From: Mesorhizobium sp.
GTDB lineage: Bacteria > Pseudomonadota > Alphaproteobacteria > Rhizobiales > Rhizobiaceae
DNA: 64,000 bases
Reading direction: 5' to 3'
Assembly (NCBI RefSeq): GCF_024509055.1
Contig: NZ_JANINM010000524.1
Span: forward strand, 1 to 64,000
Positions 1-64,000 of this stretch are shown piece by piece. Numbering within the stretch: position 1 is the first letter of the stretch; every line of letters starts with the position of its first letter. The position numbers were made by a program, and so were the translations under genes. The notes under the pieces are model-generated. The model did no database searches. It was not told the DNA's origin and saw only the letters and a list, made by a program, of their open reading frames with translations.

Positions 1-188
1 TCGGCGCCCATGGCGAGCGCGGTGCGCAGCGTTTCCTGCGCCTGCTGCGGGCCGACCGAAACGACGATGATTTCATCCGCCTTGCCGGCCTCCTTGATGC
101 GGATCGCTTCCTCGACCGCGATCTCGGCCTTGACCCGAACCTTGACGTTCGCGTCCACAACCCGCTTCACGGGCACGAGAACTTTCAT
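1..188 (-). CDS. etfB: Electron transfer flavoprotein beta subunit (5' part, with internal deletion)
   Basis: Partial gene that runs off the left edge; it is not in the ORF track because it has no stop in the window. The start [21 protein letters not shown] and the later [26 protein letters not shown] and [10 protein letters not shown] match alphaproteobacterial EtfB. EtfB pairs with EtfA to carry electrons from flavin dehydrogenases to ETF-quinone oxidoreductase, which suits the dimethylglycine-dehydrogenase-like gene nearby. Compared with the family as I know it, about 18-20 residues containing the conserved NVKMSMNPFD segment are missing between KVRVKA and EIAVEE, with the frame kept. It may be a defective second copy or a divergent paralogue; only 62 codons are visible. 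Confidence 0.8.
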
Positions 189-479
189 AGAAACAACCTT
201 CCGATCCCGTTTTTACGAAACGTCCACAAGCAGAGCGGAACTAACCCGATTTGCCCCTGGTAGCGTGCCAGCCTGGGCTTCCAGGCCGTCATAGGCGTGC
301 CTATTGCCCTCGGCGGATAAAAGCTACGTCCACGCTACCCGTGCGGTACGGAAGGAAGCTGAGAACCCTTTCCGTTGCGCTCGCCGGCACAGTCAGACGC
401 TCTGACAAGCAAGCAGGTTACAGGCGCCGCGTGCCTTCGTAACGTTGCAAAAAGATCGTAAAGGTCATAACCTGAGATT

Positions 480-1400
480 ATGCACAGACTTCGATCGCTG
501 GTACCTTCGGCCAACTATTTGTTCGCTTTCGAAGCGGCAGCTCGTCGGCGCAGTTTCACCGCAGCGGCGGAAGAGTTGAACATAAGCCAGCCCGCAGTTA
601 GCAAGACGATCAGGCTTCTCGAAGAAGCCATTGGCTTGAAGCTGTTCAGGAGGGACCACGCACGGCTTGAGCTCACTGCCGAAGGCGTGAAGTTCTATAG
701 GGAAACCCAGCAGGCATTTGACCATTTGCACATGGTCCTCACAACGCTGCGAGCCAGGAACTCGAAAGATATCGTCCACGTTTCGTTCTCCACTTCATTC
801 GTGCAGCTCTGGCTTTTGCCTCGCCTGAAGAACTTCAAGGCGCGGTACCCCGATATCGCGTTGAGGATTGAGGAAAGCACCCGCGACGATCAGGACTTGA
901 ACGAGGAAAATATCGACGTTTCAGCCCGGCTCGGCGACGCGAAGTGGCGAGACGTTCACTCCTGGCACTTTGTGTCGGAAGAGGTCTTCGCCGTTTGCAG
1001 TCCTGACTATCTCAGAGAGCATGGGCCAATCGAAAAGCCCGCTGACCTGCTGGCCCATCCGCTTCTTCATTCAGAGGAGCGTCATCGGGCGCGACTTGGT
1101 TGGCGCGAATGGCTGGGACATCAATCTGTTCCAGTCGCGCGCGTGAAACAGGACTTTGTGTTCACGGACGCCCTTGGCTCGATCGAGGCGGCCGTGCTCG
1201 GCCAAGGCATTGCCCTTGGATGGAAACACCTCGTCTACGACCATATCAAGGCGGGCCGTCTTTGCTGTCCTCTGCCGACGGTCTACCGTTCTGGACAGTC
1301 CGTTTACATCGTAATGGCAGCCAAGCGCCCGCCAAAGAAGGGAGCCGAATTGTTCCGCCAATGGCTGCTGGAGCAAAATGCCGATGCGTCCATCTTCTAG
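480..1400 (+). CDS. LysR-family transcriptional regulator (GcvA/AmpR-like)
   Basis: 306 aa. The N-terminal winged helix-turn-helix (about residues 8-65, FEAAARRRSFTAAAEELNISQPAVSKTIRLLEE) is typical of LysR proteins, and the opening pattern resembles the GcvA/AmpR branch. A periplasmic-binding-protein-like effector domain covers about residues 90-295 (SFSTSFVQLWLLPRLKNFKARYPDIALRI). The gene is divergent from the etfB fragment, with about 290 bp between them, and convergent with proV. It may control etfB or the betaine genes, but the sequence does not prove a target. The ATG at 480 has only a weak purine-rich stretch upstream; no better start is seen. Confidence 0.9.
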   Translation: MHRLRSLVPSANYLFAFEAAARRRSFTAAAEELNISQPAVSKTIRLLEEAIGLKLFRRDHARLELTAEGVKFYRETQQAFDHLHMVLTTLRARNSKDIVHVSFSTSFVQLWLLPRLKNFKARYPDIALRIEESTRDDQDLNEENIDVSARLGDAKWRDVHSWHFVSEEVFAVCSPDYLREHGPIEKPADLLAHPLLHSEERHRARLGWREWLGHQSVPVARVKQDFVFTDALGSIEAAVLGQGIALGWKHLVYDHIKAGRLCCPLPTVYRSGQSVYIVMAAKRPPKKGAELFRQWLLEQNADASIF

Positions 1401-1486
1401 GAAAGGGCCGATCTGCACGCGGTTTGGCCTGCGTTCGGAGAACTCGGGGCTGAGATGAGAGACGGCTTCAGCGCCAAGGGCGGAGT

Positions 1487-2515
1487 TTAGCCGCTCGCCC
1501 TTCCCAATAACGAAAGCAACATCTTTTGGGGGACGAATCCGGCGGCTTTCCCGGTGGGTCCCGCAACGATCAGCGGACCCTCAACATTGGCAGCCGCAGC
1601 CGCGGCGACTGAAAGCCGCGTTTCGCATGGCAACAACGGGCCAGACGACTGAACGCCGCCTTCCAATTCGCTCAACGGCCGCATTACAGAGCCGAGCGTC
1701 ACAAGCTCACTCCGGGGCAAGTGGGCGACGAAGCTCGCCACGTAGCCATTGTTTGGCCGCAGCACAATCTCCTCGGCCGTACCTGCCTGTACAATCCGGC
1801 CATCCCTCATGATCGCGATACGATCACCGAGACGAACCGCTTCTTCCAGGTCATGAGTGATGAAGATAGCCGTCTTCCTGAATTCGCGTGCGAGCCGAAT
1901 GAATTCGTCTTGCAGTTCGCGACGGATGAGCGGATCCAACGCGGAGAAGGGCTCATCCATCAACAGAACTTGCGGATCGGAAGCCAGCGCCCGGGCGAGC
2001 CCGACACGCTGCTTCATGCCTCCAGACAGTTCATCGGGAAAGTATTCTTCCCATCCGGTGAGTCCCACCACCTCGAGCTTTTCTGCCGCTATTCGCCGTC
2101 TTTCCGACATCGGCACGTTGCGAAGTTCTAGCCCGAGCGCAACGTTGTCGAGAACGTTGCGGTTTCCCAGCAGGGCGACATTCTGGAAAACCATTCCAAT
2201 CTTGCGAGATCTAAGTTCCCGCAGGGCAGCCTTGCCAAGCCGAGTGATGTCCGTTCCCTCGATGGTTACCGTTCCGGAAGTCGGCTCCACCAGTCGGTTA
2301 ATATGTCGAAGCAAGGTAGACTTGCCACTGCCGGACAAGCCCATAATGCAGAATATTTCCCCTTGCCTTACGGAGAACGACACGTCCGCGACCGCGCAGA
2401 CGCATTGGAACTTGCGCAATATCTCTTCTCGGCCAAGGCCACTCCGCTGCGCCTCTGCAACAGCGGCGTCTGCCCGGCTTCCAAACACCTTCCAGATGGA
2501 TTGGCACTCGATCAT
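1487..2515 (-). CDS. proV: Betaine/proline-type ABC transporter ATP-binding protein
   Basis: About 342 aa from the ATG chosen here (MIECQSIWKVFG); the ORF extends 18 bp further to a GTG, but GGAAG sits 8-12 bases before the inner ATG. Walker A (GLSGSGKST), signature LSGGMKQR, Walker B (VLLMDEPFSALD) and H-loop (IFITHDLEEA) are intact. The N-terminal insert before Walker A and the C-terminal extension are typical of ProV/OpuAA, although no full CBS pair is evident. It powers import of glycine betaine, proline betaine or similar compounds. It is the last gene of the cupin-proW-proX-proV unit. Confidence 0.92.
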   Translation of the reverse strand: MIECQSIWKVFGSRADAAVAEAQRSGLGREEILRKFQCVCAVADVSFSVRQGEIFCIMGLSGSGKSTLLRHINRLVEPTSGTVTIEGTDITRLGKAALRELRSRKIGMVFQNVALLGNRNVLDNVALGLELRNVPMSERRRIAAEKLEVVGLTGWEEYFPDELSGGMKQRVGLARALASDPQVLLMDEPFSALDPLIRRELQDEFIRLAREFRKTAIFITHDLEEAVRLGDRIAIMRDGRIVQAGTAEEIVLRPNNGYVASFVAHLPRSELVTLGSVMRPLSELEGGVQSSGPLLPCETRLSVAAAAAANVEGPLIVAGPTGKAAGFVPQKMLLSLLGRASG

Positions 2516-2549
2516 TGCGCTCACTTCCAACACGCCTGCGGGTAGGACT

Positions 2550-3551
2550 TTACTTCGCTGCTATCGATTCCTTGATCCATTCATCCCATTGCGCCTTGTG
2601 CGCCGCTTTCCAATCCTCTGCGTGGCGGCGAACGTCCTGGTCACTGTCCTCACCCCTGTGCATCTTCAGGTTTTCCGCATTCACGTCATCAACGGACATG
2701 GTGATCAGTTCCATGAACTTGCGAGCCGCAGGATTCTGCTCAAGAAACGCCTTGTTTGCGACTATCCGTTGCGTGTTGACCGTAAATCCGAGATTGCCGA
2801 TGCCCTCGACCGTCGTTGCTTTACCCTTCTCGGCATCGGGAAGCTCGGTTTTTTCTACCGTTAGCCAAACGACGTCTTTGTTCGGCACCAATATCGCACT
2901 CAGCCACAGTGGCGTATAAGTGTAATAGAGGGTTGGCTTTCCAGACTGAATGCGTTTCACGGCATCGGCGATGATCGCGAAATAGCTTCCCTGCTTATGC
3001 TCGACGGTGTCTCTGAGCCCGTATGCGTCGAGATGGTGCTCGATCACGCGCTCGCAGCCCCAACCTGGGTCGCAACCGTAGAGAGTCGCCTTTCCCGATC
3101 CTTCGGTATCGAACAATTTCGCGATCTTCGGATCCCGGAATTGCTCGATGGTCTTGATGTGCTCAGCCTCGGCCGTCTTCTTGTCAATCATGTAACCCTG
3201 AATTGAGTTAGGGATCAGATTGCCGATTATCTCGACCTTATCCATGCCGGCCTTCTCCAGGAGGGCCGTTTGCAGTGGGTCCCAATACGCGGCGTAGAAG
3301 GTGGCATCCCCGTTCGCCACTGAAATTTGCGCCGCCTGGATGCTGGACGTTATGGGATCTCCGATGGTGTACCCCAAGTCTTTCAACCCAAGTTCAACGA
3401 CATATCCCTGGAACAACTCGGGAGGATTGTTCGCCTCCTGAGCGGGGACCACGGTTTTGCCTTTCCCCGGCAAATCTTGGGCCATAACGGGGCCAACCGA
3501 TGTCGCGCCGAGAGCCAGCATGCCAAACAGCGCTTTGTAAAATACTTTCAT
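2550..3551 (-). CDS. proX: Betaine/proline-type ABC transporter substrate-binding protein
   Basis: 333 aa with a cleavable signal peptide (MKVFYKALFGMLALGATSVGPVMA/Q). The body matches the ProX branch of the OpuAC family: AAQISVANGDATFYAAYWDPLQ near the N-terminus, the paired cysteines in CDPGWGCE, and a tryptophan in YTPLW that could help form the aromatic cage for quaternary ammonium ligands. The start overlaps the end of proW by 4 bp (ATGA), so the two are translationally coupled. The ligand cannot be told from sequence; the MttB and dimethylglycine-dehydrogenase genes upstream make a betaine likely. Confidence 0.92.
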   Translation of the reverse strand: MKVFYKALFGMLALGATSVGPVMAQDLPGKGKTVVPAQEANNPPELFQGYVVELGLKDLGYTIGDPITSSIQAAQISVANGDATFYAAYWDPLQTALLEKAGMDKVEIIGNLIPNSIQGYMIDKKTAEAEHIKTIEQFRDPKIAKLFDTEGSGKATLYGCDPGWGCERVIEHHLDAYGLRDTVEHKQGSYFAIIADAVKRIQSGKPTLYYTYTPLWLSAILVPNKDVVWLTVEKTELPDAEKGKATTVEGIGNLGFTVNTQRIVANKAFLEQNPAARKFMELITMSVDDVNAENLKMHRGEDSDQDVRRHAEDWKAAHKAQWDEWIKESIAAK

Positions 3552-4504
3552 TTGTCTCCTCCCAGAGTTGATTGTAGTTCAGCCGAACTTTTTAGTATTG
3601 GCTTTTGAGGTCTAGCTCGCGACGCTTCGCGCCTTTTCACTGCTGCCTCTCTCGTGGGGGCAGCTACCGCATGCGTCAGCCGATCCAGCATGACGGCAAG
3701 CAACACGATTCCTACGCCGCCGACCGCCGCCGTTCCGACATCGAGCTGGCCGATACCCCTGAGCACCACTAGCCCGAGGCCTCCAACCGAGATCATGGAG
3801 CCTATAACCACCATCGATAGCGCCATCATCAGCGTCTGGTTGACGCCCGCCATTATGGTCGCGGCCGCCAAGGGTATCTGCGCCTTGAAAAGCGTTTGCG
3901 AGGATGAGGCGCCAAATGCCTCCATCGCCTCCACGATCTCTCTCGGAACCTGGCGAATTCCCAGGTTCGTCAAGCGAATGACCGGCGAGATCGCGAATAT
4001 TACCGTCACCAACACGCCAGGGACGTTACCGACCCCGAAGATCATCACGATTGGGACCAGATAGACGAAGGCAGGTATGGTCTGCATCCCATCCAGCACC
4101 GGCTTCAATATCGCAGAGACGCTGTCGTTGCGGGCCGCGGCTATTCCAATCGGTATCCCGAATGCCACGCAGATCAGCACCGCCACCAGAACCACGGAGA
4201 GTGTGGTCATGGCTTCCGCCCATACGCCCAAAAAGCCGATAACGCCCAGGCAAAACAGGACGACCCCTGCCAGCCGAAGGCCGCCCAGCTTTGCGGCAAT
4301 GGCGCACAATCCGAGAATGAGGATCGTCGGCGGGCAAGCGTGCAGCCCGATATTGACGAGATTTAGAAAGTAATCGACGGGCTGGCGAAGGCTCAAGGCC
4401 ATAGGCCGCATCGCATCGATGATCCCTGTCGAAGCGCTCTCAATCCATTTCGCGGCTGAGAACGAGTAGCATTTGAACGGATCCAGTATCGTACAATCAG
4501 CCAC
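3548..4504 (-). CDS. proW: Betaine/proline-type ABC transporter permease
   Basis: 318 aa. The N-terminal ~60 residues are hydrophilic or weakly hydrophobic, followed by several membrane segments (PPTILILGLCAIAA, AGVVLFCLGVIGFLG, LSVVLVAVLICVAFGIPIGIAA, YLVPIVMIFGVG, VLVTVIFAISPVIRL). The coupling loop reads EAMEAFGASSSQTLFKAQIPLA, the EAA motif of ProW/OpuAB permeases. The gene order proW-proX-proV differs from the usual V-W-X order. It starts about 37 bp after the cupin gene and overlaps proX by 4 bp. Confidence 0.92.
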   Translation of the reverse strand: MADCTILDPFKCYSFSAAKWIESASTGIIDAMRPMALSLRQPVDYFLNLVNIGLHACPPTILILGLCAIAAKLGGLRLAGVVLFCLGVIGFLGVWAEAMTTLSVVLVAVLICVAFGIPIGIAAARNDSVSAILKPVLDGMQTIPAFVYLVPIVMIFGVGNVPGVLVTVIFAISPVIRLTNLGIRQVPREIVEAMEAFGASSSQTLFKAQIPLAAATIMAGVNQTLMMALSMVVIGSMISVGGLGLVVLRGIGQLDVGTAAVGGVGIVLLAVMLDRLTHAVAAPTREAAVKRREASRARPQKPILKSSAELQSTLGGDK

Positions 4505-4540
4505 CTTGAGCGCGCTCCGCTTTCACTGCAGTCTGCATTT

Positions 4541-4930
4541 CTAAGCTGGCCGCTTGGTATAGATCACCAAGACGACAGCTCCGTCTACAGATCCAGAGTC
4601 GTGCAATGCCCCAGGAGCCCGGCAGCAGTAGTCGCCGGCCTTCATCGTCGCGTCCTGGTCGTAAAACGAGCCTTCAAGAACGAAGATCTGTTCGAACTCC
4701 CCCTCGTGGGCGTGAAGCCCGGCGTAACAACCGGGGTCGACCTTCATGAGCATCGTCTTCTCTCCGAGCTCGCGGTCCTCGTAGAGGCATTTCAGCCAGA
4801 ATCCGGGCGTTTCCGTCGCCTGCCATTCCAGATGGCTGTCCAGTAGGCGTTTTGAGCCCTCGAACGGGCCAGGGATCGCCACCGGATAGCTGGTAGGAAT
4901 CACGAAGGTTTCAGCGACCGAATTGCTCAT
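4541..4930 (-). CDS. Small cupin-domain protein (ChrR-like)
   Basis: 129 aa single-domain cupin. The metal-binding motif is visible as GCYAGLHAHEGEFEQIFVLEG (HxH...E) with the last histidine in PGALHDSGS. Such cupins are found as anti-sigma factor domains, dioxygenases and isomerases; the reaction here is unknown. It is first in a unit with proWXV, with a good ribosome site (GGAG about 10 bases before ATG). A FadR-type operator and a promoter (TTGCTA-16 bp-TATATT on the minus strand) lie just upstream, so it probably belongs to the regulon of the FadR gene at 20.3 kb. Confidence 0.85.
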   Translation of the reverse strand: MSNSVAETFVIPTSYPVAIPGPFEGSKRLLDSHLEWQATETPGFWLKCLYEDRELGEKTMLMKVDPGCYAGLHAHEGEFEQIFVLEGSFYDQDATMKAGDYCCRAPGALHDSGSVDGAVVLVIYTKRPA

Positions 4931-4964
4931 GCTTTCATCTCCATAGTCAGATGATTTAATATAT

Positions 4965-4981
4965 CACTTATCATATAAGTA
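4965..4981. promoter_or_regulatory. FadR-type operator, copy 1
   Basis: CACTTATCATATAAGTA, a 7-3-7 inverted repeat with one mismatch, inside a longer shared string ATATATCACTTATCATATAAGT. It lies between the -35 (TTGCTA, 4980-4985) and -10 (TATATT, 4958-4963) read on the minus strand, in front of the cupin-proWXV genes. That position would suit repression by blocking RNA polymerase. Confidence 0.75.
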
Positions 4982-5059
4982 GCAACAAAGTTGACCGATC
5001 TGGTTTGTCTCGCAACCCTTGCCAAAGGCCTGTTCCGGCAACTCGAATTGGAAATTCGC

Positions 5060-6580
5060 CTACGCCGCGATCGACGCGTACTTCGCCCGCCTTGTCTCGA
5101 CGAACGCGTCAAGCGTGCCGGCGATATCGTCGGAGATTGGCGGAGCGACGTAGCCGCCGAGCTGTCGTTTCACCTCTTCGACTCCAACCGTTTCGGCCGA
5201 CTTCGCTCCGTCGTCGAGCCACTGTTCGTAGGTATCGTTGTTCTGCAGGCGGTTCATGATGAAGGGGTTCTCTCGCGTGTGGTCCGTGCCCAGGAAGTGG
5301 CCGCCAGGGCCCACACGTTGAATGTCAAGAAGAAGCGGCTCCATCTCCTCGTCGGCAATTCCGCTGAAGAAGCGGTGGAACCCCTCTAGCTGGTACGAAT
5401 CCTGGACCCACTTGGCGTATGAAACGCCCAACGATCCCTCGACGAATCCGGCTGAATGGACAATGAAGTTGCAGCCTCCTAGCATTACTGGCCACATGGA
5501 ATTCGCAGAGTCATATCCGGCTTGGAGGTCCGCCATCTTGGAGCCGGTCCACATCGTGCAGGATCGCCATGGCACCCTGTAATGCCGGGCCATCTGCCCG
5601 ACCAGCAAGTTCATGAGGCCGGGCTCCGCCGTTCCCAGCATCGGCGCCCCCGATTTCATGGAGACGCCCATGAGAGCGACCCCCATGACCATCGGGCAAC
5701 CGCGTCTTACGACTTGCGCATAAGCAATCCCTGCAAGCGCCTCCGCCACCAGTAGCGCTACGCCGGCCAGGGGGCTTGCGGGGGCGCTGGCGCCTGCCAA
5801 GAGAAAGGGCGTCAGGAGCGCCGGCTGGTTCGCTGCCGCGTAGACGCGCAGCGAAGACAGCATCGTTTCGTCCCAGATCAATGGAGTGTTGCAGTTCAGG
5901 AGCGCCGTGACGACGACGTTGGTGTCGACATATTCCTCGCCAAACACAATGCGCAGCATATCGATGGTGTCGCGAGCGGCGGTCTCTGAAATCACGCTGC
6001 CCATGATCGGTTTGTCCGAGAGCTTTAGCGCCGACGAAACGAGATCCAGATGCCGTTGAGGAACAGGTATGTCTTGAGGCTCAACTGGCAGGATGCCTGC
6101 AACGTGCATCGCGGAGCTCATCTGAGCCAGTTTCAGAAAGTTCCTGGAGTCCTCAAGTTCTGACCGGCGTCTGACGCCGTCCAGTCCGTAAACAAAAGGG
6201 GCTCCATAACAGTTGGCGAAGATCGAATAGTTATCGCCGACTGGAACCGAGCGGTCGGGGTTGCGGGCGTTGAATGTGTATCTGGATGGAACTGCGGCGA
6301 GCAACTCCATGAGCAACTCTTGCGAGATGTAAACCCGTTCACCCTCAACGCGCGCGCCGGCCTTCCTCCAGTCGGCGAGGGCTCGGGCATCCCTAAATAC
6401 AATCCCCAGCCCTCCGAGGATTTTCAAAGTGGTATTGTGAATCTTCTGGACGCCGTCCGGGCTCAGAAGATTGATCGGTCCCACCTGACGATTGACGGCA
6501 GGCAGGTAGACTGGAGGCGGATTGGTACGAGCGCGGATTCTCGCTTCCCGGCCGCCGCTTCGCTTCAGATTCTGGGACAT
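5060..6580 (-). CDS. Trimethylamine methyltransferase family protein (MttB-like, no pyrrolysine)
   Basis: 506 aa from the internal ATG (MSQNLKRSGGREARIR). That start has GAGGT 7-11 bases upstream and avoids running into the upstream gene; the ORF track start at 6640 is 20 codons too early. The whole length matches the MttB superfamily (VNRQVGPINLLSPDGVQKIHNTTLKILGG at the start, TMWTGSKMADLQAGYDSANSMWPVMLGG later). No amber codon interrupts it, so it is one of the non-Pyl members, which in other bacteria demethylate glycine betaine, proline betaine or carnitine. Family enzymes pass the methyl group to a corrinoid protein, but none is encoded next to it. The dimethylglycine-dehydrogenase-like gene directly upstream could take the demethylated product. 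Confidence 0.88.
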   Translation of the reverse strand: MSQNLKRSGGREARIRARTNPPPVYLPAVNRQVGPINLLSPDGVQKIHNTTLKILGGLGIVFRDARALADWRKAGARVEGERVYISQELLMELLAAVPSRYTFNARNPDRSVPVGDNYSIFANCYGAPFVYGLDGVRRRSELEDSRNFLKLAQMSSAMHVAGILPVEPQDIPVPQRHLDLVSSALKLSDKPIMGSVISETAARDTIDMLRIVFGEEYVDTNVVVTALLNCNTPLIWDETMLSSLRVYAAANQPALLTPFLLAGASAPASPLAGVALLVAEALAGIAYAQVVRRGCPMVMGVALMGVSMKSGAPMLGTAEPGLMNLLVGQMARHYRVPWRSCTMWTGSKMADLQAGYDSANSMWPVMLGGCNFIVHSAGFVEGSLGVSYAKWVQDSYQLEGFHRFFSGIADEEMEPLLLDIQRVGPGGHFLGTDHTRENPFIMNRLQNNDTYEQWLDDGAKSAETVGVEEVKRQLGGYVAPPISDDIAGTLDAFVETRRAKYASIAA

Positions 6581-6590
6581 CCCCGTTACC

Positions 6591-9035
6591 TCAAAGGCGC
6601 GCGCGTGCGTTCGTCGGGTCATACAGGCTGTCCCCGACAACCTCCGCCTCTCTCATTTCATTGTGGACATGCACCTTGAGCCGCGTGCCCAACTTGGCGT
6701 TCTCGGGTTTGACAAGCGCCATGGCGACGTCGTGGCCAAAGTGATAGGAATAGCCGCCCGATGTCACCCGGCCGACGATTTTGCCGCTCTCGTCATAGAC
6801 CCCCTCGTAGGCGATCACCGAGGTCTCCGCGGAGGGCAGCTTCAGGGTCACCAAGATGCGGGCGACGCCTTCTTCAGCCTGCTTCAGCAATGCAGCCCGG
6901 CCCTTGAACTCGCCCTTGTTTAGTTTGACGAAGCGGGACAGGCCTGCCTCGAGCGGAGTGATGTCTCGTGCAAGTTCCCTGTTGATCGCACGATAGGACT
7001 TCTCGAGCCGCATGGACTCCAGCGCCTCCGCACCGAAGAGCTTCAACCCGTGCGGCTCTCCAGCCTTGAGCAATGCATCAGCGAGATGCCGATTGTATGC
7101 GACCGGATGGTGCAACTCCCATCCGAGCTCACCCGAATAGCTCACGCGGAGCAACAGGACATCCCTGGCATAGCCGACCTCGCCCGTTTGAGCGGTAAGC
7201 CACGGAAAGGATTCATTGCTGAGGTCGACATCCGTCAGGGGTTGCAGAATTTCTCGAGTCTTTGGCCCCGCGAGGGCTATGACGCCCATGCTCTCCGAGA
7301 CGTTTTCCAAGGTGACGCTGCCGTCTTCGGGCAGCAGTCGGCGCAGTTGGTCATAGTTGTAGTTTTCGCCGTTTGGCGTGCTCACCAGGTAGAAGTGATC
7401 TTCAGCCAGCCGGACGATCGTATACTCGGCATCAATTCCGCCGTTCGCGTTGCAGGCCACGGTCAAGGTGATTTTGCCGCTCTTGGGGAGGCTATTCGCC
7501 ATCAGGCCGTCGAGCCACCCCGCCGCTCCGGATCCCCGGACAAAGAATTTCGTCATCGGCGACATTTCAAGCATGCCGGCGGCTTCGCGCACGGCTTTGA
7601 CCTCCGCCTCGACGAACTTCATGTGTTCTGTTTTGCGATAGCTGAACTCAGGAATTGCGAGTTCTGGCGAGGGCGCGAACCAACGGGGGAACTCGTAGCC
7701 GTTAAATGTGGTCCAGACCGCTCCTTTCGAGGTCAGCAAATCGTAGGACGGCATGGTCTTCTGCGGCCGCGCTCCCTGCCGATCTTCACCGGGCACCCGG
7801 GCATGCATGTGGCAGCCCCACGTCTCCCTGACCTTGTCGGCGGTCCACCGCTTGGAGACGTAGTGGCCGAACCTTCTGGAGTCGATCTCGGACATGTCCA
7901 TTCCGGGATCGCCATAAACAATCCAGCGCGCTAGGCGCTCGCCAAGAGTGCCGCCCCAGAGGATTCCTCCCGGAACGCCTTCGGCAAGCCACAGATTCTG
8001 GAAGCCTGAAGCAGGCCCGACAAGCGGCAGTTCATCAGGTGTCATCTGGAACGGGCCGCGGGTGTTCGACTTTATGCCGACGGAACCGAGCGCCGGCACA
8101 CGCTCGACCGCCATTTCCCATTGTGTCGCCACCGCCTCGAAGTCTTCGGGGAGAAGATCGGCACCGAAGTCCTTAGGCACTCCGTCGACAGCAAAGAGCT
8201 TCAAGTCTTTCTCGAATTCATATGGGCCAAACTGGAACTTGCCGACGTCCTCCCTCAGATAGGCGCCATAGTCCTCGTCTCGCAGGATCGGATACTCTTT
8301 TTCCCCGGCAGCCCTTCGTTGCTCAAGTTCAGGCACCACTTCCGTGGTCCAGTATTGGTGCAGGATGGGAATGCATGGCAGGTCGAGGCCGACAAGCTTG
8401 GCGTTTTCCCGGGCGTAGTTTCCGGTGGCGAAAACCAGATGGTCGCACAAGACTTCGCCTGCGGAGGTCGTGACCTTCCAGCCCCCTTCCGCAAGCTGCT
8501 CGTAGCCCAGGGCTCTCGTATCCTGGTAGATGGTAGCGCCCATTTCTCGGGCAAGCTTGGCCATTCCCATCGTGATGTCGGAAGGATTGATGTAACCGTC
8601 GTGGGGATGATAGAGGCCGCCGACGATCTTGGGGCTCGGCGCCAGCAGCGGATGGATCTCCCGAATCTCTTCCGGCGTCACCAGCCGGGCGGCAACACCT
8701 GCTGCCTCCGCCATTCCGATATAGCTTTGGAACTCGTCCCATCGCTCCTGCGAATTCGCAACGCGGAGCTGACCCACCTTGCGCAGACCGCATGAAGCAC
8801 CCAGCCTGTTTTCCACATCTTCATAAAGGCGGATGGTTTCAGTCGTCATTTTGCTAATGTTGATGGATCGAGCAAAAGTGACGAGCAAACCGGCTGCGTG
8901 CCATGTGGAGCCCGCCGTAAGCTGGCTCTTTTCAAGAAGGACGGCGTCCGAGCAGCCGTGGCGGGCAAGTCCATACAGAATGGCAGAGCCGACAGCTCCG
9001 CCCCCGACAACCACAACCTTAGTTTTGGCCTTCAC
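6591..9035 (-). CDS. FAD-dependent dehydrogenase with GcvT-type folate domain (dimethylglycine/sarcosine dehydrogenase-like)
   Basis: 814 aa, GTG start. The N-terminal FAD fold begins KVVVVGGGAVGSAILYGLARHG and has STWHAAGL, where family members bind FAD covalently to histidine. A DAO domain runs to about residue 375, then a FAO-type linker, then GcvT folate-binding and barrel domains from about residue 430 (SMRLEKSYRAINRELARDITPLEAGLSRFV). Such enzymes oxidatively demethylate dimethylglycine or sarcosine, pass the one-carbon unit to tetrahydrofolate and give electrons to ETF. The gene is followed 10 bp later by the MttB-like gene, so the two probably act in sequence on a methylated amine. 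Confidence 0.9.
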   Translation of the reverse strand: MKAKTKVVVVGGGAVGSAILYGLARHGCSDAVLLEKSQLTAGSTWHAAGLLVTFARSINISKMTTETIRLYEDVENRLGASCGLRKVGQLRVANSQERWDEFQSYIGMAEAAGVAARLVTPEEIREIHPLLAPSPKIVGGLYHPHDGYINPSDITMGMAKLAREMGATIYQDTRALGYEQLAEGGWKVTTSAGEVLCDHLVFATGNYARENAKLVGLDLPCIPILHQYWTTEVVPELEQRRAAGEKEYPILRDEDYGAYLREDVGKFQFGPYEFEKDLKLFAVDGVPKDFGADLLPEDFEAVATQWEMAVERVPALGSVGIKSNTRGPFQMTPDELPLVGPASGFQNLWLAEGVPGGILWGGTLGERLARWIVYGDPGMDMSEIDSRRFGHYVSKRWTADKVRETWGCHMHARVPGEDRQGARPQKTMPSYDLLTSKGAVWTTFNGYEFPRWFAPSPELAIPEFSYRKTEHMKFVEAEVKAVREAAGMLEMSPMTKFFVRGSGAAGWLDGLMANSLPKSGKITLTVACNANGGIDAEYTIVRLAEDHFYLVSTPNGENYNYDQLRRLLPEDGSVTLENVSESMGVIALAGPKTREILQPLTDVDLSNESFPWLTAQTGEVGYARDVLLLRVSYSGELGWELHHPVAYNRHLADALLKAGEPHGLKLFGAEALESMRLEKSYRAINRELARDITPLEAGLSRFVKLNKGEFKGRAALLKQAEEGVARILVTLKLPSAETSVIAYEGVYDESGKIVGRVTSGGYSYHFGHDVAMALVKPENAKLGTRLKVHVHNEMREAEVVGDSLYDPTNARARL

Positions 9036-9182
9036 TTGTGAAGCACTCCGTTAGCGTCCGGCCATAGTGACGCTTCGGTCATCTCTTGTGACCCTTATAA
9101 ACGGGTCGAAGGGCCATAACTCCAAGTTATGCCGGGGGTGATGGCTGTTCGGAGCCGGCAACATTGGGCCTTAAACAGAAAA

Positions 9183-9211
9183 AGCCCGATGCCTGGGTTT
9201 GGCATCGGGCT
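9183..9211 (-). terminator. Rho-independent terminator of the LivK-type gene
   Basis: Perfect 11-bp stem AGCCCGATGCC / GGCATCGGGCT with a 7-base loop. On the minus strand it is followed by TTTTTCTG. It lies about 105 bp after the stop of the substrate-binding protein at 9316. Confidence 0.9.
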
Positions 9212-9315
9212 AGATCTCAGGGGTGTGGTTCCATGCCACTCGTTGGCTGTCCAAAAGCTTGCAAAGCCGTCACGCTCGGACCCGGCGGCCCGAGTCTCCC
9301 CTTCCGCTTGCCGGC

Positions 9316-10437
9316 TTAGTTTTCGAAGTAGTTGTACTTGCCGTCTTCGCCCTTCTTCCACGTGTACAACACGTAGTCAGGACGGGTGATGTCGCCCTTG
9401 GAGTCGTACGAGATGTCGCCGATGGCCGTCTTCCACGGGCCACCAGACCTGATCACTTCGGCAACCTTCTGCGGATCGTCGGCAGAGCCAGCCTTGGTGA
9501 TAGCCTGGGCAATGATCTGCACCGCCGCATAGGAGTATAGCGTGTAAGCTTCCGGCTCGAAGCCGGCGGCGCGGAACTTCTCGACCAGTTCCTTGGCGTT
9601 CGGGTTCTTGCGCGGATCCGGAGCGAACGTCATCAGCGTACCGCTGACAGCGTCGCCGGCGATCGAAGCGAATTCGTTCGACACCACGCCGTCGCCCGAA
9701 AAGAACTGCGCCTTCAGGCCTTGGTCAGCTGCCTGACGAATGATCAGGCCGCCTTCGGTATGCAGACCGCCCCAGTAGATCAGGGTAATGCCGTTTTCCT
9801 TCATCTTGGCAATGAGGGCCGAGAAGTCCTTGTCGCCGACGTTGATGCCTTCATACATCACTTCCGTGATGCCGTTAGCGTTCAGGTTTTTCTTGGTCTC
9901 GTCGGCGAGGCCCTGGCCGTAGGGAGTCTTGTCGTGGACGATGGCGATCTTGGCATCCTTCCAGTGCTTGGCGATGTAGTCGCCGGCCACCTTACCCTGC
10001 TGGTCGTCGCGACCGCAGGTACGGAAGGTGTTCCACAGGCCGCGCTCGGTGAGCTTCGGGTTGGTCGCCGCCGGCGTCATCACGAGGATGCCGTTCTCGG
10101 CATAGACTTCCGAAGCCGGGATGGTCACGCCAGAGTTGAAGTGGCCGTCGACATATTTGACGCCGTCGGCGACGAACTTGTTGGCAACCGAGATGCCCTG
10201 TTTCGGATCCGACACGTCGTCACCGACGCTCAGCTTGAACTTCTGGCCAAGAACGCCGCCGGCAGCATTGATGTCGGCAACGGCCTGTTCCGCGCCCTTC
10301 TGCAGCTGCGCGCCGAAAGCGGCGTTGGGTCCGGTGATCGGCCCCGCGACGCCGATCTGAATGTCGGCGGCCCACGCACTGCCGCCCAGCGCAATGACCG
10401 CTGTCAGTGCCAAGGCGGACAAGAGTGATTTATTCAT
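9316..10437 (-). CDS. Branched-chain amino acid-type ABC transporter substrate-binding protein (LivK family)
   Basis: 373 aa with a clear signal peptide ([24 protein letters not shown]). The mature part begins [37 protein letters not shown], the classic type I periplasmic binding fold of LivJ/LivK. No livHMGF genes are present, so it is an orphan that must use permease parts encoded elsewhere. Codon use is strongly biased (regular C/G third positions), as expected for an abundant periplasmic protein. It follows the racemase gene after 108 bp and has its own strong ribosome site (GGGAGAG) and terminator. Confidence 0.93.
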
Positions 10438-10545
10438 TGAAGCTCTCCCATTTGAGAGTGGACTTAGATGATACTTTCATGCGATGCCCACTCGTTATCG
10501 CAAGAAAGCATGGGCGAAGCCGAAGTCAGTTGAACTCTAGCGAGA

Positions 10546-11277
10546 CTAGACCCACCCTGAGTAACGGGTGCGGACGAACGAGGCGTGCACATAGTTTATC
10601 ATCGTTATGAAGTCGAACACCGGAAGACCGGTCGCCTGTTGGACATCATGGGCGTAGGGGGGGAGATCCGAGCACTCCAGCAGAATGGCGCCGAGATCCG
10701 GATGACGACGTTGCAGGTCCGTAGCAACGCCAAGGACGCCGTCCCTAACGGCATCGTCATCTAGCGTTCCATCGGGGAAGAAGATTGCCTGCCTGAATGG
10801 TTCGCATTTCTCCATGCCACCGATGGCGAGCGGCGTTTCCAGCGCAATACCGCTCTTAACAAGGTGCTCGTCCGTCAGATTGCCGCTATCGGCTGATATC
10901 ACCCCAACGCGCTTGCCCGTGATATTGTAGATGAAGGGCACCTGAAGGAGGCTCGACATGAAGACCGGAACATTGACGGCGGCAGCGATCTCTTTTTGGA
11001 AAAGAGCCATGAACCCGCAGGCGCCGGTAATCGCCTTGACGCCTTCCGCCTCAAGTTTCCGGGCTGCGACAATGAATGGCTCAAGTAACGTCGGATCGCG
11101 ATCAAATATCAGTCGGTGATTGTCCGCACCTTCCACGACAATGTAACGGACGGGAAACGGAAAGGTCGTGGCGTTCGCTACATTTCCGGGAATGTAAGGG
11201 TATTCACAGTCCAGGACCATGATACCGATTGTTTCGCCAGTCCAGTTCTGCTTTCTCGAACGTGTCTTGTAAATCAT
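10546..11277 (-). CDS. Aspartate/glutamate racemase family protein
   Basis: 243 aa. Both catalytic cysteines of the Asp/Glu racemase fold are visible in their usual contexts, ITGACGFMALFQ and ILLECSDLPPYA. The N-terminus has GIMVLDCEYPYIPGNVANATTFPFPVRY, a pattern seen in a subgroup often annotated only as family members. Relatives include aspartate, glutamate and hydantoin racemases and maleate isomerases. It lies downstream of the HyuAB operon, so racemisation of an amino acid or hydantoin is plausible, but the substrate is not known. Confidence 0.85.
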   Translation of the reverse strand: MIYKTRSRKQNWTGETIGIMVLDCEYPYIPGNVANATTFPFPVRYIVVEGADNHRLIFDRDPTLLEPFIVAARKLEAEGVKAITGACGFMALFQKEIAAAVNVPVFMSSLLQVPFIYNITGKRVGVISADSGNLTDEHLVKSGIALETPLAIGGMEKCEPFRQAIFFPDGTLDDDAVRDGVLGVATDLQRRHPDLGAILLECSDLPPYAHDVQQATGLPVFDFITMINYVHASFVRTRYSGWV

Positions 11278-11406
11278 CTTTCCGACTCTTGCGTAGATGT
11301 AGCTATCCGATGAAGGGTCTCGCCCGCGAAGTCAGGGCGTGAGCCTGTTGTCGCTTCGCGCCGCCGGCGCGTTTCCAATCGGGCGACGCATTACGCGCAG
11401 CCTCTG

Positions 11407-12612
11407 TCAAATCACGGCCCTCTCTAGAAACGGTCTATTCTCGACAATACGCTCGAACCCCACCTCGCTAAGATCGAGGGTGCGGTAAGAGCCATAGGTG
11501 ATCAGTTCCGATACCCCGCGGCCCGCGGCGGGGCCCTGTTGAAGCCCGTGGCCCGAAAAGCCGTTGGCAAAGATGAAATTGGCGACCTCAGGGTGCCGGC
11601 CGACGACGAGGTTGTGGTCGAGCGTATTGAAGTCATAGTGGCCTGCCCATTGGTTCACGACCTTGATCGCCTCAAAGGCAGGGGACCTCTCGGCCAGGGC
11701 AGGCCAAATGATCGTTTCGAACTCGTCGTAACGCGGCTCGAAGTCGTCCCAATCAGCCGCTGGGTCTTCGATGGGAGGGCAGCCAGAGAGGAAAAACTTG
11801 CCTTCTGGCCGACAGAAAACACCGCTGGGATCAATCATAAGCGGAAGACGGCCGGCGTTGACGTTCGCGGTCCCTTCCGGCGTCGTCGCACAGTCGAAGA
11901 CGAATATTGTGCGCTTGCGCGGCTCGACCGGAATGTCGAGCCCAGCCATGCGCGCAGTGAGGGCCGCGCGAGGTCCCGACGCGTTGACGATCGTTCCGGC
12001 CGAAACCGTGGCACCTGAGGCAAGCGTCACTGAGGTCACCCGGTCGCCCTCGCGGCCGATCCCAACGACCTCATCCTTGATGAACTCCGCCCCAAGCTCG
12101 CGGGCCTTGTTTCGGAAGCCGTACATTAGGCCAGTGTTGTTGAACCAGCCCTCGCCCGACCGTCCGTAGGAAGCGAGACGGATGTCATCCACGTTGAGAT
12201 GCGGGAAGGCCTGCGCCAGTTCAGCGCGCTCCCAGAGCACCACGTCGGCGCCGCAGCCGATTTGAACGGCGTGGTTCTCGCGCAGCGTCCTTTCCTGCTC
12301 ATCCGTATTGGCAAGAAAGAGATATCCACCCGGATGGAAGCCAAGGTCCGGCCTGTCGTCGCCCACCTGCATTGTCTCAGCGAAATTGCGGATGAATTCG
12401 CTGCCGAACTGGCTGATCCTCACATTGACCGGATTTGAGAACTGGGTTCGGATTGAGGAAGATGAGAGTGAGGTTGCCGCTCGCAGGTAAGTTGGGTCGC
12501 GCTCGACCACGAGCACCGAGCCCTTGAAGTCAGGGTTCGCTGTCAGGAAATAGGCGACCGCGGACCCGATAACGGCGCCCCCGACGATCACAACGTCATA
12601 GCGGTCCTTCAT
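11407..12612 (-). CDS. FAD-dependent amino acid/amine oxidoreductase (DAO family)
   Basis: 401 aa from the ATG at 12612 (MKDRYDVVIVGGAVIGSAVAYFL); the longer ORF in the track is an artefact that overlaps the upstream gene. The dinucleotide-binding GGAVIGSA motif, the DAO body and the C-terminal GFSGHGLQQGPAAGRGVSELI are typical of sarcosine oxidase/dehydrogenase-like flavoenzymes of the FOXRED1 type. The start overlaps the stop of the SDR gene by 4 bp. As last member of the tightly packed TPP-hyuAB unit it probably oxidises the amine or amino acid the pathway releases, such as an N-methyl amino acid. Confidence 0.88.
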   Translation of the reverse strand: MKDRYDVVIVGGAVIGSAVAYFLTANPDFKGSVLVVERDPTYLRAATSLSSSSIRTQFSNPVNVRISQFGSEFIRNFAETMQVGDDRPDLGFHPGGYLFLANTDEQERTLRENHAVQIGCGADVVLWERAELAQAFPHLNVDDIRLASYGRSGEGWFNNTGLMYGFRNKARELGAEFIKDEVVGIGREGDRVTSVTLASGATVSAGTIVNASGPRAALTARMAGLDIPVEPRKRTIFVFDCATTPEGTANVNAGRLPLMIDPSGVFCRPEGKFFLSGCPPIEDPAADWDDFEPRYDEFETIIWPALAERSPAFEAIKVVNQWAGHYDFNTLDHNLVVGRHPEVANFIFANGFSGHGLQQGPAAGRGVSELITYGSYRTLDLSEVGFERIVENRPFLERAVI

Positions 12613-13427
12613 TGCTTGCCCTCGTCGTCGGGATGGCCAAGATTGACAAACCAGCCGCCAAGGTGGCGAACCGCGGGTGCGTCCGGATCTGCGGGCGGCA
12701 GCCGCGCCTCGACCTCGGCGCGGTGCGGTTCTGTACTGTCCTGAGGAATGAAGCCGATATGGGCGGCGAGCCTGTTGTCGACCATTTTGTGTCGGTTGTT
12801 CGAGATGCCAAAGATGACGGAGTGGGCCACGCGCGGGGCGGTAAGCGACGCCTCGACCAACCTGACGCAATCGTCGAAGGTGAGCATCGACCAAAGCATC
12901 CGGCGGTCGGTGAATTGGTCGAATGACGAAAAGATCCGGCAGCAGACCGACTCGATCCCGAATTTGTCCCAGTAGAGCCGGCTGAGATCCTCGACGAAGC
13001 ACTTGGAGACGCCGTAGAGGCTGTCCGGTCGGTGGGGCGCACTGGCGTCGATGTGGTCCTCGATCCGGTGGTAGCCGATCGCGTGCACGGATGACGCGTA
13101 GACCACCCGCTTGACGCCGTTCTTGCGGGCGCCTTCATAGACATTGTAGCTGCCGCGGATATTAGCATCCAGGATTGTCTCCCAGGATGTCTCGAGCGGC
13201 GCGCCGCCGAAATGCACGATGGCGTCGACGCCTTCGGTCATCCTCAGCACCGCGTCGGCATCGCCGAGCTCGCATGTGACCGCCTCTTCATTCGGCCTGA
13301 GGTCAGCTATTTCCACCCGATCGGCAACGCGAAGCCGGAGCGCCAGCGGAGCAAGCCCCGCGCGGAGGTGCGTTCCGAGGCGGCCGGCTGCGCCGGTCAG
13401 CAGGATGGTATCGAAACGAGTACTCAT
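12609..13427 (-). CDS. NAD-dependent epimerase/dehydratase, uronate dehydrogenase-like
   Basis: 272 aa extended SDR. It has the NAD-binding TGAAGRLGTHLR, the substrate loop YASSVHAIGYH, and the catalytic YxxxK in LYGVSKCFVEDL. Overall pattern and length closely follow Agrobacterium-type uronate dehydrogenase (Udh), which oxidises D-galacturonate or D-glucuronate to the aldarolactone. No other uronate gene is nearby, and it sits among hydantoinase and aminotransferase genes, so its substrate may be another hydroxylated carboxylic acid. It overlaps the genes on both sides by 4 bp. Confidence 0.83.
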   Translation of the reverse strand: MSTRFDTILLTGAAGRLGTHLRAGLAPLALRLRVADRVEIADLRPNEEAVTCELGDADAVLRMTEGVDAIVHFGGAPLETSWETILDANIRGSYNVYEGARKNGVKRVVYASSVHAIGYHRIEDHIDASAPHRPDSLYGVSKCFVEDLSRLYWDKFGIESVCCRIFSSFDQFTDRRMLWSMLTFDDCVRLVEASLTAPRVAHSVIFGISNNRHKMVDNRLAAHIGFIPQDSTEPHRAEVEARLPPADPDAPAVRHLGGWFVNLGHPDDEGKQ

Positions 13428-14644
13428 TCAGCGGCCTCGGCCGACCTGAGCAGAGCCACTGCGCGTCCGATGCGCGCGATCGCCTCTTCAAGTACTTCGT
13501 CGGATGTCGCCGTCGAGATGCGGAAGAAGGGGGACAGACCGTAGGCCGCGCCCGGAACCGAACTCACGTGGCCCTCCGCCAGGAGATAGTTCGATACCGC
13601 TACGTCGTCGGCAAGAACCTCGCCTTTCGGCGACCGCCGGCCGATCAGGCCGCCGCATCCGATATAAGCGTAGAAGGCCCCTTCAGGCGGAAGCAATGAC
13701 AGGCCCTTAATCTTCGCCACGCCGGCAACGACAAGGTCCCGGCGACGCTCGAACGCATCCCGGAATTGCTGCACGCAGTCCTGCGGCCCGGTCAGCGCGG
13801 CCAGCGCAGCCGCCTGCATGGGTGCCGCGACTGAAGTGCAGGACTGGCTTTGCACCGTGTTCATCGCCTTGACGAGCAGCGCGGGTCCGGCGGCGTAGCC
13901 GACGCGCCATCCGGTCATCGCATAGGCTTTGGCGACGCCGTTCACGATCAGTGTCCGGTCCTTCAGTTCCGGGCAGGCCGCTCCGAAAGAGACGAATTCG
14001 CGCCCGTCGAAAATGATGTGTTCGTAGATTTCGTCCGACAGCACCAGAACCTGAGGATGCTTCGCCAACACCGCGCCAAGCGCCTTCAGCTCGTCCGCCG
14101 AATAGACTGCGCCCGACGGGTTGCCGGGCATGTTGAGGAAAACCCACTTGGTCTTCGGCGTGATCGATGCCTCGAGCACCTCCGGCGTCAATCGGAACCC
14201 CGACTGTGAGGGGCATTCCGCTATTACTGGCACTCCGCCGAGCAGCTTCACCATCTCCGGGTAGGATACGAAATAGGGAGCGGGCAATATCGCCTCGTCG
14301 CCGTCGCCAAGCGTCGCCATAAGCGCGTTGAAGATGATCTGCTTCGCCCCGTTTGCGACCACGATGTCATCCGGTCCGTAGTCGAGGCCATTCTCGCGCC
14401 GGAACTTGTCCGCGACCGCCTTCCTGAGCGCAGGCGTTCCTGCGGCCGCGGTGTAAAGGGTCTCTCCGTTCAACGCGGCCTTGTGGGCCGCCTCGATTAC
14501 GTGCCGTGGGGTCGGAAAGTCCGGTTCACCGAGTCCCAGATCGATGACGTCTATCCCGGTTGCGCGCAATGTCTTCGCCGCTTGCGATGCCGCCATCGAA
14601 GCCGATGGCTTCACCGCCGAAAGCCGGGCCGCTACGTAGCTCAT
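13424..14644 (-). CDS. Class I/II pyridoxal-phosphate aminotransferase (aspartate aminotransferase-like)
   Basis: 406 aa. Fold type I aminotransferase with IDLGLGEPDFPTPRHVIEAA near the N-terminus, the PLP-contact segment LNMPGNPSGAVY, VLSDEIYEHI, the Schiff-base lysine in NGVAKAYAMTGWRVGYAAG, and RISTATSDEVLEEAI at the end. It resembles the aspartate/prephenate aminotransferases of alphaproteobacteria. Here it is embedded between udh-like and hyuB with 4-bp overlaps, so it probably transaminates an amino acid released in this operon rather than serving biosynthesis. Confidence 0.9.
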   Translation of the reverse strand: MSYVAARLSAVKPSASMAASQAAKTLRATGIDVIDLGLGEPDFPTPRHVIEAAHKAALNGETLYTAAAGTPALRKAVADKFRRENGLDYGPDDIVVANGAKQIIFNALMATLGDGDEAILPAPYFVSYPEMVKLLGGVPVIAECPSQSGFRLTPEVLEASITPKTKWVFLNMPGNPSGAVYSADELKALGAVLAKHPQVLVLSDEIYEHIIFDGREFVSFGAACPELKDRTLIVNGVAKAYAMTGWRVGYAAGPALLVKAMNTVQSQSCTSVAAPMQAAALAALTGPQDCVQQFRDAFERRRDLVVAGVAKIKGLSLLPPEGAFYAYIGCGGLIGRRSPKGEVLADDVAVSNYLLAEGHVSSVPGAAYGLSPFFRISTATSDEVLEEAIARIGRAVALLRSAEAAE

Positions 14645-16263
14645 TTCACCTCTCCCGTGACGTATCCCTTGGAGCGGTCCTCCTTTCGAGCCGCGTCCGG
14701 CCGCAAAGCCGGATCGCCGTACCCGCCGCCGCCCGGCGCCTTAAGCACGAGCCGCCGGCCGGCCGGAACATGCTGCCAGCCCTTGGGCCTTAGCTTCGTC
14801 CCGTCGTCGAGCGCGACTACCCCGGCTGCTCCGTCCTTCCCCCCATCGCGGCCCTTGGCCGGATGGTTGACGCGGTCGAACATGGCCGAGAAGTCGAATT
14901 CATGCCCTGGCAGAGCCTCGATCTCGATGACCTGGCCGAGTCCCCCGCGATACTGCCCGTCGCCGCCCGAATCCGGCCGCAGCTCTTTGCGCCAGATCAC
15001 GATCGGTCCGGTATGCTCGGTGGCTTCGATCGGCATCGTCATCACGCCGGAGGGGAAGGCAGTGGCAGAAAGGCCGTCGAGTTCCGGGCGAGCGCCCATG
15101 CCCCCCGAATTGAACATCAGGATCTCGGCCTTGCGGCCTTGTTCTCCGGGCACTGGCCGGGCTGAAATATGGATGTTCCACAGCGCGGCAGCGCCTTCGG
15201 CGAGGATCTTGCCCGGCAGCGCTTGCGCCAGAGCGCCGAGCACGAGGTCGGGCACCATGTGCCCGATCACATGGCGCAGGCTTACCGGGGCTGGCCGCTC
15301 GGCGTTCAGGATGTTCACTGGCGAGGAGATGGTGAAGAAGTCGAGCGATGCCCAGTTGTTGGGAATGTCAGGCGCCACCACGCACTTCAGCGCGTAGCAG
15401 GCATATGCCTTGGTGTAGATGATGGGGACGTTGATGCCCCAGCGGCTGATCGCGTCGGTCCCTGTGAAGTCGACATTTACGCGATCCTCCGCGATCTGAA
15501 CCTCGGCCGCCAGCTTGACGGGGCTGTCGTAGCCATCGGTAACAAGCGTGTTTGCCCATTTGCCTTTAGGCAGCGCGGCAATGCGCTCGGCAGTCGCAGT
15601 CCGGGTCCTCGAGAAAATGAACTCGCCAAGGCCGTCAAGCGAAGTCAATCCGATCTCGCGCATCATCTCGACGAGCCGCTTGTGCCCGACGTCATTGCAA
15701 GCCGCCAGCGAATAGAAGTCGCCGACCACCTGGTTCGGCTCCCGGACGTTGGAGCGGATGATTCGCACCAGGTCCTCGTTGACCTGGCCACGCTCAGCGA
15801 ACTTCATGATCGGGATCTGGATGCCTTCTTCATAGACCGACTTGCCGTCGGCCCCGAACCCGCGCCCGCCTACGTCGACAACATGCGCCGTGCAGGCGAA
15901 GAAGCCTACGAGAGCATCTCCCAGGAACGACGGCGAAACCATGGTGATGTCGTGCAGGTGCCCGGTCCCCTTCCAGGGATCGTTCGTCACGTACGTATCG
16001 CCGGGGTACATTCGCTCCCGCGGAATTTCGGCCATGAAATGAAGGACCGCTTCAGCCATCGTGTTGACATGACCCGGCGTGCCTGTGACGGCCTGGGCCA
16101 GCATTCGCCCACGGGGATCGAAAACACCTGCCGAGAGGTCCCCCGCCTCGCGCACCGAGGTCGAGAAGGCAGTCCGCAACAACGTCAGCGCCTGCTCTTC
16201 GACAACCGAGATCAGGCGGTTCCACATGACCTGCATGCGGATTTCGTCAAGCGAGTCAGTCAT
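14641..16263 (-). CDS. hyuB: Hydantoinase B / oxoprolinase beta-type subunit
   Basis: 540 aa, full length for HyuB. Typical segments are RLISVVEEQALTLLRTAFSTSVREAGDLSAGVFDPRG at the start, PGDTYVTNDPWKGTGHLHDITMVSP, and GGGGYGDPALR at the end. HyuB acts with HyuA in ATP-dependent opening of hydantoins or 5-oxoproline, or as acetone or acetophenone carboxylase relatives. It overlaps hyuA and the aminotransferase gene by 4 bp each. The substrate cannot be read from sequence. Confidence 0.92.
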   Translation of the reverse strand: MTDSLDEIRMQVMWNRLISVVEEQALTLLRTAFSTSVREAGDLSAGVFDPRGRMLAQAVTGTPGHVNTMAEAVLHFMAEIPRERMYPGDTYVTNDPWKGTGHLHDITMVSPSFLGDALVGFFACTAHVVDVGGRGFGADGKSVYEEGIQIPIMKFAERGQVNEDLVRIIRSNVREPNQVVGDFYSLAACNDVGHKRLVEMMREIGLTSLDGLGEFIFSRTRTATAERIAALPKGKWANTLVTDGYDSPVKLAAEVQIAEDRVNVDFTGTDAISRWGINVPIIYTKAYACYALKCVVAPDIPNNWASLDFFTISSPVNILNAERPAPVSLRHVIGHMVPDLVLGALAQALPGKILAEGAAALWNIHISARPVPGEQGRKAEILMFNSGGMGARPELDGLSATAFPSGVMTMPIEATEHTGPIVIWRKELRPDSGGDGQYRGGLGQVIEIEALPGHEFDFSAMFDRVNHPAKGRDGGKDGAAGVVALDDGTKLRPKGWQHVPAGRRLVLKAPGGGGYGDPALRPDAARKEDRSKGYVTGEVK

Positions 16264-18347
16264 GCCGCGATATCCTTGCGTACGAGGAGAAGACTGCCGT
16301 CGTCTTGCATGACGACATCGAAGGGAGACGTGACGACAGTTGACGTCTCGCGTTCCACGATCACCACGGGTCCGCTCGCTCGCTCGCCCGCTCGCAGGGT
16401 CGTGCGATCAAGAATGCCCGTCGAGCGAGCCGAACCGCTCGCAGGGTCAAAGACCGCTCGCGCCGTCGGCACCGGGGCCTCGCTGTCCCCGCAGGTAAGT
16501 TCATAGTGCGCCGGCGCGGGCCGCTCATCCTCGGCCTTGACCGACCAGGTGACGATCTCGATCTCCAATGCTTCCAGACCATCGATCGCCCTGCCGAAGA
16601 AGCGCGCATAGTTTTCGCGGAAAAGCTCCTTCAGCATCGCCGCGTCGGCTTGCGTGAACGCACGGTCAGGAAGCGCAACTGGAATCTCCCACCCTTGGCC
16701 AACGTAGCGCATGAAGGCGGTGATCTCGCGAAGGATACGGCCGTCGGTTCCGGCCCGCACGAACCCCTCGGCGTTCGCCTTAAGGTCGCTCAGCATCGCA
16801 TTGACCTCAGCGGGATCGAATGTCGATAGCCTGGTGATTTTCGAAGCCAGCGCCTCATAGCCGAAAGGCGCCTTCAGGAAGCCGATTGCCGACCCAACGC
16901 CAGCGCCAGGGGGGATCAGGCAGCGGTCGATGCCGAGCTTCTCGCAGAGCCTTGCCGCATGTAGCGGGGCCGCGCCGCCGAAAGCGATCATGATGTTGTC
17001 GGAAATGTTCTTGCCATTCTCCACCGCATGGACGCGCGCGGCATTGGCCATGTTCTCGTCCACGACCTCGCAGATGCCAAAGGCCGCCGACCGAACGTCA
17101 AGTTTCAACCTGTCACCGACGTCGTGCGCAATAGCGGCTTCGGCGTTGGGTACGGAGAGCTTGATCGCGCCGCCCGCGAAATTGTCAGGGTCGAGCTTTC
17201 CGAGAACAAGATCGGCATCCGTGATGGCAGGGCGTTCGCCACCTCGTTGATAACAGGCCGGACCGGGCTCGGAAGCCGCGCTTTCAGGCCCAGTCTGAAT
17301 GCGCCCCATGGCATCTACCCAAGCGATCGAACCGCCGCCCGCACCGATCTCGATCATCTCGATGACCGGGATGGAAATCGGCATGCCCGACCCCTTGCAG
17401 AAGCGATATGTCCGAGCGACTTCAAAGGTCCGGGCTGTCTTGGGGGCGTAATCCTCGATCAGGCAGATCTTCGCCGTAGTGCCGCCCATGTCGTAGCTGA
17501 CGGCCTTTTCCAAGCCGAAGCGCCGTGCAACGTCGGCGGCGAATATTGCACCGCCGGCAGGACCCGATTCGACGAGGCGCACCGGAAATTCGGCGGCCGT
17601 TTCCACCGAGATTAGTCCGCCGCCCGAATGAATCATGAAGACCGGGCAGTGAGCGCCCATATCCTTTAGCCGCGTCTGAAGCCGGCTAAGATAGTCGGCC
17701 ATCTGAGGCCTGACATAGGCGTTTGCGCAAACCGTGTTGAAGCGCTCGAACTCGCGCATCTGAGGCGAGACTTCAGAGGAGATCGAGATCGGCGCTTTGA
17801 CTTTTGCGGCGATGATCTCGCGCGCGAGCTGTTCATGAGCCGGGTTCATGTAGGAATGAATCAAGCCGATAGCGACGGCGCCGAAACTCTCGGCGGCGAT
17901 GGTGTCGGCTATCTCTTCCAAAGCCCTCTCATCCAAGGGCTGCAGCTCCTGGCCCTGGGCGCCGATCCGTCCCTTCACGACGAACCGATCCTCCCGCGGG
18001 ATCAGTGGCTTCGGCAGGCGCAGGTTGAGGTCATATTGCTCAAACCGATTCTCCGTGCGCATCTCGATGACGTCACGAAATCCCTCCGTGGTCACCAAAG
18101 CTGTGCGGGCCCCGCGTCGCTCGATCAAGGCGTTCGTGGCCAGGGTCGTGCCGTGGATAACTATATCCAGGTCCGACCAGGCGATGGCCGCGTCGCGCAG
18201 CACGATCTCGATCCCGTCCAGAATCGCCTGCTCTGGGGCGGTATAGTTGGTCAGGACCTTCGTGGAGTACATTTTCCCCCGGCAATCCAGCGCAATGTCG
18301 GTGAAGGTTCCACCGATGTCGGCCCCGAGTCGGTTTGTCTGGCTCAT
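16260..18347 (-). CDS. hyuA: Hydantoinase A / oxoprolinase alpha-type subunit
   Basis: 695 aa. The ASKHA-like ATP-binding motifs are intact: LGADIGGTFTDIAL, IVIHGTTLATNALIERRG, AVSYDMGGTTAKICLIE and IMIAFGGAAPLHAARLCEKLGI. HyuA supplies ATP hydrolysis for ring opening of N-methylhydantoin-type substrates or 5-oxoproline when paired with HyuB. It lies second in the operon that starts with the TPP enzyme. If the substrate were 5-oxoproline the product would be glutamate, which the methylaspartate genes at 27-35 kb could use; this link is inference. Confidence 0.92.
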   Translation of the reverse strand: MSQTNRLGADIGGTFTDIALDCRGKMYSTKVLTNYTAPEQAILDGIEIVLRDAAIAWSDLDIVIHGTTLATNALIERRGARTALVTTEGFRDVIEMRTENRFEQYDLNLRLPKPLIPREDRFVVKGRIGAQGQELQPLDERALEEIADTIAAESFGAVAIGLIHSYMNPAHEQLAREIIAAKVKAPISISSEVSPQMREFERFNTVCANAYVRPQMADYLSRLQTRLKDMGAHCPVFMIHSGGGLISVETAAEFPVRLVESGPAGGAIFAADVARRFGLEKAVSYDMGGTTAKICLIEDYAPKTARTFEVARTYRFCKGSGMPISIPVIEMIEIGAGGGSIAWVDAMGRIQTGPESAASEPGPACYQRGGERPAITDADLVLGKLDPDNFAGGAIKLSVPNAEAAIAHDVGDRLKLDVRSAAFGICEVVDENMANAARVHAVENGKNISDNIMIAFGGAAPLHAARLCEKLGIDRCLIPPGAGVGSAIGFLKAPFGYEALASKITRLSTFDPAEVNAMLSDLKANAEGFVRAGTDGRILREITAFMRYVGQGWEIPVALPDRAFTQADAAMLKELFRENYARFFGRAIDGLEALEIEIVTWSVKAEDERPAPAHYELTCGDSEAPVPTARAVFDPASGSARSTGILDRTTLRAGERASGPVVIVERETSTVVTSPFDVVMQDDGSLLLVRKDIAA

Positions 18348-20011
18348 TGGGCGCTCTCCTTCGCAGCGAACGCAGCCGCCCGCATTTGGCTCAGTGTCTG
18401 GCGCGGCGTAAGCGCCTCGGGTGAGATGTTGAGATCGAGCACGGCGCCCGTCTTTGAGTCGAGCGCCCGCTTGAACGCTTCGGGGAAGTCCGCCGTCGTC
18501 TCCACTCGCTCGGCGTGATAGCCGTAGGCGCGGGCGAGCGTTGCAAAGTCAGGGTTCTCCATCGTCGTTGCGGACACGCGCCCTGGGTAGTTGCGTTCCT
18601 GATGCGCGCGGATCGTCCCGTAGATTCCGTTGTTCAGGATGAGCACGATTGGCTGGGCACCTGCTTGCATAGCGGTCCCTAGCTCCTGACAGTTCATTTG
18701 AAAGTCGCCGTCGCCAGCAAAACAGACAACCACCCGCTCAGGAAAAGCCACCTTGGCCGCGACGGCCGCAGGGAGGCCGTAGCCCATGGCGCCGGATTGC
18801 GGAGCCAGCAGCCGAGCCTTCGGCCCGAACTTGAAGAACTTGTTCGGCCAGACGGTGAAATTGCCAGCGCCGTTGGTCAGGATCGCGTTCTCCGGCAGCG
18901 CGGCGCGAAGGTGCGCGGTCACGGCGACCATGTCGACAGGCGACGGCTGGGCGGGCGCCTCGAAGCTTGCCTCCCACGCCGCGCGACCCTTGCTTCGCCA
19001 TTCTCCCCACGCCCCCTTGACGGGCCTGAGCGCGGCTGCAAACGCGTTCGGTCCTGCGTGTATGCCAAGCGTCGGCTGGTACACCTTTCCGATTTCGCGG
19101 TCGGAACCGTGGACGTGGATCAGGGTTTGCGAAGGCTCGGGTACGGAAAGCAGCGTGTAGCCGTCCGTCGTCATCTCTCCAAAACGGGTGTTGATCGCAA
19201 GGATCACGTCCGCGTCTCGGACTAGACCCTTGACGTGCGGCGGCATCCCCACGCCTGCTTCGCCGCAGTAAGCGGGCGAGAAGTTGTCGATTTGGTCCTG
19301 ATATCGAAATGCCGCAACTACCGGGATATCGGATTCTTCGGCAAATGACTGGAGGGCCCTCTTTCCGGCTTGCGACCAGTTGGCTCCGGCGATCAGGAGA
19401 AGCGGTCTTTTGGCCCCCGCAAGCAGACCAAGTGCTTCGTCCATCGCCTCCGGCGCGGCCGCGGCCTCGGCGACCTTGGTCGATCCCGACAGCGGGGCGA
19501 CGTCAGTGAGCGAGGTCAGCATATCCTCTGGAAGGGCGACCACCACGGGCCCCGGCCGTCCCGTCGTCGCAGTCACCCAGGCACGCCCCAGGATTTCCGG
19601 GATGCGCTCCACGCTGTCGATCTCGACGGCCCATTTCGCCATCGTCCCGAAGACTGCGCGATAGTCTATCTCCTGAAACGCCTCGCGGCCTTTCATATCG
19701 GTGCCTACCTGCCCGACGAACAGGACCATCGGCACGCTGTCTTGCATTGCTGTGTGGACGCCGATCGATGCATTGGTCACGCCCGGTCCACGTGTCACGA
19801 AGCAGAGGCCCGGGTTGCCCGTCAGCTTGCCCCAGGCTGCAGCCATGAACGCCGCGCCCCCCTCGTTTCGGCAAAGGACGAAATCGAGAGCTCCCTGCGT
19901 GTCGTACAGCGCGTCAAGGACGGCGAGATAGCTTTCGCCTGGAACGCCAAACGCCTTCGACGCCCCGAGTGCGAGCAGGCTTTCGACTAAGACCGATCCG
20001 CCATTTCTCAT
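18344..20011 (-). CDS. Thiamine pyrophosphate-dependent enzyme, acetolactate synthase-like
   Basis: About 555 aa from the ATG MRNGGSVLVESLLALGASKAFGVPG, with AGGAG about 11 bases upstream; the ORF-track start at 20050 is a TTG with no support. The three TPP-family domains are present: the catalytic glutamate in CRNEGGAAFMAAAWGK, a central FAD/NAD-like domain, and the TPP-binding GDGDFQMN...LNNGIYG. Relatives include acetolactate synthase, benzoylformate decarboxylase and oxalyl-CoA decarboxylase. No regulatory small subunit follows, so a catabolic decarboxylase or lyase is more likely than valine synthesis. It is the first gene of the operon and starts about 170 bp after a FadR-type operator. 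Confidence 0.88.
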   Translation of the reverse strand: MRNGGSVLVESLLALGASKAFGVPGESYLAVLDALYDTQGALDFVLCRNEGGAAFMAAAWGKLTGNPGLCFVTRGPGVTNASIGVHTAMQDSVPMVLFVGQVGTDMKGREAFQEIDYRAVFGTMAKWAVEIDSVERIPEILGRAWVTATTGRPGPVVVALPEDMLTSLTDVAPLSGSTKVAEAAAAPEAMDEALGLLAGAKRPLLLIAGANWSQAGKRALQSFAEESDIPVVAAFRYQDQIDNFSPAYCGEAGVGMPPHVKGLVRDADVILAINTRFGEMTTDGYTLLSVPEPSQTLIHVHGSDREIGKVYQPTLGIHAGPNAFAAALRPVKGAWGEWRSKGRAAWEASFEAPAQPSPVDMVAVTAHLRAALPENAILTNGAGNFTVWPNKFFKFGPKARLLAPQSGAMGYGLPAAVAAKVAFPERVVVCFAGDGDFQMNCQELGTAMQAGAQPIVLILNNGIYGTIRAHQERNYPGRVSATTMENPDFATLARAYGYHAERVETTADFPEAFKRALDSKTGAVLDLNISPEALTPRQTLSQMRAAAFAAKESAQ

Positions 20012-20179
20012 TGTGAATTCAGCTCCTGGCCCAGCGTGGAACACCTTCAATGATTAGCCGACAGGCACATGGGCGGACATTGAGCGCCCTAAGTCCCGCG
20101 CAGCATCCCGCGGCCGGGATCCTACAGTCACGGCAAGCCAGCCTGCGAGAGGCGCCGGCAGCGCCCAATGCAATCTTGG

Positions 20180-20196
20180 CACTTATATGATAAGTG
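20180..20196. promoter_or_regulatory. FadR-type operator, copy 2
   Basis: CACTTATATGATAAGTG, a perfect 7-3-7 inverted repeat. On the minus strand it overlaps a likely -10 TATCAT (20187-20192), with TTGACT at 20212-20217, though the 19-bp spacing is long. It controls the TPP-hyuA-hyuB operon by position. Confidence 0.8.
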
Positions 20197-20276
20197 ATAT
20201 ATTTGCGGAAAAGTCAAGCCTCTCCCTTCGCCATTTTCATTGCGCAGGGCACTGAAAAGAGAAGGGCGTTTGGCGC

Positions 20277-21020
20277 TTACTCGACCTCAGAGGTCGCCGG
20301 CTCGTTTAGCATGCCGCGGTAGCGGTTCAGGCTTTCCTCGAGGTGAAGCGCCAGGGCGTTCCGAGCACCTTTGGCATCGCCTTGGGTTATCGCCGCCAGA
20401 ATTGCGGAGTGTTCCTTGTTGATCTTTTTCAGGTAGCCCTTCGACGTTGGCGTCGACTGGCGGTGCTTGAGCACAAGGTCGAAATTGATCTCGCGGAACA
20501 CTGCCTCAAGAAAGTTCGGGAAGTGTGGATTGCGAGTGGCACGGGCTATCGCGAGATGAAAATCGAAGTCGGCACGGGCCTCGACTTCCACGTCATTGGT
20601 CTCCAGCGTGTCGAGATAGTCGAATGCCCGCGCTATATCCGCTAAAGCATCCGGAGTACGCCTGGATGCTGCCAGCGCGACGGACTGCATTTCCACCCCG
20701 AGTCTAAGCTCAAGGATCTCCATCGCGGACCGGATATCTTCGATGCGGCTGATCTCGAAGCTTAGGGCCTTGATGTCGCGATCGGTGACGTAGACGCCAG
20801 CTCCCTGCCTGGAGGTCACCTTGCCGGCCACCTTCAATGAGGTCAGGGCTTCACGTATCACGGTGCGGCTGACACCGAACTCCTCGCAAAGCTGCGCGCT
20901 TGAGGGTATCTTCTCGCCGGGCGGATACAGACCCGACTCGATACGTCCCGCGAGCTGTGCTACGACGATTTCGGCTAGGTTGCCTCGCTGCGTGATAACG
21001 GACGACAATACATCCTCCAC
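20277..21020 (-). CDS. FadR/GntR-family transcriptional regulator (likely master regulator of the six-site regulon)
   Basis: 247 aa, GTG start. An N-terminal GntR winged helix (LAEIVVAQLAGRIESGLYPPGEKIPSSAQLCEEFGVSRTVIREALTSLK) is followed by an FCD ligand-binding domain with the metal-site pattern ADFDFHLAIARATRNP, KEHSAILAAI and ALHLEESL. FCD regulators usually bind a carboxylic acid that releases them from DNA. A site with the shared motif lies 26-42 bp before its start, pointing to autoregulation, and five related sites are spread through the window. The assignment of these sites to this protein rather than the FadR gene at 43 kb is inference from position. Confidence 0.9.
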   Translation of the reverse strand: MEDVLSSVITQRGNLAEIVVAQLAGRIESGLYPPGEKIPSSAQLCEEFGVSRTVIREALTSLKVAGKVTSRQGAGVYVTDRDIKALSFEISRIEDIRSAMEILELRLGVEMQSVALAASRRTPDALADIARAFDYLDTLETNDVEVEARADFDFHLAIARATRNPHFPNFLEAVFREINFDLVLKHRQSTPTSKGYLKKINKEHSAILAAITQGDAKGARNALALHLEESLNRYRGMLNEPATSEVE

Positions 21021-21036
21021 TGCCCAATCAAAGACA

Positions 21037-21064
21037 GCATCATATCACTTATCACATATCATGC
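21037..21064. promoter_or_regulatory. FadR-type operator, copy 3 (autoregulatory position)
   Basis: GCATCATAT-CACTTATCAC-ATATCATGC: the outer arms pair at 8 of 9 positions, and the centre holds the shared half-site ATATCACTTATCA. The inner right half is degenerate compared with the other copies. It lies between the stop of the YdiJ-like gene and the GTG of the regulator and overlaps that stop codon. Confidence 0.6.
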
Positions 21065-24000
21065 TACTGGCAATCCCGGCGGATTGCCGTTAATCAACAT
21101 GTTCAGCGCCTGAACAGGGTGCAACATCTTGCGTTTGCTTAGAAGTGCTGCCTGCGACCTGCATGAGTACCCCGTCGCCATCAGGACGGTGTCAGTTCCC
21201 GCACCATCGAGTGCCGCCGGCCAACTCATCGCATAGATTTCCTGCGAGAGCGCACGGTTTCGCACCTCGTGTCCGAAGGTTCCCGCCATTCCGCAGCACC
21301 CGATCTCAGCAACGTTCAGATCAACGCCCAGCTTCGCAAAAATCCTCGCCCATAGCCTGAACGCCTCGGAAGCGTTCGTGCGTTCAGTGCAATGACCGAG
21401 CAAAAGATAGCGGCCAAAAAAGCTCTTCTGTGCCGGAGCAAGCCTGTCGACATTATCGACCAGCCACTCTTGCGGCAGAAGAACCCGGGGCGGGATCGAC
21501 CCGAGACTGGCATATTCCCCCCGGTATGTCAGCGTCATCGAAGGATCGATGCCCACGAGGGTAGCGCCAGTCTCTTCGAGACCCTGCAGGTAGCGCGCCG
21601 TTCTCGTCGCGGCCTTTTCGAAGGCGGCTAGATAGCCGTGGACATGCATTGCCTTGCCGTTTGGCAACGGCGCTGACAGGAAGGGCAGGAATCCCATGGA
21701 GGAGGCTAGGTCCACGATGTCGAGGACAATCTGAGGATCGAAATGCTTCGTGAACGCATCCGCCACGAACACTACGGCACGCGAGCGATCTCCAGCCGGC
21801 AAGGCAAGCAGCCGTTCGCGCGTCGCGATTGCGCAACCACGTTGCTTGAGGCTTCGCTTCAATCGGACCGAAGGCATGGACGGCAGCGCAGTGAGGCCGA
21901 TCAAATGCGTTGCAAACTTCCCCGGCGTTGAACGAACGAGCGCGTTGTAGAGCGGCTTGAACGGGGCCACCATCGGCAGCGTGGTCTCTATTGCCGCAAC
22001 GACCGGGTCTTTGAGCGGCCGCAGGTACCGCCCGTAGTAAAGCTCGAGGAATTTTGCGCGGAACGCGGGCACGCTAACCTTCACAGGACATTGTCCAGCG
22101 CAGGCCTTGCAGGCCAGGCAAGTGTCCATGGATTCGCGGACCTCGTGCGAAAAGTCGGATCGATTGGCTGGATTGATCGTGTTCCATGCCCTGACGGCCA
22201 AACGGCCAAGACCATTCGTTGCACGATGGCGCTTGGCCTCATCGAGCGGATCGACCCCCTGGACTGCCAGTAGGCGAAGCCACTCCCGCATCAGGGATGC
22301 CCGGCCCTTCGGAGAAAAACGCCGATCGCGCGTACCTTTGTAGGACGGACACATTACGGAGGTCGCGTCGTAATCAAAGCAAGCGCCATTGCCGTTGCAA
22401 TTGGCCGCGTTGTCGTATGCGCCCCGAATTCCCTGGGCGATCGTCCGATCGAAATCTCCGCGCAGAGGCGCGCTATCGATCTTGGCCAGCGAATCGTCAC
22501 CGGGCGTGCAAATCTTGCCTGGATTCATCTGATTGCGGGGATCGAAAGCTCTCTTTATTTCCTGCAGGGCCGGATACAGATCGCCAAAGTATGCGGGGAC
22601 GTACTCCGAGCGGAGTCCCTTGCCGTGCTCTCCCCACAGGATGCCGCCATGCTTGCGTGTAAGCGCGACTACTGCATCGCTAACGCGCCTTACCAGCGAC
22701 ACATGTTGCGGGCGGGTCAAGTCGAGGGCGGGCCGGACGTGCAGGACCCCGGCATCCACGTGACCGAACATTCCATATTCCAGCCCTTCCGCATCCAGAA
22801 GCTCACGGAATTCACGGATGTAGGCCGCCAAATTTTCCGGAGGAACGGCAGTGTCCTCGACGAAAGCCACCGGCCGCGCCGAGCCTTCCGCGCCCCCTAG
22901 CAGGCCAACTGCACGCTTTCTCATCGCCCAGATCGCATCGATGTCGCCGCCATGGCGCGCAATGGTATGGCCGCCGCGAGCCTCACAAGGTGAAGCCAAC
23001 AGGCCGCTCTCGACCGCCGCAATCTTGCGGGACAATTCCTCCTGGTCGTCGGCCAGCACCTCGACAATGTTGATGCCGTTTGCGGCACCGGATGCTTCAA
23101 TCGGAAAGAACCGCGCGATCGCCGGCCAGCCGCCATCGGCCCTGGCCAAGCCAAGCACCTTTTCATCGATGGTCTCCACCGATGCCACGCTCAAAGCCAC
23201 GAGGTTGCGAGCGTCCTCCAGCGCACCGTTGAAATCGGCATAGCGGATGTTGACCAGGGCGGCATAAGGCGGGATCGGCAATAGATTGAGCTCCGCCTCG
23301 GCGAGCATTGCGAGCGTGCCCTCCGATCCACAAAGCAGCGCATTGAGGTCGAAGCGGCCATCCTCGCGTCGAAGATGCGCAAGATCGTAGCCCGTCATGA
23401 ATCGGTTCAGCTTAGGGAACGTTTGCGCGATCAACTCTCGATGTGAGCGCTCGACGCGGTCAGCCACGCGACAAGCCTCGCCAATGAGACCAGGCATCGC
23501 TTTGAGTGCCTGCAGCCCACCTTCGTCGACGGGTCTTGACCAAAGTGTATAGCCGTCCGCCATCACTACCCGCAACCCGATCACGTGGTTGCTGGTCTTG
23601 CCGTATAGGCATGACCCTTGGCCGCACGCGTCCGTGCTGACCATACCTCCGATCGTTGCGCGATTTGAGGTCGACAATTCCGGCGCGAAGAATAGCCCAT
23701 AGGGCTTGAGAGCAGCGTTGAGTTGATCCTTGACCACGCCGGCCTCAACTCGGGCGACGCGCCGGATCGGATCGATCTCAAGTATCCTGGTCATATGCCG
23801 GGAACAGTCCACGACCAGGCTTTTGGTCAGGGATTGACCATTTGTGCCTGTGCCGCCACCGCGCATCGCAATCGAGACATCGCCGAATGCGGGCTCGGAG
23901 AGAATCCGCGCCAGGACCTCCAGGTCCTCAATGCCTCGGGGGAAAAGGACGCCTTGCGGCATGACCTGATAGATGGAGTTGTCTGTGGAGTAGACGGCCC

Positions 24001-24112
24001 TAACGCTGGCGCCGGTCGCGATCTCGCCCCGGAAGCCTGCCTCGGTCAGCCGCTCGAAGATACCCGGTGACGCGAGGATTTCCTCTCTGTCTGAGGCAAG
24101 GCAGGGAATCAT
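21059..24112 (-). CDS. YdiJ-like FAD/iron-sulfur D-2-hydroxyacid dehydrogenase
   Basis: 1017 aa, the same length class as E. coli YdiJ. The N-terminal FAD-linked oxidase part has STDNSIYQVMPQGVLFPR, RGGGTGTNGQSLTKSLVVDCSRHM and FAPELSTSNRATIGGM; the middle has EYGMFGHVDAGVLHVRPALD and GGILWGEHGKGLRSEY. The C-terminal Fe-S part has CLACKACAGQCPVKVSVPAFR and CCGMAGTFGHEVRN. YdiJ-type enzymes are reported to oxidise D-2-hydroxyglutarate; D-lactate or another D-2-hydroxyacid is possible. It is divergent from the SDR pair across a FadR-type site, and its stop nearly touches the regulator gene. Confidence 0.88.
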   Translation of the reverse strand: MIPCLASDREEILASPGIFERLTEAGFRGEIATGASVRAVYSTDNSIYQVMPQGVLFPRGIEDLEVLARILSEPAFGDVSIAMRGGGTGTNGQSLTKSLVVDCSRHMTRILEIDPIRRVARVEAGVVKDQLNAALKPYGLFFAPELSTSNRATIGGMVSTDACGQGSCLYGKTSNHVIGLRVVMADGYTLWSRPVDEGGLQALKAMPGLIGEACRVADRVERSHRELIAQTFPKLNRFMTGYDLAHLRREDGRFDLNALLCGSEGTLAMLAEAELNLLPIPPYAALVNIRYADFNGALEDARNLVALSVASVETIDEKVLGLARADGGWPAIARFFPIEASGAANGINIVEVLADDQEELSRKIAAVESGLLASPCEARGGHTIARHGGDIDAIWAMRKRAVGLLGGAEGSARPVAFVEDTAVPPENLAAYIREFRELLDAEGLEYGMFGHVDAGVLHVRPALDLTRPQHVSLVRRVSDAVVALTRKHGGILWGEHGKGLRSEYVPAYFGDLYPALQEIKRAFDPRNQMNPGKICTPGDDSLAKIDSAPLRGDFDRTIAQGIRGAYDNAANCNGNGACFDYDATSVMCPSYKGTRDRRFSPKGRASLMREWLRLLAVQGVDPLDEAKRHRATNGLGRLAVRAWNTINPANRSDFSHEVRESMDTCLACKACAGQCPVKVSVPAFRAKFLELYYGRYLRPLKDPVVAAIETTLPMVAPFKPLYNALVRSTPGKFATHLIGLTALPSMPSVRLKRSLKQRGCAIATRERLLALPAGDRSRAVVFVADAFTKHFDPQIVLDIVDLASSMGFLPFLSAPLPNGKAMHVHGYLAAFEKAATRTARYLQGLEETGATLVGIDPSMTLTYRGEYASLGSIPPRVLLPQEWLVDNVDRLAPAQKSFFGRYLLLGHCTERTNASEAFRLWARIFAKLGVDLNVAEIGCCGMAGTFGHEVRNRALSQEIYAMSWPAALDGAGTDTVLMATGYSCRSQAALLSKRKMLHPVQALNMLINGNPPGLPVA

Positions 24113-24147
24113 TCGGCATCCGCGAAGAAATTTCTTGTGCTAATCTC

Positions 24148-24164
24148 AAGTTAGCATATAAGTG
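24148..24164. promoter_or_regulatory. FadR-type operator, copy 4 (divergent promoter region)
   Basis: AAGTTAG-CAT-ATAAGTG: the right half is perfect and the left half matches at 4 of 7. It is followed by ATAAC, extending the shared ATATAAGTGATA string. It lies in the 90-bp gap between the YdiJ-like gene (minus) and the SDR pair (plus), so one site could govern both. Confidence 0.6.
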
Positions 24165-24202
24165 ATAACATACCAATCTCGCATTCGATAGGGGATTTCT
24201 CG

Positions 24203-24952
24203 ATGCAGGGCCAGACTGCGATTATCGTCGGCGGCGCCTCCGGTCTCGGCCTAGTGACCGCGAAACTTATGATCACTCACGGGGCTGCAAAAATCGGTCT
24301 GATCGATCGGAACGAAACTCTTCTGGCCTCTTCCGCCCAGAGCCTGCGGGAACTTGGGGCCGATGTGGCGACGGCGGCAGCCGACATATCGAGGGCCGAA
24401 ACCGCCCATCGCGGCTTCAACGAGATCGTGGACAAGCTCGGGCGCATCCATGCCCTTGTTAACAGCGCCGCAATCTATCCCCGCAAGGCGATTCTAGACA
24501 TCACCGATGACGAATGGGACCTGGAGAACGCAATCAACATCAAGGGTACGTACCACATGATGGTCGCCGCGGTTCGGCACATGCGGGATTTCGTCAGCCC
24601 GCCCGAGGTGACAGGCCGCATCGTCAACGTAACCTCGGTGGACGCCTTCAAGGCGCATCCGCAAAACGCTCACTACGCCGCGACCAAGGCGGCAGTCGTG
24701 AGCCTCACCAAGTCCTTTGCCCAGGAATGCGCCAAGGATCAAATCCTGGTCAACTCGGTCGCGCCGGCGGGCTTCGCCACCGACAGGGCGAAGGAGCTTG
24801 GGTTCCTCCCTGAACTAGCCAAGGCCAGCGCACTGGGCCGCGCAGCGGAGCCAGTCGAGATGGCGCAATGGATCGTCATGATGGCGAGCGCCCGAAACAC
24901 CTACGCCACGGGTGAAAACGTCGTGATCAGCGGCGGATACATCTATGTCTGA
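24203..24952 (+). CDS. Short-chain dehydrogenase/reductase (classical SDR)
   Basis: 249 aa. NAD(P)-binding [16 protein letters not shown] near the N-terminus, [10 protein letters not shown] in the NAG position, catalytic serine in [10 protein letters not shown] and YxxxK in [12 protein letters not shown]; the C-terminal [14 protein letters not shown] is typical. It oxidises or reduces an alcohol/ketone, substrate unknown. The following SDR gene overlaps it by 8 bp, so they are co-translated and may act as a pair. Confidence 0.9.
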
Positions 24953-25694
24953 CGCGATTGCACCCTATCGCACAGCCGTCGTAACCGGGGCCACGAGCGG
25001 TATCGGTCGGGCGATCGTTTTCGCCCTTAGGAAGCGCGGCCTTGGGGTTTACGCCGTGGGGCGCAACCAGGATCAGCTCAGCGAGCTTGCAGACCTATGC
25101 GGCGCCCTTCCTGTTCGGGCGGATGTCCGCGAGACGGGAACGATTGCCGCGGCGCTGGCGGGCGTGGACATCGACATTCTCATCAACAATGCAGGCATCC
25201 TTTCTAGCCGGGCGACCTTCTTTGAGATCGATCCTGCCGAGATCGATGCCATGATCGACGTCAACCTCAAGGCACCGATGCATCTGACCCGAGCCCTGCT
25301 GCCGGGGATGGTTTCCCGCAAAAGGGGGCATCTGATCTACATAGGATCGAGCGGCGGGCAGGCGCCTTACCCGGCGATGGCCGCCTATGGCCCTTCCAAA
25401 GCAGGCCTCAGCCTGTTCTGCGACAACCTGAGATGCGACCTCTTGGGCACCTCGGTCCGCGTTAGCGAGATCGTTCCAGGCCGGGTCCAGACTGGGCTAT
25501 ACAGGACGTCGATACCAAACAACCAGGCCCAGGCTGTACTCTACGACGGGTATCGGCCCATCCAGCCGGAACAGATCGCGACAATCGTGACCAGCGTGAT
25601 CGACCTGCCAAGCTTCGTCGACGTCTCGCGCGTCGAGGTGTTTCCGACCGACCAGGCGGCGGGCGGCGGCACGATGGTTAAGCATGTCCCGTGA
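24945..25694 (+). CDS. Short-chain dehydrogenase/reductase (classical SDR), second of pair
   Basis: 249 aa. [47 protein letters not shown] and the YxxxK motif in [16 protein letters not shown] are all present. The C-terminus ([24 protein letters not shown]) differs from the usual SDR end and may set substrate choice. It overlaps the first SDR by 8 bp. Both belong by position to the FadR-type regulon. Confidence 0.9.
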
Positions 25695-26193
25695 TCCTGC
25701 TGCGCGGTGTCGCGCGAAGTCGCTCAAGGCCGCCAAAGGCCTAAGCGGCTGGCGAAACTGAGGTCCCCAAGGCAAGAATCCAATGGCTCAAACCGAGATG
25801 GCGCCTGCATTGGCGATAATCAAAGGCGGTCGGGACCGACGCGAGCTCGCGCCGGCTTACCGGCCGATCGGGCTGAGGGCTGTGCTTGCAGCCTACTCGG
25901 TTCAGGCGAAGCCGGAACATAATCGGGGCCAGTCCCGAGGGCATCTTGCCATAGTGCGGGTATCGGAAGGAAAAGCCCGGACGTAAATGCGCCGCCCGCC
26001 CAGGACGCGGCCGCCGCGGAGCCGATGCGGCGGCTCGACCGGGCATTCCGGTTTCCACGCCTGGATGGCTGAGCCGTCACGATCATCAAGCTTCGCATCG
26101 ATAAGCTTTAGTGACTCAATCCAACGCAAATGATAACCGAAAGGAGCGTCTGGCGGCGGACGGCGTGCGTCAACTGATGGAGCGGGTGCATCC
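25695..26193. other. Intergenic stretch, no gene seen
   Basis: About 500 bp between the SDR pair and a LysR gene. The short ORFs here have no recognisable domain, poor codon bias and no supporting ribosome site. I see no clear operator, repeat or terminator; the last 100 bp must hold the LysR promoter. Confidence 0.5.
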
Positions 26194-27138
26194 GTGGCTG
26201 ATCTTTTCGAGCGGGTCACGCTCCGCCAGCTGCAAATCTTCCTGGCTGCAGTGGAACACCGCAGTTTCTGGCGCGCTGCATCACAGCTGGACCTGTCTCC
26301 CCCAGCGGTGTCCATGCAAATGGCCAAGCTTTCGGAGGCACTTGGATCTCCGCTTTTCGAGAAGGACGGCAGGTCGATACAGCTAACGGCCGCGGCGACG
26401 GCGCTCATTCCATACGCTGAGCGGATGACCGAGGCGCTGCACGAGGCTCAAAGTGCCCTCAGCGCCCTGCAAGGCCGGCTGAATGGCCTGGTGCGCGTGG
26501 CGATGGTAACCACGTCCAGAAATTTTGGACCGCACTTGCTCCAGGAGTTCCGCCGAAGGCACCCGGACGTCGTCATCGAAACGACCATTGCGAACCGGGA
26601 AGGCGTCATCAGACGCCTGGAGGCCAATCAAATTGACATCGCTCTCATGGGGCGCCCGCCGCAGCGGATCGAGGTCGAGGCGCGGCCGTTCGCCAAACAT
26701 CCGTATGTCCTCATAGGACACCCAGCCAGCGCCTTGGCGAAGCGGAAGATGATTTCGCGGCGAGAGTTGTCACATCAGACCTTTTTCGTTCGCGAAGAGG
26801 GATCCGGGACACGAATGGTGCACGAGAACTACTTTCTCGGTGAAAAGCTGCCGCTGCCGAACGCGTCGATGATGGACAGCAATGAGAACATTAAGCAGGC
26901 CGTCATGGCCGATATGGGGATCGCCTTCATTTCTGCCCACACGGTGGCACTCGAGCTCGAAGCCGGAAAGCTGGCTATCCTCGCGGCAGACGGCATGCCG
27001 ACGATGCGCGAATGGTACGTGCTGCACCTAAAGGGCAAGAAACTCAGTCCAGCTGCGCTGAGCTTCAAGGAGTTCGTGCAGGATGAAGGTCCCGGGCTGA
27101 TGCGGACCCTCTTCAAGAGGTTCGAAAAATGGGCGTAA
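26194..27138 (+). CDS. LysR-family transcriptional regulator (CbbR-like)
   Basis: 314 aa, GTG start (no ATG in frame upstream fits). HTH domain VTLRQLQIFLAAVEHRSFWRAASQLDLSPPAVSMQMAKLSEALG, then an effector domain starting LVRVAMVTTSRNFGPHLLQEFRRRHPDVVIE. The HTH layout resembles CbbR-type activators. It is convergent with the fumarase gene that ends the methylaspartate operon and may activate that operon, whose promoter at 35.1 kb carries a palindrome; no direct proof. Confidence 0.9.
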   Translation: MADLFERVTLRQLQIFLAAVEHRSFWRAASQLDLSPPAVSMQMAKLSEALGSPLFEKDGRSIQLTAAATALIPYAERMTEALHEAQSALSALQGRLNGLVRVAMVTTSRNFGPHLLQEFRRRHPDVVIETTIANREGVIRRLEANQIDIALMGRPPQRIEVEARPFAKHPYVLIGHPASALAKRKMISRRELSHQTFFVREEGSGTRMVHENYFLGEKLPLPNASMMDSNENIKQAVMADMGIAFISAHTVALELEAGKLAILAADGMPTMREWYVLHLKGKKLSPAALSFKEFVQDEGPGLMRTLFKRFEKWA

Positions 27139-27157
27139 GGCTAGCCGGGCGTTGGAC

Positions 27158-28651
27158 TTAATTGCGGCGCCACTCCCTCGGGCCGATGGCATGGATCGAA
27201 GTTCCGCGGCTGTCGACTGCGACCGTCACCGGCATGTCTTCCACGCGCAGGCGATAGATCGCCTCCATGCCAAGGTCGGCATAGGCGACAACCTCAGCCG
27301 TCCTGACAGCCTTCGAGACAAGGTAGGCCGCACCGCCGACCGCGATCAGATAGGCAGCCTTGTGGCGGGCGATTGCCTCGATAGCCTCCGCACCCCGCTC
27401 AGCTTTCCCGATCATCACTCGCAACCCGGTCCCGGACAGAATCTCTTCGACGAAGCGGTCCATGCGCGTCGCCGTGGTTGGACCCGCCGGACCGATCACC
27501 TCACCGCCTGCTGGCTGGACAGGGCCGACATAGTAGATGGCGCGCCCCTGGAGATCGACGGGCGGCTTCTCGCCGGCGCGCAACGTCTCCACCATTCGCC
27601 TGTGCGCGGCATCGCGACCTGTGAAGAGGGTACCCGACAACAGCAGCGTCTCGCCGGGCCGCCAGGCAGCGATCTCCGCATCGTCGAGGCGGTCGAGGTT
27701 GACGCGGCGGGCTGCAGCCGCGCTCTGCTCCAGCACGACATTGGGCCAGTCATCGGAGTTTGGGGCGTCGAAACGCGCAGGACCCGAGCCGTCCAGCTCG
27801 AAATGGATGTGGCGGGCCGCCGCGCAGTTCGGAATGAGCGCGATAGGCAGCGATGCCGCGTGGGTGGGGAAAGAACGCAACTTGACGTCCAGGACGGTCG
27901 TGAGCCCCCCCAAGCCCTGCGCGCCGATTCCGAGCGCGTTCACCCGCTCGAAAATCTCCAGCCGCAGCTCTTCAATCCTTGAGCCCGGGCCCCGGCGCTT
28001 GATATCCAGCATATCCAGCGGCTCGTTGAGGGATTCCTTCGCCATCGCCATGGCCTTGTCGACGCTGCCGCCGACACCGATCCCGAGGATGCCCGGCGGA
28101 CACCATCCCGCCCCTAGCGTCTCTACCGTTCGCACGACCCAGTCCGCAATGGATTCACCGGGATCAAGGACCGTGAATTTGGCCTTGTTCTCCGAGCCTC
28201 CGCCCTTTGCCGAAACGTCGACGGTCACCCTGCTTCCCGCAACCAGCTCTACGTTCACCATCGCAGGCGTGTTGTCCCCGCTGTTCACGCGCCCGAACAG
28301 GGGATCATGCACCATCGAGGCGCGGAGGGGATTGTCGCTGGCCTTCCAGGCGCGGCGCACTGCCTTGTCTACGAGATCTTGCAAAGACCGCCCGGTAAGG
28401 ATTCGGGCTCCGATGCCGAGCTTGACGAAGACGTTTGCAGTGCCCGTGTCCTGGCAAATGGGCCGTCGTCCAACGGCGCACATCCGGGAGTTCATCAGGA
28501 TTTGCCCGATGGCCTGCTTTGCCGATGCGCTTTCCTCCCGTTCGTAGGCCGCGGCCAAGCCGCGGATGAAGTCCGGAGGATGATAGTAGGAGATAAACTG
28601 CAGCGCCTCGGCAATGCTGTCTATGAAGTCTGCTTCCCTGATCTCAGCCAT
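27158..28651 (-). CDS. Class I fumarate hydratase, probable mesaconase
   Basis: 497 aa from ATG MAEIREADFIDSIAEALQFISYYHP; the longer ORF-track start runs into the upstream gene. Alpha and beta parts are fused, as in iron-sulfur class I fumarases, and three likely cluster cysteines are visible in RPICQDTGT, GWCPPGILGIGVGG and IPNCAAARHIHF. The C-terminal part ends VEDMPVTVAVDSRGTSIHAIGP. Some class I fumarases hydrate mesaconate to (S)-citramalate, and this gene ends a complete methylaspartate operon, so mesaconase is the likely role. It starts 7 bp after the DUF4387 gene. Confidence 0.88.
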   Translation of the reverse strand: MAEIREADFIDSIAEALQFISYYHPPDFIRGLAAAYEREESASAKQAIGQILMNSRMCAVGRRPICQDTGTANVFVKLGIGARILTGRSLQDLVDKAVRRAWKASDNPLRASMVHDPLFGRVNSGDNTPAMVNVELVAGSRVTVDVSAKGGGSENKAKFTVLDPGESIADWVVRTVETLGAGWCPPGILGIGVGGSVDKAMAMAKESLNEPLDMLDIKRRGPGSRIEELRLEIFERVNALGIGAQGLGGLTTVLDVKLRSFPTHAASLPIALIPNCAAARHIHFELDGSGPARFDAPNSDDWPNVVLEQSAAAARRVNLDRLDDAEIAAWRPGETLLLSGTLFTGRDAAHRRMVETLRAGEKPPVDLQGRAIYYVGPVQPAGGEVIGPAGPTTATRMDRFVEEILSGTGLRVMIGKAERGAEAIEAIARHKAAYLIAVGGAAYLVSKAVRTAEVVAYADLGMEAIYRLRVEDMPVTVAVDSRGTSIHAIGPREWRRN

Positions 28652-28658
28652 CGCGGAT

Positions 28659-28982
28659 CTACGCTTCGGGATCGAAGGGCACGCCGAGGAGAGGCGCATG
28701 CTGCTGCGCCCCATAGACATCGGTTTCGCCAACTGCCGCCGACGGGAGGCGTCGTTTGATAGTCGCCTTTATGGCGTTCGCTGGTTCGAAGGCCACGATA
28801 TCAAGAACGTCTTCCTCCGGAACCCCATAGAGACGGCTGATCAGCCCCTTGTTGATCAACTGGGTGTCGCGTGCCCGTTCGAAGGCTCTCCGTTCCTTGA
28901 AGATGACATCGAGCGTCAGCTCGAACGGCCCGGCGTTCTTGCTGCGCACTACGAGTGCCGCATCCGCGAGAGTGCCCTTCAT
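28659..28982 (-). CDS. DUF4387 family protein (AtuA partner)
   Basis: 107 aa. It matches the DUF4387 pattern: TLADAALVVRSKNAGPFELTLDVIFKERRAFERARDTQLINKGLISRLYGVPEEDVLDIVAFEPANAIKATIKR. In many genomes this small protein is encoded next to an AtuA-type (DUF1446) protein, and often fused to it. Here it overlaps the AtuA-like gene by 4 bp, supporting a two-subunit complex. The reaction is not known. Confidence 0.85.
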   Translation of the reverse strand: MKGTLADAALVVRSKNAGPFELTLDVIFKERRAFERARDTQLINKGLISRLYGVPEEDVLDIVAFEPANAIKATIKRRLPSAAVGETDVYGAQQHAPLLGVPFDPEA

Positions 28983-30391
28983 GGTAGCTTGCCCTGCAGT
29001 TCGGAAATCTCGATGACGGGAAACAGGCTACGAGGGCTATCCACTTCCAACAGATGGTAGAGGCTGAATTCGTAGACCTGTCCGGCCTTGAAATCCGACG
29101 GCGAGTAAGGGAAGGCCAGATTGCCGGCCGTCGAGATGCGGCCAGGATAGCCGAAGTGCAGCATCGTCGCCCGGGCGAAGCCGCAGATCGTGTCTGCAAG
29201 CGCCTGGGTCTCGGCCACCGCTTCGATCACGAGGCAGATTTCATGCGAGGTGATCGTCTTCAGAGGCTCGAGTTCGCCCATGACGCCATCCCTGCCATAG
29301 ACGCGAACGATCAGCTGATAGGCAGTGTCGGGGACATGGGAAAAGTTGTCAGCGACGCGGCGGCGAACCCCGTCGATGATCGTGTCGACCTGGGAAATGA
29401 AGACCGGATCCCGGGCACCTGCGATCGAGACGGTACGGCAACCGGCAGGCGAGGCACCTTCGAGCTTCACTCTGTAGGGGCGCGACGGCACGAAACGGCT
29501 GCCGGAAACGCGCACCCGCTGCTCGTCCAACTGCTCGAACCGCGTCTGCGTGAGGTCTAGCGCGCCGCCGGGGCCGGGCAGGTGATATGGATCGCTCTTC
29601 TCATAAAGCGTGTGCGCCGCAACCGATGCCACTGTGCAGCGTCGACTTGCAGAAAGCGCCTGAAGCGTGAAGCTGTCTTCCGACAACGTGCCGAGCATGC
29701 AGTCGCTGCCGCTGCCTGGCGTCGCGGCGATGGCGGCGCATTCTAGAATCTTGCCCATGTGCAGAGCTAGCCCGCGGTCGAAGCCGCGCGCAATCGGGAC
29801 GGCGGCGAAGACAGCCGGATCGTAGCAGCGCCCGGCGACGACGACATCCGCCCCACGCGCAAGAGCATCGAGAAGCGGCTCCTCTCCCATCTGAGCTACG
29901 ATGTGCGTACTGGCGTTGATTGTCTCGCGAGTCGCTGCAGGCACTCCGGGGAGTGTATCCACCTTGCCGCGGGCCAAGGCATCGCAAAGGGCCGCCTTCT
30001 CGATATCGGCGGGGATCGATGCCAGGCATCCTTGAAGCTGGTCTTCGGTCGCGACTTCTCGAACGATGTCAACGGTCCAATCGAGATGGGGCCGGGCGCC
30101 GCAGCCACCGGCGCTGCCTATCAACAACGGGATGTCCCGCCCCCTCGCGGCGCGCAGCATGAGCCGAAGGTCGCGCTTCACCGCCGCGCGGTCGGTGAAC
30201 GACACCCCAGCCCCCAGATAGTACGGGCCGGGATCGCTCGATCCGGCATCGACTGCGATGACATCTGGATCGTGGGCCAGGCCCGCTTCGAAGGACGCCT
30301 CTGGAAAGCCGTAGCCGAGAATCGCTGTCGGCGAGAGCACCTTGATTTCCCGCTGTGCGGTCGAGCCCGCCTGGTTTCCGGTCGGCTTCAT
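28979..30391 (-). CDS. AtuA-like protein (DUF1446, acyclic terpene utilisation family)
   Basis: 470 aa. Family segments include AILGYGFPEASFEAGLAHDPDVIAVDAGSSDPGPYYLGAG at the start, LLIGSAGGCGARPHLDWTVDIVREVA and DVVVAGRCYDPAVFAAVPIARGFD. AtuA was named from terpene degradation, but its chemistry is not established. In this operon it lies between methylaspartate ammonia-lyase and the presumed mesaconase, with 4-bp overlaps at both ends, so the pair with DUF4387 very likely acts on a C5 acid of the pathway, or on its CoA ester. Confidence 0.85.
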   Translation of the reverse strand: MKPTGNQAGSTAQREIKVLSPTAILGYGFPEASFEAGLAHDPDVIAVDAGSSDPGPYYLGAGVSFTDRAAVKRDLRLMLRAARGRDIPLLIGSAGGCGARPHLDWTVDIVREVATEDQLQGCLASIPADIEKAALCDALARGKVDTLPGVPAATRETINASTHIVAQMGEEPLLDALARGADVVVAGRCYDPAVFAAVPIARGFDRGLALHMGKILECAAIAATPGSGSDCMLGTLSEDSFTLQALSASRRCTVASVAAHTLYEKSDPYHLPGPGGALDLTQTRFEQLDEQRVRVSGSRFVPSRPYRVKLEGASPAGCRTVSIAGARDPVFISQVDTIIDGVRRRVADNFSHVPDTAYQLIVRVYGRDGVMGELEPLKTITSHEICLVIEAVAETQALADTICGFARATMLHFGYPGRISTAGNLAFPYSPSDFKAGQVYEFSLYHLLEVDSPRSLFPVIEISELQGKLP

Positions 30392-31650
30392 GGCCTCGCC
30401 CCAGCACTCGCGCTCTTCGCCTGGAGGATCGCCAGATTGCGCCGCATCTCGTTCGCCACGATAGTCATGCCTTCGTCGAAGCCCATGCCAGGCTTGACGA
30501 GGACACGCTGCGGCCGCGACGCCTGGGCGACGTGCAGGCAGGTTCTGGCCGAAACGTCAGTCTCGTTGCAGGTGCCGCCCTGGTAGGCCTCGACTCCGTG
30601 CTCCCGGCAATACAGGACTGCCTCCACGGTGTTATGGACGCTGCCCAGGTCCGGCGTCTTGATCTGCACCATGTCGCAGCACCCGGCGTCGACGAACTCG
30701 ACGATGTCCTGGTAGGTATTGCACCATTCGTCCGCCACGATCTTGACCGCACTGCCGCGGACGCGAAGTGCCTCGCGGATTTTCTTCAGCAGCGCTATTT
30801 GGCCTGCCTTGCTCCCCGCGTCGACCGGGCCTTCGATGTAGAGCTCGAAGGGAGAGACCCGCTCGCCGAGCGCCGCGAGGTAGGGGGCGATCCTGTCCGG
30901 ATCGTTTCCGAAAATTATGCCGATCGTCCCGTAGACGTCGACGTGGAGAACGGGCTTGTAGCTGGTGTCTGTTCGCAGCAGGAGTATGCGCTGCGTCAGC
31001 CAGGTCATGTACTCCTGCAGCTTGCCTCCGTTTCGTCCGAGCTTGCTGGGCACGTTGTTGATCAAGCCGTGTGGCAGCGCGTCGACGCCTTTCATGATCA
31101 TCTTGTCGACGGCGTTATAGCGGTCGTCGCCGCTTTGGCCGAACAGGGCGAGCGGGTTCAGGTCAATCGGCAGATTGTACTCGTCACAGACGACCTCGAC
31201 CTTGAGCCGCCCCGACGCCTTCGCGGTGGCATCCAGAAGCGCCTGGGACAATCCGTAACGGATTGCGGTGTGGATCCGCTTGCCGTCCTGTTCCAGCTCG
31301 TCAAAGAAGCGCGCGTTGGCGACGAACTCGCCGACGTCCCGGCCTATCAGCAGCGGCCGCAATACTTCCTGCATCCATGGAATGTAGCGAGAGGCCGTGA
31401 AGAGCGGATCGCGTCCGCCGGCGCCCGAATACTGCACGGCAGCGCAGTCGCCCTCTGCCCAAAGGCCGTTCTCAAGCTTCAGAAGAACGCTCACTGCTTC
31501 CCCTGATTGCCTTATTCTGTCGAACCCGGGCGTTTTGGCTTTGCCGACGTAGGTAAAGCCGTCTTGCCCGGCACCCGCCTTGATCGCCGCCTGGTCGTCA
31601 AAATAAAACGAGGACAGGGCGGGCGTGAACAGTGCTTCGGTGATCTTCAT
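30388..31650 (-). CDS. mal: 3-Methylaspartate ammonia-lyase
   Basis: 420 aa, close to the 413-415 of characterised enzymes. It belongs to the enolase superfamily: CAAVQYSGAGGRDPLF in the cap, metal ligands in HVDVYGT, IEGPVDAG and VADEWCNT, and the catalytic lysine in MVQIKTPDLGSVHNT, followed by AYQGGTCNETDVSA. It removes ammonia from (2S,3S)-3-methylaspartate to give mesaconate. It is fourth in the glmS-glmL-glmE-mal operon and overlaps the AtuA-like gene by 4 bp. Confidence 0.95.
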   Translation of the reverse strand: MKITEALFTPALSSFYFDDQAAIKAGAGQDGFTYVGKAKTPGFDRIRQSGEAVSVLLKLENGLWAEGDCAAVQYSGAGGRDPLFTASRYIPWMQEVLRPLLIGRDVGEFVANARFFDELEQDGKRIHTAIRYGLSQALLDATAKASGRLKVEVVCDEYNLPIDLNPLALFGQSGDDRYNAVDKMIMKGVDALPHGLINNVPSKLGRNGGKLQEYMTWLTQRILLLRTDTSYKPVLHVDVYGTIGIIFGNDPDRIAPYLAALGERVSPFELYIEGPVDAGSKAGQIALLKKIREALRVRGSAVKIVADEWCNTYQDIVEFVDAGCCDMVQIKTPDLGSVHNTVEAVLYCREHGVEAYQGGTCNETDVSARTCLHVAQASRPQRVLVKPGMGFDEGMTIVANEMRRNLAILQAKSASAGARP

Positions 31651-31686
31651 GCGAGTGCTCTGGTATCCTGGTGCAGCGTGGGCGCG

Positions 31687-33147
31687 TTACGGGCGACCAA
31701 TCAAATTGCTCGCGGAGATGGCGCGAACGTCGTCCACGACCATCTGAAACGATGCCTGACGGCCCTCGGTCGCGGCGCGTTCGGCGATCTTGTCTTTGTG
31801 GAACGTCACGATGTCTTCCGGGAGCGGAATGTCACCCTTGCTGAAGACCCGGATCGCGCCGTGGTTGTCGCGAACTGGCGTCATTCGTCCGGCGTTGACG
31901 CTGGCCGGCGCAAAGGGAATGTCCATGACGCCCGCTTCGAACGCCAGGACGGCGCCCCGCGCAACATCGCCTTGGCCGAGTTCGATGACCTTGCGCATCA
32001 CCGCATGCACCTCTCGCTCGATGACCGCTATTTCCTGGGTGATCTCGTCGGTCTCCAACGGCTTCTGATCGCCGATCATGTTGATCATCTGCGCCGTTGC
32101 CTGGAGCCCGGCGCGGTTGGCCTCCATGGTCGGCACGCCGGCGGCCTCGTGGGGTGTCTTCACAATGATCTTCGTCGCCCCCGCGAACTTCGCGGCTGCG
32201 GAGCCGAGCGCTATCACCGAATAGGCTTGGGCTTCGTTCTCGGGGAAGCCGCCCATCCACTGATGGAACACCGTCGAGAGCGCGTAATCCTCGTGGCCAA
32301 ATTCTGCGAAGTAATGCTTCGCGAGCCTGCGCAATGACCGGATAGCAGCGATGTCTTGCGCCAGGTTGCCTGCCTGGCCGTATCCCAACGTGATGCACTT
32401 GACGCCCTGTTCCAGCGCCAGAAGCCCCTCGATAAGGGCGACAGTGTGGGAGACAAAAGGGGGTACGAGCGTTCCAGTGAGGGGACCGAACGGCTCCCTG
32501 TTGATCCTGATGCCCTCCTCTTCGTAGAGGCCGACGAGACGGTCGCAATATTGCCAGTGCCGGATCGACCTATCCAACGGCACGCTCTTCGAGTACGGAA
32601 TGTTGTAAGAAATCCCGCCGCCCTCGAAGCTGGAGAATCCCGCGGCCAACGTGATCTCCGCCAACAGGCGAGCATCCGGAGTGCCATGACGAACCTGGAC
32701 TGGCTTCTCCAGGCTGTCGACCAACCGCTGGCAGCCGGGAACACCGTGGTTCACCGGAGGAAAGCCGTTCAAGAGAGAGGTCCCCGCGGCTCTGGACCGC
32801 TCGATCCCCTTCTCCGCCTCTTGGTACCGATTGTGCCTGGTATAGGCATCAACCGTTGTCGGAAGGACATCGCAAAAGGGAGAAAGATCCTGGAGAAGCT
32901 TTGTGTGCTCGCGCAGAAGGGCTACGCCAGCGCGCGGCTGCAAAAGTGTCTTGCCAGTCGCTTCGGCTCGCGCCAGCGCAACCGAAAACTTCTTCGCCTC
33001 CGTCATTTGTTGATGACGCTGGATGGCTTCGGCGAAATTCACTTCCTGGCCGGTGGGCCACGACCGCAGCACGCCGTACCTTTCCGATTCGTACGCGGAT
33101 CGGGGAAGCTTCTTGTTTTCGATCATACCGCCAATCGGGAGTGTCAT
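31687..33147 (-). CDS. glmE: Methylaspartate (glutamate) mutase epsilon subunit
   Basis: 486 aa, normal for GlmE (about 483). Substrate-barrel segments include LLNGFPPVNHGVPGCQRLVDSLEKPVQVRHGTPDARLLAEI, SFEGGGISYNIPYSKSVPL and REPFGPLTGTLVPPFVSHTVALIEGLLALEQGVKCITLGYGQ. With the B12-binding GlmS subunit it interconverts L-glutamate and (2S,3S)-3-methylaspartate. It lies 36 bp before mal and 30 bp after glmL. Confidence 0.95.
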   Translation of the reverse strand: MTLPIGGMIENKKLPRSAYESERYGVLRSWPTGQEVNFAEAIQRHQQMTEAKKFSVALARAEATGKTLLQPRAGVALLREHTKLLQDLSPFCDVLPTTVDAYTRHNRYQEAEKGIERSRAAGTSLLNGFPPVNHGVPGCQRLVDSLEKPVQVRHGTPDARLLAEITLAAGFSSFEGGGISYNIPYSKSVPLDRSIRHWQYCDRLVGLYEEEGIRINREPFGPLTGTLVPPFVSHTVALIEGLLALEQGVKCITLGYGQAGNLAQDIAAIRSLRRLAKHYFAEFGHEDYALSTVFHQWMGGFPENEAQAYSVIALGSAAAKFAGATKIIVKTPHEAAGVPTMEANRAGLQATAQMINMIGDQKPLETDEITQEIAVIEREVHAVMRKVIELGQGDVARGAVLAFEAGVMDIPFAPASVNAGRMTPVRDNHGAIRVFSKGDIPLPEDIVTFHKDKIAERAATEGRQASFQMVVDDVRAISASNLIGRP

Positions 33148-33177
33148 GGAACGAACCGTCGAAAGGGTTTGGGGGTT

Positions 33178-34542
33178 TCAGTTGTTCTCGACCAGGGCGC
33201 TAAGACCTGCCCGGACTGCTGCCATGGGGTGGGCGGCGGCCACGTTTGCCAGAAGCGGAAGAATGTATTCGGGGTCGCGGAGGTATCGGGCCCTTAGCGG
33301 AGCCAGAACGCGCTTCCCATATTCGTCAGCCGTTAGGGACGAAAGGCTGTTTTGCGGCCGGAAGTCGGCCGTCGCCGAGAGGTATCCCCCAGTTCCAATG
33401 ATCTGCGGAACATCGGTGAGGTCGCGGCCAACCTGAACGTTGACCAATCCTTCCACAGTGCAGACCTGGTGAGCACGACCGGAGTGACGCATCAGGGAAT
33501 GCGCAAGGTTTGCGCTAGCGAGCACTGTATCGAACTTCTGTTCATCGAGACTCCTGGCCAGCGTTTCCGGAGCCCTCGAAACCCTGTCAACATAGACAGA
33601 GAAGGCTGAATCCGGTCCGAGGCTTTCGGATGGGTCCAGTTTCCGCGCGGCCACTGCTGCCGAGCGGGCAGAGACGCGCATGCCTAAATCGCCCTCAACC
33701 GTCCGCTTCACCTTGGCCTCCGGCAGTCCGCGGCGCACCGTGCCCGCCTGATTTTTTTCCTCGTGTACCGAATAGACGTCGGTTGTGGCACCGCCCATGT
33801 CGACCATGACGAACTCGCCGAATTCCGGGGCGAGCTCGGCGATGTTCCGGCAGTATTCGAAAAGGGCGTAAGGCGTAGGCGAAGGTTCGCGACCTGTATG
33901 GGCGACGATCCTATCGAGGCCCTTTCCCTTGGTTATTCTCTGGAGAAACAACTCTCTGATCGCGGCACGGGCCGGCTCTGGATTGGGGTTATCCAACCCG
34001 GGCAGTATATTCTCGACGCAAACAAGGTCCTGCCCATCCAGAATGCGCTCAACGTCATCTCGAACGTCACGATTCCCTGCAAAGACAATGGTTGCGGCCA
34101 AGCCGGCATCGGCAAGCTTTCGGGCATTCTCCACCGGGTAATGCGCATTTCCTCCATCTGCTCCGCCCGCAAGCAGGATGATGTCGGAGTTGGAATTGCG
34201 AAGCGCTTCAATGTCTGCGGCGCTAAGCGAGTAAGCGAAGCTGTGCGTAATCTTCGCCCCGGCCGAATACGCCGTCAGCTTGGCCATCTCCGCGGTGAGG
34301 TCGGGTACAATGCCAATTGCGGCTATCGCCAGACCACCCTTGGCAGAGGAGGAATAGAAAAGCTCATCGTGCTCCCCATCCGCAGACAATGCGTCAAATA
34401 CAAAGTTGAAACCGCGGGAGAGGTCATCCACCGTAGTCGGATGGGCAGCGCGTTTGGCGACGCGCAACTCATTCGGGCTCGATAGCACAAAGGCGGCGCC
34501 CTTGGTCCACGTGGAGCCGATATCTACCGAGATGAGTCTCAT
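33178..34542 (-). CDS. glmL: Glutamate mutase MutL/GlmL protein
   Basis: 454 aa of the ASKHA fold: ISVDIGSTWTKGAAFVL, DIILLAGGADGGNAHYP, FVMVDMGGATTDVYSVHEE and IGTGGYLSA. MutL/GlmL is always found between the two mutase subunit genes and is thought to help assemble or reactivate the B12 enzyme. The ATG overlaps the last base of the glmS stop (TGATG), so translation is coupled. Confidence 0.93.
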   Translation of the reverse strand: MRLISVDIGSTWTKGAAFVLSSPNELRVAKRAAHPTTVDDLSRGFNFVFDALSADGEHDELFYSSSAKGGLAIAAIGIVPDLTAEMAKLTAYSAGAKITHSFAYSLSAADIEALRNSNSDIILLAGGADGGNAHYPVENARKLADAGLAATIVFAGNRDVRDDVERILDGQDLVCVENILPGLDNPNPEPARAAIRELFLQRITKGKGLDRIVAHTGREPSPTPYALFEYCRNIAELAPEFGEFVMVDMGGATTDVYSVHEEKNQAGTVRRGLPEAKVKRTVEGDLGMRVSARSAAVAARKLDPSESLGPDSAFSVYVDRVSRAPETLARSLDEQKFDTVLASANLAHSLMRHSGRAHQVCTVEGLVNVQVGRDLTDVPQIIGTGGYLSATADFRPQNSLSSLTADEYGKRVLAPLRARYLRDPEYILPLLANVAAAHPMAAVRAGLSALVENN

Positions 34543-35006
34543 CAGGCTTTGCAGAGCTCCGCGACCTGCTCCGGCCGCCCCTTAGCACGTTTCTGCACGA
34601 TCTCGCCCTTGAGCATGTCCACGAACATCTTCAGATCATCACCCGCTCTGAAGACGCGATCGAAGCCCATGGCCTTGAACTGCTTCTCGATCGAGTCGAA
34701 ATCGCGCTTACCAACAATGAGGTTGCCGCCGATATAAAGCAGGATGTCGCCGATGCCGCGCTCGATACAGCGCTCCCGCAAGCCCATGCAGTCGATTTCA
34801 CCATGTCCATAGATCGATGAGACGAGGATCGCATCGGCGCCAGTCTCAATGGCCGCGTCGATAAATTCGTCCTGGCTGACCATCACGCCAAGATTGACGA
34901 CGCTGACGCCTAGCTGCTCGATCACGTTCATCAGGATCTTGTTGCCCACTGCATGGCAGTCGGCACCGATTACACCGAGCACCACTTTGAATTCCGAAGT
35001 GACCAT
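34542..35006 (-). CDS. glmS: Methylaspartate (glutamate) mutase sigma subunit, B12-binding
   Basis: 154 aa, a single cobalamin-binding domain. The motif [16 protein letters not shown] gives DxHxxG, with the cobalt-ligand histidine at about residue 18; [14 protein letters not shown] and [12 protein letters not shown] supply the remaining cobalamin contacts. It is the first gene of the operon. A promoter TTGACT-16 bp-TATGAG (minus strand) lies just upstream, with a palindrome behind it. Confidence 0.95.
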
Positions 35007-35081
35007 TGCGCTGTCTTTCCTAGGAAGTTCGACGGATTGGGTCCGGTCTCATACAAGGAGGTCCAGAGAAGTCAATAATGA

Positions 35082-35105
35082 TTATCTGTTATTCTGAATA
35101 GATAA
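35082..35105. promoter_or_regulatory. Palindrome upstream of the methylaspartate operon promoter
   Basis: TTATCT-GTT-ATTCTGAAT-AGATAA: outer 6-bp arms pair, and ATTC-T-GAAT forms an inner palindrome. It sits just upstream of the -35 of the likely glmS promoter, the place expected for an activator. The LysR protein at 26.2 kb is one candidate. Confidence 0.45.
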
Positions 35106-35208
35106 GCGATGCTGATCTATTTCTGGAGGGCGGGTAATGCACCAAGCCCGTGGTCGCCCCTCGGAAACGGCATCGCGCCAGTTCTCGCTTGACCGTCTTT
35201 ACATATAT

Positions 35209-35225
35209 CACTTATCATATAAGTG
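35209..35225. promoter_or_regulatory. FadR-type operator, copy 5, with promoter
   Basis: CACTTATCATATAAGTG, a perfect 7-3-7 inverted repeat. On the plus strand TTGACC (35189-35194), an 18-bp spacer and TATCAT (35213-35218) form a good promoter whose -10 is inside the operator. It is about 105 bp before the aldehyde dehydrogenase start, which also shows that the long ORF-track start at 35137 is wrong. Confidence 0.8.
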
Positions 35226-35328
35226 TCAACAAAATGAAGTGCCCATCGTGCAGGGCCGTGCGGCACCACGGGCCGCCGCATTGACCGCGAAGTCTGCTCG
35301 GGCTGACTGGAACGAGGAAGGGAACCCT

Positions 35329-36759
35329 ATGCTGCATCAGAATTTGATCGCCGGAGAGTGGCTTGGTGGCGAAGCTTCGCCGAACATCAATCCTTCAAAC
35401 ACGCATGACGTGGTCGGCGACTATGCGCGGGCAACCGCCGACGACTCGAGAGCCGCCATCGCCGCGGCGAAAGCTGCTTTCCCCGCTTGGTCGCGTTCGC
35501 CCATTCTGGAACGGCACGCTCTCCTCAGGAAGGCCGGCGACGAAATCATGGCGCGAAAACTGGAACTGGGATCGCTGCTTGCCCGGGAGGAAGGCAAGAC
35601 CCTTGCCGAGGCGATCGGAGAGGTGACGCGCGCCGGCCAGATCTTTGATTTCTTCGCCGGCGAGGTGCTGCGTCTTTCCGGGGAGACGCTGCCTTCCGTC
35701 CGGCCGGGGATCGGAGTGGAGATCACCCGCGAACCGCTCGGGGTTGTCGGCATCATCACCCCGTGGAACTTTCCCATCGCAATCCCGGCCTGGAAAATCG
35801 CGCCCGCCCTGGCGTACGGCAACACCGTCGTGCTGAAGCCCGCCGATCTTGTGCCCGGCTGCGCGTGGGCGCTCGTCGACATCCTTCATCGCGCAGGCGC
35901 GCCCACCGGCGTCGTCAATCTCGTCATGGGCCGTGGAAGCGTCGTCGGCCAGGCGCTTCTCGAGAGCGGAGACGTCAATGCGCTGACGTTCACCGGATCG
36001 ATCGGCACCGGCAAGCGCGTGGCTCTTTCTTCGATCGAGCACAACCGCAAATTCCAACTCGAGATGGGCGGCAAGAATCCGTTTGTAGTCCTCGACGATG
36101 CCGACCTCCCTGTCGCCGTCGATGCGGCGGCCAATTCTTCCTTCTTTTCTACGGGCCAACGCTGCACCGCCTCGTCTCGCCTCATCGTGACCGAAGGCAT
36201 CCACGACCGCTTCGTCGCAGCGCTCACGGAGCGTCTCCAGAGTCTCGTGATAGACGATGCGTTGAAGCCCGGCACGCATATTGGCCCGGTAGTCGATGAA
36301 AGCCAGTTGAAACAGGACGTCGACTACATCGGCATTGGCCAGCGCGAAGGCGCCAAGCTTGCGTTCGGTGGGAACAGGCTGGAGCGCGACGCCCCCGGCT
36401 TCTATTTGCAGCCGGCGCTGTTCACTGAAGCGACCAACCAGATGCGCATCGCAAGGGAAGAAATCTTCGGCCCGGTTGCCGCGGTCATTCGCGTGAAGGA
36501 CTATGATGAGGCGCTTGCTGTCGCCAACGACACAGACTTTGGGCTGTCGTCCGGCATTGCGACAACAAGCCTGAAACACGCCACGCACTTCAAGCGCAAT
36601 TCGGAGGCAGGCATGGTCATGGTCAACCTGCCGACGGCTGGCGTCGACTTTCACGTGCCATTCGGCGGTCGTAAGGGATCGTCCTATGGTCCTCGAGAGC
36701 AGGGACGATACGCAGCGGAGTTCTACACCACGATAAAGACCGCTTACACTCTCGCGTAA
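35329..36759 (+). CDS. Aldehyde dehydrogenase, 2-oxoglutarate-semialdehyde dehydrogenase-like
   Basis: 476 aa from ATG MLHQNLIAGEWLGGEASPNINPSN, preceded by GAGGAAGGG. The catalytic glutamate is in FQLEMGGKNPFVVL and the catalytic cysteine in FFSTGQRCTASSRLIV; PWNFPIAIPAWKIAPALAYGNTVVLKPAD and EIFGPVAAVIRVKDYDEAL are standard. Overall it resembles alphaproteobacterial 2,5-dioxovalerate (2-oxoglutarate semialdehyde) dehydrogenases, which feed 2-oxoglutarate into the TCA cycle. It stands alone behind a FadR-type operator and promoter. Confidence 0.88.
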   Translation: MLHQNLIAGEWLGGEASPNINPSNTHDVVGDYARATADDSRAAIAAAKAAFPAWSRSPILERHALLRKAGDEIMARKLELGSLLAREEGKTLAEAIGEVTRAGQIFDFFAGEVLRLSGETLPSVRPGIGVEITREPLGVVGIITPWNFPIAIPAWKIAPALAYGNTVVLKPADLVPGCAWALVDILHRAGAPTGVVNLVMGRGSVVGQALLESGDVNALTFTGSIGTGKRVALSSIEHNRKFQLEMGGKNPFVVLDDADLPVAVDAAANSSFFSTGQRCTASSRLIVTEGIHDRFVAALTERLQSLVIDDALKPGTHIGPVVDESQLKQDVDYIGIGQREGAKLAFGGNRLERDAPGFYLQPALFTEATNQMRIAREEIFGPVAAVIRVKDYDEALAVANDTDFGLSSGIATTSLKHATHFKRNSEAGMVMVNLPTAGVDFHVPFGGRKGSSYGPREQGRYAAEFYTTIKTAYTLA

Positions 36760-36761
36760 CG

Positions 36762-36807
36762 GACGAACCGACCCGGCCAGGCAAATGTCGCCGGCTCCCG
36801 GTTCGTC
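36762..36807 (+). terminator. Long imperfect hairpin after the aldehyde dehydrogenase
   Basis: GACGAACCG pairs with CGGTTCGTC across a GC-rich interior that can itself pair (CCGGC/GCCGG). It starts 2 bp after the TAA. There is no T-tract, so it may end transcription weakly or protect the mRNA end. Confidence 0.45.
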
Positions 36808-36971
36808 GGCCCAAGGATTTCAGGCGACAAAGTCGTCGGGGTTCCTTTCCCTCACGGCACTTCACGAGCGTGTTGAGGCTACTTCCGCGGCGTCGGGGTA
36901 AAGTCAGTGCAGGCGGGCGAGGCATCTCCCGTATCGAGAGGGCTCCGAAAGCACTCGCCGCAGGCCGTCCT

Positions 36972-37154
36972 GGCGACCCGACGGCCCATGCGGAGGCGCT
37001 GTTCGACGCTATGGTCGGTCAGGGCCCTCGGCTGCCTTCACAACGGCGGTTTGACGATCGCAGGAAATCGGAAAAGCATGGGATTGCGCTAACTGCCGCG
37101 GAAATGGAACAGCTGGATCGCCTGCTGGAATTGGGTCTAGACGCGATAGCGTGA
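36972..37154 (+). pseudogene. Probable C-terminal remnant of an Ldh2-family (malate/lactate-type) dehydrogenase
   Basis: The open frame ending at 37154 reads AHAEALFDAMVGQGPRLPSQRRFDDRRKSEKHGIALTAAEMEQLDRLLELGLDAIA. The layout R-LP---RR--RR-S--HGI-L followed by a leucine-rich helix resembles the C-terminus of Ldh2-type NAD(P)H oxidoreductases, the family of the intact gene at 59.5 kb. Nothing upstream encodes the rest, and no ribosome site fits. The rest of the 528-bp gap (36760-37287) holds only two hairpins. Confidence 0.4.
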
Positions 37155-37223
37155 GCAGAGCGCTGTTGCCTTTCGTTCTGGAAATTGTCGGGCACCTGCG
37201 GCCGGTGCCCGCAATCAAGAAAA

Positions 37224-37250
37224 TGCCCTATCGCCTGAGGCGATAGGGCA
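37224..37250 (-). terminator. Rho-independent terminator of the polar amino acid transporter operon
   Basis: Perfect 12-bp stem TGCCCTATCGCC / GGCGATAGGGCA with a 3-base loop; on the minus strand TTTTCTTG follows. A second hairpin (GGGCACC/GGTGCCC, 37190-37210) lies next to it. It ends transcription about 40 bp after the binding-protein gene. Confidence 0.88.
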
Positions 37251-37287
37251 CTCCAACAAGGCGCAACGCTGGGAGCAGCGCGTCCCC

Positions 37288-38112
37288 TCATTGAATAACG
37301 CGCGGCTCTCCCGTATTCGCGCCGGACGGATCGAGACCGTACTTCTTCAGGATCTCTCCGATCTTGCCGTTCGCATGAAGGGCATTGATGTCGTCCTTGA
37401 GAGCGTCGGTCAGCTTCGGATTGTCCTTCGTGTGCGGGAAGTTTGACTGCGCGGGCTCCTTGCTGGCGGCGACGCTGTCATCCGGCTCGATGATCTCGAC
37501 TTTCATGCCGCCGTAGGCGCCATTTTTTTGTGCCTCCTTACCGACGACATAACTCTCAAATCCCGCGTCTATACGCCCTGCTGCCAGATCCTGCGCCATG
37601 TTGACGCTGTTGGGATAGGTGATTGCAGAGTCGCCAAAGAGCTTGGCGATGTCGTTGTACCAGAGGTAACCTTGGATGTTGCCCACCTTCTTGCCAGAGA
37701 GCTGCGAAACCTTGGTGGCGCCTTCCTTCGAGATGACGCCCATCTGGTCGAGGTAAAGCGGCGCGGAAAGGCTGAGCACTTTCGCGCGCGCCGCCGTTCT
37801 GTACCAGTTGCCAACCGTCAAGTCGGCCTTTCCGGAGAGAACGGCCTGAATCGCGGCGGCAGGATCGAGCGAGATGACCTCGACCTTCAGGCATTCCATT
37901 CCAACGATTTCGCGAACGATGTCCGGGTCGATCCCGTTGAACTCGCCGTTCTTCACGCTGCTGAACGGCGGAAGTTCGTAAGCTGCAACCGTCAGGGTGC
38001 CGGACGTGACGGTCGGGAATTGGTGCGCCGGCTTGCAGTCTGCTGCGGCAGCCGCGGTGAGCGCCGAAAAAGATACGATCACGGTCGCCGTGACAAAGCT
38101 TAGGATCTTCAT
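37288..38112 (-). CDS. Polar amino acid ABC transporter substrate-binding protein
   Basis: 274 aa, signal peptide MKILSFVTATVIVSFSALTAAAAA. The mature part has LTVAAYELPPFSSVKNGEFNGIDPDIVREI and the family site ADLTVGNWYRTAARAKVLSLSAPLYLDQMGV; the C-terminal DDINALHANGKIGEILKKYGLDP is typical of family 3 binding proteins. It is the last gene of an ATPase-permease-permease-SBP operon transcribed from 40.6 kb. Confidence 0.92.
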   Translation of the reverse strand: MKILSFVTATVIVSFSALTAAAAADCKPAHQFPTVTSGTLTVAAYELPPFSSVKNGEFNGIDPDIVREIVGMECLKVEVISLDPAAAIQAVLSGKADLTVGNWYRTAARAKVLSLSAPLYLDQMGVISKEGATKVSQLSGKKVGNIQGYLWYNDIAKLFGDSAITYPNSVNMAQDLAAGRIDAGFESYVVGKEAQKNGAYGGMKVEIIEPDDSVAASKEPAQSNFPHTKDNPKLTDALKDDINALHANGKIGEILKKYGLDPSGANTGEPRVIQ

Positions 38113-38214
38113 GTTTCCCTCTGGCTCATGTTTGACATTGGGTTCGATGTTACGGTTCAGTTGCGGTCAGTTGTCATAAAGTCGAACGGAAGCACCTCCA
38201 TCTGTGTGGTTGGC

Positions 38215-38874
38215 TTATCGGGTGTGATGCGAAAGACGATCTTCGAGTTTTCCTACCGCGATCGTCGCAGGCACGCAGACAGCCGCATAGATAACCCCCG
38301 CCAGGATCAAAGCTGGCAGGTATAGGAAAGTGGAGGAGCCTATAGAGTAGGCACGGCTGATCAATTCTGGCAGCGTTATTGCAAAGCAGAGGGAAGTCGA
38401 CTGCAGGATAGTGATGGAGAAGCCGAGCAACGCAGGCAGGGCTACCATGAGCCCCTGGGGAAGGATGATGTAGCGCAGCGCATCGATCTGGCTAAGACCG
38501 ATAGCATCCGCAGCCTCCTTTTGCCCCGCCGCGACCGACTCCAGGCCGCCCCGAATGATCTCGCTGGTGTAGGCGCCGGTGCAGCAGGCCAGAGCGAGGA
38601 CTGCCGAAGCGTACGAAGTAAGCGTTAGCCCGGCCGACGGCAGCCCATAGTAGGCGAATTGCAGGAGCACGAGCGCGGGCGTGCCCCGGCTAAGCTCGAC
38701 GAAAGCCAGGGAGGAAAGCTTCACCGGGCGAGACTTCGCCTGCACGCCGAGCGCCAGGAGAAGGCCGAGAGGAATTCCAAGCAGAAGGCTCAGGCCCGCC
38801 ACCTTGAGGCTTAGGGCGAAGCCTCCCAAAAGGGTCGGCAGCCATTCCCGCCAAAGGTCAAGGTACTCAATCAT
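38215..38874 (-). CDS. Polar amino acid ABC transporter permease (HisM/GlnP family)
   Basis: 219 aa with about five membrane segments. The coupling motif reads GLESVAAGQKEAADAIGLSQIDALRYIILPQGL, the EAA loop of His/Glu/Gln-type permeases. It overlaps the other permease by 4 bp and is separated from the binding-protein gene by about 100 bp. Confidence 0.93.
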   Translation of the reverse strand: MIEYLDLWREWLPTLLGGFALSLKVAGLSLLLGIPLGLLLALGVQAKSRPVKLSSLAFVELSRGTPALVLLQFAYYGLPSAGLTLTSYASAVLALACCTGAYTSEIIRGGLESVAAGQKEAADAIGLSQIDALRYIILPQGLMVALPALLGFSITILQSTSLCFAITLPELISRAYSIGSSTFLYLPALILAGVIYAAVCVPATIAVGKLEDRLSHHTR

Positions 38875-39512
38875 CTGGCCACCCGAGCGCGCATTTTTTT
38901 GTCGACTGTCCTGGACACCCAGGCGATGGGCAGGCTCATCGCGATGTAGATGAGCGCGACGACCGCATAGACATCCAGGCCTCGGAAGGTTTGCTGCGAA
39001 ATGTGATAGGCTGCGTAGGCAAGCTCAGGCACGCCGATGGCTGACGCGACGGCGCTGTCTTTGAGCAGCCCGATCGCGTAGGTAGCTGCGGCCGGAAGCG
39101 ATATTCGCGCCAACTGCGGTGCGATAATCTCGCTCAGCTGGTTCCATCGCGGCATTCCCAGCGCGGTGCTCGCCTCCCATTGACCGTGATGGATTGCGGC
39201 AAGCGAGCCTCGATAGATCTCAGCCATGTTGACGGCGGTAATGAGCCCGAGCCCGATGCATGCCGCGGCGAACGCATTCAACTGAATGACCCCCGATCCA
39301 AGTCCGAAATAGATCAGGAAGAGCCAGACCAGCGGGGGGATCGACCGTACGATCAGGATGAACGCGCCAACCAAGGGCTTTAGCAGAGGGATTTTCGTCA
39401 AGCGCAACGCGCAAATCGGAATTCCGAGCGCCGCCCCAAGAGAGAAAGCCAATGCGGTCAGCGCCAGCGTATACGGAACAGCCAGCAGGATGGTTACCGC
39501 CATGTCGCCCAT
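38871..39512 (-). CDS. Polar amino acid ABC transporter permease (HisQ/GlnP family)
   Basis: 213 aa. The N-terminus (MAVTILLAVPYTLALTALAFSLGAALGI) is the usual start of this family, and the EAA loop is GSLAAIHHGQWEASTALGMPRWNQLSEIIAPQLA. It lies one base after the ATPase gene and overlaps the next permease by 4 bp, so the two form a heterodimeric channel. Confidence 0.93.
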   Translation of the reverse strand: MGDMAVTILLAVPYTLALTALAFSLGAALGIPICALRLTKIPLLKPLVGAFILIVRSIPPLVWLFLIYFGLGSGVIQLNAFAAACIGLGLITAVNMAEIYRGSLAAIHHGQWEASTALGMPRWNQLSEIIAPQLARISLPAAATYAIGLLKDSAVASAIGVPELAYAAYHISQQTFRGLDVYAVVALIYIAMSLPIAWVSRTVDKKMRARVAR

Positions 39513-39513
39513 C

Positions 39514-40314
39514 TCAGCGGTCCCTCACCGCTCTCAGGAAGCGCTGGGTCCTCTCCGCGCGCGGTGCAGTCATCACCTGCTTGCTTGGTCCCTCTTCTAT
39601 GATCATGCCGTCAGCCATGACGACCACCCGGTTGGAAACATCCTCGGCGAAGTGCATTTCGTGGGTTACGACGATCATCGTCATTCCGTTTTCGGCCAAC
39701 TCGCGCATGACCGTGAGCACCTCGACCCCCAGCTCCGGATCAAGGGCGGAGGTCGGCTCGTCGAAGAGCATCGCCTCAGGATCCAGCGCGAGCGCTCGCG
39801 CAATGGCTATGCGTTGCTGCTGGCCGCCGGAACATCGGGACGGATATTGGGAGCCCTTGTCCGCAAGACCAACGCGCGAGAGCAGCTGCATTGAGCGCTG
39901 GTCGGCTTCTTCCCTGCTTCTGCCAAGAACGCGTTCCTGGGCGAGACTTACGTTTCGCAGCACGGAAAGGTGCGGAAAAAGGTTGAAGGACTGGAAGACC
40001 ATGCCAACTTTTCGGCGCAGCTTCTGGAGGTCTCGCACGGCGGGATGGCCTCCCGGGGCAATGGTCGCATCGCCGACCGAGACAGTCCCTCCGGTGTGAA
40101 ATTCGAGTTGGTTTACACAGCGAAGAAGCGTGCTCTTGCCGGATCCGCTGGGGCCGATCATGGCGACGACTTCGCCTTTTGCGACGCTCAGGTTCACCCC
40201 TTTGAGCACTTCGATCGGCCCATAGGTCTTCCGGATCCCCTCCAGATGAATCAGCGGTGTCTCCAGCGCCGTGCCCTGGCCGTTGGGGGGATCGAGAGTG
40301 TCTGTAGCTTTCAT
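39514..40314 (-). CDS. Polar amino acid ABC transporter ATP-binding protein
   Basis: 266 aa. Walker [10 protein letters not shown], Walker [15 protein letters not shown] and H-loop VVTHEM are normal. The signature motif is CSGGQQQR, where LSGGQQQR is more common. The first ~20 residues are an extra hydrophilic tail. It heads the transporter operon; the promoter with FadR-type operator copy 6 is about 250 bp upstream, leaving a long leader. Confidence 0.93.
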   Translation of the reverse strand: MKATDTLDPPNGQGTALETPLIHLEGIRKTYGPIEVLKGVNLSVAKGEVVAMIGPSGSGKSTLLRCVNQLEFHTGGTVSVGDATIAPGGHPAVRDLQKLRRKVGMVFQSFNLFPHLSVLRNVSLAQERVLGRSREEADQRSMQLLSRVGLADKGSQYPSRCSGGQQQRIAIARALALDPEAMLFDEPTSALDPELGVEVLTVMRELAENGMTMIVVTHEMHFAEDVSNRVVVMADGMIIEEGPSKQVMTAPRAERTQRFLRAVRDR

Positions 40315-40554
40315 GTATGCCTACCCGATGCGCCGAAGCCTGCTATGAGTGACAAGCCTTCTGGCTTGCGAACAAATAAGACGGACATTCGCGTTTTCGG
40401 TTAGGTCAAACGCGATGGCGGCCGCGTTCTGCTCGGATAGCGCTCACCGATAGAGCCAAGCGCAAATCCAGTTCCCTAAAAGGCCGCTCCTTGGCTGCGG
40501 TTGATCCGCAGTCCCAGTTCATTTTCGGCTCGCCAATCCGAGCCATCAACTTTC

Positions 40555-40571
40555 ATCATGTATGATAAGTG
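40555..40571. promoter_or_regulatory. FadR-type operator, copy 6, with promoter
   Basis: ATCATGT-ATG-ATAAGTG: one half is perfect and extended (ATGATAAGTGACAT), the other is weak. On the minus strand TTGACT (40585-40590), 17 bp, TATCAT (40562-40567) is a near-consensus promoter overlapping it. It serves the polar amino acid transporter operon. Confidence 0.6.
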
Positions 40572-40759
40572 ACATGTTATTGGCAGTCAACTCCATTTTT
40601 CGAGCTACGGCGACGAACTCGCCCCGGCCGACCCAACCCTGATCGCGAGGCGCGCCGACGATCGCAGCTCTCCGTAGTGTCGAGGACGTCATTCGGCGGC
40701 TAGGCAGTTGACGCACCTCTTACCCCGCGTTGGGACAGGAGCCCGCCGGTCCAAATTGA

Positions 40760-40863
40760 GCTTGGGCCGTTTGCGCGAGAAGCTCAGGCTGATCAGCCAG
40801 AGGACCAAGCCCGCCGAGGTCTCGCGCCACACCCTCGCCCAATGGGGACTCGCGCGCTTCCTC
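40760..40863 (+). pseudogene. Fragment of an IS66-type transposase
   Basis: One frame reads LREKLRLISQRTKPAEVSRHTLAQWGLARFL, which follows the conserved IS66 TnpC pattern (LR-I--R-K-A--IRY-L--W-GL-RFL) just before the DDGR-E-D-N motif. That motif is missing and the frame then loses similarity. No terminal repeats were found. It is short, so chance similarity cannot be ruled out. Confidence 0.35.
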
Positions 40864-41108
40864 TGTCAAAAAGTTGGTTGTCGGCCACTCGATGTAACCG
40901 GATCTTCGGTTAGGGCTGCGTACCGTTGCCGCCACGGGCATCGCTGTAGATTATGATGAATTGGAGGACCTCTGACCCGCTCGCCGACGTGTACGCGTAG
41001 CTAACTCGATTTCTTGCTATCGCGCTTTGGCGGCGGCGACTTTGCCACCTTCTTTGAGAAGGGTCGAAAAGCTGCGCATACATTTTGCTGGAACGAAAGG
41101 GCCCCAAC

Positions 41109-42866
41109 TTAAGAAGCCACGGCTTCGGGTATCGCATTGATTTTGCGAAGAGCGTCCAACATCTCGTCCAGATTGCCACAAGGGAGGCAGCCTAGCTTGG
41201 CAACATCCTCGGTTACATCGACCGGGAGGCCCGAGTTGGTATCCGTCGGCACTTCATTCAGACGTCCTCCGATGAGAATTGGCAAATCAATGTTTCGATC
41301 GGCCATGGCGGCTTTCACAGCTTGCGCGTAGCGAAAGGCAACTCCGTTATAGGTGGAAATCGCGATAGCATCGGCACCAGTCTCCACGGCGTGCGCCACA
41401 AGCACCTCAGGGTCCACCGCGATACCCGCATCGCTAACAGCGACACCGAGTCCGACAAGGGCTTGCGTCACCAGATATTTGCCGTGCTCATGAACGTCCG
41501 TAGTCCCGACGCAGACCGTCAACTTTCTGTCGACAGGGGTTTGCTTCGAAATCCAGGCGGCGGCCTTCTCGTCTAATTCCCGCGCCCATTCAGCAGGGAC
41601 AAGCGGTGAACGGCCCTGCTGAGTGTCTCGCCCGGGACCAAAGAGTGCTTCCAAACGCTTTGGCCCCATTCGACGGATGGCCAGCATAAGCGCGGCGGGA
41701 TCGTTGGTATCAACTCCACGATCGGCGAGGCCATCCAGCACGGCCTTCGCAAAACGATTTCCCCCTTCGACTAGCGTGTCGGCCATTGCCTCAACCTTGG
41801 ACCAGTCAAAGATTGGATCGTAAAACGGTGCATGCTCCGCAAGGCGATGAGCGAAGGTCTGCGCGTCGATAATCTCGTCAACATCCGGTATGCGCTGGTT
41901 TTCAGTCACTGGCACCGGGTTGATTGCGTGGCCCGAGGGCCAACGCCTCACATCGAGAATGTCTGTCAGCAGATAGCTCGCGAGGCTCGCGTAGTTGCCT
42001 GCGGACGCCGACTGGTAAGAGACCGTGTTTCCGAAGATCATGGTTCCGGGTGTACTGCTTACCCGCGCGAGTGCAGCATGAAACGCTGATCGCGATAGCG
42101 GATCACTAAAATGATGGCCATAGCAATGGCCCAACGTCCCTCCGATTAGCCCCTCAACAATATGCTTTTCGATCAGTACCATTCCGAGCGCGCATGCCAT
42201 GTCCAGGAACAACCCCGCGAACCCGTCGTCAAGGTTGGAGTGGACCAAGACTTGCGACTTCTGGGCAGCGATTAGCCCAAGCGCGACCACAGTTGATCGC
42301 GTGGTCGCGATGTCATCATCCCAGTACGGAAGCCTGAAGGTAAAATACTGCCCGAGATTTCCAATCGCGGTTGTGCCGGCTGCTATGGCTGCACAAATGT
42401 TTTCGACCGCACCCGGCAACCCAAGCATGAAGTCCCCGAAATGTGCTGCGGCCGGCGCTGCATTGGTGATGCGAGCAAAGTCTTCTGGTCCGTTCAACAC
42501 GATGCCTGTCCCTCGCATTGCCTTTTCTCGGACAGCTATGGGGTAGCCCATTGACCAGTCGAGCGTGATCCCAAATCGATCAACCGTTACCCCCGCCTCC
42601 TGACACCCTTCATACACTTCGGCGATAGCTTCAATTGTTCGATCCACGCTGCGAAAGCCTATGTGCGCGTGCTGCATGACCCGCCGTTCAACCGCGGCCC
42701 TCCGTTTCCATTCGACCTCGCTGGCCACCTGCATTTCGGTCAAGAAACGGCATTGGCCGAGCTGCCAAGCCGATGCCAAGGTCCTACCTTCTGCTACCAG
42801 GTCGACGCCTGGTTCCATACGAGGCTCAACTAGCTGCATTTCGCGAGTGGTCATTTCAATTCCCAA
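41109..42866 (-). CDS. Single-chain cobalamin-dependent mutase-like protein, substrate unknown
   Basis: 585 aa. The C-terminal ~135 residues are a B12-binding domain: CVGTTDVHEHGKYL (DxHxxG at residues 457-462), IAISTYNG where S-x-L would be expected, and PILIGGRLNE (GG). The first ~430 residues look like a TIM-barrel mutase domain related to GlmE (GTTAIGNLGQYFTFRLPYWDDD, VLVHSNLDDGFAGLFLDMACALGMVLIEKHIVEGLIGGTLGHCYGHHFSD). Glutamate mutase keeps the two parts as separate proteins; here they are fused in the order barrel then B12 domain. No MutL-like partner lies next to it. It follows a FadR-type gene and a small ORF. I do not recognise a characterised orthologue; an amino acid or C5/C6 acid mutase is the best guess. 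Confidence 0.75.
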   Translation of the reverse strand: MGIEMTTREMQLVEPRMEPGVDLVAEGRTLASAWQLGQCRFLTEMQVASEVEWKRRAAVERRVMQHAHIGFRSVDRTIEAIAEVYEGCQEAGVTVDRFGITLDWSMGYPIAVREKAMRGTGIVLNGPEDFARITNAAPAAAHFGDFMLGLPGAVENICAAIAAGTTAIGNLGQYFTFRLPYWDDDIATTRSTVVALGLIAAQKSQVLVHSNLDDGFAGLFLDMACALGMVLIEKHIVEGLIGGTLGHCYGHHFSDPLSRSAFHAALARVSSTPGTMIFGNTVSYQSASAGNYASLASYLLTDILDVRRWPSGHAINPVPVTENQRIPDVDEIIDAQTFAHRLAEHAPFYDPIFDWSKVEAMADTLVEGGNRFAKAVLDGLADRGVDTNDPAALMLAIRRMGPKRLEALFGPGRDTQQGRSPLVPAEWARELDEKAAAWISKQTPVDRKLTVCVGTTDVHEHGKYLVTQALVGLGVAVSDAGIAVDPEVLVAHAVETGADAIAISTYNGVAFRYAQAVKAAMADRNIDLPILIGGRLNEVPTDTNSGLPVDVTEDVAKLGCLPCGNLDEMLDALRKINAIPEAVAS

Positions 42867-42881
42867 AGACAGAGCCGCTGA

Positions 42882-43013
42882 CTAAAAGAGCTGCAAAAGC
42901 ATCACGGCGAGATAGCTGAGGACTGTCATGTCCCGCGTCGGCCCGCTCGCGATGAACGTGCCGGAAGTGAGGTAGAGGCTCCTGTCGCGCTTAATGATGA
43001 GCAGCCCATTCAT
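42882..43013 (-). CDS. Possible small protein (43 aa)
   Basis: Too short for the ORF track. It reads MNGLLIIKRDRSLYLTSGTFIASGP...SYLAVMLLQLF and stops 15 bp before the mutase gene. GAGG lies 7-10 bases before the ATG, overlapping the stop of the FadR gene, so coupling is likely. Third codon positions are mostly G or C, like real genes here. The C-terminal stretch is hydrophobic. It could be a true small protein or the remainder of a longer gene; I recognise no family. Confidence 0.4.
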   Translation of the reverse strand: MNGLLIIKRDRSLYLTSGTFIASGPTRDMTVLSYLAVMLLQLF

Positions 43014-43015
43014 CG

Positions 43016-43783
43016 CTACCTCACTATTGGCCGGATCAAATCCACTGCGGCCACTTGCTTGGTGTTTCCAACTTCTGCGCGTGAGGCCAGCGCCAAGGCG
43101 CGCACGCGTTCAAAACTGTCGTGGAGATGCCTCCGCATAGAGTCACGCGCCACGCGCCCGTTTCGTTTCTCGATGGCCCGCACGATGCCTTCATGCTCGG
43201 CGTGGATGCGCGCGTAATAGCTATCCTTCACTTCCGCCGCCACCAGGTGACCGAGTTGGACACGCGACCCGATTATGGGATGCAGGTAGCTCAAGAAGCC
43301 ATGGATGAAGCGATTGCGGGCAGCATTGGCAATTGCGAGATGAAAATCATGGTCGTAGTGCAGCGGCACCTTGGCAGGATCCTCCCTTAGGCCGTCGGCC
43401 TGCTCCATAATGGCACGAATGCCGGCTGCTTCATCGTCGGACCGGCGTTCCGCGCAGAGGCCCGCAGCCTCCACCTCAACGCCCAGCCGCAGTTCGAGAA
43501 GGGCGAGGGTTTGCGGCAGCTCCCCGAGGGCTGCCTCCGGTATCGAGAAGACGTATGGAGCCGGCGCCTCGCTGACGAACATTCCGAGCCCTTGTCGCGG
43601 GATCACCAAGCCCTCCGATCTCAGCCGCGCGATCGCCTCACGGACAACGGTGCGGCTGACGTCGTACTCGGCGCACAGCTCGGCCTCGGTCGGCAACTGC
43701 GTGCCCGGGCGAAGCTCGCCCGAGAGGATATCTTCCGACAGGCTCTCAGCGACCACAGTGGACAGGGGTATGCGCTTCGTCAT
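43016..43783 (-). CDS. FadR/GntR-family transcriptional regulator (second FadR-type)
   Basis: 255 aa. GntR HTH (STVVAESLSEDILSGELRPGTQLPTEAELCAEYDVSRTVVREAIARLRSEGLVIPRQGLGMFV) plus FCD domain with DHDFHLAIANAARNRF, AEHEGIVRAI and RRHLHDSFERV as likely metal and ligand residues. It resembles the regulator at 20.3 kb and may be a paralogue with its own or a shared site. It is followed by the small ORF and the B12 mutase gene, which are its likely targets. Confidence 0.9.
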   Translation of the reverse strand: MTKRIPLSTVVAESLSEDILSGELRPGTQLPTEAELCAEYDVSRTVVREAIARLRSEGLVIPRQGLGMFVSEAPAPYVFSIPEAALGELPQTLALLELRLGVEVEAAGLCAERRSDDEAAGIRAIMEQADGLREDPAKVPLHYDHDFHLAIANAARNRFIHGFLSYLHPIIGSRVQLGHLVAAEVKDSYYARIHAEHEGIVRAIEKRNGRVARDSMRRHLHDSFERVRALALASRAEVGNTKQVAAVDLIRPIVR

Positions 43784-43799
43784 TTGCTACCTGCCGCAC

Positions 43800-43874
43800 T
43801 CACGCGACTGCTTGCGCTCCGATGCCGCCGTCCGCACCCGTTGCGATCGCGACCGTGCCTTCGAAGCGTTTCAC
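43800..43874 (-). pseudogene. N-terminal stub of a short-chain dehydrogenase gene
   Basis: From a GTG with a GGTGAGG ribosome site the frame reads VKRFEGTVAIATGADGGIGAQAVA and then stops. This is the first strand and glycine-rich NAD loop (TGxxxGIG) of a classical SDR, ending where the gene should continue. It lies directly after the intact SDR gene at 43.9 kb. It looks like the surviving start of a second SDR gene lost by deletion. Confidence 0.6.
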
Positions 43875-43889
43875 GAAACCCTCACCGAG

Positions 43890-44648
43890 CTAACGAATGT
43901 AGCTACCGCCATTGACATCGAGCGTCGCACCGTTCAGCGAGTTCTGCGACGGGCGCAGCACGAAGGCGACGAGTTCGGCGACCTCTGCCGGAGAGGCCAT
44001 TTCGCCGATTGGAATGTCAGCAACCGCAGCCTGCTTGCCATGCGTGGCGATGAAATCCTCGGCCATGTCGGTGCGCACCCAGCCGGGCGCGATCGCGACG
44101 GCCGTGATGCCATCCGCCCCGAAGGAGCGAGCGATGGATTTCGTTAGGTTGACGAGGGCCGCTTTCGTCGCGCCATAGGGCATGGCATCTGCCGCGTAGC
44201 CCCGCTGGCCGGCACGGCTTGCCATGTTGACGATGCGGCCGCCGCCATTTGCCTTGAAGTGCCGGATGGCCTCCTTTGCCAGATCGGCGGCGGCGAAGAA
44301 ATTGATCTGGAACTCCTTTTGCCAGGCCGATTTCCAATCCTCGGGCGAAGCCTCGATGGATATCTCCGTCCGGATGCCCGCGTTGTTGATGAGACCGTGA
44401 ACGCGGCCCGCCGCCTCGACGGCCTTTCGCCACAGTTCGAACGGCCCATCGGCGCTGGAAAGGTCAGCCTGCACGATCAAGCCACGGCCGCCGATCCGCG
44501 ACATCAAAACCTCGGCGGCCGCGCTGTCGCGGCCGTAATGAATGATCGGACGCGCTCCCTCCGCGGCGAGGCGTTCGACGATGGCCGCGCCGATGCCGCC
44601 AGACGCCCCGGTGACGAGAACAGTCTGGCCCTCAAGCGACTTGTCCAT
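43890..44648 (-). CDS. Short-chain dehydrogenase/reductase (FabG-like)
   Basis: 252 aa. VLVTGASGGIGAAIVERLAAEGA, INNAGIRTEIS, VNMASRAGQRGYAADAMPYGATKAALVNLTKS (catalytic Ser and YxxxK) and GATLDVNGGSYIR at the end. It is the last intact gene of the hydroxyproline-type operon, 10 bp after the proline-racemase-family gene. It may oxidise the ring hydroxyl or a side product; no specific substrate can be named. Confidence 0.9.
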   Translation of the reverse strand: MDKSLEGQTVLVTGASGGIGAAIVERLAAEGARPIIHYGRDSAAAEVLMSRIGGRGLIVQADLSSADGPFELWRKAVEAAGRVHGLINNAGIRTEISIEASPEDWKSAWQKEFQINFFAAADLAKEAIRHFKANGGGRIVNMASRAGQRGYAADAMPYGATKAALVNLTKSIARSFGADGITAVAIAPGWVRTDMAEDFIATHGKQAAVADIPIGEMASPAEVAELVAFVLRPSQNSLNGATLDVNGGSYIR

Positions 44649-44658
44649 GGTTCCTCTC

Positions 44659-45693
44659 CTACTTCAAAAGATCTACCTGCGGCCCCCAGGTATCCGAGAG
44701 CGCAAAGCCGACGCGGAACGGATCGTCATCTGAAATACGCAGCTCGGATCGCCCGTAGACGTAACCGCGGCCCGTGATGCGCGGCAGCACGGCCTTGCGG
44801 CCGCCGACTTCCGTTTCACCTATGGCTTCGGCCATGAACTCGCCGCCTATGATGGAACGCGAGGTGCGGACATCGCCAACTTTCACGAGACCGCGCGCAT
44901 AGAGTACCGCGAGATTGGCAGAACTCCCGGTGCCGCAAGGCGAGCGGTCGACCCGGCCTGGCGGCAGCACGGTACAGGTGCGCACCGCGCCGTCGGGCTC
45001 TCGGTCGCGGAACATGACATAGGCGATTTCGTCGACCCCCGGGAGGGTGGGGTGCTTCACGGGTATCTGTTCCGAAAGCAGGCGCTTCAGTTCGATACCT
45101 GCTTCGGCGAGCGCCCGCGAATTGGACGGCCCAATGGAGAGACCTATTTGATCGACATCGACCAACGCGTAGTACACACCGCCGAAGGCAACATCTACCT
45201 TGATTTTCCCCCAGTGCGGCGTGTCGACGGCTTGGTCGAGGTATTCCGCGAAGCATGGCACGTTATCCAGGCTGACCGACAGGCACCGCCCTTCCTCGCA
45301 ACGGGCTCGCGCCAGGATCAGGCCGGCAGGCGTATCTAGCCTCACCAAAGTTTCAGGTTCCCGCATGGCTACGCGCCCGCTTTCGAGGAGCGCGGTGACG
45401 ACGCAGATGCTGTTGCTGCCGGACATTGGGTGGGCCCGGTCGGCCTGCAGCACGATAAATCCAGCATCTGCATCGAGACGTGACGGAGCGACCAGGAGGT
45501 TCACCGTCATGGCGACGTTGGCGCGCGGCTCGAAGGTTACGAAACGACGGAGACTGTCGTCCACCGTGTTGATGTGGTTCATCTTGTCCAGCATGGTTGC
45601 GCCAGGAATCTCTGGCGCTCCGCCCACTAGCACATGGCCCAGCTCCCCTTGGCAGTGGACAAGCAGCAAATCGAGCGACCGTTCGAAGCGCAT
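44659..45693 (-). CDS. Proline racemase family enzyme, probable hydroxyproline 2-epimerase (Ser/Cys type)
   Basis: 344 aa of the proline racemase superfamily. The second catalytic residue is a cysteine in VDRSPCGTGSSANLAVLYARG. At the first site the usual MCGH is replaced by PMSGSNSICVVTALLESG, so the other acid/base residue is serine. Ser/Cys members have been linked to hydroxyproline epimerisation, while Cys/Thr members are trans-3-hydroxyproline dehydratases. The neighbours (D-amino acid dehydrogenase, DHDPS-family deaminase, aldehyde dehydrogenase) complete the trans-4-hydroxy-L-proline route, favouring 4-hydroxyproline 2-epimerase. A 3-hydroxyproline enzyme remains possible. Confidence 0.85.
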   Translation of the reverse strand: MRFERSLDLLLVHCQGELGHVLVGGAPEIPGATMLDKMNHINTVDDSLRRFVTFEPRANVAMTVNLLVAPSRLDADAGFIVLQADRAHPMSGSNSICVVTALLESGRVAMREPETLVRLDTPAGLILARARCEEGRCLSVSLDNVPCFAEYLDQAVDTPHWGKIKVDVAFGGVYYALVDVDQIGLSIGPSNSRALAEAGIELKRLLSEQIPVKHPTLPGVDEIAYVMFRDREPDGAVRTCTVLPPGRVDRSPCGTGSSANLAVLYARGLVKVGDVRTSRSIIGGEFMAEAIGETEVGGRKAVLPRITGRGYVYGRSELRISDDDPFRVGFALSDTWGPQVDLLK

Positions 45694-45704
45694 CGCATTA
45701 GGTC

Positions 45705-47180
45705 CTACTTGATGTACCAGCCCCAGGGGGCTTCACTCACGAGCTTGGTGATCTGCTTCGTTTCGAGATAGTTGTCGAAGCCCCACCGACCGAGCTCGCG
45801 CCCGATGCCGGATTCCTTGTAACCGCCCCAAGGCGCCTCGGTGAAGGTCGGCTGCGAGCAATTGATCCAGACGATACCAGCGCGAAAGGCCCTGGCAACG
45901 CGCTCGGCACGCACGCCGTCTTTTGACATGACCGCCGCGGCGAGGCCAAACCGGGAATCGTTGGCGAGCTCGATGGCTTCCTCTTCCGTCTTGAACGGAC
46001 GCACGCAGACAACGGGGCCGAAGATCTCCTCGACCCATGCGGCACTGTCGAGCGGCACGTCGGTCAGGACCGTCGGTTGCAAGTAGTAGCCCTTGTCAAA
46101 CCCATCGGGCCGTGCGCCGCCGCAGGCAACCGTTGCGCCCGCTGCCTTTGCCGCTTCGATCGCATCGACGACCTGTTCGTGCTGGCGCCTTGAGACGAGC
46201 GGACCAAGAAGGACGCCGTCGTCCAGGCCATTGCCAATGCGGATACGGTTCGTCTCCTTGATTAGGCGGGCCAGCAGCGCGTCATAGATGCCTTCCTGGA
46301 CCAGGACGCGCGAGGTGGCCGAACAAACTTGGCCCTGGTTCCAGAAGATGCCGAACATGATCCATTCGACCGCCTGCTCGATATCGCTGTCATCGAAGAC
46401 TACGAATGGCGACTTGCCACCGAGTTCCAAGCTCACGCGCTTTATATCCCGGGCGGCAGCCGCCATGATTTTGGACCCGATCGGACCCGATCCCGTAAAG
46501 GCTAGCTTGTCGACGCCCTTATGGTCGATGATGGCTTGGCCCGCGACAGACCCAGAGCCAGTGACGACGTTCAAGACGCCGGGAGGCAAGCCGGCCTCGT
46601 CGGCGATCGCAGCAAGCTCAAGCGCGGTCAGCGAGGTCACTTCCGCAGGCTTGAGCACGACGGTACACCCAGCCGCAAGCGCGGGGGCGACCTTCCAGGC
46701 AGCCATCAGAAGCGGATAATTCCACGGAATGATGGCAGCAGCAACGCCGATAGGCTCGCGCACCGCCTTGGAGATGAACCGCTCGTCAGCGAGGGCGATC
46801 GGTTCTTCCGGATCGTTGTCCAACTGCTCGGCAAGGCCGGCGTAGAAATCGAAACATCCGGCGGCATCGGTGATATCCCATTCGGCCTCCGGAAACGGCT
46901 TGCCGTTGTCGATGACTTCCAATCGGGCAATCTCTTTCACGCGCGCTCGAATGCCATTCGCGATGTCTCGAAGATAGGTTGCACGGTCGGCCCCGGAGAG
47001 CTTGGGCCAAACGCCTTTGTCGAACGCTCGCCTTGCTGCGTCGACTGCGATATCGACATCTTCAGCCGTTGCCGCGCTGATCGTGTGAATCACTTCTTCC
47101 GTGGCAGGGTTGATCACCTTGGAACTGCCGCCATTGATCGGCTTTACCCACTGTCCATCGATGTAAAGATCGCTTCGCAT
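45705..47180 (-). CDS. Aldehyde dehydrogenase of the hydroxyproline-type operon
   Basis: 491 aa. Catalytic glutamate in VSLELGGKSPFVVFDDSD and cysteine in FWNQGQVCSATSRVLV; the N-terminus MRSDLYIDGQWVKPINGGSSKVINPATEEVI and C-terminus PWGGYKESGIGRELGRWGFDNYLETKQIT resemble betaine/aminoaldehyde dehydrogenases. In the hydroxyproline pathway the aldehyde would be 2-oxoglutarate semialdehyde. It lies between the epimerase-like and D-amino acid dehydrogenase genes with gaps of 11 and 33 bp. Betaine aldehyde or an aminoaldehyde cannot be excluded. Confidence 0.88.
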   Translation of the reverse strand: MRSDLYIDGQWVKPINGGSSKVINPATEEVIHTISAATAEDVDIAVDAARRAFDKGVWPKLSGADRATYLRDIANGIRARVKEIARLEVIDNGKPFPEAEWDITDAAGCFDFYAGLAEQLDNDPEEPIALADERFISKAVREPIGVAAAIIPWNYPLLMAAWKVAPALAAGCTVVLKPAEVTSLTALELAAIADEAGLPPGVLNVVTGSGSVAGQAIIDHKGVDKLAFTGSGPIGSKIMAAAARDIKRVSLELGGKSPFVVFDDSDIEQAVEWIMFGIFWNQGQVCSATSRVLVQEGIYDALLARLIKETNRIRIGNGLDDGVLLGPLVSRRQHEQVVDAIEAAKAAGATVACGGARPDGFDKGYYLQPTVLTDVPLDSAAWVEEIFGPVVCVRPFKTEEEAIELANDSRFGLAAAVMSKDGVRAERVARAFRAGIVWINCSQPTFTEAPWGGYKESGIGRELGRWGFDNYLETKQITKLVSEAPWGWYIK

Positions 47181-47213
47181 CTTCGCTCCCGTAAGTGTAG
47201 CAGCCGACGGACC

Positions 47214-48452
47214 CTAGAACCTGTCGACGCGATAGGCATCCATCGCCAAGGGCGGGGTAGCTCCGGTGATAAGATCGGCCATCAGGCGGCCTGCTGTTGC
47301 AGCAAGGGTCAGGCCGAGATGTCCGTGGCCAGTCGCGTAATAGACGTTTCGGCATTTCACGGAACGTCCCATGATCGGGACGGTATCCGGAAGGGCCGGA
47401 CGGTGACCCATCCACTCGCTTGTCTGCTCGACCTCGAGGCCCGGCAATGCCTCCTTGGCTCGTTTCACCAAGACTTTCGCGCGGCGATAGTCCGGCGGCG
47501 CGTCCAGGCCCGCCATTTCCACAGTTCCGCCAACGCGGATGCCACCGGCCGTTGGCGTCACCATGAAGGCTCGGGCTGGCCAGATGATCGAATGGCGCAT
47601 GGATATCCCAGGAGCCATGATTTGCGTATGGTACCCACGCTCCGTCTCGAGAGGTATCGGCTCTCTGAGCATCGCCGATAGGCGGGCAGTGTAGGCGCCG
47701 GCGGCGAGCACCGTTCTATCGGCCTCGAAGCGTCGCCCGTCCTTCAACCGGAGCGCTGCGACACCCCCGTCGCCGTGCTCGAATCCTATGACATCGCCTT
47801 GCACGAAAGTGCCGCCAAGCCTTTGGAAGGCCTCGGCCAGCGCAGTCACAAGCTTGTACGGGTCCGATATCGAACGGTTGTCGGGCAGAAGGACCGCTTT
47901 CGCGATCTTGGTGGAAAGAGCTGGCTCGAGATCGCGAATGGCATTGCCGCCGAGCACTTCGTGACGAAAGCCAAAGTGGCCGAGGGCCTTAAGATGATCG
48001 CGGTCGGCGCTGAACTCTGCCTCGTCAGCATAAAGGCTAAGGCAACCTTCAGAGCTCAGCATGTGCTGCAACCCAGTATCGGCGAGCAGCGCCGCCAAGT
48101 CCTCGTGCACGCGGCCGCAGAGCAAGGCGCCCGCGGCTTCCAGTTCACGGAGTTTCGATGGTCGGCTAGCCGCGAGGAAGCGCAGGAACCAAGGTATCAG
48201 CTTAGGCATGTAGGCCGGGCGCACGCGCACGGGACCCTCTGGGTCAAGCAGCCATTTCGGCATCTGGGCCAAGATGCCCGGCCGCGATGCCGGCGTGAAC
48301 TCCGACACCGCAATGCTCGCCATGTTGCCGTAGGAAGCACCCCTGCCAGGCTGATCGCGATCGATCAGCACGACGGTTTCACCACGCCGCTGCAGCATGT
48401 ATGCGATGGTTGTGCCGATAATGCCGGCTCCGACGACGAGAGTAGGCGACAC
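47214..48452 (-). CDS. D-amino acid dehydrogenase (DadA-like), probable D-hydroxyproline dehydrogenase
   Basis: 412 aa, GTG start. FAD-binding LVVGAGIIGTTIAYMLQRRGETVVLIDR, GRGASYGNMASIAVSE and the C-terminal GHGHLGLTLAATAGRLMADLI are typical of DadA relatives. In the known route cis-4-hydroxy-D-proline is oxidised to 1-pyrroline-4-hydroxy-2-carboxylate. It sits between the DHDPS-family and aldehyde dehydrogenase genes, which fits. Electrons probably go to the quinone pool. Confidence 0.88.
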   Translation of the reverse strand: MSPTLVVGAGIIGTTIAYMLQRRGETVVLIDRDQPGRGASYGNMASIAVSEFTPASRPGILAQMPKWLLDPEGPVRVRPAYMPKLIPWFLRFLAASRPSKLRELEAAGALLCGRVHEDLAALLADTGLQHMLSSEGCLSLYADEAEFSADRDHLKALGHFGFRHEVLGGNAIRDLEPALSTKIAKAVLLPDNRSISDPYKLVTALAEAFQRLGGTFVQGDVIGFEHGDGGVAALRLKDGRRFEADRTVLAAGAYTARLSAMLREPIPLETERGYHTQIMAPGISMRHSIIWPARAFMVTPTAGGIRVGGTVEMAGLDAPPDYRRAKVLVKRAKEALPGLEVEQTSEWMGHRPALPDTVPIMGRSVKCRNVYYATGHGHLGLTLAATAGRLMADLITGATPPLAMDAYRVDRF

Positions 48453-48516
48453 GCAAGCTCCCCATGAGCAATATCAGGCCCGGCACGCCGCTCCTCGCAG
48501 CGACCGAAGCGAATGC

Positions 48517-49395
48517 TTACCAGTTCAGGATCGGCTCCATGGCCGCACGGAAGTCGTCCTTCTCCTGATCGGTCAATTCGCCCAGCGGAGCGCGGCAGTT
48601 GCCGACAGGCGTGCCCTGCAGTTCACAGCCATACTTGATCTTCTGCACGAACTTGCCGCTCTCAAGGATGTTCATGGCCCGGTACAGCACTGTCATCATT
48701 TCGCGGGCCTTTTCGAGGTCGCCGGAACGAAACGCGCGGTCAAGGTCACAGCAGGGCTTCGCCATGCAGTTGGCCGGTCCGCAAATCCAGGCGTCGGCGC
48801 CCCAGAACATGAAATCGAGCGCAATGTCGTCCGAGCCGGAGACCAGGTCGATGCGGCCTTTGTAGCGGGCGTGGATGTCGACCGCGCGCTGGAGGACGCC
48901 CGAGCTTTCCTTGATGCCGATAACGCGCGGATCATCGGCGAGCGCGTCCATCAGTTCGAAGGAGATCTCGATGCCGTCCTTCGGAGGGTAGTTGTAGAGG
49001 ACCAGATTGACGCCAGTGGCATCCAGAACAGCTCGATAGTGCGCGAGGAGTTCCTCCTGTGTCGGGCGGGTATAGAACGGCGTTGCCAGCAGCACTGTGT
49101 CGTAGCCGATCTCCTTAGCCCTCTGCGTGTTCTCGATAACCTCCCTGGTGGCTGGCGCGTTGGTGCCGGCTACCAGAATCTCGCCTTCCTTGGCGAAGGC
49201 CTTGACGAACTTGAGCACCTCGTCGCGCTCATCATTCGACATGGAAAAGTATTCTCCGGTCGAGCCCATAGGCACCCAGCCTGTCACCCCGGCGGCACGC
49301 AGATTGAGCATGTGCTTTTCGAACGCCTTGAAATCGACCCTGTTGTTGGCGCCGAACGGCGTCACCAGCGCTGGCATCACACCTGAAAGTTTCAT
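48517..49395 (-). CDS. DHDPS/NAL-family lyase, probable 1-pyrroline-4-hydroxy-2-carboxylate deaminase
   Basis: 292 aa from ATG MKLSGVMPALVTPFG, preceded by AGGAGAGG; the ORF-track start is 16 codons too early. Family residues are visible: MGSTGEYFSMSNDER, the tyrosine in LVLYNYPPKDGIEIS and the Schiff-base lysine in VIGIKESSGVLQRAV. Related enzymes in hydroxyproline operons deaminate the pyrroline to 2-oxoglutarate semialdehyde. It is the first gene of the operon running to 43.9 kb and lies 60 bp behind tandem operators. Confidence 0.88.
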   Translation of the reverse strand: MKLSGVMPALVTPFGANNRVDFKAFEKHMLNLRAAGVTGWVPMGSTGEYFSMSNDERDEVLKFVKAFAKEGEILVAGTNAPATREVIENTQRAKEIGYDTVLLATPFYTRPTQEELLAHYRAVLDATGVNLVLYNYPPKDGIEISFELMDALADDPRVIGIKESSGVLQRAVDIHARYKGRIDLVSGSDDIALDFMFWGADAWICGPANCMAKPCCDLDRAFRSGDLEKAREMMTVLYRAMNILESGKFVQKIKYGCELQGTPVGNCRAPLGELTDQEKDDFRAAMEPILNW

Positions 49396-49454
49396 CTGCC
49401 TCTCCTGATCTGACACACCTGGCTGTCCAGGATGGGTCTCCAAACTTCGAGTCT

Positions 49455-49499
49455 TGTCGTCTCCGTGTCGACGAAAAATATGTCGTCTTCAAGTCGACA
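49455..49499. promoter_or_regulatory. Tandem GntR-type operators and promoter of the hydroxyproline-type operon
   Basis: Two copies of TGTCG-N9-CGACR: TGTCGTCTCCGTGTCGACG (49455-49473) and TGTCGTCTTCAAGTCGACA (49481-49499), spaced 26 bp start to start. On the minus strand TTGACT (49501-49506), 18 bp, CATATT (49477-49482) places one operator between -35 and -10 and the other after -10. The same arrangement recurs at 57.8 kb. Confidence 0.8.
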
Positions 49500-49676
49500 A
49501 AGTCAAGCAAATTATTGCTGCATATCGCGAATTCTCTTCGGCGAGACATCTCGGAATGAGGGTTCTGCTCAAGGCTAGACCTAGCCCGGCGGTCACCTCA
49601 AGCCGCTCACGACCACCGGCGGCGGCGCCGTTGCACAGCGCGAGGCAGCCGCAGTCGCCTCCGGCCGATGCATTGC

Positions 49677-50426
49677 TCAATGGCCGAGTATCTGGCTCAA
49701 GAATGCCTTTGATCGTTCATGCCTGGGGCTGTCGAAGAACTCGGCCGGCGGCGCCTCTTCGACGATACGGCCCTGGTCCATGAAGATCACCCGGTCGGCG
49801 ACTTTGCGGGCAAACCCCATCTCGTGCGTCACACAGAGCATGGTCATGCCCCCTTCCGCCAGTCCGGTCATGACATCAAGAACCTCCGAAATCATTTCGG
49901 GATCCAAAGCGGAAGTTGGTTCGTCGAACAGCATGATTTCGGGTTTCATGCACAAGGCTCGCGCTATGGCTACGCGCTGCTGTTGCCCGCCGGACAACTC
50001 ACCCGGATAGCTGTTCGCCTTTTGCGGGATCCGCACGCGTTCCAGATAGGCGGTGGCGGTGGCCTCAGCCTCCTTGCGGTTCTGTTTGCGTACCAGCATC
50101 GGTGCGAGGATGCAGTTTTCGAGCACCGTGAGGTGCGGAAAGAGGTTGAAGCTCTGAAATACCATCCCCACTTCCCGGCGGACTTCGTTGATGTTCTCGA
50201 TCTCATCGTTCAATTCGGTGCCGAGCACGCGGATTGTTCCACCCTCATGCTCTTCAAGCTTATTGAGACACCGAATGAGCGTGGACTTGCCTGATCCCGA
50301 CGGTCCGCAAATGACAATCTTCTCGCCTTTGCGGACCTTTAGGTCGACATCGAAAAGCACCTGATGATTACCATAGAATTTCTGCAGGCTGACGACGTCA
50401 ACCGCTGCGACATCTGCATTGACCAT
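49677..50426 (-). CDS. aapP: Aap/Bzt-type amino acid ABC transporter ATP-binding protein
   Basis: 249 aa. Walker [10 protein letters not shown], signature LSGGQQQR, Walker [17 protein letters not shown]-loop CVTHEM; the [46 protein letters not shown] stretch is typical of AapP/GlnQ. The matching aapJ, aapQ and aapM genes lie at 54.2-57.5 kb, cut off from it by the dimethylformamidase-like and aminotransferase genes, all on the same strand. Confidence 0.92.
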
Positions 50427-50495
50427 CTATCCTCCACTCGGCGGCCCAGCCGCTTCTTCTTGCGATTGATGCACGGCCTGGGATTCGCCCGGCGA

Positions 50496-51875
50496 TCAAC
50501 TAAGCGCCTCGGCCTTCACCCAAGAGGCTGCGTCTTCCAAAGTCTTCCCGAACGCCTCAAGGATGTCCGAAAGGTCATCCTCAGTCGTAATGAGCGGCGG
50601 GCAGAAAGCGATAGTGTCGTAAATGGCCCGCACGATCAGACCGTGGTCATGTGCACGCCGGAAAATGTAGGAACCAACGGCTCCCCTCTGCTCGAAGCTC
50701 CGTTTGGTCTGCTTGTCGGCGACGAGTTCGATGCCGCCGATCAGGCCAGCGCCGCGCACATTGCCAACGAGCGGATGCGAGGCAAACTTTGCCAGCCCTT
50801 GCTGCAGCAGCGAGCCGAGGCTGCCCGCCTTCTCGACCAGGCCACGCTCCTCAATGATCTTTATGTTCTCGAGAGCTACCGCCGTCGCGACCGGATGACC
50901 CGTGGTGGTGAAGCCGTGAACAAAGCTGCCAAGTGACCCGCTGTGCCGAACCAGGATGTCATTGATTGCGTCGGAGACAACGACGGCTGCAAGCGGCTGG
51001 TAGGAAGACGTCAGTTGCTTCGACAGGACCATGATATCCGGCTTGATGCCATAGTAGTCAGAGCCGAACATCGTCCCGAGGCGGCCGAACCCGGTGATGA
51101 TTTCGTCGACAACGACGAGGATGTCGTAGCGCCGGCAAAGCTCCTGGACCGCCGCCCAATAGCCTTCAGGAGCCGGGATGACCCCGCCCGCGGCGATAAG
51201 AGGCTCGCCTATGAAGGCCCCGATGGTTTCCGGTCCTTCAGCAAGAATCGTTGACTCCAGTTCCTGAGCCAGACGTGCCGAAAATTCGGGCTCCGTCTCG
51301 CCCGGGAGACCGAAACGATAGAAATCGGGACACGTCAAATGCCTGACCGGGATAGCCGGCAGGTCGAAGTCCCGGTGGCTTGCCGGCAGGCCTGTCAGGC
51401 TGCCTGAGCCGACGGTCGCTCCGTGATAGCCCAACTGGCGTGCCAGAAACGTCTTTTTCTTCGGTCGACCAAGAGCGTTGTTGATGTACCAAACCATCTT
51501 GAGGACGGTGTCGTTCGCCTCCGACCCTGAGTTTGTAAAATGGACGTGGTTGAGATGCCCGGGCGCCAGCTCCGCAAGTTTGGCCGCAAGCTCGATCGCG
51601 GGTGCGTGACCCTTGTGAGAGAAGTTGTGGTAGTACGGCAGCACTTTGAACTGTCGGACGGCGGCATCCACAAGGCGCTGCTCGCTGAAGCCCAGAGCCA
51701 CGCTCCAAAGGCCCGACATCGCTTCGATGTAGGAGCGGCCTTGGTCATCGATGATGCGCACACCGTCGCCTCGCCCGATCACGAGAGGCCCAACTTCTTG
51801 ATGGCGAGCCAGGTTGGTATACGGATGAATGTAGGAAGAAAGGTCTTTCTCGACGAGAGAGTTCGAAAGGCTCAT
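50496..51875 (-). CDS. Class III pyridoxal-phosphate aminotransferase
   Basis: 459 aa from ATG MSLSNSLVEKDLSSYIHPYTNLARH; the upstream part of the ORF overlaps the promoter. PLP-fold features are FTNSGSEANDTVLKMVWY, VVVDEIITGFGRLGTMFGSDYYGIKPDIMVLSKQLTSSYQPLAAVVVS (lysine in LSKQLTSSY) and GFTTTGHPVATAVALENI. Relatives use omega-amino acids, beta-amino acids or putrescine with pyruvate. It has its own promoter repeat upstream and is followed 70 bp later by aapP. Confidence 0.9.
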   Translation of the reverse strand: MSLSNSLVEKDLSSYIHPYTNLARHQEVGPLVIGRGDGVRIIDDQGRSYIEAMSGLWSVALGFSEQRLVDAAVRQFKVLPYYHNFSHKGHAPAIELAAKLAELAPGHLNHVHFTNSGSEANDTVLKMVWYINNALGRPKKKTFLARQLGYHGATVGSGSLTGLPASHRDFDLPAIPVRHLTCPDFYRFGLPGETEPEFSARLAQELESTILAEGPETIGAFIGEPLIAAGGVIPAPEGYWAAVQELCRRYDILVVVDEIITGFGRLGTMFGSDYYGIKPDIMVLSKQLTSSYQPLAAVVVSDAINDILVRHSGSLGSFVHGFTTTGHPVATAVALENIKIIEERGLVEKAGSLGSLLQQGLAKFASHPLVGNVRGAGLIGGIELVADKQTKRSFEQRGAVGSYIFRRAHDHGLIVRAIYDTIAFCPPLITTEDDLSDILEAFGKTLEDAASWVKAEALS

Positions 51876-51912
51876 AGCTAGCTCATTTCTTGCCAATCTT
51901 TCGAGTGGCACC

Positions 51913-51951
51913 CGGACGAGTACTGAGTTTAACCGGCGGTTCGTCAAACGG
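51913..51951. promoter_or_regulatory. Promoter repeat, copy 1 (aminotransferase)
   Basis: On the minus strand: CCGTTTGACGAACCGCCGGTTAAACTCAGTACTCGTCCG. The first 20 bases are identical to copy 2 at 60.6 kb, and the rest is nearly so. It contains a -35-like TTGACG, the palindrome AACCG-C-CGGTT and a conserved GTACTCGTCCG. Confidence 0.65.
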
Positions 51952-51976
51952 CTGTCGGCCTCATGCCGAACAAAAA

Positions 51977-54154
51977 TCAGGTTGCCTCCGCAAGACATCG
52001 GACGACGAAATTATGCAGCAAACGCGATATGTTGTTGTTGAAGCCGTTGTACGGCAGGCTTCCGCAGAACATGATCGATCCCGTCGACAGCACAAGGTTG
52101 TCCATATTGCCAGGCACCAGCGTTAGATCGGCGCGAATCTGCTGGCGCTGCCACTCGTTTGTGTGGACGTCCGGGTTCCAGATCTTCTCAGGGACACAGG
52201 AATAGTCGTCAGGGTGCCCCTCCGACACGGCCAGGACAACTGCGCTCTCCGCAGTGCCGAGCGATGCGTCGACTGTGTCCAGCTCAAATCCGGCAGCAGC
52301 TCCGCCCGAATAGCCGAAATCGCCCAGAATTTCCTCGTCGACCCCGTCGAACAGCCACGCAAATTCCGGCGATCTCGAGGTCTCAGTTCGGCGATAGTGC
52401 GTCGACGAAAAGCCGCCATGCGCGGACATCCCGATGCCAACCAATCGCTGGGGCGGGCGGCCGTTCTTGAGCCAGAGACCGCCGTACTGTCCGTCGAATG
52501 CATGGTAGCACTCTCCGGTTTCGGCTTCCCACATGCGAACGCCGCTTTCGCCGCGACGGATTTCAATCGCGTCCGGATACTCGGCGCTTGTGGCTACCCG
52601 CCAGTAGAAGCCGTTTCCGCCAAGATAGGCCATGCTACCTCCGCCCCCGATGAACTCTTCCAGTGCGTTCAGGGACCCCAAGGTGTGGTACTCTGGGTGA
52701 GTGACTGTCAGAAGGACCGCGTAATCCTTGATTGCGGACGACCCTTCGACCTCAAGGTCGTGATCGGTGACCACATCCGCCGCAATGCCCTTGGCGTTCA
52801 GCCAGGCGATCAGATGCATGTCGGCCGGAAAGTGGCGCAACCCTGATCCCGCTTGGTCGAGGTACGCAAAGAGACCAGGGCGCATCAGCAACTGGGGCCG
52901 CCGCAACGAACTGAACATCACCCCGCTGCCGTCGGCGTGAACGTCGTACAGCGAGTGCCCAAATTGCGGATACCGCGCCGGATGATGGGGATTGCTGCCC
53001 CAGGCCTCCTGGCGGGCGCGATAGGCATCGCCGTAGTTCGTCCGCGGATAGTTGCAGTAGGCCTGGTACGTGAGGGTCGAGAAGAGCACGGCGAGTTTCG
53101 CCGTGCGGCCGCTAAGTTTTGGTCTCACGAAGACGGGAATGACATCCTGCTCATGCCCGCAACGCAACCTTATTCCATAGACGCCGCTGGGCAGATCATG
53201 CGGCACTTCGAAAATGAAGTCCGTTTCCCAGCCACAGTCGTAGAAGTCGCCTTCGTGGAAGTGGATTGCGGAGTACTCTTCGGGCGCATGAGCCCAGCTC
53301 ATTTCCCGCCCGCTCCACCGCGAGCCGCGAACTCCGCGGGCGGGCAGGTTGATGAGTTCACCGTGCAAGCCAGATGGCCCCGAGTCCTTCACCTGCTTGC
53401 CCGAGATGGCCACGCTGAAATCCCAAAACGCCGCGGACTTTCCCGGGCTATCGTGCCCCAGCGTCTCGGGGATTCTTTCGTCGACCAGGAAACTTGGATT
53501 CTCCAGGCGCCCGTTGAAGAAATCGATGGTGGGGCTGCCTTCTGCCGGAGATCTGCGCGCCGCCAAAACCAGCTCTCGGACACCGCTGAGGCTGCCGGCG
53601 ACCTTGATAGTCGCCGCCGCGACCCGGGCGCCGGCAGGCAGAGCGTAGCAGGCAACCTGCAGAGGCCCGCCGAACCCCGCTAGGCGCAGTTCGTACCAGG
53701 TACCGACTTGCGGCACCAAGTCGAGTTCAGTACGCGCGCCGGCCCACGTCAACGAAAGCCCACGCGTATCCAGGTCGAATGACACGATCTCTTTCGAGTC
53801 GCCCACCAGCGAGAAAAGGCACTGAGGCTGGTCCTTGATGAGACGTGGCTGGAAGCGCACCACGAACGTCAAAGGTACGGAGATATCGAGGCCGACAAGC
53901 GGAATCGTGCCATAGGAGCCCGGCATCGACCCCTTCGAGGTCGATGGATATGAGCCCTCGAAATTCGAGCTGACAGGCCTCATGTCGACGCCAGGTCCGG
54001 AAGGGTTCGGATCCGCTGAATAGATCCTCACCAAATCAGCGTGATACATCTCGCTGAACTGGCTTGAGACCTTCACCTCGATCGATTCGCCAGCTCTAGC
54101 CGAAATGCGGTCGGTGTACCCGGTGAGAGGTATGTTTTGCATGTTTGACTGCAT
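51977..54154 (-). CDS. N,N-dimethylformamidase large-subunit-like protein
   Basis: 725 aa. The N-terminal ~260 residues are beta-rich with a lectin-like look (VPLTFVVRFQPRLIKDQPQCLFSLVGD...). The C-terminal ~450 residues match the catalytic part of the dimethylformamidase beta-subunit family: ASWS-like WAHAPEEYSAIHFHEGDFYDCGW, LAVLFSTLTYQAYCNYPRTNYGDAY, AVLLTVTHPEYHTLGSLNALEEFIGGGGSMAYLGGNGFYWRV. Characterised members hydrolyse small N-methylated amides with a tyrosine/glutamate-bound iron. No small-subunit gene is present. It starts 1 bp after aapM, so it is part of the transporter operon; the natural substrate is unknown. Confidence 0.8.
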   Translation of the reverse strand: MQSNMQNIPLTGYTDRISARAGESIEVKVSSQFSEMYHADLVRIYSADPNPSGPGVDMRPVSSNFEGSYPSTSKGSMPGSYGTIPLVGLDISVPLTFVVRFQPRLIKDQPQCLFSLVGDSKEIVSFDLDTRGLSLTWAGARTELDLVPQVGTWYELRLAGFGGPLQVACYALPAGARVAAATIKVAGSLSGVRELVLAARRSPAEGSPTIDFFNGRLENPSFLVDERIPETLGHDSPGKSAAFWDFSVAISGKQVKDSGPSGLHGELINLPARGVRGSRWSGREMSWAHAPEEYSAIHFHEGDFYDCGWETDFIFEVPHDLPSGVYGIRLRCGHEQDVIPVFVRPKLSGRTAKLAVLFSTLTYQAYCNYPRTNYGDAYRARQEAWGSNPHHPARYPQFGHSLYDVHADGSGVMFSSLRRPQLLMRPGLFAYLDQAGSGLRHFPADMHLIAWLNAKGIAADVVTDHDLEVEGSSAIKDYAVLLTVTHPEYHTLGSLNALEEFIGGGGSMAYLGGNGFYWRVATSAEYPDAIEIRRGESGVRMWEAETGECYHAFDGQYGGLWLKNGRPPQRLVGIGMSAHGGFSSTHYRRTETSRSPEFAWLFDGVDEEILGDFGYSGGAAAGFELDTVDASLGTAESAVVLAVSEGHPDDYSCVPEKIWNPDVHTNEWQRQQIRADLTLVPGNMDNLVLSTGSIMFCGSLPYNGFNNNISRLLHNFVVRCLAEAT

Positions 54155-54155
54155 A

Positions 54156-55241
54156 CTATCGTCTCGATGAGGCCTTCAGAGACCTTTCCAAGTAGGCGCC
54201 GTACCGCGACAACGAGAAGGTGAAGGTGAAGTAGATCAACGCCACAAAGCAGTAGACCTCGACAAAATAGTCGCTCCAGCCTCCTGCTGAAAACGCAGCG
54301 TTTCCCGATGCGGTGACTTCGAAGAATCCGAGGATCACGATAAGGGCGGTCTCCATGAAGGCTATGACGACCTGATTTATGGTCGGCGGCAGCGCGTATC
54401 GAAATGCCTGCGGCAGGACGATGCGGCTGACGGTCTGCCAATAGTTCAAGCCCAGCGCGGCGGCAGCCTCTTCCTGGCCGGCCGGGAGCGCTTGAATCCC
54501 CCCTCTGATGATCTCCGCTTGATAGACGGCAAAGAATACCGAGCCACCGAGTATCACCCGGTACAGCTTGTCCCCGACGAGGAAGTCAGGCAGCGCGAAA
54601 GGAAGAACGATCGCGGCGGTGAACAAGATCGCGATCAACGGGAGGGACCGAATGCCGTCGATAAAGAGGGCAGCCACAAGCGAGATGACGGGCAGTTTCG
54701 ACCGACGCAGCAAGGCCAGCCCTATCGCCAAGGGCATTCCGATCAGGACGTTCGAAGAGAAGACAAATGTGGTCAGGGCCAAGCCGCCCCATTCCGTCTC
54801 CATGATGAGGGGAAGGCCGAACAAGCCGCCCTTCATCAACAGGTAGAAGGCCGCGTAGCCTGCGACCCAGACTGGCGGCAGCAGGCGGATCGACCAAAAG
54901 AAGGGCATGCAGGACAGCACGACCGTCAGCAGGATCGCCAAACACGCCAGGGCCGAACGCCATTGCTGCTCGTAGGGATACAAGCCGAAAAGGATTAGCC
55001 TGTATCGATCAGCTATCACCGCCCAGCAGGCACCTGTCGCCTGGTGACAATCCTCGGGTGTCCCGACCCAGACCGCCCCCACGAAAGCCCACGTAAAGAT
55101 CCGCCACGCCACCAATATGACAAGCGAAACGCAGATTATGGTCAGCGCCGACTGAACGGGAGAGGCAAAGAAATTCCTGCGCAAGAACCTAATTGGGCCG
55201 TCAACGGGCGGAGCAGGCCGCATGGAGGAAATCAAGGTCAT
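54156..55241 (-). CDS. aapM: Aap/Bzt-type amino acid ABC transporter permease M
   Basis: 361 aa, the long form of permease typical of AapM/BztC. Membrane segments start at ALTIICVSLVILVAWRIFTWAF; the domain GTPEDCHQATGACWAVIADRYRLILFGLYPYEQQWR is characteristic. The EAA loop is GGIQALPAGQEEAAAALGLNYWQTVSRIVLPQAFRYALPP. Its ATG starts directly after the aapQ stop. Confidence 0.93.
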   Translation of the reverse strand: MTLISSMRPAPPVDGPIRFLRRNFFASPVQSALTIICVSLVILVAWRIFTWAFVGAVWVGTPEDCHQATGACWAVIADRYRLILFGLYPYEQQWRSALACLAILLTVVLSCMPFFWSIRLLPPVWVAGYAAFYLLMKGGLFGLPLIMETEWGGLALTTFVFSSNVLIGMPLAIGLALLRRSKLPVISLVAALFIDGIRSLPLIAILFTAAIVLPFALPDFLVGDKLYRVILGGSVFFAVYQAEIIRGGIQALPAGQEEAAAALGLNYWQTVSRIVLPQAFRYALPPTINQVVIAFMETALIVILGFFEVTASGNAAFSAGGWSDYFVEVYCFVALIYFTFTFSLSRYGAYLERSLKASSRR

Positions 55242-56378
55242 CTAGCTCTTCCTCCCCGGGATGGCGATCGCCCTGTTAATCGAATTCATGACCACCGAGA
55301 TCGTCATGTTGATGATCCAGAAGCCGATAATGAGAATGAAAATGAGGCTCAGGGTTTGCCCGGTGTTGTTGATCGCCATCGCGATAGCAGCGAAGAAGTC
55401 TGTAAACCCAATTGCAATGCCGATTGTTGTCGCCTTCATCAGCCAGATGATCTGGTTGGTCATTGTCGGCAGCACGATCCTTATCATCAGCGGGAGTTTG
55501 ATCTTCCAGAAAATAGCCCAATCGCGGAGCCCGAGAGCATGAGCCGCTTCGATCTGCCCGCTCGGGATTGCCAAGAAGCCGGACCGAACGATCTCGGCCA
55601 CATAGGAGGCGCCAAAGAGCGATATGGCCGTAATGGCTGCCGTGAGTTCCGGGACGATCGTGCCGCCACCGACGAACTTCAGGCCATGCAGCGTGGGGAA
55701 ATCGAAGAGAGGGGCGCCGGGCTGCCACCCAACCCAAAGGACAGCCACCGAGAGCAGGAGGCCTGTTCCGAAAGCTGTCCTGCCCCATGCCTTGCTCACC
55801 AGGCTGGAAACCAGGATAGATCCCAAGACAGACAGCAGGATGATTGCGATGGCGGACGCGACGTGGGCGAGGTCGACGTTCAGGATCGGAAGGAAAACCC
55901 CGCGGTTTGAGATGAACACATCGCCGGGCAGGCTGATCGCGCGTCTCGGCGGAGGCAAATGCGTGACGAGCGTGTACCAGAAGAACGCTTGGAGAATGAG
56001 CGGCAGGTTACGGAACAGTTGGATGTACCAGCTGGCAATCCAGCTAAGCATTCTGTTCGAAGAGAGGCGCGCGGTGCCAATCAGGGTCCCAAGGACGACT
56101 GCGAGCGGAACTGAGATGCCGCCCAGAAGGAGCGTGTTGACAATTCCGACGAGTAGCGCCTGAGCGAAGGTCGACGTGATATCATATGGAATGAGGGTGA
56201 AGGTCAGCGACACCCCTGTCGTATAGTGGAGAAAGTCCCAGCCAACCGTGACACCCTGGATTTGCAGATTGCGCCGTGCCGTTACCACCGCGGTTACAAC
56301 CATCGCACCGATAATGGCGAGGAAAAGCGCCTGAAGGGCGAAATTCCGGGTTTTGCGGTTGCCAAGCGGGTTGGTCAT
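55242..56378 (-). CDS. aapQ: Aap/Bzt-type amino acid ABC transporter permease Q
   Basis: 378 aa. N-terminal segment ALQALFLAIIGAMVVTAVVTARRNL, then GWDFLHYTTGVSLTFTLIPYDITSTFAQALLVGIVNTLLLGGISVPLAVVLGTLIG, and the EAA loop SGFLAIPSGQIEAAHALGLRDWAIFWKIKLPLMIRIVLPTMTNQ. Length and pattern fit AapQ/BztB. It follows aapJ after 75 bp that contain a strong hairpin. Confidence 0.93.
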   Translation of the reverse strand: MTNPLGNRKTRNFALQALFLAIIGAMVVTAVVTARRNLQIQGVTVGWDFLHYTTGVSLTFTLIPYDITSTFAQALLVGIVNTLLLGGISVPLAVVLGTLIGTARLSSNRMLSWIASWYIQLFRNLPLILQAFFWYTLVTHLPPPRRAISLPGDVFISNRGVFLPILNVDLAHVASAIAIILLSVLGSILVSSLVSKAWGRTAFGTGLLLSVAVLWVGWQPGAPLFDFPTLHGLKFVGGGTIVPELTAAITAISLFGASYVAEIVRSGFLAIPSGQIEAAHALGLRDWAIFWKIKLPLMIRIVLPTMTNQIIWLMKATTIGIAIGFTDFFAAIAMAINNTGQTLSLIFILIIGFWIINMTISVVMNSINRAIAIPGRKS

Positions 56379-56405
56379 TTTTCGATTCCGGAGTCCTTGG
56401 TGCTG

Positions 56406-56439
56406 AACAACCCTGCCATCGGACGATGGCAGGGTTGTT
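56406..56439 (-). terminator. Strong hairpin between aapJ and aapQ
   Basis: Perfect 15-bp stem AACAACCCTGCCATC / GATGGCAGGGTTGTT with a 4-base loop. No T-tract follows on the minus strand, so it more likely stabilises the aapJ message or acts as a partial terminator, raising binding protein over permease. Confidence 0.75.
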
Positions 56440-56453
56440 TCTCAGGTCAAAGA

Positions 56454-57488
56454 TCAGTCGAGGATAGGCGGATAGAACACGCCGCCCTTCTGCCAAGGCG
56501 AGTTCAGCCCGCGCGGCAGCTTGTAGCGTGAATTCTCACCGATATCCCGGTTATAGATCTCTTCGGAGTTGCCGACGGTCTTGATCACCTTGTACGCCCA
56601 GTCATCCGAAAGCCCCAAGCGCTTGCCGATACCGGGCGTTGCCCCGAGAAGCTTTCCAACCGTAGTGTTCGGCGGGTTGGCCTTCATCTGATCGACGTTT
56701 GCGCTTGTGACCCCGTTCTCTTCGGCGATCTGGGTGGCCGCAATCACCCAGTTGGCGAGATCGACCCAGGAATCGTCGCCCTGGCGCATTGCGATGGACT
56801 CCGGCTCGAGTGCGAGCGTGTCAGTGAGCATGACATGGTCCTCGATGTGCGCGGTCGACGCGCGCGCGGCCGCCAGCACCGGAGCCCACTCCGCATACGC
56901 GTCGCAACGGTTGGCGAAGTAGGCCTCGCGGGCCTCCGTGTTCTTCTCGAAGGTAACGACCTTGATGTCGTATTTGTGCTGCTTGAGGTAGTCGCTGAGC
57001 TGCTTCTCAGTGCTCGTGCCGCCCGCGATACAGATCGTTCCGCCGCTCATCTCGGAAAGAGACTTAACGTTGAGATCTTTGTGGGCCATGAAGCCGGTGG
57101 CGCCGACGAAGTACGGATTCGAGAACTGGATGCCGAGTTCGGTGTCGCGGCTCATGGTCCAGCCGGTCGCATGAATGACCAGGTCAAGATCGCCGGACTG
57201 AAGTGCCGGGAACCGCTGAGCCCAGCTGATCGGTATCAGCTTGAGCTTGTCCTCGGACCCGAAGATCGCTGTGGCGACGGCGCGGCAATAGTCGATGTCG
57301 ATCCCATGCCACTTTCCCTGGGCGTCGACCTCGAAGAAGCCCTCAAAATTGCCGTCGGCGGAGGTGCAGTTCAATACGCCCCTCTGCTGAACAGCCTTGA
57401 GCGTGTCGCCCTGACCGGCGCTCGCCTGGTTCGGCGCAAGGGCAACGATGGCAGCAAAAGCCAGGCCTAGGCCCACGATACTCTTCAT
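56454..57488 (-). CDS. aapJ: Aap/Bzt-type amino acid ABC transporter substrate-binding protein
   Basis: 344 aa, signal peptide MKSIVGLGLAFAAIVALAPNQASA/G. Family 3 binding fold: TLKAVQQRGVLNCTSADGNFEGFFEVDAQGKWHGIDIDYCRAVATAIFG and later EPLSI-like TLALEPESIAMRQGDDSWVDLANWVI. Aap proteins take many L-amino acids; this one may be tuned to an imino acid. It is the first gene of the operon, but the likely promoter with tandem operators is about 320-380 bp upstream, leaving an unusually long leader. Confidence 0.93.
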   Translation of the reverse strand: MKSIVGLGLAFAAIVALAPNQASAGQGDTLKAVQQRGVLNCTSADGNFEGFFEVDAQGKWHGIDIDYCRAVATAIFGSEDKLKLIPISWAQRFPALQSGDLDLVIHATGWTMSRDTELGIQFSNPYFVGATGFMAHKDLNVKSLSEMSGGTICIAGGTSTEKQLSDYLKQHKYDIKVVTFEKNTEAREAYFANRCDAYAEWAPVLAAARASTAHIEDHVMLTDTLALEPESIAMRQGDDSWVDLANWVIAATQIAEENGVTSANVDQMKANPPNTTVGKLLGATPGIGKRLGLSDDWAYKVIKTVGNSEEIYNRDIGENSRYKLPRGLNSPWQKGGVFYPPILD

Positions 57489-57998
57489 AGCATCCTCACT
57501 TTCTTTTCGCTTTCAGGATCAAGTTTTCAAGTTAGATCTCGGCATCCGGCATTGGCCGTGTGGTCTTCACGGCGAAACTACGGATCCAGGAGCTGACGGG
57601 AGACGATTGGATCCCTCGCGCGGGATAGGCCTCGGAGCTCACGGAACCTCCTCCACATCGGGAAGAACGCGCCTGCGAAAGCGTGTCGGCATGTCCCGCA
57701 GACCCACAGCCAGGCACGGTGAAAAAGGCACGCGGGCGTTTAGACGACCTCGTTCTCATCGCAGCTCCCTGATTGTTCGCGCAAGCGCGCGTTCCCGGTC
57801 GATGACAAGGCGATCTCTGTCGTCTTTGTGTCGACTGAAGGACTATGTCGTCTTCATGTCGACAAAGTCAAGCGAAAAAAATGCTACAAAAATTGCCAAA
57901 ACGTGGGCATCATGAGTCGCCTGTGTGTCGACAGACGTCCCACGTGGCCATAGATTGGCCAGGGCATTTTTGGTGAACAAGCTGGAGTTCAGACGGCC
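57489..57998. other. 510-bp region with divergent control signals
   Basis: It contains the aapJ leader (about 57489-57840), the tandem operators and promoter at 57818-57871, and one further TGTCGACA palindrome near 57927-57934 close to the GntR gene. A 75-codon minus-strand ORF in the leader has a fair ribosome site but poor codon bias, and I did not accept it as a gene. Confidence 0.5.
57818..57864. promoter_or_regulatory. Tandem GntR-type operators and promoter of the aap operon
   Basis: TGTCGTCTTTGTGTCGACT (57818-57836) and TGTCGTCTTCATGTCGACA (57846-57864); the second is a perfect TGTCG-N9-CGACA. On the minus strand TTGACT (57866-57871), 18 bp, CATAGT (57842-57847) matches the layout at 49.5 kb, with the string TTGACTTTGTCGAC identical at both. 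Confidence 0.8.
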
Positions 57999-58715
57999 GT
58001 GAACGACGAACTGGAAGCGAAGCGCGCTCGGGGTACAAGCTGGAAGAGTATTTATGAGACGCTCCGAGGCGAGATCCTCGCGATGACGCTTCAGCCTGGG
58101 CAATTGCTGGATGAGACCACTCTTGCGGAGCGTTTTGACATGTCGCGTTCGCCGGTTCGAGAGGCGTTGATCAGGTTAGCCGGCGAGGAACTGGTTGTCG
58201 CGCTTTCCAACCGCAGCACGATTGTCGCCCCCATCGAGGTGGGAACGTTTCCCAAGTATGTCGAGGCTCTGGACATCGCCCAGCGCATGAACACTCGGTT
58301 GGCGGCCGCGTTGCGGACTGACGAAGATCTCAAGATCATTGCTCGCCGCCAGAAGGAGTTTGAATCGGCCGTTCGCACGGGTGTGCATCTGCGGATGTCA
58401 GAAGCGAACAAGCAGTTCCACGTAGCCGTGGCCAAGGCAGGGAAAAATCCCTATCTAACCAGCTTCTATGAGAGACTGCTAAATCAAGGACAGCGTATGC
58501 TGCATCTCCATTTCGAGTACCTTGAAAGGACGCACGACGGATATCTGCTGACCGACGAGCATAACCTCATGCTGGAAGCCATTCGGGACAAGGACGTCGA
58601 GCGTGCCGACGAACTGGCCCATGCGCATACTCGGCAATTCCAGGCGAACTTCATCAACTTCCTGAAAGAGAACTATACGACCGACGTTTCGCTGTCCCTA
58701 TCTGCCGCTGAGTGA
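57999..58715 (+). CDS. GntR-family regulator with FCD domain (likely regulator of the hydroxyproline/aap genes)
   Basis: 238 aa, GTG start. HTH: WKSIYETLRGEILAMTLQPGQLLDETTLAERFDMSRSPVREALIRLAGEELV. FCD domain: RMSEANKQFHVAVAKAGKNPYLTSFYERLLNQGQRMLHLHF, with TDEHNLMLEAI and AHAHTRQFQANF. It lies next to tandem TGTCG-N9-CGACA operators that recur at 49.5 kb, so it most likely controls itself, aapJQM and the hydroxyproline operon. The ligand may be a pyrroline carboxylate or hydroxyproline; that is inference. Confidence 0.9.
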   Translation: MNDELEAKRARGTSWKSIYETLRGEILAMTLQPGQLLDETTLAERFDMSRSPVREALIRLAGEELVVALSNRSTIVAPIEVGTFPKYVEALDIAQRMNTRLAAALRTDEDLKIIARRQKEFESAVRTGVHLRMSEANKQFHVAVAKAGKNPYLTSFYERLLNQGQRMLHLHFEYLERTHDGYLLTDEHNLMLEAIRDKDVERADELAHAHTRQFQANFINFLKENYTTDVSLSLSAAE

Positions 58716-58718
58716 ACG

Positions 58719-59504
58719 ATGATTTGGGGTTTCGTCGGCACTGGCACCATCACCGAAGCGATCGTGACGGGAATGATGTCTTCAGGCCTTGACGTATCCA
58801 GGGTCGTCGTCTCTCCGCGGAACGCTGCAGTCGCCGCACGGTTGGCCGCGCGCTATCCGAAAGTGCAAATCGCCAAGGATAACCAGCAAGTCGTCGACAT
58901 TGCAGATGTCGTGATCCTAGCCGTCCGGCCGCAAATTGCGAGGGACGCAATTTCCGATTTGGATATCCCGAAGGGCAAGAGGATTGTGAGCCTGATCGCC
59001 GGCTCAAATCATCGCCTGCTCCAAGAATGGACGGGTCTCGACGAACGAAACATCACTCGTGCCATTCCCCTGCCGTTTGTTGCAAACCGAACGGGAGTGA
59101 CCGCAATTTTTCCAGCCGATCCAATCGCGGAAACGCTATTCAGCGCATTGGGCGATGCGGTCGCTTGCAGGTCAGAGGAGGAGTACGATCTTATTGGCTC
59201 CGCCAGCTGCCTCATGGGGACCTATTTCGGCCTCCTTGAACGCGCGCAAGATTGGCTTGTCGGCAAAGGTCTCGAACCAGGAATTGCCAGAAGCTATCTT
59301 CTTCCTCTCTTTGGCAGCCTGGCAGATGCAGCAATTGCGTCGCCCGCCACCAGCTTCATGGAACTGAGACGCGAGTTTTCGACTCCAGGCGGATTGAATG
59401 AACAGGTGTTCCGGGATTTCGACGAGACCGGGGCTACAAAGGTCCTCCACCACGCCCTCGATCGCGTGCTCTCCCGCATCAGAGCAGAACCCTTTCAGGG
59501 ATAG
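58719..59504 (+). CDS. Pyrroline-5-carboxylate reductase-like protein (ProC family)
   Basis: 261 aa. N-terminal nucleotide loop IWGFVGTGTITEAIVTGMMSSG replaces the usual GFIGxGNMxxA; VILAVRPQ, RAIPLPFVANRTGVTAIFP and the C-terminal REFSTPGGLNEQVFRDFDETGA keep the ProC layout. It starts 3 bp after the GntR gene. Beside a hydroxyproline-type operon it may reduce a pyrroline carboxylate to proline or a related imino acid instead of serving proline synthesis. Confidence 0.85.
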   Translation: MIWGFVGTGTITEAIVTGMMSSGLDVSRVVVSPRNAAVAARLAARYPKVQIAKDNQQVVDIADVVILAVRPQIARDAISDLDIPKGKRIVSLIAGSNHRLLQEWTGLDERNITRAIPLPFVANRTGVTAIFPADPIAETLFSALGDAVACRSEEEYDLIGSASCLMGTYFGLLERAQDWLVGKGLEPGIARSYLLPLFGSLADAAIASPATSFMELRREFSTPGGLNEQVFRDFDETGATKVLHHALDRVLSRIRAEPFQG

Positions 59505-59522
59505 CCAGTTGTCGCGACCCTG

Positions 59523-60533
59523 CTATTTCGGAAGGTCCAAGCCATAGGGCTTCAAAGCCTCGCTTAGCCTCCGCGCGATGACGGGGCGAACGAGAATGCC
59601 AGCCTCCATCACTTTTGCGGCATTCAGCGATGCGCTCTCTCCAGGCATCCGCACCGGCGCAGCGCCATCGTCGAGCGCGACATCCTTGACGTAAGTTGTG
59701 AAGCGTTCGACTTCGCCCACAAATTCCTCCAGCGGCCGGAAATGCGCCACGTCGAGGGCTATCATCAAGGTGGCCTGGTCTTCGGAGCTTGGCTCAGGAT
59801 TGACCGTTCCACCCCCGGAAAGGGCGCCAGCCATTGCTTCGACCACGACCGCCAAGCCGAATCCCTTCACGCCCCCGAAGTGCTTCAGCAGTCCGCTGCT
59901 ATTGACCCAATCCTTTGGGATTGGCTCGCCTCTGTCGATCGTCTCGCTTAGCCTGCCGTAGGCTACGGAACTGGTAGCCATATCAAGAACGAGATGCGAG
60001 CCGGAAGACCGCGGGACGCCGAAAGCTATGGGGTTCGTCGACATGCGCGCCTCCCGAGCTCCCGGCGGGGCTACGTGCTGGAAACCTCCGGAGTCGTTCG
60101 CGAAGATGATTGTCGCGACGCCGGCGTCTGCCGCTCTTGCGCAGTAGTCTGCGAGCCGCCCTGCCGATTCAGAACCGCGTGCGGCGACTGCGGCTACCCC
60201 GAAAGACTTCGCGCGGGCGATCGCTATGTCGGTGACATCACGAAGCACGATGTGGCCGAATGCACGATGACCTTCGCCCAGCACGACCGCGCCCAAATCC
60301 TTGGTGACCTCAAAACGTCCGGCGGGATTTGCGGAACCTCGCTGTACTTTCTCAATGTACTCCGGCACGCGCCGCATGCCGTGACATTCATGTCCGGCAA
60401 GTTCCGACGCCACGATGACGGATGCCAGGAAATCGGCATCCGCCATCGGCATCCCTATCTTGCGAAATGCGACTTCGAGGAAGTCCTGGATTATGCCAAC
60501 TGGATAGTAGGCTCCGCCCGAAACGTCGTTCAT
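59523..60533 (-). CDS. Ldh2-family NAD(P)H oxidoreductase, possible pyrroline-2-carboxylate reductase
   Basis: 336 aa. Family segments: ASELAGHECHGMRRVPEYIEKVQRG (catalytic histidine region), ARGSESAGRLADYCARAADAGVATIIFANDSGG, STNPIAFGVPR and LDMATSSVAYGRL. The family holds malate, lactate, sulfolactate and ureidoglycolate dehydrogenases and delta-1-piperideine/pyrroline-2-carboxylate reductases. The imino acid setting favours the last. It is convergent with the ProC-like gene and has a promoter repeat shared with the aminotransferase at 51.9 kb. Confidence 0.88.
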   Translation of the reverse strand: MNDVSGGAYYPVGIIQDFLEVAFRKIGMPMADADFLASVIVASELAGHECHGMRRVPEYIEKVQRGSANPAGRFEVTKDLGAVVLGEGHRAFGHIVLRDVTDIAIARAKSFGVAAVAARGSESAGRLADYCARAADAGVATIIFANDSGGFQHVAPPGAREARMSTNPIAFGVPRSSGSHLVLDMATSSVAYGRLSETIDRGEPIPKDWVNSSGLLKHFGGVKGFGLAVVVEAMAGALSGGGTVNPEPSSEDQATLMIALDVAHFRPLEEFVGEVERFTTYVKDVALDDGAAPVRMPGESASLNAAKVMEAGILVRPVIARRLSEALKPYGLDLPK

Positions 60534-61042
60534 GTCGTCTCCTGATATCTACGACGACGCCGTATTGGCGCGGCGGACGAGTACGAGGTTGGACCGGCGG
60601 TTCGTCAAACGGTCCCGGCACAATGCCAGGTGCTTGTCGGCTCAATCTTGCCGACACGATGTCGGCAACAATCTAGCTCATGTGCGCAAATATGCAACGG
60701 GAATGTGATCTCCTTGCGCAGGCAGTGCCGGATGGAAACATCAACGGCCCCTTCCATGGGCATCGCGACGGCGCGGCTGGGAACGGAGAGAGGGTCGTGA
60801 TTGGTGACCGGTGCTGCAGCCTGCCGTATCACAGGCCGCGTTTGTAGAAGGCGGCACTCGCTGCTGAAGTCCTGTAGGATCAGCCTCGTTGCCCTTTCGA
60901 CGCATGTTCGATGGCCAAAATCGACCATCGACTACGCGAGGCATCCCTCATTGGCCTCGGATCGCCATCGGTCCAAACCTGCCTTCATCGAGGTCCGACG
61001 CCCCTAAACCTGCAACGTGCGCTTTGGGGGGAAGCTGCCAGT
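60534..61042. other. 509-bp gap with a promoter repeat only
   Basis: Apart from the promoter repeat at 60574-60612 for the Ldh2-family gene, no convincing gene, terminator or operator is seen. The ORF-track entries here have no recognisable domains. Confidence 0.45.
60574..60612. promoter_or_regulatory. Promoter repeat, copy 2 (Ldh2-family gene)
   Basis: On the minus strand: CCGTTTGACGAACCGCCGGTCCAACCTCGTACTCGTCCG, nearly identical to copy 1 at 51.9 kb. Both sit about 40 bp upstream of a start codon, in the orientation of the gene. The -35-like TTGACG and GTACT are 17-18 bp apart. Confidence 0.65.
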
Positions 61043-61591
61043 CTAGAACGTCGGCGGCGTGCATGCGCTGATGACTTCGCATGGAGCACCGCCGACACAC
61101 CGGAACCGATGCGGACGACGGCTCTCAAAATAATAGGCATCGCCGGGACCCAGTATGCGCCTTTCGTCGTCGACGCTGACTTCCAGTCGGCCCGACAGTA
61201 TGATCCCGCCTTCCTCGCCTTCGTGAACGAGAGGCACCTTTCCGGTGTCGGATCCGGGCTGATAGCACTCCTTGAGTATCTGCAGGCTCCTGCCAAAGAG
61301 GCTCTCGCCGACTTGGCGATAGGAGATCGGTCCTTTGCCGATCTCGACGAGCTCTTCGGCCGCGTAGAAGGCCTTGCGGGGACGCTCCGGCTCGAAGGCG
61401 AAGAACTCTGCCAACCCGATCGGAAACCCATCCAGCACCCGCTTCAGCGCGCCTACGGAAGGATTCGTGGAGTTCGACTCGATCAGGGAGATGGTCGAAT
61501 TGGTGACCCCCGATCGCTTTGCCAGCTCGCGTTGAGATAGATTGTGAAGCATCCGCAAATGGCGGAGGCGATTTCCGATATCGACTGACAT
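61043..61591 (-). CDS. XRE-family regulator with C-terminal cupin (PuuR-like)
   Basis: 182 aa. HTH in the first 60 residues (NRLRHLRMLHNLSQRELAKRSGVTNSTISLIESNSTNPSVGALKRVLDG), cupin in the last 75 (LVHEGEEGGIILSGRLEVSVDDERRILGPGDAYYFESRRPHRFR). Length and layout fit PuuR-type repressors of amine catabolism. It is divergent from the omega-transaminase gene across 140 bp and is its probable repressor. Confidence 0.92.
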   Translation of the reverse strand: MSVDIGNRLRHLRMLHNLSQRELAKRSGVTNSTISLIESNSTNPSVGALKRVLDGFPIGLAEFFAFEPERPRKAFYAAEELVEIGKGPISYRQVGESLFGRSLQILKECYQPGSDTGKVPLVHEGEEGGIILSGRLEVSVDDERRILGPGDAYYFESRRPHRFRCVGGAPCEVISACTPPTF

Positions 61592-61612
61592 AACCAGCTT
61601 TCAACCTGCTTG

Positions 61613-61701
61613 AAATATCGAACACATATGGCATGACATCATAAATTTCAATAAGTTAGATAATGATAGAAAAGGACTTGTTCCAATTGTCGAAATATCG
61701 G
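61613..61701. promoter_or_regulatory. Repeated GAAATATCG elements in the divergent promoter
   Basis: GAAATATCG occurs at 61613-61621 and 61693-61701, each in a similar setting (TTGAAATATCGAAC, TCGAAATATCGGAA), 80 bp apart between the XRE-cupin and transaminase genes. They are candidate binding sites for the XRE protein. Confidence 0.35.
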
Positions 61702-61731
61702 AAGTGAGCCCAACTCAAGGGAGCATTCGCG

Positions 61732-63069
61732 ATGGACAGTCCGGCCAGTACCAGCAACACGCCCTCACTCGCCAATTTCTGGATGCCTTTCACGGCGAAC
61801 CGCCAGTTCAAGGCTGCGCCGCGGCTGCTCGCATCCGCTGAGGGGATGTACTACGTCGATGTCGACGGCAATCGGGTCCTCGATGGGACAGCCGGCCTCT
61901 GGTGCGTCAACGTCGGCCACGGCCGCAGGCGCATCGCCGATGCGGTGGACCGACAGCTGCGCGCGCTGGACTACGCTCCCACGTTCCAGATGGGCCATCC
62001 CATCGCGTTCGAGTTCGCCGAGAGGCTGGGCCGGATCGCGCCGGGCGGACCCGCCGCGCAGCTCGATCGGGTTTTCTTCACCGGATCCGGCTCGGAGTCC
62101 GTCGACACCGCGTTGAAGATCGCGATCGCCTATCAGCGCGCAATCGGCCAGGGAACTCGCAGCCGCATTATCGGCCGGGAGAAGGGGTATCACGGCGTTG
62201 GATTCGGCGGCATTTCCGTCGGCGGGCTCGTAAACAATCGGCGAGTGTTTCCGCAAATTCCTGCTGATCATATGCGGCACACGCTCGACATCGATCGCAA
62301 TGCGTTCTCCAAGGGCTTGCCAGCGCATGGCATAGAGCTTGCCGAGGATCTGGAACGCCTGATTGCCCTGCATGGCGCTGAGACCATTGCAGCGGTCATT
62401 GTCGAACCCATGTCCGGTTCAGCGGGCGTGATTCTCCCTCCGAAGGGCTATTTGGAAAGACTGCGCTCGATCGCGGACAAGCATGGCATCCTTCTGATCT
62501 TCGACGAGGTGATCACCGGGTTCGGCCGCCTGGGCGCGCCGTTCGCGACCGATTACTTCGGAGTGGTGCCGGATCTCGTCACCACCGCAAAGGGTCTCAC
62601 GAATGGCGCAATCCCCATGGGCGCGGTCTTCGCAAACCGGAGGGTCCACGACGGCTTGATGACTGGTCCGGAGAGCCAGATCGAACTTTTTCACGGCTAT
62701 ACGTATTCCGGACATCCCGCAGCCTGCGCGGCGGGAATTGCGACGCTTGATATTTACGAAGAGGAAGGGCTGCTCACCCGGGCATCAGGGCTCGCAGATC
62801 ATTGGGAGGATGCCCTTCATTCACTTAAGGGCCTCCCAAACGTCATCGACATTCGCAACCTCGGCCTCGTCGGCGCTGTTGAACTTGCATCCCGGCAGGG
62901 AGCGGCGGGAGCCCGGGCCTACGACGTTTTCGTCGAGTGCTTTAAGAAAGGCCTCCTGATCCGCGTCACCGGCGACATCATCGCGCTTTCGCCTCCGCTT
63001 ATCGTGGAGAAGGACGAGATTGATACAATGGTCTCCATTCTCGCCGACGCTTTGAAGCAAGCCGCGTAA
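61732..63069 (+). CDS. Omega-amino acid:pyruvate aminotransferase (class III)
   Basis: 445 aa. The N-terminus SLANFWMPFTANRQFKAAPRLLASAEGMYYVDVDGNRVLDGTAGLWCVNVGHGRRRIADAV is characteristic of beta-alanine/omega-amino acid:pyruvate transaminases. The PLP lysine is in PDLVTTAKGLTNGAIPMGAVF; FDEVITGFGRLGAPFATDYFGV and HGYTYSGHPAACAAGIA are also present. It moves amino groups from beta-alanine or amines to pyruvate. Control by the divergent XRE-cupin protein suggests induction by an amine. Confidence 0.93.
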   Translation: MDSPASTSNTPSLANFWMPFTANRQFKAAPRLLASAEGMYYVDVDGNRVLDGTAGLWCVNVGHGRRRIADAVDRQLRALDYAPTFQMGHPIAFEFAERLGRIAPGGPAAQLDRVFFTGSGSESVDTALKIAIAYQRAIGQGTRSRIIGREKGYHGVGFGGISVGGLVNNRRVFPQIPADHMRHTLDIDRNAFSKGLPAHGIELAEDLERLIALHGAETIAAVIVEPMSGSAGVILPPKGYLERLRSIADKHGILLIFDEVITGFGRLGAPFATDYFGVVPDLVTTAKGLTNGAIPMGAVFANRRVHDGLMTGPESQIELFHGYTYSGHPAACAAGIATLDIYEEEGLLTRASGLADHWEDALHSLKGLPNVIDIRNLGLVGAVELASRQGAAGARAYDVFVECFKKGLLIRVTGDIIALSPPLIVEKDEIDTMVSILADALKQAA

Positions 63070-63071
63070 TC

Positions 63072-63095
63072 CAGGACGGTTTTCGTGCCGTCCTG
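63072..63095 (+). terminator. Hairpin after the omega-transaminase gene
   Basis: CAGGACGG / CCGTCCTG, an 8-bp stem with an 8-base loop (TTTTCGTG), directly after the stop. No T-run follows, so it is a weak terminator or an mRNA end. Confidence 0.5.
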
Positions 63096-63166
63096 AACCG
63101 AAGCAACTTTGATGCCTTGGCTACCGCGAGAAGTCTACCCGGCAGGGTAGAAGCAATTTCAATGCT

Positions 63167-63607
63167 TCAGCCCTGCGGCGGGTCTTCCGGCCCGGCCCAT
63201 TGCCGAAGGGCAAACATGGTGGCGAACAGCACCGCGAGCATCACGGCCACGATGCAGCAAGCGCCCATGAAATCCCACATTGGCACGAGGAGTTCCTGAA
63301 CCGCGCGAGACCTGGGATGGTCCAGGTACACGGAAGCTGCTATCGCGCCCGCGCATAGGATCGCAGCCGCCAAGGACAGCCTTAAAGCCGTGACCTTGAG
63401 GCTGCCTGCAGGCCATGTTCGAAACAGCAGCCCGCAGATGATCGTGAGAAAGCTCGCTACCGCGATAATCGTGCGCTCCACTTGTCCGGTATACTGAGGC
63501 GGTAAAATCGATGTGCCAGTAAATATGTCGGACCACGCAGAGATGAACGAGATAACCAAGCTCGGCGTGACACTGGCGACCTTTCCGAAAAAGCCAGAAA
63601 TCCTCAT
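63167..63607 (-). CDS. Small membrane protein of unknown function
   Basis: 146 aa with about four membrane segments (SLVISFISAWSDIFTG, TIIAVASFLTIICGLLF, LSLAAAILCAGAIAASVYL, FMGACCIVAVMLAVLFATMFAL). I recognise no family. It overlaps the upstream gene by 4 bp, so the two probably work together. Confidence 0.75.
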   Translation of the reverse strand: MRISGFFGKVASVTPSLVISFISAWSDIFTGTSILPPQYTGQVERTIIAVASFLTIICGLLFRTWPAGSLKVTALRLSLAAAILCAGAIAASVYLDHPRSRAVQELLVPMWDFMGACCIVAVMLAVLFATMFALRQWAGPEDPPQG

Positions 63608-64000
63608 TTCCTCGCTTCGCCAAACAGCGGCATTGGAATCGCCGACAACAGCCGGCCCTTTCTGTCACGGAACTCATAGTAGGCTGGCACAGGCTCCCAG
63701 CGGCCGAAATTGCCCCTCACTGTCCAATCGACCGCTCCGTCGGCAGACAGCGGCACGCTATCCTTGTTTGCCGCATAAAAGGCGGAAGCGAAAAACTCTT
63801 CCTGGTCAGGGAATCTAGGCACGACCTTCACATCGTCGATATTGCCCTTCGGCCGCCCCTTATATTGCTTCGCGGAGTAGGAAAAGAAGGTTTTGAACTG
63901 GCTAGCCCCCTCGGTGCTGATGCCGATCTTTCCCACGACCTCGAGCATCGTGTCGTGAGGATTGTCGGGGTCGCTGGGGAAGAAGAGGCGTACCTCGTCT
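63604..64000 (-). CDS. Unknown protein, 3' part (continues past the right edge)
   Basis: The frame is open to the window edge (DEVRLFFPSDPDNPHDTMLEVVGKIGISTEGASQFKTFFSYSAKQYKGRPKGN...), so the ORF-track ATG at 63948 is probably internal. The visible 131 residues are soluble and end in PAYYEFRDRKGRLLSAIPMPLFGEARK. No family is recognised. It overlaps the membrane protein gene by 4 bp. Confidence 0.7.
   Translation of the reverse strand, partial: DEVRLFFPSDPDNPHDTMLEVVGKIGISTEGASQFKTFFSYSAKQYKGRPKGNIDDVKVVPRFPDQEEFFASAFYAANKDSVPLSADGAVDWTVRGNFGRWEPVPAYYEFRDRKGRLLSAIPMPLFGEARK

Follow-up and report, generated by a model that had tools for sequence, protein, structure and literature searches.

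A family of single-chain B12 mutase-like proteins encoded beside imino-acid enzymes in Alphaproteobacteria

Few adenosylcobalamin (AdoCbl) mutase reactions are known, most of them from anaerobes. The window analysed here, a 64,000-nucleotide stretch of a Mesorhizobium sp. contig, carries the glutamate mutase genes GlmS, MutL and GlmE at 31.7-35.0 kb, as the initial annotation had stated, and a second gene, at 41109-42866, for a protein in which a barrel and a B12-binding domain lie on one chain. What reaction does this fused protein catalyse, and which of the known B12 enzymes does it resemble?

The gene and its family

The longer form of the open reading frame (41109-42866, minus strand, 585 codons) begins with TTG and encodes 585 aa; an in-frame ATG at 42854, with GGGA ahead of it, is the likelier start. 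The features of the gene and its product are as follows.

41109..42854, minus strand: single-chain B12 mutase-like coding sequence, ATG start, 581 aa, member of a conserved family
41811..42833, minus strand: N-terminal helices and (beta/alpha)8 barrel, residues 12-352 (AlphaFold2; Foldseek with the barrel only), with predicted strands at residues 64-69, 97-100, 140-143, 167-169, 207-211, 244-249, about 276 and about 314 (AlphaFold2)
41541..41810, minus strand: helical linker between barrel and B12 domain, residues 353-442 (AlphaFold2 secondary structure)
41136..41531, minus strand: C-terminal Rossmann-type B12-binding domain, residues 446-577 (Pfam PF02310)
41481..41498, minus strand: DVHEHG motif, residues 457-462, with predicted cobalt-ligating His459, conserved in 45 relatives
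41349..41357, minus strand: STY motif, residues 504-506, where S-x-L is usual (alignment of 45 relatives)
41265..41270, minus strand: GG motif, residues 533-534, invariant in 45 relatives

Scanning 85,462 species genomes returned 207 stretches that encode a relative; 80 of these were fetched, and 45 relatives, sharing 48-80% identity with the window protein along the whole chain, were aligned. Nearly all the relatives found are alphaproteobacterial (Rhizobiaceae, Mesorhizobium, Brucellaceae, Xanthobacteraceae, Rhodobacterales, Acetobacteraceae and others), and a single one carries the label of a gammaproteobacterial MAG. The distribution is patchy, with the barrel present in 4 of 399 Pseudomonadota genomes and the family absent from the sampled sister species of the window's own genus. 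In a search for distant homologues, none of 399 Pseudomonadota genomes held the barrel without the B12 domain.

All positions conserved in at least 97% of the family are unchanged in the window protein, and comparison of its gene with that of the nearest relative gave a dN of 0.14 with saturated dS. Judged from these sequence comparisons, the gene is under strong purifying selection; conservation and dN/dS rule out a decaying or chance reading frame at 41109-42866, and the gene is intact. Its GC3 of 0.61 lies below the 0.71-0.80 of most neighbours, which would fit a recent transfer. On plasmid p1 of Rhizobium lentis BLR27, a copy cut to the C-terminal 40% lies beside IS66 genes (L007 10001-10735).

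The C-terminal domain had been described at the outset by its DVHEHG and GG motifs and by STY in place of S-x-L, and all of these are present and essentially invariant among the 45 relatives. D457, V458, H459, E460, G462, S504, Y506, N507, G508, G533 and G534 do not vary, and T505 is kept in 44 of 45; the GG pair and the serine of S-x-L are thus retained throughout, with the leucine replaced by an invariant tyrosine. PF02310 matched every one of the 45 proteins. On the window protein the Pfam match covers residues 455-536, extended to about 450-538 when Pfam and NCBIfam are taken together, and it is the B12 domain alone that is recognised: barrel and linker drew no match from either collection, and a PDB sequence search with the protein gave matches confined to B12 domains. 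The close match to a characterised mutase that the initial annotation had allowed for was accordingly not found in Pfam, NCBIfam or the PDB beyond this domain. Likewise, the non-subscription literature searched yielded neither a described enzyme of this kind nor biochemistry for any member. The "novel B12 protein family" reported in 2009 (PMC2667541) is a different one, having its B12 region at the N-terminus and occurring in Firmicutes, Chloroflexi and Thermotogae.

Predicted fold and candidate active site

AlphaFold2, supplied with the 45 relatives after plasmid-record rows were left out, produced a full-chain model with a pLDDT of 92.1 and a pTM of 0.91. In this model N-terminal helices are followed by a (beta/alpha)8 barrel, predicted with high confidence, a helical linker and a Rossmann domain. 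When the full model was compared with the PDB using Foldseek, methylmalonyl-CoA mutases ranked first (best E-value 4.6e-14), and ornithine 4,5-aminomutase, GlmE and lysine 5,6-aminomutase were also matched. With the barrel alone, the four best matches were GlmE (1cb7, 6h9e) and lysine 5,6-aminomutase (1xrs, 8t0v), with TM-scores of 0.53-0.62 on query length (0.62 for 1xrs) and an E-value of 6e-7 for GlmE. Sequence identity in these structural matches is only 9-14%, and 9-13% for the barrel-only ones. Structure prediction and comparison, which had been proposed as a check, therefore place the whole chain with the B12 radical mutases.

Methylmalonyl-CoA mutase, the best whole-chain match, shares the order of barrel, linker and B12 domain in a single chain. 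Unlike it, the protein studied here has no CoA-type gene context, and methylmalonyl-CoA mutase is not among the best matches of the barrel by itself; its barrel family found no Pfam match in 45 members.

The barrel had been called GlmE-like, and this holds for the fold only, because no similarity to GlmE was detected at the sequence or profile level. Neither the Pfam MutE/GlmE model (PF06368) nor TIGR01503 matched the protein, while the Pfam model gives 674 bits for the GlmE of the window. A comparison by hhalign with an alignment of GlmE returned a probability of 0.6%, a weak negative given that this alignment has three rows only. Taken with the missing Pfam and NCBIfam matches, this value leaves sequence kinship to GlmE unsupported. 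What the protein has in common with GlmE/GlmS is the barrel fold, a B12 domain of the base-off/His-on type and similar B12 motifs. It differs in that the barrels have no detectable sequence relation and in being fused, barrel first, in contrast to the separate E and S subunits plus MutL of glutamate mutase. Nor is it co-encoded with MutL: none of nine other genomes carrying the family has a MutL above cut-off. The window does encode a MutL, as had been stated at the outset, but the link holds for GlmES only, and a role for MutL with the fused protein is unsupported. The protein is not a glutamate mutase, and the view that it is a single-chain protein of mutase type distinct from the window's GlmES/MutL is supported by the fold.

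H66, G70, R72, D103, M106, H142, D145, N170, Q173 and Y174 are invariant in the 45 relatives, as are H209, N211, D213, D214, C248, H251, T281, Y284, N316, P319, E322 and R325, and in the AlphaFold2 model these barrel residues cluster where the strands end on their C-terminal side, or directly behind. With polar residues kept invariant at such places, a substrate site is more to be expected than the mere B12 carrier that had been raised as a possibility. Its place after the last strand makes E322 a possible counterpart of E330 in glutamate mutase and E338 in ornithine aminomutase, the glutamate that holds the adenosine ribose, an equivalence drawn without coordinates. In our own strand-by-strand reading, the arginines expected to bind glutamate were not evident in the barrel.

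Genes around the mutase-like gene

In the window, the gene belongs to a minus-strand run that comprises a DapA-type lyase, a D-amino-acid dehydrogenase, an aldehyde dehydrogenase, a proline-racemase-family protein, a short-chain dehydrogenase (SDR), a FadR-type regulator, the mutase-like gene itself and an ABC transporter. The neighbouring features, including two genes farther away on the plus strand, are listed below.

37288..40314, minus strand: polar amino acid-type ABC transporter genes, downstream of the mutase-like gene (ATPase matches amino-acid ABC ATPases)
43016..43783, minus strand: FadR-type GntR regulator with FCD domain, upstream of the mutase-like gene (Pfam)
43890..44648, minus strand: short-chain dehydrogenase (Pfam)
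44659..45693, minus strand: proline-racemase superfamily protein with Ser-Cys dyad, likely 4-hydroxyproline 2-epimerase (nearest structure 4q2h; dyad class PMC4113996)
45705..47180, minus strand: aldehyde dehydrogenase, probable alpha-ketoglutarate-semialdehyde dehydrogenase (72% identical to Phyllobacterium copy)
47214..48452, minus strand: D-amino-acid dehydrogenase family flavoprotein (67% identical to Phyllobacterium copy)
48517..49395, minus strand: DapA-family lyase, probable Pyr4H2C deaminase (77% identical to Phyllobacterium copy)
57999..58712, plus strand: GntR regulator (82% identical to the Phyllobacterium zundukense GntR upstream of P5CR and B12 genes)
58719..59501, plus strand: pyrroline-5-carboxylate-reductase (P5CR)-family protein, PRK06476 (51% identical to one adjoining a Phyllobacterium B12 gene)

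The FadR-type regulator that had been proposed is thus present, as an FCD-domain GntR gene. A complete 4-hydroxyproline degradation set (44659-49395, minus strand) adjoins the region. Proteins with the Ser-Cys dyad and such neighbours have been assigned as 4-hydroxyproline 2-epimerases (PMC4113996), and the window set at 44.7-49.4 kb includes a racemase-family protein of this type; unlike the window locus with its adjoining mutase-like gene, the published pathway requires no B12 enzyme (PMC4113996). In Phyllobacterium zundukense the same hydroxyproline set (67-77% identical) surrounds a B12 gene of a remote branch, with a GntR and a P5CR-like gene beside it. The P5CR-like gene of the window lies 16 kb from the mutase-like gene, on the opposite strand, and its product is of another P5CR subfamily.

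Three other regions of the window's minus strand were noted. A near-complete methylaspartate route (27158-35006), in an aerobic-type alphaproteobacterial genome, comprises a class I fumarase/mesaconase-like protein, a DUF4387 protein, an AtuA-family protein, methylaspartate ammonia-lyase, GlmE, MutL and GlmS. At 5063-9035 an MTTB-family methyltransferase adjoins a dimethylglycine/sarcosine-dehydrogenase-like protein, and at 21059-24112 there is a homologue of the D-2-hydroxyglutarate dehydrogenase YdiJ, above the NCBIfam cut-off.

Neighbours were compared across 84 loci by codon-scored gene calling and clustering. The commonest is a P5CR-like gene, found by profile search in 54 of the 84. It directly adjoins the mutase-like gene in 16 loci, in four of them on the same strand with gaps of 0-23 nt, and in one genome (G215) the two genes abut as a unit without other pathway genes, the smallest form of the locus; Tistlia consotensis (L134) likewise has a two-gene unit. 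Because the nine genomes checked hold only one to four P5CR-family genes each, the association is far above chance; it is to an imine reductase that the family is most closely tied. An aspartate-dehydrogenase (AspDH)-like gene, whose product keeps the GNxH segment of aspartate dehydrogenase, is near 48 loci, and no such partner was found in the window genome. A cupin (47 loci), an alpha/beta hydrolase (42) and a NIPSNAP protein (41) also recur, as do branched-chain-type amino-acid ABC transporters and two SDR families, and ABC transporters of amino-acid or peptide type are common around the gene.

Other neighbours mark particular groups of loci. About 31 of the 84 have a KstD-like flavoprotein and a 2-oxoacid-dehydrogenase-type E1/E2 set; a different group, of 14-17, combines two proline-racemase-family proteins with a D-amino-acid dehydrogenase and a protein of the DapA family. 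Genes of the hydroxyproline type accompany the family at three places in the tree that lie apart from one another, namely in the Ancylobacter/Brucella group, in Phyllobacterium and in the window. In seven loci of full length, all three types of partner are missing. These differences between lineages suggest that the substrate may vary too, or that it is a shared intermediate.

Minor features of these loci include a conserved protein of about 290 aa near the mutase-like gene in 34 of them (cluster 9, e.g. L061 16257-17123), for which the copy scanned, that of L099, had no Pfam or NCBIfam match. At another locus (L149 10123-11756, genome G472) the mutase-like gene has as neighbours an Lrp/AsnC regulator and a PLP-dependent gene of the deaminase family, similar to an ACC deaminase pair. 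MTTB-family genes are found 2-9 kb from the mutase-like gene in four of the 84 loci.

Proposed reaction and alternative readings

The proteins very probably form a new family of single-chain AdoCbl mutases. Its substrate is probably an amino or imino acid. The reading we favour as a whole, which is likely to hold, is a new AdoCbl radical mutase family with a GlmE/aminomutase-type barrel and a B12 domain on one chain, acting on a small amino- or imino-acid substrate. Points against it are that the structural resemblance is one of fold only and that STY stands in the place of S-x-L. Since the genes usually lie beside enzymes that form imines of amino acids or reduce them, the reaction is probably a new amino-acid rearrangement. 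A different rearrangement, of a C5/C6 amino-acid-type substrate, had been suggested at the outset; the P5CR-like and AspDH-like neighbours and the adjoining 4-hydroxyproline operon speak for such a compound without singling out the exact substrate.

We infer the use of AdoCbl, radical chemistry, the substrate class and the order of steps as follows. B12 would be bound base-off, with His459 as the lower ligand. Entry of the substrate into the barrel would cause the Rossmann domain to close over it and the Co-C bond to split; the 5'-deoxyadenosyl radical would then abstract a hydrogen, a group would shift to the neighbouring carbon and the hydrogen would be given back, a cycle like that of the known mutases. 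The substrate might resemble proline, hydroxyproline or glutamate semialdehyde, and the adjoining step, before or after the mutase, would probably fall to an imine reductase or dehydrogenase that uses NAD(P), P5CR-like and in many genomes also AspDH-like. More tentatively, the enzyme could rearrange, independently of PLP, the carbon skeleton of a cyclic imino acid or of its open amino-aldehyde form, a new class of AdoCbl mutase reaction coupled to the P5CR-like enzyme in an undescribed aerobic catabolic pathway; possible substrates on this proposal are of the pyrroline-carboxylate, hydroxyproline or glutamate-semialdehyde type.

A family of more than 200 members in aerobic, partly plant-associated Alphaproteobacteria, whose barrel is unassigned and which has a reductase as recurrent partner, points to a catabolic step that depends on B12 and has yet to be described. 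As some genomes contain two-gene units of B12 mutase and P5CR, the question is directly testable with two purified proteins.

The 2-methyleneglutarate mutase (Mgm) of Eubacterium barkeri is likewise one chain, about 600 aa long, and its B12 domain is C-terminal. The layout of the window protein is therefore not without precedent, and the earlier statement that no characterised enzyme has it was too strong. A natural fusion of glutamate mutase parts was also seen, in genome G215 (L139, minus-strand frame 1480-4110), where one chain holds a GlmS-like B12 domain (GGDSHSVG) followed by GlmE; the genome also has the mutase-like family and lacks a MutL above cut-off. That the family consists of Mgm relatives, carbon-skeleton mutases acting on a nitrogen-free dicarboxylic acid, would agree with the common layout and with the absence of a conserved PLP lysine from the B12 domain, but it is unlikely, as the neighbours are amino- and imino-acid enzymes and amino-acid transporters and as Mgm was found only in E. 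barkeri in a 2009 survey (PMC2667541), whereas the present family is alphaproteobacterial. Compared by description only, the two are single chains of similar size in different organisms and with different pathway neighbours.

An aminomutase of the OraE/KamD type would move an amino group, and the AspDH-like enzyme would be the dehydrogenase that acts next, as in ornithine and lysine fermentation. KamDE/OraE and the family, about 9-12% identical in sequence, share the barrel fold, which by itself is close to that of lysine 5,6-aminomutase, as well as an amino-acid dehydrogenase partner and, in OraE, a C-terminal B12 domain; the AspDH-like partner is frequent, and its role is of the kind expected of a diamino-acid dehydrogenase. 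It is a Rossmann-domain lysine that binds PLP in the known aminomutases (PMC3958899), and this lysine has no counterpart here: residues 445-585 contain no lysine that is invariant in the 45 relatives, K463 being A or R in 13 of them. The lack of a conserved lysine in the B12 domain means that the PLP-linked lysine of aminomutases is missing, and this reading is improbable.

Compared with the mutase reading, it is very improbable that the protein is a B12-dependent methyltransferase fused to a corrinoid domain, in the manner of CmuA or of the folate/cobalamin half of MetH: although the B12 domain also matches MetH, the linker has several helices and MTTB-family genes occur near the four loci mentioned above, a methyltransferase with a helical cap is unsupported by Pfam, in which the cap (B12-binding_2, PF02607; searched in 45 members up to an E-value of 1), methyltransferase barrel and URO-D models are unmatched in all members, by NCBIfam, whose MetH and MtgC matches start beyond their cap regions, and by superposition, in which cap-plus-cobalamin fragments fit the model poorly (TM-score on target length 0.38 for 1bmt and 0.50 for 4jgi) while mutase B12 subunits superpose well (0.76-0.81), and the best matches of the barrel alone are mutases.
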